DNA from: a virus
IMG/VR virus record: IMGVR_UViG_3300025645_000379
Coordinates: 1 to 26,769 of that record
Strand: one strand, 5' to 3'
Length of the DNA: 26,769 nucleotides
Shown piece by piece: positions 1-26,769 of this stretch; the stretch's first letter is position 1, and the number at the start of each line of letters is the position of its first letter. The notes under the pieces were generated by a model, which saw nothing but the letters and a program-made list of their open reading frames with translations, made no database searches and was not told the origin of the DNA. The position numbers were made by a program, and so were the translations under genes.

Positions 1-78
1 GGTAAGGGTACATACGGAACCAAGAAAGGTCGTCCACCATCAAAACCCACTAAGAAACCAAAGAAAAAAGGATACTAG
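1..78 (+). CDS. C-terminal end of a Lys/Gly-rich basic protein (partial)
   Basis: Frame 1 is open from the window edge and stops with TAG at 76-78, giving the last 25 residues of a protein that begins to the left. The visible tail is very basic (many Lys, with Gly, Pro and Thr) and ends KKKGY. It is followed after 2 nt by the next gene in the same direction. Such tails are common on small phage DNA-binding or structural proteins, but no function can be assigned from 25 residues. Confidence 0.55.
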   Translation, partial: GKGTYGTKKGRPPSKPTKKPKKKGY

Positions 79-80
79 TT

Positions 81-221
81 ATGAAAGGTGTTACACATTA
101 CTTACCAAATGGTAAAGCATACACAGGCAAGACGCACAAGCATACGTCAGGTAAAGTTATGACAGGAGCAAAGCATACTGCGTCTAGTAAACCTTTAAGT
201 CATAAGAAAGCTAAGAAGTAA
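81..221 (+). CDS. Small basic phage protein, 46 aa
   Basis: An ATG at 81 lies a few bases after an AAGGAT ribosome binding site and opens 46 codons ending TAA at 219-221. The last A of the stop is the first base of the next ATG. The protein is rich in Lys, His, Thr and Gly, with spaced repeats of the form Y-x-G-K-T-H and M-T-G-A-K-H-T. I recall similar short His/Lys/Gly proteins near structural genes of other marine phages, but know of no function. There is no membrane segment and no cysteine. The reading frame is well supported by the start/stop overlap and spacing. Confidence 0.6.
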   Translation: MKGVTHYLPNGKAYTGKTHKHTSGKVMTGAKHTASSKPLSHKKAKK

Positions 222-448
222 TGTGGGCTATCGTGTTAGCCACAATGTTAGCCAGTGGTGAACCTCAAGTACCTACGATAATGTCTAGCTACAGAACACT
301 TGATACTTGTAGAAAAGAGTTATTACGTGTAGGTACAATAGGAGGCTACGAGCCTGTGGTTAGCCCGATGGTGGGGCTTGCAGTTGTTAAAGTAGAAGCA
401 AAGAAAACTATAACAGCTTTCTGTGTTAAAGATAGGAGGTCTATCTGA
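221..448 (+). CDS. Small protein with hydrophobic N-terminus, 75 aa, unknown
   Basis: It starts at the ATG overlapping the upstream stop (TAATG) and ends with TGA overlapping the next ATG (TGATG at 446-450). The N-terminus (MWAIVLATMLASG) is hydrophobic and could act as a signal peptide or membrane anchor. Two cysteines (about C30 and C68) could form a disulfide if it is exported. Phages often carry short proteins of this shape near their lysis genes, and a holin gene lies about 1 kb downstream, so a minor lysis role is possible but unproven. I do not recognise the family. Confidence 0.6.
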   Translation: MWAIVLATMLASGEPQVPTIMSSYRTLDTCRKELLRVGTIGGYEPVVSPMVGLAVVKVEAKKTITAFCVKDRRSI

Positions 449-630
449 TGTGGTCTACAGTATCGGAAGCGTATCCTGTCCACCAATGCCCCTCACAGGC
501 TCCACAAGGCTCTGTGCTGGTCGTAGAGCCTCAAGTAATACGTGAGTATGACTATAGGTTTATAAGGCCTCCTATGGCTCCCTACGAGCTTACAGAGCAT
601 CAGTATTCAAAGAGGTTATGGATATGTTAG
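448..630 (+). CDS. Small Pro/Tyr-rich protein, 60 aa, unknown
   Basis: It starts at the ATG in the TGATG overlap with the preceding gene, with an AGGAGG ribosome binding site at 434-439 inside that gene. The protein is rich in Pro, Tyr and Glu, has no obvious membrane segment and ends in Cys. Its last codons overlap the start of the next gene. It has neither a clear signal peptide nor a lipobox, so I do not call it a spanin. The coupling signals support translation; the function is unknown. Confidence 0.5.
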   Translation: MWSTVSEAYPVHQCPSQAPQGSVLVVEPQVIREYDYRFIRPPMAPYELTEHQYSKRLWIC

Positions 631-1064
631 CAGAATTAGCGATTGCTAATGCAGCATTTAAGGTAATCAAGACTACCCTGAGTAACGGGAGAGAAATCGC
701 AGATGCTGGAGCAGCCCTAGGTAAATACTTTGGTGCTGAGAAGACAATACAGAAGCAAGTGGCTAACGGCTCAGGTAACGTACTAGAAGCATTTCAAGCC
801 AAGGAGCAACTAGCTAGACAGGAAGAAGAACTTAAGTTCATGTTGAACAAGCAACGTCTACAAGGGTATCAAGACTTTCTTAAGTTTAAAGCACAGTACA
901 CTAGAGACTTAAAAGAAACTAAACAAGCGGAAATACGCCAAAGAGCAGCAAGAGCTAAAGCATTACAAGATAATCTATCCATAGCTATAAAAGTAGGCTT
1001 AGGGTTTATTGTTATTATGGCTGGTTTGTTAGGTGCAGCTATTTATATTAAAGGATACTACTAG
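624..1064 (+). CDS. Membrane-anchored phage protein with coiled coil, 146 aa
   Basis: An AGAGG ribosome binding site at 611-615 fits the ATG at 624 (MLAELAIANAAF) better than the ATG at 618, which is only 2 nt away, so 624 is preferred. The protein has an alanine-rich N-terminal stretch, a long charged helical middle (about residues 65-120, Glu/Lys/Gln/Arg rich, likely coiled coil) and one hydrophobic segment near the C-terminus (about 121-142, IAIKVGLGFIVIMAGLLGAA). I recall the N-terminal pattern 'LAELAxANAAFxVIK...NG+EI' from many marine phages, where the protein is conserved but has no known function. Its place just before the holin would fit a membrane or virion role. Confidence 0.65.
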   Translation: MLAELAIANAAFKVIKTTLSNGREIADAGAALGKYFGAEKTIQKQVANGSGNVLEAFQAKEQLARQEEELKFMLNKQRLQGYQDFLKFKAQYTRDLKETKQAEIRQRAARAKALQDNLSIAIKVGLGFIVIMAGLLGAAIYIKGYY

Positions 1065-1066
1065 GC

Positions 1067-1234
1067 ATGGAAAACTTAACTCAAAAACAGAAAGAAGAGA
1101 TAGCTGAACTGGCTGCTGATAAAGCGTATGACAGATTCTATCTTGCCGTAGGTAAATCAGTGACTAAGAAGCTAATGTGGATTATAGGTGCAGGTGCATT
1201 TGCTGCTTGGTTATACTTTAATGGAGATATGTAA
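1067..1234 (+). CDS. Small single-TM protein, 55 aa
   Basis: ATG at 1067 follows the preceding stop by 2 nt; the 55 codons end in TAA at 1232-1234, whose last A starts the next ATG. The first 35 residues are charged and helical, and residues 36-51 (LMWIIGAGAFAAWLYF) form one membrane-spanning segment. Size and topology resemble small phage membrane proteins in lysis regions, but one TM segment alone does not show a holin or antiholin. The close spacing on both sides makes the gene credible. Confidence 0.55.
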   Translation: MENLTQKQKEEIAELAADKAYDRFYLAVGKSVTKKLMWIIGAGAFAAWLYFNGDM

Positions 1235-1491
1235 TGCCAGATGCTAAATTAACTAAACTAGGACTAACAGCTTACAACAAACCTAAGCGTACACCTAGCC
1301 ACCCTAAGAAGTCTCATGTAGTGGTAGCTAAAGAAGGTGGAGTAACAAAGACTATACGCTTTGGTCAACAGGGAGTTACTGGAGATAAGACTAAAACAAA
1401 ACGATCTGACTCATTTAAAGCTAGGCATGGCAAGAACATAGCCAAAGGTAAGATGTCAGCGGCTTATTGGGCCAATCGTGAAAAATGGTGA
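1234..1491 (+). CDS. DUF6321-like small basic phage protein, 85 aa
   Basis: It begins in a TAATG overlap with the upstream gene. The protein is strongly basic and contains the blocks KPKRTPSHPKKSHVVVAKEG, TIRFGQQGV and SFKARHGKNIAKGKMSAAYW. I recall this set from a conserved phage family of unknown function, which I believe is DUF6321; the number is from memory. The density of Lys, Arg and His suggests nucleic-acid contact, as for a head or DNA-packaging accessory protein. A 13-nt gap separates it from the holin gene, so it is probably co-transcribed with it. Confidence 0.6.
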   Translation: MPDAKLTKLGLTAYNKPKRTPSHPKKSHVVVAKEGGVTKTIRFGQQGVTGDKTKTKRSDSFKARHGKNIAKGKMSAAYWANREKW

Positions 1492-1504
1492 GAGGTAGTA
1501 CAGC

Positions 1505-1909
1505 ATGGGCATATTAAGTAGTTTATTCAGTGGCGGTAGTGCTGTTGCACAGCCTATAGAAGCCATTGGTAACATTATAGACAGTGTGTTTACATCAGAT
1601 GAAGAGAGAGCACAAGGCGAACTACTTAAGCAGAAGTTAGCTATGCGCCCTTCTATGATGCAAGCAGAGATTATGAAGGTACAGGCTAATCACAGGTCTA
1701 CCTTTGTTGCAGGAGCTAGACCCTTTCTCATGTGGGTATGTGGCTTAGGCTTCTTGTTTGCATTTGTTATTAACCCTATCCTACAATGGGTAGCACCAGA
1801 GCTAGGTAGCCCTGAGTTACCCTTAGACGCTATGCTTGAACTTACGTTAGCAATGCTTGGCCTTGCAGGTCTTAGAACAGTAGAAAAATTAAATGGTAAA
1901 GCCACATGA
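1505..1909 (+). CDS. Holin, three-TM (GTA holin) type
   Basis: This 134-aa protein has the layout of the 3-TM holin family of gene-transfer agents and phages. The N-terminus is an amphipathic region (FSGGSAVAQPIEAIGNIIDSVF), followed by a charged helix with DEERAQGELLKQKL, then the typical RSTFVAGARPFLMWVCGLGF junction into a first TM (about 68-92), with further hydrophobic stretches near 95-105 and 107-125. A holin makes the inner-membrane lesion that releases endolysin or triggers lysis. The two peptidoglycan hydrolases here lie far away on the other strand. Its ATG at 1505 follows GAGAGGT, and its end overlaps the next gene by 4 nt (ATGA). Confidence 0.8.
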   Translation: MGILSSLFSGGSAVAQPIEAIGNIIDSVFTSDEERAQGELLKQKLAMRPSMMQAEIMKVQANHRSTFVAGARPFLMWVCGLGFLFAFVINPILQWVAPELGSPELPLDAMLELTLAMLGLAGLRTVEKLNGKAT

Positions 1910-2556
1910 AGACACATAAAGAGATGGTAAACAACGTACTTGTGAGGCTACGGGAACGTGAGGTTGACAGTGTTAATGAGAATAGTTACTCAAAGTTAAT
2001 TAGTTTATTCATTAATGATGCTAAGGAGTTTGTTGAGTCAGCGTGGAATTGGTCTGTTCTTAGGCAAACATTGACTGTAGTTACTCAAGATGGTGTATTT
2101 AACTATGTGCTTACTGACTCAGGTAATAACGTAGCTATACTAGACGTAGTTAACTTAACATCTAATACGTTCTTAAAGTATAAAGACCCACACTGGTTTA
2201 ACAATGTATTTCTTAATAACACACCAGCCGAAGGTAACCCTGACTACTACGTATTTAATGGCGTGAGTGTAGCAGGTGACACACAGGTAGACTTGTACCC
2301 TATCCCTGATGGTGTGTACACTATCTACTTTAACGTAACTATGCGCTCACAGGAGCTTGTGGCTGATGCAGATACAGTACGTGTGCCTCACTTACCTGTA
2401 CAAGCTTTAGCCTACGCTATGGCCCTTGAGGAGCGTGGTGAGGACGGAGGTATGTCAGCAGTATCGGCTAAGGCTCTTGCTCAAAACTTCCTATCTGACG
2501 CTATTGCCTTAGACGCTAACAAGCACCCAGAGGAACTGATCTGGGAGGTCTATTAA
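1906..2556 (+). CDS. Tail tubular protein A-like head-tail adaptor
   Basis: This 216-aa protein is close in size to T7 gp11 (196 aa). It has the usual adaptor layout: an N-terminal helical part (VNNVLVRLREREV, then FINDAKEFVESAWNWSVLR), a beta-rich middle (about 55-150) and a C-terminal helix pair (LPVQALAYAMALEERGEDGG). In T7-like phages this protein forms a dodecameric ring beneath the portal that links head and tail tube. It is followed by a nozzle-like gene as in T7. The start overlaps the holin stop as ATGA. The call rests on motif feel, size and gene order, not on a search. Confidence 0.6.
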   Translation: MKTHKEMVNNVLVRLREREVDSVNENSYSKLISLFINDAKEFVESAWNWSVLRQTLTVVTQDGVFNYVLTDSGNNVAILDVVNLTSNTFLKYKDPHWFNNVFLNNTPAEGNPDYYVFNGVSVAGDTQVDLYPIPDGVYTIYFNVTMRSQELVADADTVRVPHLPVQALAYAMALEERGEDGGMSAVSAKALAQNFLSDAIALDANKHPEELIWEVY

Positions 2557-2558
2557 CC

Positions 2559-4115
2559 ATGGCTAAACAATTAATGTCCTCCTCTATTGCTGCACCTGCA
2601 TTCTATGGCTTAAACACCCAAGAGTCAGGTGTAACACTACAGGAAGGTTTTGCACTACAGGCAGACAACTGCGTCATAGATAAGTTTGGTCGATTAGGAG
2701 CACGTAAGGGCTGGCAAGTATTAAGTACGAGTAAGGACTCCGTAGCGGATGATAACGTAGGTGTAGACTTACTAGGTGTGTCTAATTTTAAGGACATTAC
2801 AGGTGCTGATACCTTATTGTCATGGAGTTCTACTAAGTTCTATAAGGGCACTACAAACCTCGTCACAATCACGCCAACGACTGCAGACACCATATCAGCA
2901 GGTAACTGGCAAGCAGCTACATTAAATGACCATCAATACTTCTTCCAACGTGGTTATGAACCACTGACGTACACGAATGAAACAGGGTCAGAAGAGTTTG
3001 ATTCCTTCAGTAATCATCCACACAGCCACAATGGTGTACCTTATGGCAACACTGTATTAGCGGCTTATGGTCGGTTATGGGTAGCAGACACCACAACTAA
3101 TAAGACAACAGTGTATTTTACTACTGTTCTTGATGGTTCTAACTTTCTTTCAGGTACATCAGGTTCTTTAGACATCTCAAGTGTCCTTACTCAGGGCATG
3201 GATGATATTGTTACACTAGGCGCTCATAACGGCTACTTGATTATATTCTGTAAGAACAACATTATTATCTATGGTGATGGTGATAACTTTCAAGCAGGTA
3301 TGACTACTACGAGCCTTACGCTAGTGGAAGTCATTGAAGGTGTAGGCTGTATTGCTCGTGACAGTGTACAGAATACTGGTGAAGACATCTTGTTCTTAAG
3401 TAACACTGGTATACGTTCATTGAATCGTACTGTACAAGAGAAGTCACAGCCTATGCGAGACATCTCTAAGAATGTACGTGATGATGTAATACAGGCCATT
3501 AACGCTGAGAACATTGATTTAATTAAGTCAGTCTACTCACCTATTAATGCTTTTTACTTAATTACTTTCCCTACGTCACAACAGACTTTTTGTTTTGACA
3601 CCAGAGCACCTTTAGAGGATGGCAGCTTTAGAGCTACAATATGGCCCTCTGTATCACCTAAGGGTTTCTTGTCGGAAGGTTCTACATTATACTTTGCAGA
3701 GGACAATGGCATAGCAGAGTACAAAGGTTATCAAGACAATGGCTCTAAGTACGAAATGGCGTACTACAGTAACTTCTTTGACCTAGGTATGCCTAACGTG
3801 TCAAAGATAGTAAAGAAGCTGTCAGCGACTACAGTAGGAGCTACAGGACAAACCTTTGCACTTAAGATTGGATATGACTATAGCCCAGTATATTATGGTT
3901 ATACATTTACATTAGAAGTAGGTACTGTATACGAGTATGGTATTACCGAGTACGGCATAGGAGAATACTCAGGCTCAGTCTTAATCAACGAACAAAAAGC
4001 ATCAACACAAGGCGCAGGTGACATTATACAGATAGGATTTACTACTGATATAGATGGCGCACCTATGTCATTACAAAAAATTTCATTATATGCCAAACAA
4101 GGTAAGGTACTTTAA
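2559..4115 (+). CDS. Tail tubular protein B / nozzle-like protein
   Basis: This 518-aa protein starts 2 nt after the adaptor stop and is preceded by a GGAGG ribosome binding site inside that gene. The N-terminus contains LQEGFALQADNCVIDKFGRLG and RKGW, a pattern of nozzle proteins in which a strand near the N-terminus notes coordinates of a 'feature' list of the genome; the rest is beta-rich with repeated short Gly/Asn/Asp turns, as in a propeller-like nozzle. T7 gp12 is longer (794 aa), so this would be a compact version. Gene order (adaptor, then this, then fibre) supports a tail-tube role. A P22 gp10-type stabiliser is an alternative with a similar job. Confidence 0.55.
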   Translation: MAKQLMSSSIAAPAFYGLNTQESGVTLQEGFALQADNCVIDKFGRLGARKGWQVLSTSKDSVADDNVGVDLLGVSNFKDITGADTLLSWSSTKFYKGTTNLVTITPTTADTISAGNWQAATLNDHQYFFQRGYEPLTYTNETGSEEFDSFSNHPHSHNGVPYGNTVLAAYGRLWVADTTTNKTTVYFTTVLDGSNFLSGTSGSLDISSVLTQGMDDIVTLGAHNGYLIIFCKNNIIIYGDGDNFQAGMTTTSLTLVEVIEGVGCIARDSVQNTGEDILFLSNTGIRSLNRTVQEKSQPMRDISKNVRDDVIQAINAENIDLIKSVYSPINAFYLITFPTSQQTFCFDTRAPLEDGSFRATIWPSVSPKGFLSEGSTLYFAEDNGIAEYKGYQDNGSKYEMAYYSNFFDLGMPNVSKIVKKLSATTVGATGQTFALKIGYDYSPVYYGYTFTLEVGTVYEYGITEYGIGEYSGSVLINEQKASTQGAGDIIQIGFTTDIDGAPMSLQKISLYAKQGKVL

Positions 4116-4117
4116 CT

Positions 4118-4903
4118 ATGTCTAATTATACTAAAGCAACTAACTTTGCATCAAAGGACGCCTTACCCACAGGTAACGCTCTCAAGACTGTCAGTGGTAC
4201 AGAGATTGATGACGAGTTTTCAAGCATACAAACGTCTGTAGCTACTAAAGCTAACCTAAGTGCGCCTACGTTCACAGGTATACCAGCGGCACCTACAGCA
4301 GCTACAGCGACTAACAGCACACAGATAGCCACCACAGCGTTCACACAGGCCGCTATAGTGGCTGGTGTTGCAGCTAAGGCACCAATAGATGCCCCTACGT
4401 TCACAGGCGTCCCTGCGGCTCCTACAGCGGCTGCTGGCACTAATACTACACAGTTGGCTACTACAGCCTTTGTACAGGCCGCTACGCCCACAGCAGCGAC
4501 TATTAATGGTCTAGCATATCCTGTAGGCTCTGTGTACACATCAGTAGTTGCAACTAACCCTAACAGCTTACTTGGCGTAGGTACTTGGGCAGCCTTTGGT
4601 GCTGGTCGTGTCTTAGTGGGTATCAATGCAAGTGACAGTGACTTTAATACAGTAGAGGAAGTAGGCGGTGCTAAGACTGACTCACATACGCTTTCAATCA
4701 ATGAAATACCTAGTCACGTTCACGGGTACACAGGCGTACAAGGTACAGGTAACCCAGATGGTGCTAGCGACTCTGTAACAGCAGGTCACGCTAATTCATA
4801 CCCAAGGCTGACTGAACTGGATTATGAAGGCGGTGGAGCAGCCCACTCACACGATATTGTACAGCCGTATATTGTCGTATACTTTTGGAAGAGGACAGCA
4901 TAA
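4118..4903 (+). CDS. Tail fibre / collar protein with two tail repeats
   Basis: 261 aa. Residues 49-79 and 92-122 are two copies of a repeat of the type APTFTGxPAAPTA...TTAFxQAA, well known from tail-fibre shafts. From about residue 134 the protein reads YPVGSVYTSV...LLGVGTWAAFGAGRVLVGI, then EIPSHVHGY and AHSHDIVQPYIVVYFWKRT, the typical C-terminal collar domain found in phage tail and baseplate proteins. Its paired HxH motifs (H200/H202, H243/H245) may bind metal as in T4 gp12-type trimers. It is the only fibre-like gene in the window, so it may carry receptor contact. It starts 2 nt after the nozzle gene, and its stop overlaps the next ATG (TAATG). Confidence 0.75.
   Translation: MSNYTKATNFASKDALPTGNALKTVSGTEIDDEFSSIQTSVATKANLSAPTFTGIPAAPTAATATNSTQIATTAFTQAAIVAGVAAKAPIDAPTFTGVPAAPTAAAGTNTTQLATTAFVQAATPTAATINGLAYPVGSVYTSVVATNPNSLLGVGTWAAFGAGRVLVGINASDSDFNTVEEVGGAKTDSHTLSINEIPSHVHGYTGVQGTGNPDGASDSVTAGHANSYPRLTELDYEGGGAAHSHDIVQPYIVVYFWKRTA
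4262..4483 (+). repeat. Two in-frame tail-repeat units in the fibre gene
   Basis: Positions 4262-4354 and 4391-4483 encode the two copies of the APTFTG...TTAF repeat, 129 nt (43 residues) apart. They differ at many third codon positions, so the duplication is old and kept at protein level. Confidence 0.7.
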
Positions 4904-6606
4904 TGGCAGACCCAAGAGGTGAAAGTAATTCGTATGGTGGCTACAGCGGCTCAGGCGGTGGTGGTTATAGTAATAAAAGTGGTGGTAAAGCCCCTAACCA
5001 AAATAACACCAGTAACAACGCAGCGGCAGAGAGAGCAGCAGCAGCGGCAGCTAAAGAGGCTCAAAGAAGAAATGCGGATATGCAAGCGCAAATAAAAGCA
5101 GCCGAAGCACGTAAGCAGATGGATGAAGCAAATGCTCGTTACGAAGCACAACAAGCACAGGCAGCTATGGCAGCAGCTAGAAGGCCTCAAGAACAAAACA
5201 CAAGGGCAGCGGCACCTACTGTGTTTCAACGTAGCTCTCCTGCTGTTCCTTCTATGAACCCTAATCAAGTAAATCAGCCGTATTACTCGCCTTACCAAGA
5301 TCAACCTACTATGTTTCAAAACTCTGGTCTTCCTTTTGGTGGCATGGCTGGTCGCTTTGGAGAAGCGTTAGGACAAGACAATTACTTTGGTGGCTTATTA
5401 AGTGCCTATGGTCAAATTAATCCTTTAGGTTCTATTGCAAACCAAACTACATACGGAATGAATCAAGACGTAAGTAACTCATACTTAAAAGAAGAACAAT
5501 CTAATCCTAATTGGGATAGAATGTCGGAAGCACAGAGAGTACAGGCAGCAAAAGACGCTGTTTACGGGAGCAAGGAAAGTCAAATACCTCGCCCTAGTAA
5601 CTTTAGACCTGAGCAATGGGCGCAAATGACACAAGGACAGAAGCAGTATATGTCTGGTGTAGCTACACCTACTAATGGTGTACAAGACATGGGAGGTTCT
5701 GGTGGCGCTTTTGCTGGTCAGGCTGGTATGGGTAACGCAGGAGGAGGCGGTGGTAACATGATGAACTCTTTTCTTGGTGGGCAACTACCAGAACTTAACA
5801 TGGGCATGGGAAGAGACTACCAGCCAACAGGAGGCACATTCAAGCCTATTACCTTTAGATCAGGCACAGGTAACCCAGACCCTTACGCTGGCTTAAGTGA
5901 CATGGCACAGCAAGGTCAAGGAATGTTTAACGTAGCGGGTCAGGATGCACTACAAGCTGCTGATCAGTTTAATTATAACTTTGACCCACAACAAGCAGGT
6001 CTTGACTTATTTAATGAGCGTTCCTCATTACTTGAGCCAGCCTTTGCACAGCAACGTGCTAAGAACTTAGAACAGATGCAAGGCTTAGGTCGTATAGGCC
6101 TACAGTTATCTGGTGAGGGCTTAGGTGCTGGTGAAAACTCAGGCATGATGAATCCTGATATGTTCGGCATGAACGCTGCACAGTCTCAGGCTTTAGCAGG
6201 GTTAGCCGCACAATCTACTCAAGATGCCTTTGGTCAAGAAGTCCAACGTGCGGGTCTTGACTTGTCACAGTTTAACACTAATCAAGTAACTGATCAACAG
6301 CGTTATGCTAACCTTATGGGTACTGGTCAGAGCATGTTAACAGGTAGCATGTTAGAACCTCAAGTACGCGCACAGTTGTTAGCACAACAACAGACTCAGC
6401 AAGGCTTAGATCAGAGCTATGAGATAGACAGGTATAATGCTGACACTAGCCGTCTTACAGGCCAAGCACAGGCTAACCAAGCTAACTATCAGCCTGACCC
6501 TTGGTTAAGTGCTGGTATAGGTTTAGGCACTTCATTCTTAGGCACTGAGGCTGGTGGTGGTTGGTTATCGGGAGTAGGCGGTGACATATGGGATTTCTTT
6601 ACGTAA
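4903..6606 (+). CDS. Large Gln/Gly/Ala-rich virion protein (probable internal/ejection protein)
   Basis: The ATG at 4903 is chosen over the in-frame TTG at 4885 because it sits about 8 nt after GGAAGAGGA and forms a TAATG overlap with the fibre gene; this gives 567 aa. Residues 1-40 are Gly/Ser/Asn-rich, about 41-95 are Ala/Gln/Arg-rich and likely coiled coil, and the remainder is Gln-, Gly- and Met-rich with a weakly hydrophobic Gly-rich end (about 535-560). No enzyme motif is visible. In T7-like phages the slot after the tail-tube genes holds the internal core proteins that leave the capsid ahead of the DNA, and composition and place fit that role. It could instead be a tail accessory protein. 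Confidence 0.55.
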   Translation: MADPRGESNSYGGYSGSGGGGYSNKSGGKAPNQNNTSNNAAAERAAAAAAKEAQRRNADMQAQIKAAEARKQMDEANARYEAQQAQAAMAAARRPQEQNTRAAAPTVFQRSSPAVPSMNPNQVNQPYYSPYQDQPTMFQNSGLPFGGMAGRFGEALGQDNYFGGLLSAYGQINPLGSIANQTTYGMNQDVSNSYLKEEQSNPNWDRMSEAQRVQAAKDAVYGSKESQIPRPSNFRPEQWAQMTQGQKQYMSGVATPTNGVQDMGGSGGAFAGQAGMGNAGGGGGNMMNSFLGGQLPELNMGMGRDYQPTGGTFKPITFRSGTGNPDPYAGLSDMAQQGQGMFNVAGQDALQAADQFNYNFDPQQAGLDLFNERSSLLEPAFAQQRAKNLEQMQGLGRIGLQLSGEGLGAGENSGMMNPDMFGMNAAQSQALAGLAAQSTQDAFGQEVQRAGLDLSQFNTNQVTDQQRYANLMGTGQSMLTGSMLEPQVRAQLLAQQQTQQGLDQSYEIDRYNADTSRLTGQAQANQANYQPDPWLSAGIGLGTSFLGTEAGGGWLSGVGGDIWDFFT

Positions 6607-6644
6607 CCTAATAGCACACAATAGAAACAAAGAGAATATATAAC

Positions 6645-8006
6645 ATGGCAAATCAAGGTTTATTTACACAAGGCCCGTCTATTGATGACTTGTTAGCAAA
6701 ACGTAATCAACGTGCAAGCACTCTACAGCAGCAACTTATGACTAACGCTGCCCAAGGCGCACGTGACCCTATGAAAGCACAAGCTGCAAGCTTCTTAGGT
6801 TCAAGCTTAGGTCGTGCTTTAGCAGGAGGTATGGACGGAGGTGACAGCGGAAGAGAAGCGTTAGAAGCTAAAGAAGCGGCTAGGGTTGCTTCTCAAGGCG
6901 AGTTCTTTCAAGCTATGCAAGGTGATTCAAAAGCTGCTTTTGCTATGGCTGATAAATTACGTTCTACTTACCCCGAAGCTGCTGTTAAAATGATTAACAT
7001 TGCTCAACAGAAAAAAGCTACGGAAGATGAGGCTTTAAAAACTTCTAATTCATATGAAGCATTGCAAAGTCGTTCTGCACAGATTGGAGAAGACTTAACC
7101 GAATGGAACCCTGAGTTAGCTTTCCGTTTAGTATCGGGTAACGCTACACCAGAAGAATACAAAGAAGGTCTTTCAGAGCTTACTGCTATGAATAAAGACT
7201 CCAATAAAACTGGTGACAGTGCCTTAAAGGGCTGGCAGTTTAACGATGGTGGTGTTTATTCCGATAAAGATGGTAACAGGTATGCACTTACTAATAGTAT
7301 AAACAAAGATGAGAATAGTGCAGATATTCTATATACACCTATAGGTAATGCACCTGCTTATACTAATCAAGCCTTACAGCCTACTGACACTAAAGGTCTT
7401 ACTACAGAACAGCGAACCGCAGAACAAATAGCTGGTTTCCAAGGCCAAGAAGATATGAAAGTTTTCTATGAGCACAGGGCTGATGCTGGTAAGGGTATAG
7501 GTCAAACAACAACTAACCTTAACGATGCCAATCGTATGTTAGAACTTCTTAAGCAGGTTGACACAGGAGGCGTTAAAGTTCTTGCTGGTAAAGCTGTTAG
7601 TGACTTCTTTGGCACTACACCTGCTAACGTATCAGAATTAGATACTATTTCTAAGACTGTTATGCTTGGAAGCCTTAAGTCTCTTTTAGGTGGTCAGTTG
7701 TCGGATGGTGAGCGAGCAGCAGCAACAGAAATACAAGTGGCATTAGAGAAAGGAACTGAGGCAAACACTAGAATAGCGGAACGACTATCACGTGTCTTTA
7801 AAGCTAAGTTAGAACGTGAGCAGTTTGTATTGGGCAATAAGAATACACCCGCTGCTTATCGTGACTTTATGGTACAGCAGTCTATACAGCTAACTCAAGC
7901 TAAACCAGATGGAACCACAGGCGCTGCTACGCAAGTAACGCCCACAGTAAGTCCAAAAACAATAGTATGGAAACGGGACGCAAATGGCGTATTGGTGGCA
8001 CAATAA
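6645..8006 (+). CDS. Virion protein, probable ejection/internal core protein, 453 aa
   Basis: It starts at ATG 6645 after an AGAG site, 38 nt downstream of the preceding stop, the largest gap inside this late cluster. The N-terminal third is Ala/Gln-rich and helical (SIDDLLAKRNQRASTLQQQL, then Gly-rich, then AKEAARVASQGEFFQAM). A helical block near residues 340-390 contains MLGSLKSLLGGQLSDGERAA and ALEKGTEANTRIAERL, resembling helical modules I know from ejected proteins of other podoviruses. No catalytic motif was found. It shares a TAATG overlap with the following gene, so the two are probably made in fixed ratio. The exact role is unproven. Confidence 0.5.
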   Translation: MANQGLFTQGPSIDDLLAKRNQRASTLQQQLMTNAAQGARDPMKAQAASFLGSSLGRALAGGMDGGDSGREALEAKEAARVASQGEFFQAMQGDSKAAFAMADKLRSTYPEAAVKMINIAQQKKATEDEALKTSNSYEALQSRSAQIGEDLTEWNPELAFRLVSGNATPEEYKEGLSELTAMNKDSNKTGDSALKGWQFNDGGVYSDKDGNRYALTNSINKDENSADILYTPIGNAPAYTNQALQPTDTKGLTTEQRTAEQIAGFQGQEDMKVFYEHRADAGKGIGQTTTNLNDANRMLELLKQVDTGGVKVLAGKAVSDFFGTTPANVSELDTISKTVMLGSLKSLLGGQLSDGERAAATEIQVALEKGTEANTRIAERLSRVFKAKLEREQFVLGNKNTPAAYRDFMVQQSIQLTQAKPDGTTGAATQVTPTVSPKTIVWKRDANGVLVAQ

Positions 8007-9958
8007 TGGATAATTATGACCAGCAGCTACCTAACGGACAAACAGCTAACGTACCTACAGATGCAACAAGAGAAGAATTACGTGAAATAACTATAGAATC
8101 TGGCCTTGCTACAGCAGGAGAATGGGAACAGTGGGCGCCTGAGCTTACACCTTTCAGTGAAAAAGCAATGAACTGGATGAAAGAGAATGCTGAGGTTCCC
8201 GTTGGTATGGGTGGTGCTGTTGTAGGAGGTATAGTAGGATCACCTCTTGGGCCTTTTGGTATAGCAGGAGGTTCTATAGTTGGTGGCTCTATTGGTTCTG
8301 CCAGTGGTTCTTTACTGTCCGATCATTTAGGCGGTGATGACTTAGATTACGCAACCGCTGCTACAGAAGCAGCAATTTCTTTAGGTTTAGATGCGGCTAC
8401 TTTAGGTTTAGGTAAGTTTGCATACAAACCTTTAGCGGCTTGGTTTAAGCAACAGAAAGCTACAGGCATGTCCGTACAGGACGCTGCTGATCTTCTTGTG
8501 TCTCAAGCTAGAGCAGGTGATGGTGTCCTTAGTTCTGAGGAATCTCTTAAAGCTACACAGTCTTTACTTGAGCAAGGAGGGGCAACCTTAACGCCTTATC
8601 AAGCAGGTAACGCTACAGGCTGGCAAGTGTTTCAAGAGAAGCTAGGACGCTTAGGTTTCTTTGGTGCTAAGAACTTTGAAGAAAACGCTAAACAAGTTAA
8701 TAAAGTTGTTAGTGAAGGATTCTTAGACATTATGGGTAGGCAAGGTAACCAAGCTTTAGACCCTGATGGTCTTGGTTCTTCTATACATGGTCTTATATTG
8801 GCTGGTAAGGAATCTTTATCACAACAGTATGATATAGGTTTAAGTAAGATTACGGCTACTATGGCAGGTCGTTTGGCTCCTTTAGCACCTACAAGGAATG
8901 TACTTGAAAAATTCCTTAAAGATAATGATAACCCTCTTTATGGTGCTTTAGAACCTGCTACTGAGAAAATGGTTAATGAAGTGTTAACAAACATGGAAAA
9001 ATTAACAGGCTCAAGTATTTCTGCTAGAACTCTTATTCAGTTTGAAAAGAACTTTAAAGCTAAAATACGAGCTATCTCTAATCCACAGTCACCTGACTTT
9101 AACGATAATGCCGCAAGGCAGTTAGAAGGGTTAAGCTCACAGTTTAGAGATGCCATAGAAAAATCTTTAAGCGTTTCTGATAAAGCTGCGGCTAAAGCAT
9201 ATGGAGCACTTAACAAACAATATGCTCAAGGCATTAATACCTTGTTACCTGTAGTTAATAAAAGTATAATGCTTGGAGGCAATAAAGGAAAATTTGAAGG
9301 TTTAGGCAATGCTTTAGTAGGTGATGGTACTTTAGGTGAAACTAGAGCTTTGTTTGCTAGTATAGATGAAGCCTTTAAACAGATAGGTGGCCCTACTATA
9401 CATTTTGCTAATGCAGCAGAAGTCAAGAATGTTGTACGCCAAGGCTACTTAAAAAGAATAATGAAGGATATAGGTCAAGAAAGTTTTGATACTGCTAAGT
9501 ATAAGACACTTGCTTTGGATATGGCAGACCCTAAGCAACAAGCTAGACTTGCGTACATAATGGGTGACAAGTATAAAAGTGTTAAGCAATTGATAAATGC
9601 TATGGCTGAGTCTTCCATTAAGCCCCAAAGTAACATAGGTGAGTTGGCTTTACGTGCGAGGGAGTTTGGTTCTGTAGGTGCTTTAGGTGTTGTAGGTTTA
9701 GGAACTGGAGCAGCAGCGGAAGCAGTTATGGGCGCTGCGTTAATCTTTACTATTCCTATGTTTATGGCTAAGGCCGCTGTTAACCCAAAGCATGTTAATA
9801 AAATATTAGCTTTTGAGAAGACTAACTTTAAAGGCAATAAAACAGCAATGATAACAGCTATGTCTAATATAGTTGGTGATGTAATGCTTGACCAGACCGA
9901 GGAAGATAGGGAAGATATTATAGATGCGTTCAATCAAATGACTTTCGGCACTCAATAG
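8006..9958 (+). CDS. Large virion protein with Gly-zipper membrane segment, 650 aa
   Basis: The ORF is open from 7967, but the ATG at 8006 forms a TAATG overlap with the upstream stop and gives a natural N-terminus (MDNYDQQLPNGQTANVP), so it is preferred. The N-terminus resembles the short beta segment (L-P-x-G-x-x-x-x-V-P) that begins many ejected phage proteins. Residues about 65-108 are a strongly hydrophobic Gly-zipper (VVGGIVGSPLGPFGIAGGS), able to enter membranes. A long helical body follows, and a second hydrophobic Gly/Ala stretch lies near 560-595. Membrane-active segments at both ends suit a protein forming part of a transenvelope DNA conduit, like T7 gp15/gp16. No lytic transglycosylase motif was seen. 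Confidence 0.5.
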   Translation: MDNYDQQLPNGQTANVPTDATREELREITIESGLATAGEWEQWAPELTPFSEKAMNWMKENAEVPVGMGGAVVGGIVGSPLGPFGIAGGSIVGGSIGSASGSLLSDHLGGDDLDYATAATEAAISLGLDAATLGLGKFAYKPLAAWFKQQKATGMSVQDAADLLVSQARAGDGVLSSEESLKATQSLLEQGGATLTPYQAGNATGWQVFQEKLGRLGFFGAKNFEENAKQVNKVVSEGFLDIMGRQGNQALDPDGLGSSIHGLILAGKESLSQQYDIGLSKITATMAGRLAPLAPTRNVLEKFLKDNDNPLYGALEPATEKMVNEVLTNMEKLTGSSISARTLIQFEKNFKAKIRAISNPQSPDFNDNAARQLEGLSSQFRDAIEKSLSVSDKAAAKAYGALNKQYAQGINTLLPVVNKSIMLGGNKGKFEGLGNALVGDGTLGETRALFASIDEAFKQIGGPTIHFANAAEVKNVVRQGYLKRIMKDIGQESFDTAKYKTLALDMADPKQQARLAYIMGDKYKSVKQLINAMAESSIKPQSNIGELALRAREFGSVGALGVVGLGTGAAAEAVMGAALIFTIPMFMAKAAVNPKHVNKILAFEKTNFKGNKTAMITAMSNIVGDVMLDQTEEDREDIIDAFNQMTFGTQ

Positions 9959-9968
9959 AGGTTATACA

Positions 9969-11903
9969 ATGGGAATGTTTGACACAGAGGAATGGGGCAA
10001 GCTGACAGAATCATTAGGTAATAGATATGACAATGTTAAAAACTCCAACAGTGAAGCAGAAAGAGGTGACCTGTCTCAAGGCACTGCCGCCTTTAGAAAC
10101 GTAGGTGAGGTTGCAGGAGGCATTGGTGATATAGTAGGAGCAGGGTTTGACTTTCTAACCCCTGACGCTATTACAGAGCCTATACAGGAAGCTATAGGTA
10201 CTGGTGTTCAGTACGGCATGGATAAGACAGGGGCAACTGAATGGATGCAACAGAACCCTGAGTACGCTAAGAACATAGAAGCAGGTATGAATATCTTAGG
10301 TGTAATCCCTATGGCAAGGGCTGTACCTAACATAGCGAAAGGAGCAGCTAATGCTAGGGGGATGCTTAACAGTAGCCCTTCTAACTTTATACCTAACTTT
10401 TATGGTATTGACAATCCTAATGTTCCTAATACGTTTGCTGAGGGTCTGTTTCAAAGTGCTGTTACAAAAGCAAGTAGAACTATTGACAGTAACAGAGATA
10501 ACTTTATAGGTAATTCATTAAAAAGCGCACACAACCTCATGTCTAAAAACAAAGTCACTAAGAAAGTAGGAGACTTCGGTTTAAAGCAGATTAGTCGTTT
10601 TGATGTTGATGGTAAACAAGCAATGGCTATGTCACGTAAAGTGGTCAGTAGTGCTAAGTGGGCTATAACAGAAAGTGCTAAAGCTTTAGCAACTCTTACT
10701 GTACCTCAGGCTAGGGCTTTATGGAAAGAACAGGGAGTCAACCAAGCTGGTCAGAAGTTAATTAAAGAGCACCTTGATAATGCTGCGGTGGAAGTAGCGG
10801 AAGCTAGGATGCGGGGTAAGCCTACGTCTATTGAACAAACAAGGTCTTTCCAAAAAGCTGTAGCGCAGGGAATATTCATGCGTTATGTAGGCGAACAGGC
10901 AGGTCGTAAAGGCGGTGTATCGGAAGGGTATGACAGGATATTTGAAGCGTCTACTTTTGGTGGTATTATGCCCGTTAGACCTGACGCATATCTTGAGTCT
11001 ATTAAGAGTTTACAAAACATAGCTTTCCGTAAAGATGCTAATGGTAAACAGATTGGGCCTGAGAGGGCCGTAAACGTCCCTGACGAGGTAAACTCTCAAG
11101 CCTTTGATCATATGTTAGCAGTATGGAAGATAAGCCCTGAGCAAGCTAAGGACGCGTTCTTAGTCGTTAAAAAACCACAAGGTTCTGGAGGTGACCATGC
11201 TTCTAGTGTGTACCATAGTAAGTTTAACAAATCATTAAGGGATAGTCACGCCAGAGCTACTAAGGCAGCTAAGAAAGAAAATCGTAAACTTAATGATGTT
11301 GATTTATACAATGAGTTAACACGTTTAAAGCCTGATGGTAAAACTAGAGTTTACCCCGATGTTAACATGAGAAGCTTAAGTCCTGAGGACGTACAAGCCA
11401 AAGGCTTATGGTTTACTCAGAGTGGCTCAGGTCGTGCAGTAGTGGAGGGAGGTATAAATCGTCTTTCTAACTTTAAAGCTAATGGAGGTTTAACTGCTTA
11501 CATATCTGATGAACACAACTTCTTAGAGAACATACCAGTGCTAGGTAGGGCGCTTAATAAGTCTTTACCTGTTCGTGAAATAACTATGACCCCTCCTATC
11601 TCTTTTAACGTACTTAACAAGAGTAAAGGGGTTCATAAGGGTTTTGGTACACGTAATGCAGACAAAGGAAAACTTGACAACACTGTTAACTCTGGCGATT
11701 TAGAGACTATAGCTAACGCCCGTCCTAGCCCACAAGCTCTCAATGCTGAAAGAGCAGGACAGAACAGTGCATATCGCCAAGGGTTATTCACAGGTAGCGT
11801 AGGTATGGCTTTGGGTAATGAGGAACAGCCTCAAGAAGTCCCTTATAGCGGTGAAGTACCTAACAATGAAAACTATCAGCTACCCATGTCTAATGTCAAT
11901 TAA
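9969..11903 (+). CDS. Last late-operon virion protein, 644 aa, unknown
   Basis: It starts at ATG 9969 after AGAGGTTAT, 10 nt downstream of the preceding gene, and ends 12 nt before the terminator stem, so it is the promoter-distal gene of the rightward operon. The N-terminal 130 residues hold a Gly/Ala helical region with hydrophobic parts (VGEVAGGIGDIVGAGFDFL; MNILGVIPMARAVPNIAKGA). The middle is basic and helical, and the C-terminus is Pro/Asn/Glu-rich and probably disordered. I do not recognise a catalytic domain. Position next to the other large late genes suggests another internal or ejected virion protein, less likely a toxin. Confidence 0.45.
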   Translation: MGMFDTEEWGKLTESLGNRYDNVKNSNSEAERGDLSQGTAAFRNVGEVAGGIGDIVGAGFDFLTPDAITEPIQEAIGTGVQYGMDKTGATEWMQQNPEYAKNIEAGMNILGVIPMARAVPNIAKGAANARGMLNSSPSNFIPNFYGIDNPNVPNTFAEGLFQSAVTKASRTIDSNRDNFIGNSLKSAHNLMSKNKVTKKVGDFGLKQISRFDVDGKQAMAMSRKVVSSAKWAITESAKALATLTVPQARALWKEQGVNQAGQKLIKEHLDNAAVEVAEARMRGKPTSIEQTRSFQKAVAQGIFMRYVGEQAGRKGGVSEGYDRIFEASTFGGIMPVRPDAYLESIKSLQNIAFRKDANGKQIGPERAVNVPDEVNSQAFDHMLAVWKISPEQAKDAFLVVKKPQGSGGDHASSVYHSKFNKSLRDSHARATKAAKKENRKLNDVDLYNELTRLKPDGKTRVYPDVNMRSLSPEDVQAKGLWFTQSGSGRAVVEGGINRLSNFKANGGLTAYISDEHNFLENIPVLGRALNKSLPVREITMTPPISFNVLNKSKGVHKGFGTRNADKGKLDNTVNSGDLETIANARPSPQALNAERAGQNSAYRQGLFTGSVGMALGNEEQPQEVPYSGEVPNNENYQLPMSNVN

Positions 11904-11915
11904 AACCTAAGCACA

Positions 11916-11953
11916 AAAAAGCCCTACCTAAGTCTCCTTAAGTAGGGCTTTTT
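11916..11953. terminator. Bidirectional rho-independent terminator between converging operons
   Basis: Arms 11916-11932 and 11937-11953 pair over 17 nt with a single mismatch, around a 4-nt TCTC loop. The stem begins with AAAAA and ends with TTTTT, so each strand reads as GC-rich stem plus U-run. It lies 12 nt after the last rightward gene and 12 nt before the end of the last leftward gene, exactly where the two transcripts would collide. Confidence 0.92.
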
Positions 11954-11965
11954 AATACCTACGAT

Positions 11966-12187
11966 TTAATGAATGTCAAACCCTGTGTTAGTCTTCCATG
12001 CAAAGTAATCCTCAGGTCTCATAATCTCCTTAAAGATAGTCTCAATAGCTACGATTAAACGTAACACTTCTGGTTTATCGTCCTTGTCTCCAAACTCCAT
12101 TTCTTCCTTAAGATCACTGTGGAACTGCCCTAAGCAAATCACTGTAATCTGCTCTATGTCCACAAGGTCATTTAACTGTACACTCAT
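11966..12187 (-). CDS. Small acidic protein after nrdB, 73 aa, unknown
   Basis: The ORF is open from 12208, but the ATG at 12187 is preferred. It lies 1 nt after the NrdB stop and has a GGTGG ribosome binding site just upstream, giving MSVQLNDLVDIEQITVICLG. The protein is acidic and helical (LKEEMEFGDKDDKPEVLRLIVAIETIFKEIM) with no recognised motif. It is the promoter-distal gene of the leftward arm, translationally linked to nrdB. A link to RNR by position is possible but not shown. Confidence 0.55.
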   Translation of the reverse strand: MSVQLNDLVDIEQITVICLGQFHSDLKEEMEFGDKDDKPEVLRLIVAIETIFKEIMRPEDYFAWKTNTGFDIH

Positions 12188-12188
12188 G

Positions 12189-13142
12189 TTACCACCCCCA
12201 TGATTCACCAGACATTCCGTCTGCGCTATAGTCCGTCACACGTCCCTCAAAGAAGTTCTTAAAGCTGTCACCATTAAGTACCCAATCAAGCCACGGAAGA
12301 GGATTCTCCTGTACGTCCCAATTAGGCTTAAGACCTAGGTTAACTAATCGTCTGTCGGCAATGTATCTGATGTACTCTTTGACTTCACTAGCCGTAAGAC
12401 CTTCCACACCTCCCAGTTCAAACGCCAGATCAATAACCTTGTCCTCAAGCTCGACAGCAGTCCTGTACATTTCATAGATAGATAGTTTAAACTTATCATC
12501 AACAACCTCTGGATTCTCATTAATGAAAGTACGAAACAATTCTGTCATACCTGCGACATGAATAGTCTCGTCCCGTATACTCCACTCTACAATCTCACAC
12601 ATACCCTTAAGCTTACCAAAGCGTTGGAAGTTCAAGAGCATTACAAAGGCTGAGAATAAGCTCATGCCCTCATTACAAACAGTCTGCGCTAATGCTTTAG
12701 CTAATCCTGCTTTAGTGTCTGGGTCAAAGGTCTGCATAAACTCAAGCTTCTCAGCCATAGCGTCATACTCAAGGAACGCTGTGTACTCAGCCTCAGGGAA
12801 GCCTAGGGTATCGTTAAGCAGGGCGTAGGAGCGCATATGGATAGTCTCTCGCTGTGCAAACGACAACATCATCATACGTGCTTCATTGTTCTTAATGCGA
12901 GGTAGGAACACATCTACGTAAGAACCACCTACGATTACATCAGACTGTGTGAATAGCCTGAGTATCTGAGTGATAAAGTTCTTCTCTTCATTGCTAATCT
13001 TACCTGACTTCCATTGTGTTACATCTTCCTGTAGGTCACACTCCCACTCACCCCATGCTAGCTTGTCGTGCTCAATGGCTTGCTCCACAAAGCTTGAGTA
13101 GTTAAAGGGCTTATATGCTGGTGATACTGTTAATAAACTCAT
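12189..13142 (-). CDS. nrdB: Class I ribonucleotide reductase beta subunit (NrdB)
   Basis: 317 aa, ferritin-like fold. It carries the radical cofactor that NrdA uses to turn ribonucleotides into deoxyribonucleotides. The di-metal ligands are visible in the expected order and spacing: D68, E99 and H102 (RETIHMRSY), E158 (NEGMSLF), E192 and H195 (RDETIH). The radical tyrosine is present at Y106, four residues after H102 as in E. coli Y122, so it should be a classical Tyr-radical enzyme. The C-terminus is acidic with Trp residues (SGESWGW), probably the tail that docks on NrdA. It lies 3 nt downstream of nrdA in the same operon. Shorter than E. coli NrdB (376 aa), as usual for phage forms. Confidence 0.95.
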   Translation of the reverse strand: MSLLTVSPAYKPFNYSSFVEQAIEHDKLAWGEWECDLQEDVTQWKSGKISNEEKNFITQILRLFTQSDVIVGGSYVDVFLPRIKNNEARMMMLSFAQRETIHMRSYALLNDTLGFPEAEYTAFLEYDAMAEKLEFMQTFDPDTKAGLAKALAQTVCNEGMSLFSAFVMLLNFQRFGKLKGMCEIVEWSIRDETIHVAGMTELFRTFINENPEVVDDKFKLSIYEMYRTAVELEDKVIDLAFELGGVEGLTASEVKEYIRYIADRRLVNLGLKPNWDVQENPLPWLDWVLNGDSFKNFFEGRVTDYSADGMSGESWGW

Positions 13143-13145
13143 TTC

Positions 13146-14894
13146 TTATCCTTGGCAACTTAAACATTCATCATCGTCTTGTGCAAAGTCTGTTAGGGCT
13201 ACACGTGTAGGCTTAAAGCTTACTGTGTCAGCCTTAGAACCTGCGCTAGTCCTGAGGTAATACAAACCCTTAAGCTTCTTATTGAAAGCTCTCAGGTGTA
13301 CTTCATTCACATAGGCCTTGTCTGTACCAGCAGGGAAGAATAGGTTAACACTCTGTCCTTGGCAAATGTAAGGCTGTCTACCTGCTGCATGGTCAATAAC
13401 CCATCGTTGGTCAAGCTCAAAGGCAGTCTTATAGATTTCCTTATCCCATTCATCCATCCACTCTAGGTGCTGTACGCTGCCCTCGTTAAGTACAATAGAC
13501 TTCCACTGTGCTGCTACCCACTCAGGGTCTTTGTTATGCGCCTTAAGCACCTTATCTAAATACTTGTTCTGTACTAGGTGAGCACCTACTCTTGTCCTGT
13601 GCGTAAAGGCATTAGACTTAAGAGGCTCTATACTAGCGGAGCAACCAGCAATGATACTACTGTTAGCATTAGGTGCTATAGCCAGTAAGTGACTGTTACG
13701 CATTCCTGCCACGTCAGGGCAAGCCCCACGTTCCTCAGCTAGATATACAGAAGCAGATCGAGCTTGAGCTTTGATGTGCGTAAACATATCAGTATTGACT
13801 GTAGTAGCCATAGGAGACTCCCACGGGACGCCTAAGCGTTGTAAAGCGCTATGGAACCCCATTGCCCCTAGTCCTAGTGAACGCTCCTGTGTGGCACTGT
13901 AGACAGCCTTACGTAGCTCCTTAGGTGCATGGAAGCAAAAGAAACTAATTACATTGTCAAGCATAGTAATTAAGTCAGCTACCATAGTGGTGTCTTTCCA
14001 CTCTTGATAATACTCTAAGTTAACACTTGACAAACAACAAACTGCTGTACGTTCATCTGACGTAGGTAAGTGTATCTCGTTACACAGGTTAGACCCATGT
14101 ATCTCAAGACCCTTCTCTTTCATAGATGGTGGCAAGTGTCGGTTAGCTTCATCAATAAAGTTTAAGTAAGGCTCACCCGTCCTAAAGCGTGTCTCAATTA
14201 AACGCTCCCATAGCTCACGTGCTGGTAGTAAGTCACGTACTGTCTTGTCATTAGGGTCTACTAAAGGCCAAGGGTCACCAGCCACTACAGCGTCCATGAA
14301 TCGGTCAGTAATGTTCACTGCATTGTGTAAGTTAAAAGCCTTACGATTCGGGTCACCTCCTGTAGGCACACGAATGTTAATAAACTCAATGATGTCTGGG
14401 TGACTAATGTCCATGTAGGCTGCATAAGAACCCTTACGAGTCTTGCCTTGCCTGTAGGCTGTCATGTCACTGTCTACTGTTTTTAAGAAAGGTATTGGTG
14501 AAGGAGCCACATCACTAACGCTACGAATGTCGCTCCAATGGCCGCCCACTCCACCACCTTTAACACTAAGCCATCGTAGTTCTGTCGAGTGTCCGATAAG
14601 ACCATCAAGGCTATCAGGCACGTAACTGAGGAAACAGCTAATAGGTAATCCATTTATCTTTTCCCCCTCCTTAGGGGCATTGCTTAATATAGGGGAACTG
14701 AACATAAACCAGCCCTTGCTGGCGTAGTCATAGATGCGTTGTGCTAGTTCGTAGTCATGCTTACTGAATGCCGTAGCAGCACGTGCATAGGCATCTTGAG
14801 GGTCTTCCCCCTCACGACAGTAGTAGTCCTTAAGGAGCGTATAGGCCTGTTCCGACAGTAACTTGTTACGCTTATAATCAATTACAATGCTCAT
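13146..14894 (-). CDS. nrdA: Class I ribonucleotide reductase alpha subunit (NrdA)
   Basis: 582 aa; reduces ribonucleoside diphosphates. C87 (LPISCFLS) and C286 match the active-site redox pair. N269-C271-E273 (NLCNEI) match the catalytic Asn, thiyl Cys and Glu. Y545-Y546 (YYLRTS) are the radical-transfer tyrosines, and C577/C580 in the CLSC tail are the shuttle cysteines re-reduced by thioredoxin or glutaredoxin. The phosphate-binding block NANSSIIAGCSASIEP is intact. The N-terminus starts directly with the barrel-proximal region and has no room for the roughly 90-residue ATP cone, so dATP feedback inhibition is probably lost. GGAG precedes the ATG at 14894, and the start overlaps the thioredoxin-like gene by 17 nt. 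Confidence 0.95.
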   Translation of the reverse strand: MSIVIDYKRNKLLSEQAYTLLKDYYCREGEDPQDAYARAATAFSKHDYELAQRIYDYASKGWFMFSSPILSNAPKEGEKINGLPISCFLSYVPDSLDGLIGHSTELRWLSVKGGGVGGHWSDIRSVSDVAPSPIPFLKTVDSDMTAYRQGKTRKGSYAAYMDISHPDIIEFINIRVPTGGDPNRKAFNLHNAVNITDRFMDAVVAGDPWPLVDPNDKTVRDLLPARELWERLIETRFRTGEPYLNFIDEANRHLPPSMKEKGLEIHGSNLCNEIHLPTSDERTAVCCLSSVNLEYYQEWKDTTMVADLITMLDNVISFFCFHAPKELRKAVYSATQERSLGLGAMGFHSALQRLGVPWESPMATTVNTDMFTHIKAQARSASVYLAEERGACPDVAGMRNSHLLAIAPNANSSIIAGCSASIEPLKSNAFTHRTRVGAHLVQNKYLDKVLKAHNKDPEWVAAQWKSIVLNEGSVQHLEWMDEWDKEIYKTAFELDQRWVIDHAAGRQPYICQGQSVNLFFPAGTDKAYVNEVHLRAFNKKLKGLYYLRTSAGSKADTVSFKPTRVALTDFAQDDDECLSCQG

Positions 14895-15111
14895 TTATCC
14901 ACTCCGTTGTTTCTCTTATCCCTTTAAATCCAACTAGGGTGGCTCCAGTTTCAGTATTGATAACTGTAGGTACACTACGTACTTTGTAGTGGATTGCGGC
15001 ATCAATATCTTTTCCAATGTCAATCTCTTCGTAGTCAACCTCTTCATGGTTAAGCACTGTACTGACTGCTTTGCAAGGCTGACAACCCTCTGTGTAAAAC
15101 TTAATGATCAT
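14878..15111 (-). CDS. Thioredoxin/glutaredoxin-like reductant
   Basis: The longer ORF opens at 15165, but the ATG at 15111 has GGGAG just upstream and gives MIIKFYTEGCQPCK, the usual start of this fold, so it is preferred (77 aa). The active site is CQPC, followed by a helix, and the cis-proline motif SVPTV is present. The likely job is to re-reduce the C-terminal cysteines of the NrdA encoded immediately downstream. The CxPC order and PTV motif favour thioredoxin-like chemistry, while the length is closer to glutaredoxin/NrdH. The gene overlaps both neighbours. Confidence 0.85.
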   Translation of the reverse strand: MIIKFYTEGCQPCKAVSTVLNHEEVDYEEIDIGKDIDAAIHYKVRSVPTVINTETGATLVGFKGIRETTEWINEHCN

Positions 15112-15292
15112 TCTTAGTGCTCCCATGTAATGCTTCGTCATAAATCTTACAAGAACTAATAGCATTACGCTCTGCTTCCGTATAAGTCTTACTCGCTGAA
15201 CCTAGATCATATAAAGCCTGAGCCTTATCTAAACTGTCTACACAGTCCTGCCTTAGTAGTTCTAACGCTAATCCTCGCACTTGACCTTTCAT
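15101..15292 (-). CDS. Small helical protein, 63 aa, unknown
   Basis: It starts in a TAATG overlap with the lysozyme stop, with AAGGAA as ribosome binding site, and overlaps the thioredoxin-like start by 11 nt. The protein is mostly helical (GLALELLRQDCVDSLDKAQALYDLG) with no known motif and no membrane segment. Conserved spacing with both neighbours is the main support. Confidence 0.55.
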   Translation of the reverse strand: MKGQVRGLALELLRQDCVDSLDKAQALYDLGSASKTYTEAERNAISSCKIYDEALHGSTKNDH

Positions 15293-15732
15293 TAGTATTC
15301 CTTCTGGTATTCACCTGTACGAATCATTTCAGTTATTTCAACTGCCCTAGCACCTACCTGCTTGGCCCATCGACTGTCCATGAACTCGTCTGCTGCCTCG
15401 TCCCACTTGTGGTTATAGGAGGCCTGTAGAGCCTTTTCAAACTTACGTAGCCTAGGCATACCTAGGTTAAAGCAAATGTCCACCAAGGCGTCATAACGAG
15501 CAGGGGAGTGCATGATCAAGTCAATAGTCCAAGGGAATGCTATTGATAGTTCATCCTCTACACGCTCAATGTCATTAGCTAGTAAGTAGGCTATCTCCCG
15601 TTGACTTAAGCCTATGCCTCCATTAGGGTCTATGTTACGCCCTACGCCTATAGTAGTCTTATTGGCTGTGCATTTGTAAGCGTGTGTCTCTACACCCTCA
15701 TGTGCTGTAATCATCTTAGCTAACTGTGACAT
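15292..15732 (-). CDS. GH24-like phage lysozyme (endolysin) with E-8-C-5-T active site
   Basis: 146 aa; expected to cut the glycan strand of peptidoglycan. The N-terminus contains HEGVETHAYKCTANKTTIGVGRN-type sequence in which E12, C21 and T27 lie at the spacing of T4 lysozyme E11, D20 and T26. Here the aspartate is replaced by cysteine; the D20C change is known to leave T4 lysozyme active, and natural E-8-(D/C)-5-T endolysins exist. The remainder (ALVDICFNLGM near 86-96; EAADEFMDSRWAKQVGARA) matches the family's second lobe. No signal peptide or SAR segment, so export would need the holin, which is on the other strand. Start overlaps the upstream stop as TAATG. Confidence 0.88.
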   Translation of the reverse strand: MSQLAKMITAHEGVETHAYKCTANKTTIGVGRNIDPNGGIGLSQREIAYLLANDIERVEDELSIAFPWTIDLIMHSPARYDALVDICFNLGMPRLRKFEKALQASYNHKWDEAADEFMDSRWAKQVGARAVEITEMIRTGEYQKEY

Positions 15733-16019
15733 TATTTATTCCCGTCTATTGGTTCATTGGTGTGCCTAGGTGCTAGAGCAGTCTCCTGTTCTGTAGCAAC
15801 AGGGGTGTTCTCTTCAATCAGAAGGTCAAGGTAATGCCTTGCTTTCTTCAAGTCCTCAAGCCCATTCTTAGTACGCCACCTAACGACATACTTAACTACG
15901 TTACCTTCACAGAAGAATAACCTGTTAGCTTGTATGAACTCTATAGGCTGAATCTTCATGTTCTGGTAGTGACTCCCACCTACTTGAGTCTCAAGTGCTT
16001 TAGGTTCTTCTTCGCTCAT
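15732..16019 (-). CDS. DUF3310-type small phage protein
   Basis: The block VGGSHYQNMKIQPIEFIQANRLFFC...NVVKYVVRWRTKNGLEDLKKARHYLDLLIE is the DUF3310 signature found in many phages, sometimes annotated as a nucleotide-kinase-related protein; its biochemical role is not settled. The ORF opens at 16094, where AGGAGG touches the ATG, but the ATG at 16019 has GGAGG at a proper distance and starts 15 residues before the conserved block, so I prefer 16019 (95 aa). If the upstream start is used the protein has 120 aa and overlaps the preceding gene by 17 nt. The C-terminal 25 residues are likely disordered. Confidence 0.75.
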   Translation of the reverse strand: MSEEEPKALETQVGGSHYQNMKIQPIEFIQANRLFFCEGNVVKYVVRWRTKNGLEDLKKARHYLDLLIEENTPVATEQETALAPRHTNEPIDGNK

Positions 16020-16077
16020 TATTGCCTCCATATCTCCAAAATCATCTATAAAATTATACTTAGGCCAATCTATAATT

Positions 16078-16245
16078 TTACTCACTGGCTTCATCCTCCT
16101 CAGTAAACATATCTAAGTTTTTCATTACCAAGTCTTCGTAACGATCAACTAAAGACTCGCTTGTAATGCCTAACAGCTCACACAAGAAGTCAACGTCATA
16201 CTTATTTAATATCTGTTCTTTTACTTCTTCAAAGGTGCTAGACAT
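16078..16245 (-). CDS. Small acidic protein, 55 aa, unknown
   Basis: ATG at 16245 follows a GGAGC site and opens 55 codons (MSSTFEEVKEQILNKYDVDF...) ending TAA at 16078-16080. It overlaps the end of the endonuclease I gene by 25 nt. The protein is acidic and helical, with a run resembling FLCELLGITSESLVDRYEDLV. I recall similar short acidic proteins beside endonuclease genes in other T7-like phages, without known function. It fills what would otherwise be a 120-nt hole between coding regions. Confidence 0.6.
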   Translation of the reverse strand: MSSTFEEVKEQILNKYDVDFLCELLGITSESLVDRYEDLVMKNLDMFTEEDEASE

Positions 16246-16598
16246 TTTAAATGCTCCAGTAACTTATCAATAGATTTCATGGTGAAGTGTGCCAGACCTT
16301 CTTTGTCACACCACTCACCTAGGTTCATCTTAGAGCCTTTCCTAAGGCGCTTACGTGAATCAGAGAATACAAATATCAATGGTCTATCAATCTCGTCCCT
16401 GATAGCTTTGTACTTCTGTGTGTCACCTACTCTAAAGAATCCCTTGCACTCTATCATAGCCCCTGTACGCTCACATATGAAGTCTGGTACGTACTTCTTA
16501 TGTATCGTGTAAGGTAGCCTATAAGGTTCATACTGGAATCCCGTAGGGCCAACAGCGTCACTAAAGGCACTTTCAAGGCCTGATCTAAACTTAGTCAT
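16221..16598 (-). CDS. T7 endonuclease I-like Holliday-junction resolvase
   Basis: With the ATG at 16598 (preceded by AAGGAG at ideal spacing) the protein has 125 aa and begins MTKFRSGLES, matching the FRSGLE block near the N-terminus of T7 gp3. The PD-(D/E)xK catalytic set is visible: E9, D39 (VPDF), E50 and K52 (IECKG), followed by FVFSDSRKRLRKGSK as in T7. The family cuts branched DNA, resolving recombination and packaging intermediates and degrading host DNA. An upstream ATG at 16676 exists in frame but would overlap most of the next gene upstream, so it is not chosen. Confidence 0.9.
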   Translation of the reverse strand: MTKFRSGLESAFSDAVGPTGFQYEPYRLPYTIHKKYVPDFICERTGAMIECKGFFRVGDTQKYKAIRDEIDRPLIFVFSDSRKRLRKGSKMNLGEWCDKEGLAHFTMKSIDKLLEHLKCLAPLKK

Positions 16599-16749
16599 AA
16601 GTCTCCTTAGCTTCTTTTCTATGTATTTTTCTAAGGAGCTTGTCTTTTTGGTTCTGTATTTCACTACAGCACCCACAAGCAGCTTTCTGTGTCTTACGTC
16701 CTTTCATGTTTATGTTCCCGCAAGGGAACCAGTGACCTTTACTAGACAT
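16591..16749 (-). CDS. Small Cys-rich basic protein, 52 aa
   Basis: ATG at 16749 sits inside the end of the exonuclease gene (8-nt overlap), with AGAGGAT about 8 nt upstream, and the frame stops at 16591-16593, overlapping the endonuclease I start by 8 nt. The protein contains C10 and a CGCC cluster (C25, C27, C28) with many Lys, so it could bind zinc or nucleic acid. Overlap signals on both sides support it. It is shorter than typical ORF cut-offs, so automatic annotation may miss it and extend the endonuclease instead. Confidence 0.55.
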   Translation of the reverse strand: MSSKGHWFPCGNINMKGRKTQKAACGCCSEIQNQKDKLLRKIHRKEAKETYD

Positions 16750-17500
16750 TTAAAGTATCCTCTATCGTTAAGCGCCTAAAGCCGCCCCAATCACGCCTCA
16801 TGTACAATAGGTTCCAACACACCTCTAGCCTATCATGCCAATCCTCAGGGTGAGCCTCTTGCCACGCCTCTTGTACCTTAGCCAGCATACCAGCCGTAGG
16901 TACGTCAGCCAGAAGCTTCTCAGCTTTCTTAGGCCCGATACCTACGAGGCCTTGTATGTTGTCCGTAGAGTCTCCTGTGAGCATCTGTAGGCACATCTTG
17001 CGGTAGCCTTGGTCTTTACATATGTAGTACAAAGTCTCTTTGGTGAAGTTGTAATGCCAACCTTCTACCATGTCAATGTCTTTGTCTATGTGTGCAATAA
17101 CAAAGTGCTCCTTAGCATCTAAAGCTTCTTGCGCCCATATGGATACTACATCATCAGCCTCACAGTTATCAGACTTAAAATGCCCTAGGCTATAAGCATA
17201 CTCGTTGAGTTCCTTGCGCCTCTCTGTTACCTCAGGATTAGGGTCTTCCTCTTGCTCTTTAAGCTTACGCTGGCCTTTGTAATCCTCCGCTATACCATAA
17301 CGGAAGTTACCAGTGCCTTTTAAAGCAACCTTAGTCTCTGTACTGCAAGTCTTCCATTCAATGTCTTCTATGGCATAATCATAGTATTCTTTGGCTTTTC
17401 TTAAGTCTATATCAGTCTTAAGAGCTATGCGATAGATGATAGAATCAGCATCAATAAAGCATTTGTCAAAGGGCTTGCCTTTACTATTCTTTATGTTCAT
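16742..17500 (-). CDS. 5'-3' exonuclease (T7 gp6 / FEN-type)
   Basis: 252 aa. Acidic metal-binding clusters of the FEN family are in order: CFIDADSIIYR (D17, D19), CEADDVVS near 118, AHIDKDIDM near 140 and LTGDSTDNIQGLVGIGPKKAEKLL near 175-197, the last containing the helix-hairpin-helix that grips DNA. The family removes RNA primers and helps degrade host DNA in T7-like phages. The ATG at 17500 follows AGAGGTAAC. It lies in the replication operon, 18 nt downstream of a small HNH gene. Confidence 0.92.
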   Translation of the reverse strand: MNIKNSKGKPFDKCFIDADSIIYRIALKTDIDLRKAKEYYDYAIEDIEWKTCSTETKVALKGTGNFRYGIAEDYKGQRKLKEQEEDPNPEVTERRKELNEYAYSLGHFKSDNCEADDVVSIWAQEALDAKEHFVIAHIDKDIDMVEGWHYNFTKETLYYICKDQGYRKMCLQMLTGDSTDNIQGLVGIGPKKAEKLLADVPTAGMLAKVQEAWQEAHPEDWHDRLEVCWNLLYMRRDWGGFRRLTIEDTLNV

Positions 17501-17518
17501 ACGTTACCTCTTTTAATT

Positions 17519-17860
17519 TTAAAGTAAAGACATCTGCTTATTCTCTTCTTTCAGTCTTTTTGTTTCTTTAGCTCTACTTACTCTACTCAGTCTGGCGTGT
17601 TCAATACGATGGCAGTTAGCACACAAGAGTAAACACTTTTTAGCTTCTTTTAACACCTGCTCCATTGGTTTTAATACATATCCTCCCACGTTAAACTCTT
17701 TCTGTGAAGGGTCTATGTGGTGATAGTCATAAATCTCAATGTGCTTTAGGTCACGTAAGTCACAATGCTCACACTTACCACCTTTAAGTTCAAAAACCTC
17801 TAGTAGTTTGTTTCTTCTGTACTCGTAGTTATATTCCTGCACTTTACCTTTGCGTTTCAT
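17519..17860 (-). CDS. HNH endonuclease (possible free-standing homing enzyme)
   Basis: 113 aa. Zinc-binding CxxC (C30, C33) and a second CANCH (C80, C83, H84) flank the DYHHID core (H47, H48, D50) of an HNH nuclease. The rest is very basic, suitable for DNA binding. It sits between the DNA polymerase and 5' exonuclease genes, a common place for homing endonucleases that cleave the neighbouring gene in rival phages. An intron is not apparent, since both neighbours are complete. The start codon is 9 nt after the polymerase stop, with AGGACAG as ribosome binding site. Confidence 0.88.
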   Translation of the reverse strand: MKRKGKVQEYNYEYRRNKLLEVFELKGGKCEHCDLRDLKHIEIYDYHHIDPSQKEFNVGGYVLKPMEQVLKEAKKCLLLCANCHRIEHARLSRVSRAKETKRLKEENKQMSLL

Positions 17861-17869
17861 AAGTCTGTC

Positions 17870-19594
17870 CTAGTGAGTATCGGCCCAACTATTGCCTACT
17901 TTAAATTCCCCTGCTAAGGGACACCTGAGCTTGAAGTGAATACCAGCAGCCTCAATACAACTAGCTGCTAATGCACCAAACTTAGATGCTTGATCTTCAC
18001 GTACCTCTACTTGAAACTCGTCATGGATATTACCAACAAACTTATAATCTATACCCCATAGTATAGCATATCTGTCAAGAATAATCAAGGCTTGTTTCAT
18101 AATTAAACTACCTGCTGACTGTAAACACGAATTAAGTGCTGCATGTTCTGACCTGATAAACACTTTACGTCCATCTAAGCCTGTTATGTAGCCCTTAGCT
18201 GCTGACTGTGCAACATTTTCCTTAAGCTTTGCAAGTGCTGGTGTAGCCTTGAGGAAACTAGCCTTAAGCTTCTTACCTTTAGCTCTACCGCCACCTGCAA
18301 TACTACCTATCTTCTCGTCACCTGCGCCATATAAATAAGCGTATATGAAAGTCTTGGCCTGATTTCTAGTATCAAGACCAGCAGCTTTCTGGTTAGCTGT
18401 GTGTATGTCTCCTGTGAGTATAGTGTTAGTATAGTCTGCATCATCCATGAAGTGGGCAAGCATTCTCAATTCTAAGCCAGAGGCGTCTATACCAACAAGC
18501 TTATAACCTTTAGGCACTATCCAACATGAGCGACACTCTGGCCCGTAAAGGCTACTAGAGCTAGGCACCTGCGCTAAATTAGGCTTGCTGTGGGTCATAC
18601 GCCCTGTCACAGCACCATTAGTATTAACGTAACCATGTACCCGCCCTGTGTCCTCATTAGCAGCCTCAAGCCAACTACGTACCTGAGCTATGCGCTTACC
18701 TACTAACAGGTAGGAGGCAATCAACTCAGCCTCAGGTATGCCTTTGACATTCTTAAGTATGTCCTCAGACACGATAGGGTGGCCTGTCTCTGTAAAGGCC
18801 TTAGGCTTCCATCCAAAGTGCTTGAGGTAGCGCCCTATCTGTTGCCGTGAAGCAAGGTTAAAAATAGGCCAATCAATACGACTAAAAGGGCCACCTACTT
18901 CTTCCCATCTTTCACCGAGGAACTTGAGTCCAACGATACTGTAACTCCCATCTTTTTTAACTTTAGGTACAATGGCTTTGTAAAAGGTCGGCAAAGGTAA
19001 AAACACTTTCTGCACAATCTCTTCAAGTTCATATGACTTCTCCTGTAATTCCGCTACTAAATCCCTAGCCTTTGGCGAATCCAAAAGCCAGCCGTTTCTA
19101 ATTTGCTTCTGTATGATACGCTGTACGTCATGCTCTAACTCAAGGCTATCAGGCTTAAAGTCCTCTAGCTCTTTAAGTAAAGCTTTGTACACCTCATGGT
19201 TTACGTTTACATCTTGCTCACAGTAAAGGAGCATATCGTGCGTGTAGTGAGTCCAATCACTGTAGTCACCCTTAGGGTATCCAAGCTTCTCGCCCCAGTG
19301 TCCTAGGCTGTGTGCCTCGCGCTGTGGGTCAGCTAGTCTTGACATGACTAATGTGTCTGTAATCTTACAGGCGCTAAAGTCAGTGCCTAGTAACTTCTCA
19401 CATGCTGGTATGTCATAACCTATAATGTTATGCCCTATCACCTCCTGTGCTTGTGCTATTGCTATATTAAATGTAGGCCATTGGCCCTCTACGTATGAGC
19501 TTATGACGCCAGTGTCAATATCCTTAGTGATAATGCACCATACCTTTGTAGGCGCTAGGCCATTAGTCTCTATATCGAATATTAATCTAGTCAT
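17870..19594 (-). CDS. Family A DNA polymerase, T7 type with 3'-5' exonuclease
   Basis: 574 aa. The proofreading domain begins LIFDIETNGL (D7, E9) and continues with CEQDVNVNHEVY. Polymerase motif A is DASGLELRMLAH (D370). Motif B is RNQAKTFIYAYLYGAG (R410, K414, Y418) and motif C is NIHDEF (D525). The residue equivalent to E. coli Phe762 is Tyr (Y418), as in T7, a choice linked with fast virulent phages. The C-terminus GNSWADTH resembles T7's. It is about 130 residues shorter than T7 gp5, perhaps lacking the thioredoxin-binding loop. Start ATG at 19594 follows AGGTAACCT and lies 3 nt after the preceding gene. Confidence 0.95.
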   Translation of the reverse strand: MTRLIFDIETNGLAPTKVWCIITKDIDTGVISSYVEGQWPTFNIAIAQAQEVIGHNIIGYDIPACEKLLGTDFSACKITDTLVMSRLADPQREAHSLGHWGEKLGYPKGDYSDWTHYTHDMLLYCEQDVNVNHEVYKALLKELEDFKPDSLELEHDVQRIIQKQIRNGWLLDSPKARDLVAELQEKSYELEEIVQKVFLPLPTFYKAIVPKVKKDGSYSIVGLKFLGERWEEVGGPFSRIDWPIFNLASRQQIGRYLKHFGWKPKAFTETGHPIVSEDILKNVKGIPEAELIASYLLVGKRIAQVRSWLEAANEDTGRVHGYVNTNGAVTGRMTHSKPNLAQVPSSSSLYGPECRSCWIVPKGYKLVGIDASGLELRMLAHFMDDADYTNTILTGDIHTANQKAAGLDTRNQAKTFIYAYLYGAGDEKIGSIAGGGRAKGKKLKASFLKATPALAKLKENVAQSAAKGYITGLDGRKVFIRSEHAALNSCLQSAGSLIMKQALIILDRYAILWGIDYKFVGNIHDEFQVEVREDQASKFGALAASCIEAAGIHFKLRCPLAGEFKVGNSWADTH

Positions 19595-19597
19595 AGG

Positions 19598-20011
19598 TTA
19601 CCTATAGTAAATATGTGACCCCAACTTAATTGTGGTGGTCATTTCATCTGCCCAGTACGGGTGTACATAGTCTGCATGGTAATGCGTAGCACCTTCGGTA
19701 ATGTCAATAGACTTACCAGATAATACGTGCTGTGCTAAAATAGTAGCTTCCAGCATTGCTTTACCATTTTGGGGCTTGTCAGACAAACCATCACAGAACC
19801 AACTGTACTGGCACTGGTATCTAATAGGGTTAATCATGTCCCACCCATGATACTTAGCTTGCTTTATAACCTCACAAGCTGTATCGGGATACCTACTGTC
19901 AGCCATACGATTTAACACGCTATGTGCCACACCTATCTGACCTGCTAATGGTTCCCCTCTAGCCTCATGGTAGATGTTAAGGGCCATACATAACACTGCT
20001 GCGGTTATCAT
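19598..20011 (-). CDS. SleB-type cell wall hydrolase
   Basis: 137 aa. ALNIYHEARGEPLAGQIGVAHSVLNR near the N-terminus is the signature of the SleB/CwlJ hydrolase family (Hydrolase_2), with E16 the probable catalytic glutamate; YHADYVHPYW near the end (about 110-120) is also typical. The family acts on peptidoglycan cross-bridges or glycan strands. It lies between the polymerase and the primase-helicase on the replication strand, 2 nt after the primase-helicase stop. The first residues (MITAAVLCMALNI) are hydrophobic but include the catalytic helix, so they are unlikely to be a cleaved signal. It is a second peptidoglycan hydrolase beside the lysozyme at 15292. Confidence 0.88.
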   Translation of the reverse strand: MITAAVLCMALNIYHEARGEPLAGQIGVAHSVLNRMADSRYPDTACEVIKQAKYHGWDMINPIRYQCQYSWFCDGLSDKPQNGKAMLEATILAQHVLSGKSIDITEGATHYHADYVHPYWADEMTTTIKLGSHIYYR

Positions 20012-20013
20012 GG

Positions 20014-21645
20014 TTAAAAATCGTCATGTGCATTAGCTGCCTTAGTCTCAGGTGCCTGAGTAGCTACCAAGCGACTGCTATGGTTCTCATAAAAGAGCCA
20101 GCCAGCTACCCCTGTACGTCCTGTACGTCTACACTTAACTAGTTGCACCTGTGTACAGTTACGTGCGTAATCATCGTCCGTCATTTTGTCCCGTGACAGA
20201 AGTATGGTATTGAAAGCAATCTGGTTGATTGAACCGCTGCCCTTCAAGTCATACTCGCCTACATCGTGGGCGTCCTTAGCGTGTGGCTTACGCATGTGAC
20301 TAACAATGATAATACTAACACCTGTATTCTTGGCAAGCTTTAGGCACTTATCCATGAACGCATCAATGGTTCCATTCTCATTACTGGTCACCGCTGCTTG
20401 CAGAGGGTCTAGTATTATTATATCACAATCTAAGCCTTTAACCAAGTATTGCATCTTAGCAAATAACTCGTCAGCCTCTAACGCACCTTGATGATCTAAG
20501 ATGTGTAGCTTGTCACTGTTTGCCATTTCGTCATACTTCTCATGGTACAGATTGTAATCCCTGTCCTCATTAGGCACATCTGCAATGTTAGTACCCATGT
20601 AAACCGATAGTAACTTCTCTACTGTCTCGCCAACGTCAGCCTCTAGGAACACACAACCGATCTTCTTAGCACTCTCTACGTACATACCATGCACTAGGTT
20701 ATAAACCATAGTGGTCTTACCTATGGACGTTAAGGCGCCTATGACTGTCACCTCACCTGCTGCGATACCGCCATTCATCATGGCATTAAGACTACCAAAG
20801 CTTGCAGGTAGTGGCGTGACTTCTTCTGTACCTCGCTTAAGAAACTTATCCCACACGTCTGAATCACCTAGGCTTACGACACCCTCAGGCTTGTAGGCTT
20901 TAGCGTCCCACCAGCATTTAGTGTACTCACGTACCCTGTTGGCCTTGAGCATATCGCCAGCGTCCTTAAGGGGCAGGGTGCATACCTTAGCCTTACGGGG
21001 GCTAAACAAAGGTAATACATCAGCCGCAGCCTTGATACCTGCCTCGTCTGAGTCAAAGCATATGACTACCTTATCAAATGTCTCAAGGTATTCTAAACTG
21101 GCCTTAACGTCCTTGACTGCGCTGTTGGCGCCTGAGCGAATGCTAACGGCAGGAAAGCCACCATTCATTTCATAGGCTGCCATGGCGTCTATCTCACCTT
21201 CTGTAATGGTTATGTACTTACCACCTGCTGCAAAGGATTGCTGACCAAACAAGCCAGCGCTGCCTAGGTCACCTGTGGCATAAAAATCCTTGGTTGCTAC
21301 GTTACGCACCTTAGTGCCTACTACTTTGTTTCCCTCCTGATTGTGGTATGGGTAATGGTGCTTACTAATGCTACCATCCTCACCATTCTCTACTGTGACG
21401 CCATAACGCTTGGCTGTGTCCATGCTTATGCGTCTATCCTGTATTGCTGCTATTGTGCCTGTCATTTCTAAAGGCCTCGCTCTTGTCTTATTAGTATTAA
21501 CTACTGACCCATCACCATGTATGTACGCATTACATGAGAAGCATACTTGATGATTGTCTGAGTAAATTGCATTAGCATCTGATGAACCACAAGAGGAACA
21601 AGGGCCATGCTTTACAAAGGTACTCTCTGTCTGTTCTTTACGCAT
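20014..21645 (-). CDS. T7 gp4-like DNA primase-helicase
   Basis: 543 aa. A zinc-binding domain (C16, C19, C35, C38), TOPRIM primase core (ITEGEIDA near 147-154; CFDSDEAG near 197-204) and DnaB-type helicase follow in the T7 order. The helicase has Walker A ALTSIGKTT (about 304-312), Walker B IIILDPLQ (D413) and the SHMRKPHAKD...DLKGSGSINQ block seen in T7 gp4. The protein makes primers and unwinds the fork. The acidic tail (AHDDF) resembles polymerase- or SSB-docking tails. ATG at 21645 is chosen because the zinc domain begins 12 residues later. It is separated from the upstream gene by an 83-nt spacer with a hairpin. Confidence 0.95.
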   Translation of the reverse strand: MRKEQTESTFVKHGPCSSCGSSDANAIYSDNHQVCFSCNAYIHGDGSVVNTNKTRARPLEMTGTIAAIQDRRISMDTAKRYGVTVENGEDGSISKHHYPYHNQEGNKVVGTKVRNVATKDFYATGDLGSAGLFGQQSFAAGGKYITITEGEIDAMAAYEMNGGFPAVSIRSGANSAVKDVKASLEYLETFDKVVICFDSDEAGIKAAADVLPLFSPRKAKVCTLPLKDAGDMLKANRVREYTKCWWDAKAYKPEGVVSLGDSDVWDKFLKRGTEEVTPLPASFGSLNAMMNGGIAAGEVTVIGALTSIGKTTMVYNLVHGMYVESAKKIGCVFLEADVGETVEKLLSVYMGTNIADVPNEDRDYNLYHEKYDEMANSDKLHILDHQGALEADELFAKMQYLVKGLDCDIIILDPLQAAVTSNENGTIDAFMDKCLKLAKNTGVSIIIVSHMRKPHAKDAHDVGEYDLKGSGSINQIAFNTILLSRDKMTDDDYARNCTQVQLVKCRRTGRTGVAGWLFYENHSSRLVATQAPETKAANAHDDF

Positions 21646-21681
21646 ATAGCTCTGTAAGCTCCTGTGGTGCGTTGTAAGAGG

Positions 21682-21711
21682 CCTAGCCCTAAGGGGAATA
21701 GTAGGGCTAGG
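21682..21711. terminator. Hairpin between SSB-like and primase-helicase genes (weak terminator or processing site)
   Basis: CCTAGCCCTA at 21682-21691 pairs perfectly with TAGGGCTAGG at 21702-21711 over 10 bp, with a 10-nt loop. It lies in the only untranslated spacer between these two leftward genes. No strong U-run follows on the minus strand, so it may dampen transcription or be an RNase cleavage site rather than a full terminator. Short AGAGGCCT repeats flank it on both sides. Confidence 0.5.
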
Positions 21712-21728
21712 GGTTAACTTAAGAGGCC

Positions 21729-22094
21729 TTAGAAGTCCTCGTCTGTGTTGCTAGTGGCAAGCTCCAGTACCTTGACCTTATCGAGGTATGGGGTGATACC
21801 ATGGACGGGGTGCTCGTCACCTAGGCTGTACTGTACACGAACCAATGAACCACGTGTAATGGCGCCCATGAACTCGTCACCATTGGCCTCATATAAAGGC
21901 ACGTTGAACTTAGAGGCGAACTTGCGCTGCTTCTGGCCCTCATACTCACGCATTTTGACACCCTGAGCCTCTAGCTGCGTGATTGACGCATCATCTAGTG
22001 TCACAGTGAGGGAAAATTTATTTGTGGACTGCCCTTGGTACATTTCGTGTTGGTCAAGATGAACAAAAGCCGCACTACCATTAATCACTGACAT
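21729..22094 (-). CDS. Putative single-stranded DNA-binding protein
   Basis: 121 aa. The sequence looks like a compact OB-fold: alternating strands (NKFSLTVTLDD; KFNVPLYEANG; SLVRVQYSLG; DKVKVLELA), basic patches (KMREYEGQKQRKFASKF) and a short acidic C-terminal tail ending in Phe (NTDEDF). Such a tail is used by bacterial SSB and T7 gp2.5 to bind polymerase and primase-helicase. T7 gp2.5 is longer (232 aa), so this is a small form. It is the first gene after the strong promoter at 22300-22328 and precedes the primase-helicase, as expected for a replication operon. Confidence 0.6.
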   Translation of the reverse strand: MSVINGSAAFVHLDQHEMYQGQSTNKFSLTVTLDDASITQLEAQGVKMREYEGQKQRKFASKFNVPLYEANGDEFMGAITRGSLVRVQYSLGDEHPVHGITPYLDKVKVLELATSNTDEDF

Positions 22095-22160
22095 AAAATT
22101 ATCCTTTATAGGTTTTATTAGGCTTGACCATTATTGACCATGCCTGTAAAGACTAATATT

Positions 22161-22176
22161 TAGTTCATATGAACTA
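22161..22176. promoter_or_regulatory. 16-bp perfect palindrome in the replication-operon leader
   Basis: TAGTTCATATGAACTA reads the same on both strands. It lies in the untranslated leader between the promoter at 22300-22328 and the SSB-like gene, a suitable place for an operator. The region also has paired TTGACCA words near 22124-22141. Confidence 0.5.
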
Positions 22177-22299
22177 CTAAAGAGTCTTAAGGTAAACTTT
22201 AATTATAAAACATTAAAGCTTACTTAAGCATCCTTAAGAAAAACAATTAAGATTAAACATTATGAATAATCCTAAAAGTTTTTCTTTGTTCTTAGGTAT

Positions 22300-22328
22300 A
22301 TTATACTAAACTTCTTAAACCCTGTCAA
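22300..22328 (-). promoter_or_regulatory. Perfect sigma-70 promoter for the replication operon
   Basis: On the minus strand TTGACA (22328-22323) is followed by 17 nt and TATAAT (22305-22300), an exact consensus in all 12 positions with the ideal spacer. It points leftward to the SSB-like gene, primase-helicase and the rest of the replication and nucleotide genes. It lies right after the small-gene block ending at 22331, so the replication genes can be expressed separately by host RNA polymerase. Confidence 0.92.
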
Positions 22329-22330
22329 GC

Positions 22331-22585
22331 TCAATATGTACTTTCATCACAATTAAGGTCAATTAGGTCTGTATACTCCTCCTCTAATAGTTGAGTAGTC
22401 TCAATGATCTTATGTAACCACTCAGGAATACGTGTGTATTCACCCGTCTTAATGTCAAAGTGATAGCCATAGAAATCATCTATGGTCATTTCACCAGCGA
22501 CACTCATGTGCCAGATTACCTCAATTTCTAGCATTACGTCTACATCTAGTACGTCAACAGTGATATTTATTGTTGAATTAGCCAT
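22331..22585 (-). CDS. Acidic protein, 84 aa, unknown
   Basis: It starts at ATG 22585, with AGGGG upstream inside the zinc-ribbon gene (19-nt overlap). The protein is strongly acidic, with a beta-rich N-terminus (INITVDVLDVDVMLEIEVIWH) and a helical, Glu-rich C-terminus (LHKIIETTQLLEEEYTDLIDL). No family is recognised. Its charge resembles small phage inhibitors that mimic DNA, but that is speculation from composition. Confidence 0.55.
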   Translation of the reverse strand: MANSTINITVDVLDVDVMLEIEVIWHMSVAGEMTIDDFYGYHFDIKTGEYTRIPEWLHKIIETTQLLEEEYTDLIDLNCDESTY

Positions 22586-22761
22586 GGTGAATCCCCTTTA
22601 ACTTCGTTTATGTTAATGTCTATTTCTAAGTCAACATTATAACTGGCTTCGTTTGAGTATGTCAAGCACTTTCCACACAGATCAATAAATAAATCTGTAT
22701 CTTTGTCTTTTCTACTCAGTTCTATGTCATTAAGTATGACGTTACACGCTTTACACCTCAT
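22567..22761 (-). CDS. Small zinc-ribbon protein, 64 aa
   Basis: MRCKAC and LCGKC supply two CxxC pairs (C3/C6 and C29/C32), the pattern of a single zinc ribbon. The remainder is acidic and probably flexible. I recall very similar short 'CKAC...NDxELSRKDK...DLCGxC' proteins from many T7-like phages, where the role is unknown; binding to nucleic acid or to host RNA polymerase is the usual guess. The start overlaps the upstream stop (ATGA). Confidence 0.65.
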   Translation of the reverse strand: MRCKACNVILNDIELSRKDKDTDLFIDLCGKCLTYSNEASYNVDLEIDININEVKGDSPWLIQQ

Positions 22762-22925
22762 TTCTTTTTTCCTTTTTTCTTTTCAAGTGATTTTAAATAC
22801 TGCTGGTGACGCCATTCATGCTCTTTTTGTTCATAAACTATTGGGTCTTCTAATAATGCGTCTAAACATTTAAACAGTATATACAATAAGTATAACACTA
22901 TCGCCCATATAATAAAAGTCTCCAT
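22758..22925 (-). CDS. Small membrane protein with Lys-rich tail, 55 aa
   Basis: ATG at 22925 overlaps the upstream stop (TAATG) and TGA at 22758-22760 overlaps the next start (ATGA), so both junctions are coupled. Residues 3-19 (TFIIWAIVLYLLYILF) form one membrane segment; a charged helix and a poly-Lys end (LEKKKGKKK) follow, which would face the cytoplasm. Function unknown. The frame fills the gap between its neighbours exactly, which makes it very likely real. Confidence 0.65.
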   Translation of the reverse strand: METFIIWAIVLYLLYILFKCLDALLEDPIVYEQKEHEWRHQQYLKSLEKKKGKKK

Positions 22926-23236
22926 TACTTATCCTCTTGTGGTTCTAATTTGTGGCCTATCCACTCATCAAATGTATAGTAATCTAATGGGTAACCATAT
23001 GCAACCCCTTTAACTTTAGGCGTGTAAGTCTCTATAACGCCTCCTAAGGCCTCTTCATTGCCATGTAATACCTTACTAGCCATAGTAAGCTCAACGAGCA
23101 CAGGAAGCAATTTAGAGCGCCCTAGGCCTGTGGCGGCTTGTATATGCTCAAGTGTTAGGTATGGTTCACTCCAGTTAAGCTCTAGTAAAGTATTGTATAC
23201 TGTAGTCGCTTTAGTGCTTAGTTTACTTTTGCTCAT
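22925..23236 (-). CDS. Probable winged-helix DNA-binding protein, 103 aa
   Basis: The N-terminal two thirds read as a winged helix: a helix (TKATTVYNTLLEL), the turn region LTLEHIQAATGLGRSKLLPVLVEL, in which IQAATGL and RSKLLPVLVEL match the two helices of a helix-turn-helix, and a strand pair (SKVLHGN...GVIETYTPK). Such proteins bind DNA and often control transcription. If so, it is a candidate to act on the palindromes or CTTAAG repeats in the control regions. AGGGG precedes the ATG. The fold is judged by eye. Confidence 0.55.
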   Translation of the reverse strand: MSKSKLSTKATTVYNTLLELNWSEPYLTLEHIQAATGLGRSKLLPVLVELTMASKVLHGNEEALGGVIETYTPKVKGVAYGYPLDYYTFDEWIGHKLEPQEDK

Positions 23237-23238
23237 GT

Positions 23239-23478
23239 TTAACCCCTTGCGTATTGCATCATAAATCTGATATGTTCAAGTCTAGCAGCGCCTTTCCGAC
23301 TTGCTAGGTTCCCTAACCATATGGCAACATCATTGCCCGACTTGCCAACCCCGCACCAGATACCCTTAGTTTCAAACTTGCCGCCTTTACCCGCTGTTAT
23401 CCACTGCCCCGCCTGTAGGCCTTTTCTCTGCTCTTGTGTTAAAGACCATATGTCTACTGTTTTTTGATACTTTGCCAT
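23239..23478 (-). CDS. Small protein, 79 aa, unknown
   Basis: It starts at ATG 23478 after AAGGAT and ends 2 nt before the winged-helix gene. The protein is basic and beta-rich (LQAGQWITAG, GIWCGVGKSGNDVAIWLGNL). I recall the 'LQxGQWI...G+...G' opening from other phage hypothetical proteins. No catalytic residues are evident. Confidence 0.6.
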   Translation of the reverse strand: MAKYQKTVDIWSLTQEQRKGLQAGQWITAGKGGKFETKGIWCGVGKSGNDVAIWLGNLASRKGAARLEHIRFMMQYARG

Positions 23479-23502
23479 GATGCTTTATCCTTTCTTTTAT
23501 AT

Positions 23503-23655
23503 TTAGTTTAGGGCCACGTGTGTGGCATAAATGATACAGAAGACGCCTATAAGGGCGCCTAAGGCGCTTAAGCCTATGCTTAGGTACTTATCTAGCCTTT
23601 CCTGCTTGCGTACCTCACAGGACGCCTCTAGGCGCTTGTGCTTATAATCTTTCAT
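23503..23655 (-). CDS. Small single-TM protein, 50 aa
   Basis: ATG at 23655 is preceded by GAGGTAAC at ideal spacing, and 50 codons end TAA at 23503-23505. The N-terminal half is highly charged (KDYKHKRLEASCEVRKQERLDKY). Residues 25-47 (LSIGLSALGALIGVFCIIY) form a membrane segment. The protein would insert with the charged part in the cytoplasm. Function unknown; an inner-membrane factor such as a superinfection or lysis-control peptide is possible. Confidence 0.6.
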   Translation of the reverse strand: MKDYKHKRLEASCEVRKQERLDKYLSIGLSALGALIGVFCIIYATHVALN

Positions 23656-23677
23656 TGTGTTACCTCTTTAGTTTTAG

Positions 23678-24079
23678 TTATTCAATACCAAAGCCCGCTA
23701 TTGTGCCATCATATGACACTGTACACAAGCTTGCCTTTGTTACTTTGTCGCTTGTGCCTTTAATTACAAAGTGAGGCGCTTTATAGGGATTATAGGAGAC
23801 TATTGTAACCTTGTGTATAGTATCTAAAGAGCCATAAACTGGCCCTAAAGAGCGTCCTTTGTATGGCTTAAAGCCTATAGTATTCAATAGTAGGCCTTTT
23901 ACGTATGCGTGTACATTCTTTTGCTTTTCCTTGAGCACTTTCTGGCGTCCCGCTTCGTTAACCACAAAGTCTGCCCATGCTATATCTACGCTTTTCGCAT
24001 GGCCTAACACAAGGCCACTAGAGGCGCTTTTAATGCTTATAAGGCCGTTATGTAGATTCCTGTATACTGATACTTTCAT
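23678..24079 (-). CDS. Conserved phage protein of unknown function, 133 aa
   Basis: The ORF is open from 24142, but the ATG at 24079 lies 1 nt after the upstream stop with a GGTGG site and gives MKVSVYRNLHNGLISIK. I recall this start, together with VVNEAGRQKVL and KQKNVHAYVKGLL, as a conserved phage protein in many hosts, with no function assigned. Residues 15-80 appear alternately strand and helix; no membrane segment remains once the correct start is used. It is coupled to the Cys-containing gene upstream. Confidence 0.65.
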   Translation of the reverse strand: MKVSVYRNLHNGLISIKSASSGLVLGHAKSVDIAWADFVVNEAGRQKVLKEKQKNVHAYVKGLLLNTIGFKPYKGRSLGPVYGSLDTIHKVTIVSYNPYKAPHFVIKGTSDKVTKASLCTVSYDGTIAGFGIE

Positions 24080-24080
24080 A

Positions 24081-24836
24081 TTAAGCCACCATAACGCTAG
24101 GGATAACCATAGCAGATTTAAATTTACTTGCGCCACTACCATGTACAGTTATGGCGACATTCTTTTTGGTTCCATCGCACAGGCCACAGTCTACGCATTG
24201 TAGGCCTTCACTATCTGCTAGGCATTCTATTTCACCATGGTCTAAACTATCGCCTTCAAGCGCCACTCTAAACGTATGGGCGCCCATGCTTTGGTATTTA
24301 CGGGCTTGCTTAGGCGTGTCTGCGCTTACCATACATAGGTCGATAAAACGCTTGTCAAAGCCCTTATGCGCTATCTGGTGCGTATATCCTGTATGGCCTA
24401 GGCCTAGGCTAGCTATTAAAGCCATGGTTTCATAAGGCGCGGCACTAGGATCGCCATAGGCGCCTAAGCGTGTTTTACGATGGGCAAAATAGGCGCCATG
24501 TAAAGCCATGTCAAACTGTGGATATATACCACGTTTAAAGCCTTTATAAACGGCATTTGGCGCTTGACCTACGTTTACATAACAGGTAGTGCCACGATGG
24601 GGACAATGGCCGCACACGTTTTCATCTGCGCCAGTTTTAATGGCTTCTACTGGATTAGTATTAGCGTCTAAAATCCATGTCTGTACCATGTCACCCGTCT
24701 TGTCATTTGTAGTTTGCATAGTGGCAATGACTACAATTTCAGCGCCTGTGAGCATAGACGGGCCTTGATACATAATGTACCCACGTGATTTGGGCGCTTT
24801 AGTTTTAACCTTGATTTTGTTTGTGCCTAGTAACAT
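24081..24836 (-). CDS. Conserved Cys-motif phage protein, 251 aa, unknown
   Basis: ATG at 24836 follows GAGGT. The central motif CGHCPHRGTTCYVNVGQAP (C75, C78, C85) followed by AVYKGFKRGIYP recurs in many phages as far as I remember, but I know of no established function. A second cysteine cluster (ECLADSEGLQC, then CVDCGLCDG; about 203-221) lies near the C-terminus, so one or two metal or iron-sulfur sites are likely. The middle (GAYGDPSAAPYETMALIA; GYTHQI) has the look of a barrel-like enzyme. It is the largest gene of the unknown block and is coupled to the 133-aa gene. Confidence 0.65.
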   Translation of the reverse strand: MLLGTNKIKVKTKAPKSRGYIMYQGPSMLTGAEIVVIATMQTTNDKTGDMVQTWILDANTNPVEAIKTGADENVCGHCPHRGTTCYVNVGQAPNAVYKGFKRGIYPQFDMALHGAYFAHRKTRLGAYGDPSAAPYETMALIASLGLGHTGYTHQIAHKGFDKRFIDLCMVSADTPKQARKYQSMGAHTFRVALEGDSLDHGEIECLADSEGLQCVDCGLCDGTKKNVAITVHGSGASKFKSAMVIPSVMVA

Positions 24837-24847
24837 GGTGATACCTC

Positions 24848-25055
24848 ATTTATTGTTTATGCTTGCGTTATGTAATTGGCCTAAGTCTAACCTTGCTTTC
24901 TTAGCCATTTACGATATAGAAATTGTTGCCATTGTGTTGCTTTGGCGGCTTCTATAGCAGCAAGGTATTTTTTAATCATATCAGTCGTATATATAGTCAT
25001 TTGTAATACTCCAGTTATTTATTGTTTATGCTTGCGTTATGTAATTGGCCTAAGT
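24848..25055. repeat. 39-bp perfect direct repeat flanking a 37-aa gene
   Basis: Positions 24848-24886 and 25017-25055 are identical over 39 bp (beginning ATTTATTGTTTATGC and ending TTGGCCTAAGT), 169 bp apart. The left copy begins right beside the stop codon of the 37-aa gene at 24887; the right copy ends 16 nt upstream of its ATG. On the minus strand both copies are open in the frame LGQLHNASINNK. This resembles a small duplicated or inserted cassette, perhaps from the tail of a tiny gene. Confidence 0.85.
24887..25000 (-). CDS. Tiny gene inside the repeat pair, 37 aa
   Basis: ATG at 25000 has a GGAGT ribosome binding site 7-11 nt upstream and opens 37 codons (MTIYTTDMIKKYLAAIEAAK...) ending TAG at 24887-24889. 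The peptide is basic and helical with three Trp/Tyr-rich positions near the end. It lies exactly between two 39-bp repeats. No family is known. A short overlapping ORF of 20 codons (24908-24846) runs through the left repeat but lacks a ribosome binding site. Confidence 0.45.
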   Translation of the reverse strand: MTIYTTDMIKKYLAAIEAAKATQWQQFLYRKWLRKQG

Positions 25056-25084
25056 GTAACTCAAGCCAATTAGAAAATACAAGT

Positions 25085-25267
25085 CTAGTTATTTACTGTA
25101 GTCTCTACCAGTTGAAAGGCCATACAATCCATTATTGTGCCCGTAATACCCGCTTTTTTGAATTGGTTAAGTATCTTAGATGCCTCCTCAAGCGTCTCAT
25201 ATACCCTAGTAAAAGCAATATCAGTGGTTCCTAGTGTGTGAATGGTGAGTTTATATGCTTCCATCAT
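25085..25267 (-). CDS. Small protein, 60 aa, unknown
   Basis: The ORF opens at 25291, but the ATG at 25267 lies 5 nt after GGAGC and overlaps the upstream stop as ATGA, so it is preferred. The sequence (MMEAYKLTIHTLGTTDIAF...) reads as a small alpha/beta domain: strand, helix (LEEASKILNQFKKAG), strand. No motif is recognised. Confidence 0.55.
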   Translation of the reverse strand: MMEAYKLTIHTLGTTDIAFTRVYETLEEASKILNQFKKAGITGTIMDCMAFQLVETTVNN

Positions 25268-25563
25268 GTGCGCTCCTGATAATCTGACCATGCTGCTATT
25301 TCATCATCATTAAAATAGTGTCCATTGTGGAAGCCACCATTCGCCCATACCCACGTGACAAACTCAAGCTTGTCATTTTGTGCCATAACTACGTAATGAT
25401 GATCGTCATGGAAGTCTGTATCCTTCCACGACATGATGGCGATACCTTTACCTCTAGCAGTATTAAACATATGACGTTGAGCCTTCATGCTAGCCTCTAG
25501 CCATTCCTCATGCTTAAGGCCTTGTGCGTCTATTTGTGCGTCTGTGGTGTAGTTAGTAGTCAT
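25264..25563 (-). CDS. First gene of the leftward arm, 99 aa, unknown
   Basis: The frame is open from 25650, but the ATG at 25563 has AGGAG at 25571-25575 upstream and gives MTTNYTTDAQIDAQGL; this start is preferred. The protein holds a HDDHHYVV cluster, FVTWVWANGGFHNGHYF and a final acidic helix, with many His and Trp. It could bind metal, but no family is recognised. It is the gene nearest to the origin-like region, so probably among the first expressed leftward. Confidence 0.6.
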   Translation of the reverse strand: MTTNYTTDAQIDAQGLKHEEWLEASMKAQRHMFNTARGKGIAIMSWKDTDFHDDHHYVVMAQNDKLEFVTWVWANGGFHNGHYFNDDEIAAWSDYQERT

Positions 25564-25642
25564 AGTAATGCTCCTGTGGCCTGTGGCCTGTTGTATTGAT
25601 GACACTAGACTTAATGCAATACACGTGCCAACAATGTTAAAC

Positions 25643-25771
25643 CTAGGCATAGCAAGGGCTAGAGGCTATATAGGCATAAGCAAGGCATAGCACCAATGCA
25701 CCATAGTAGTGCATAAATATGACGTTATATTGACACTATTGCCTGATAACTAGGCATGGCAAGGGCTAGAG
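25643..25771. repeat. 22-bp direct repeat in the control region
   Basis: Positions 25643-25664 and 25750-25771 match in 21 of 22 bases (CTAGGCAT, then A or G, then GCAAGGGCTAGAG), 107 bp apart. A degraded relative (TAGGCATAAGCAAGGCATAG) lies near 25671-25691. They bracket the first of the three 15-bp dyads, suggesting a repeated binding region. Confidence 0.65.
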
Positions 25772-25811
25772 ACACGCACCATTATAGTGCTAGGGCGCAC
25801 CATTGTAGTGC
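25698..25811 (-). promoter_or_regulatory. Three 15-bp dyads (GCACCAT-N-NTAGTGC), possible operators and promoter
   Basis: Near-identical inverted repeats lie at 25698-25712, 25776-25790 and 25797-25811, each of the form GCACCATnnTAGTGC. Read on the minus strand their centres resemble -10 boxes: TACTAT, TATAAT (exact, 25786-25781) and TACAAT. No good -35 box is seen, so a promoter here would need an activator or be weak. A dimeric DNA-binding protein is the natural ligand; the winged-helix gene at 22925 is a candidate. Confidence 0.6.
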
Positions 25812-25999
25812 GGGTATCTTAAGCAAGTATCATGCCAAGTTTATACCTGCGCCTTTCTATTGTGCGCACGTGCGTACCTAACACATAAGTAAACCAATGT
25901 AAACAATATAAGCTTAAATAGAGTAAATACTTTACCCATGTCATAGCATAGGTATTCACTAGCATGTCATAGACGAGCATATAGAGGCCTTAATGGGCC

Positions 26000-26286
26000 T
26001 GTGGATAAGTTATGTAACTTATGTACAGGTTATGCACAGGTTACTCATGTCTCCATAGGCACCCACACTGGCACACACTTGTAAACCTGTGACTACACAA
26101 GCCACAATAGTCACGCTATTGACAACCAGTGTAAACCTGTGGTAACTCATGGGCCTGTGGATAAACCTGTGTACTTCCTGTGGATAACTCACGGGCCTGT
26201 GGATAACTTAAGGACTTGAGTTATCCACAGGCTACCTCAGACCCTGTGGATAACCAGTGTATAACCAGTTAGTAACCTGTGGATAA
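26000..26286. other. Cluster of consensus DnaA boxes, probable replication origin
   Basis: The exact DnaA box TGTGGATAA occurs at 26000, 26156, 26179, 26198, 26245 and 26278 (left ends), and its complement TTATCCACA at 26221-26229. TTATGCACA at 26030-26038 fits the relaxed consensus. Most lie in the longer form CCTGTGGATAAC, and GGGCCTGTGGATAA occurs three times. Next to it is an AT-rich zone that could unwind. This is the layout of a bacterial origin. A DnaA-controlled promoter or a site that titrates DnaA is the alternative. Confidence 0.75.
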
Positions 26287-26334
26287 CTTTAGGGGGCGGG
26301 AGGGCTGGCGTTGGCTGTAGTTACAGTGGCTACC

Positions 26335-26351
26335 ACCTAAGCACAAAAAAG
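26335..26351. repeat. 17-bp copy of the sequence beside the central terminator
   Basis: ACCTAAGCACAAAAAAG at 26335-26351 is identical to 11905-11921, which leads into the bidirectional terminator stem. Here the stem's continuation is absent, and a shorter AAAGTA/TACTTT hairpin follows instead. Confidence 0.6.
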
Positions 26352-26502
26352 TAGCATTTTACTTTGACAAAAGTCAATAAAAGATTACAAAAGAAAACAC
26401 AGGTAAACCCTTGGTGTACATGGGGATGAGAGTTATTCTCATGTGTAACCTAAAGGAAGAACATTAGTTACATAAAGTTACAAAAGAAACACAAGAAATA
26501 TA

Positions 26503-26531
26503 TTGACATTCTGCTCTAAATATGTTATAAT
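26503..26531 (+). promoter_or_regulatory. Perfect sigma-70 promoter pointing right (early genes)
   Basis: TTGACA at 26503-26508, a 17-nt spacer and TATAAT at 26526-26531 match the consensus at all 12 positions. It would be read by host RNA polymerase as soon as DNA enters the cell and drive genes beyond the right edge. The bases after the -10 box (ATACTTAAG) resemble those after the leftward promoter at 22300-22328. Confidence 0.93.
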
Positions 26532-26580
26532 ATACTTAAGTTGTAAAGCTTCTACTTAAGAACCTTTTAGTTATTCATTA

Positions 26581-26750
26581 ATGATCAATTAAAGCACTAC
26601 TTAAGAATCTTTAGTATACTTAAGACTCTTACAGTTTATTCATAATGATCAATTAAAGCACTACTTAAGAATCTTTAGTATACTTAAGACTCTTACAGTT
26701 TATTCATAATGAATCAATTAAAGATTCTTAAGTATACTTAAGTAAGACTC
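26581..26750 (+). repeat. 64-bp tandem repeats with CTTAAG sites in an early leader
   Basis: Copies 26581-26644 and 26645-26708 are essentially identical (period 64), a shortened third copy starts at 26709, and a degraded one precedes at about 26546-26580. Each full unit has two CTTAAG sites, a GTATAC and an ATCAATTAAAG word. The third holds the 16-bp palindrome CTTAAGTATACTTAAG (26727-26742). There are eight CTTAAG sites between 26535 and 26742. All lie in the transcript made from the promoter at 26503. Confidence 0.85.
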
Positions 26751-26760
26751 AATCTCAACA

Positions 26761-26767
26761 AAGAGGT
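26761..26767 (+). promoter_or_regulatory. Ribosome binding site for a gene starting beyond the window
   Basis: AAGAGGT at the last bases of the window matches the AGAGGTAAC sites used by several genes here. A start codon is expected within about 10 nt to the right, which would give the first rightward early gene. Confidence 0.6.
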
Positions 26768-26769
26768 AA

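Follow-up and report, generated by a model that had tools for sequence, protein, structure and literature searches.

Our analysis of a viral DNA stretch of 26,769 nucleotides (IMG/VR record IMGVR_UViG_3300025645_000379, here referred to as the window) revealed an ordered array of DnaA boxes in the only large noncoding junction of the phage, where the terminase/late and early/replication operons diverge. The sequence establishes the boxes and their register, as well as their confinement to the junction, recurrence, and turnover among relatives. As to the role of the array, we lean, tentatively, toward the capture (titration) of host DnaA as its main effect, with the array being one version of a swappable cassette. 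An origin of replication is a close rival, and the two readings are not firmly separated.

The original prediction placed seven exact boxes and one variant, with no gene among them, within positions 26000 to 26286. A motif count confirmed the seven exact TTATCCACA boxes, of which one lies on the plus strand and six on the minus strand, as well as one TTATGCACA, and no open reading frame of at least 60 amino acids covers this interval. The sites are arranged as follows:

26000–26008, minus strand: exact DnaA box, 156 bp apart from the main group
26019–26038, plus strand: degenerate double box TTATGTACA-GG-TTATGCACA with an 11-bp period (TTATGCACA at 26030)
26156–26164, minus strand: exact DnaA box
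26179–26187, minus strand: exact DnaA box
26198–26206, minus strand: exact DnaA box
26221–26229, plus strand: exact DnaA box, reversed relative to the others
26245–26286, minus strand: four boxes in an 11-bp register, in the order strong (26245–26253), weak, weak, and strong (26278–26286)

No further exact TTATCCACA box was found elsewhere in the whole 26,769-base record, in which this sequence is the most clustered 9-mer. Dinucleotide shuffles (n = 5000) of the 316-bp region yielded a mean of 0.0048 boxes and a maximum of 1, compared with the 7 observed. The window thus holds both the cluster of consensus DnaA boxes that characterizes a DnaA-dependent origin and the several high-affinity boxes, as predicted from the consensus, that characterize a DnaA titration locus.

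Counting of the boxes in relatives showed that the nearest ones have 4 to 9 exact boxes in the corresponding position and that, as in the window, the near-complete records carry them only at the junction. When IMG/VR was scanned with the motif only (three boxes within short gaps), at least 120 contigs were recovered, compared with 19 for the reversed motif; among the 120 contigs listed of these at least 120, 39 encode relatives of the terminase or portal of the window phage. In 81 loci selected by their terminase, 370 kb of junction-side sequence contained 68 exact boxes and 232 kb from the opposite side contained 1; permuted 9-mers averaged 3.6 in these loci. We also gathered 110 junctions by protein similarity, without selection for the motif. 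Their top repeated 9-mer was the exact DnaA box, which occurred at least twice within 500 bp in 27 loci, compared with 2 loci for the best shuffled 9-mer; CTTAAG-containing 9-mers were the next most repeated motif. Nevertheless, the array is a recurrent minority trait, since at least three clustered exact boxes were present in only 16 of the 110 unselected junctions.

The geometry of the arrays supports the earlier reading of the boxes as DnaA sites. Across 45 arrays, the spacing between boxes of the same orientation peaked at 11/12, 22/23, and 33 bp. A spacing of 11 or 12 bp leaves 2 or 3 bp between boxes, which is the gap preferred by E. coli DnaA in vivo (PMC11317965). Examined family-wide, the in-register positions that intervene in the 22-bp and 33-bp registers proved to be weak boxes: they differ from the box by a mean of 3.8 mismatches between strong boxes 22 bp apart and 3.3 mismatches inside 33-bp gaps, against a background of 6.6, in family arrays that are not phylogenetically independent. 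Duplication followed by decay could yield part of this register pattern. Furthermore, 17 of the 51 one-mismatch variants within the arrays fall at position 5 (P = 2 × 10−5), and E. coli oriC itself contains TTATACACA, a variant at that position. Because the spacing, the in-register weak boxes, and the variation at position 5 all match the behavior of DnaA, we consider it very likely that host DnaA binds the array. The strong and weak boxes in an 11-bp register would form an ordered docking array that allows cooperative binding.

Ordered strong and weak boxes with 2- to 3-bp gaps are also what a DnaA-dependent origin is expected to contain. The array shares with E. coli oriC the consensus TTATCCACA boxes, their GTTATCCACAGG-like context, the in-register weak boxes, and AT-rich DNA nearby. 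In contrast to oriC, it comprises more strong boxes, it is swapped out in near relatives, and a GC-rich element lies between the boxes and the AT-rich zone. From the late side, the junction consists of an AT-rich zone containing CTTAAG motifs and a sigma-70 promoter, the GC-rich element, the boxes, and the early promoter region. Genes from 221 to 11903 point rightward and look structural, while those from 25563 down to 11966 point leftward and encode a primase-helicase, polymerase, exonuclease, endonuclease I, and ribonucleotide reductase. Past the right end of the window, near-complete relatives carry terS, terL, and portal, pointing away from the junction. The relevant features are:

17870–19594, minus strand: family A DNA polymerase
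20014–21645, minus strand: T7-type primase-helicase
26089–26114: dyad GTGACTA-N12-TAGTCAC
26292–26304: GC-rich element of the CCACGCCCCCGCCCCC type, adjoining the array and recurring in relatives
26451–26769: AT-rich zone, about 75% AT, with CTTAAG motifs
26503–26531, plus strand: perfect sigma-70 promoter TTGACA-N17-TATAAT directed toward terS and the late operon, recurring in near relatives

The dyad occurs in 15 of 22 near relatives, at one or two copies per genome, in the junction only and always with a 12-bp spacer. A 64-bp tandem repeat of 2.7 copies, rich in CTTAAG, occupies positions 26553 to 26723 on the late side. Two more perfect sigma-70 promoters (22300–22328 and 22636–22665) read into the replication genes, in line with transcription by the host polymerase.

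The original prediction held that the phage borrows host DnaA to open its origin, and we regard such a function as a serious possibility: at a DnaA-dependent, perhaps auxiliary, origin, a DnaA filament would open positions 26451 to 26769, and the phage primase-helicase and polymerase would follow. The parts of that proposal that stood are the DnaA-like character of the boxes and their confinement to the junction in near-complete relatives, which leaves one site per near-complete genome. The oriC-like ordering and the AT-rich zone, which would be the unwinding element if the junction were an origin, argue in the same direction. However, the AT content of 0.75 to 0.76 at positions 26451 to 26750 (0.49 to 0.53 over most of the array) begins approximately 165 bp from the nearest box, beyond the GC-rich element, the zone also holds a promoter, and it is present in box-free relatives too. 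Similarly, GC skew changes sign near the junction, as an origin at this place would predict, but the coding strand switches there as well, and we therefore rejected the skew as independent evidence for an origin. Any argument from position, including one for capture, is also weakened because the junction is the sole large noncoding space, which may by itself account for the conserved location.

The absence of an RNA polymerase gene had been a further part of the argument for an origin. A search for the T7-type RNA polymerase (PF00940) was negative for the window record and for seven relatives, whereas it did detect the polymerase in two T7-type controls, which bears out the earlier statement for the window. 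A phage DnaA gene was looked for and not found. The description of the virus as a T7-like phage held only in part: the T7-type replication genes are present, but the single-subunit RNA polymerase of the T7-type Autographiviridae was not found, and the families of the large terminase and portal differ from those of T7. No close match of the large terminase was found in an annotated phage collection, and a search of bacterial genome contigs, intended to identify the host, yielded no relative. Contig ends were uninformative about the physical ends of the genome; the end overlaps of two relatives (G001 and G012) are imperfect, and two of the seven searched for the polymerase (G008 and G011) close on themselves with 127-bp overlaps, which are probably assembly overlaps.

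Turnover of the array argues against an obligatory origin. A relative with nine boxes (L038) and one with none (L031) share 98% identity across terS and the AT-rich zone, until 7 bp short of the first box; the similarity falls across the stretch holding all nine boxes and recovers beyond it. Two further relatives (L022 and L023) likewise lack boxes. Close relatives that share the replication genes thus have not all kept the array, contrary to what an origin would be expected to show, and these box-free relatives exclude it as an obligatory element. On the terminase tree, for which arrays were partly enriched in the sampling, we counted 22 changes of array state. None of the early gene families clearly tracks this state, and hence no phage regulator gene was linked to it. 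In box-free L023, a different repeat array (TAACTCAAG/CTTGAGTTA) is present at the same position (5600–5850).

In four loci (L388, L407, L408, and L410), the boxes are replaced by up to nine sigma-54 −24/−12 motifs within about 200 bp, on both strands, in the junction upstream of terL. The sigma-54 dyad GCAA-N6-TGCC was also found by an assumption-free search, in 16 unselected junctions compared with a shuffled maximum of 5. As judged from their motifs, these arrays would be bound by sigma-54 polymerase. Mutual exclusion of the DnaA and sigma-54 arrays was rejected as a rule, as the counts show a trend only (1 with both, 43 with DnaA only, and 13 with sigma-54 only; P = 0.07). The DnaA array thus appears to have been gained, lost, and swapped repeatedly across the virus family, in some cases for sites that a different host protein would bind.

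Arrays in other phages bear on the same question. Clustered exact boxes between terminase and early genes are likewise found in Berlinvirus P483 and A7 and in Klebsiella phage FBKp16, where the arrays (loci L242, L244, and L243, respectively) lie in the terminase/early intergenic or terminal-repeat region. P483 has five exact boxes near its ends and FBKp16 has six, in both cases with 11-bp tandem box pairs as in the group of the window. A7 has four boxes, which are repeated inside the terminal direct repeats. In contrast to the window phage, P483 and FBKp16 possess an RNA polymerase, which we confirmed in both, and the A7 array is situated inside terminal direct repeats. Since T7-type phages with their own polymerase carry such arrays, the array is not a consequence of the absence of RNA polymerase, and its proposed role as a substitute for RNA-polymerase-primed origins could not be upheld. 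We found no paper explaining the P483, A7, and FBKp16 arrays and no literature on DnaA boxes in Autographiviridae.

Collectively, the box-free L031 despite its near identity to L038, the 22 state changes, the sigma-54 arrays in place of boxes, and the end arrays of polymerase-bearing T7-type phages lead us to favor capture over an obligatory origin. Many copies of the phage genome would capture host DnaA, so that the host protein would be titrated, and the DnaA array would be one version of a swappable cassette, other versions of which would carry arrays of sites for the sigma-54 RNA polymerase. We conjecture that selection acts on capture and not on origin opening. The E. coli chromosome contains DnaA titration sites, including datA (PMC12371093), and such sites resemble the phage array in having dense high-affinity boxes that could titrate DnaA; the array differs in lying on a phage genome, where titration is a conjecture. 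The sponge that the original prediction ranked second fits the turnover and the sigma-54 arrays at least as well as an origin does, capture itself still being conjectural. Against capture, the ordered strong and weak boxes are more oriC-like than a plain sponge would require.

Two other roles appear less probable. DnaA may act here on transcription or DNA handling, either by regulating or insulating the divergent promoters between which the array lies or in a T5-like block that pauses genome entry. E. coli DnaA controls genes via double boxes (PMC11317965). The terminal repeats of T5-type phages contain box-like repeats, and the injection stop signal of T5 is described as carrying DnaA boxes (PMC13250531). 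This signal resembles the array in that its repeats, which include DnaA boxes, lie close to the end of the genome; it differs in belonging to another phage group and in its function, which is the arrest of DNA transfer (PMC13250531). Sigma-54 complexes could act as blocks too. Nevertheless, box number, spacing, and promoter distance differ widely among relatives, and we consider this role unlikely. A role of the repeats as sites for a phage protein, for instance one that packages DNA or processes concatemers, as with the short repeats beside T7 ends, is very improbable: although terS adjoins the junction and other repeats (CTTGAGTTA and CTTAAG) occupy the same place in relatives, the top 9-mer is the exact DnaA consensus, with DnaA-type spacing and DnaA-type variants, and such boxes are also found in unrelated phages.

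To our knowledge, the use or titration of DnaA is rarely considered for lytic phages. A swappable DnaA array that recurs in one phage group, present also at the ends of unrelated T7- and T5-type phages, would therefore offer a testable case of phages that exploit or disarm the host initiator.

On its early side, the array borders a putative NtrC/sigma-54 promoter region, which is perhaps a more surprising find than the array itself:

25821–25838, minus strand: sigma-54-type −24/−12 motif TTGGCATGATACTTGCTT
25796–25812: NtrC-type site CGCACTACAATGGTGCG
25775–25791: NtrC-type site AGCACTATAATGGTGCG
25697–25713: NtrC-type site TGCACTACTATGGTGCA
25613–25631, minus strand: sigma-54 promoter TTGGCACGTGTATTGCATT, before the first early gene
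25264–25563, minus strand: first early gene, starting at an internal ATG behind AGGAG

A 128-amino-acid reading of the first early open reading frame, with a weak integrase match, was rejected because, with the later ATG behind AGGAG, the start coincides with that in the relative G001. The TTGGCACGTGTATTGCATT promoter follows the nearest NtrC site by 82 bp (start to start), and the other two NtrC-type sites lie approximately 180 to 200 bp upstream of it; the region therefore has the −24/−12 element before a gene start and the NtrC site about 70 to 150 bp upstream that define an NtrC/sigma-54 promoter. Shuffles of the window led us to expect 0.055 sigma-54 motifs and 0.005 NtrC sites, compared with the 2 and 3 observed, and the NtrC pattern recovered both E. 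coli glnA sites. As at E. coli glnAp2, NtrC sites are followed by a sigma-54 promoter, at a distance of 82 bp in the phage and 89 bp at glnAp2; unlike glnAp2, the phage promoter precedes an early gene and has three NtrC-type sites instead of the two at glnA. One relative (L030) carries GCACTATATTGGTGC, which is identical to one of the E. coli glnA sites.

The combination of sites in this glnA-like region (25613–25838), found repeatedly within the phage group, suggests that early expression is tied to the nitrogen state of the host, and the adjacent promoter would then link phage early expression to host nitrogen limitation. It is possible, if rather doubtful, that the junction as a whole is an exchangeable decoy cassette, in which DnaA or sigma-54 arrays drain a host protein beside early promoters that read nitrogen through NtrC and sigma-54. 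If so, a global host protein would be withdrawn from host service as phage copies accumulate. We found no paper on an NtrC/sigma-54 phage promoter and no literature example of phage early expression tied to host nitrogen limitation. When IMG/VR was scanned for NtrC sites with a sigma-54 promoter after them, 37 contigs were recovered, compared with none for the control, and most of the contigs examined encode relatives of the genes of the window phage. In near relatives the promoter is directed at the early genes, and in a more distant set it is directed at the terminase operon.
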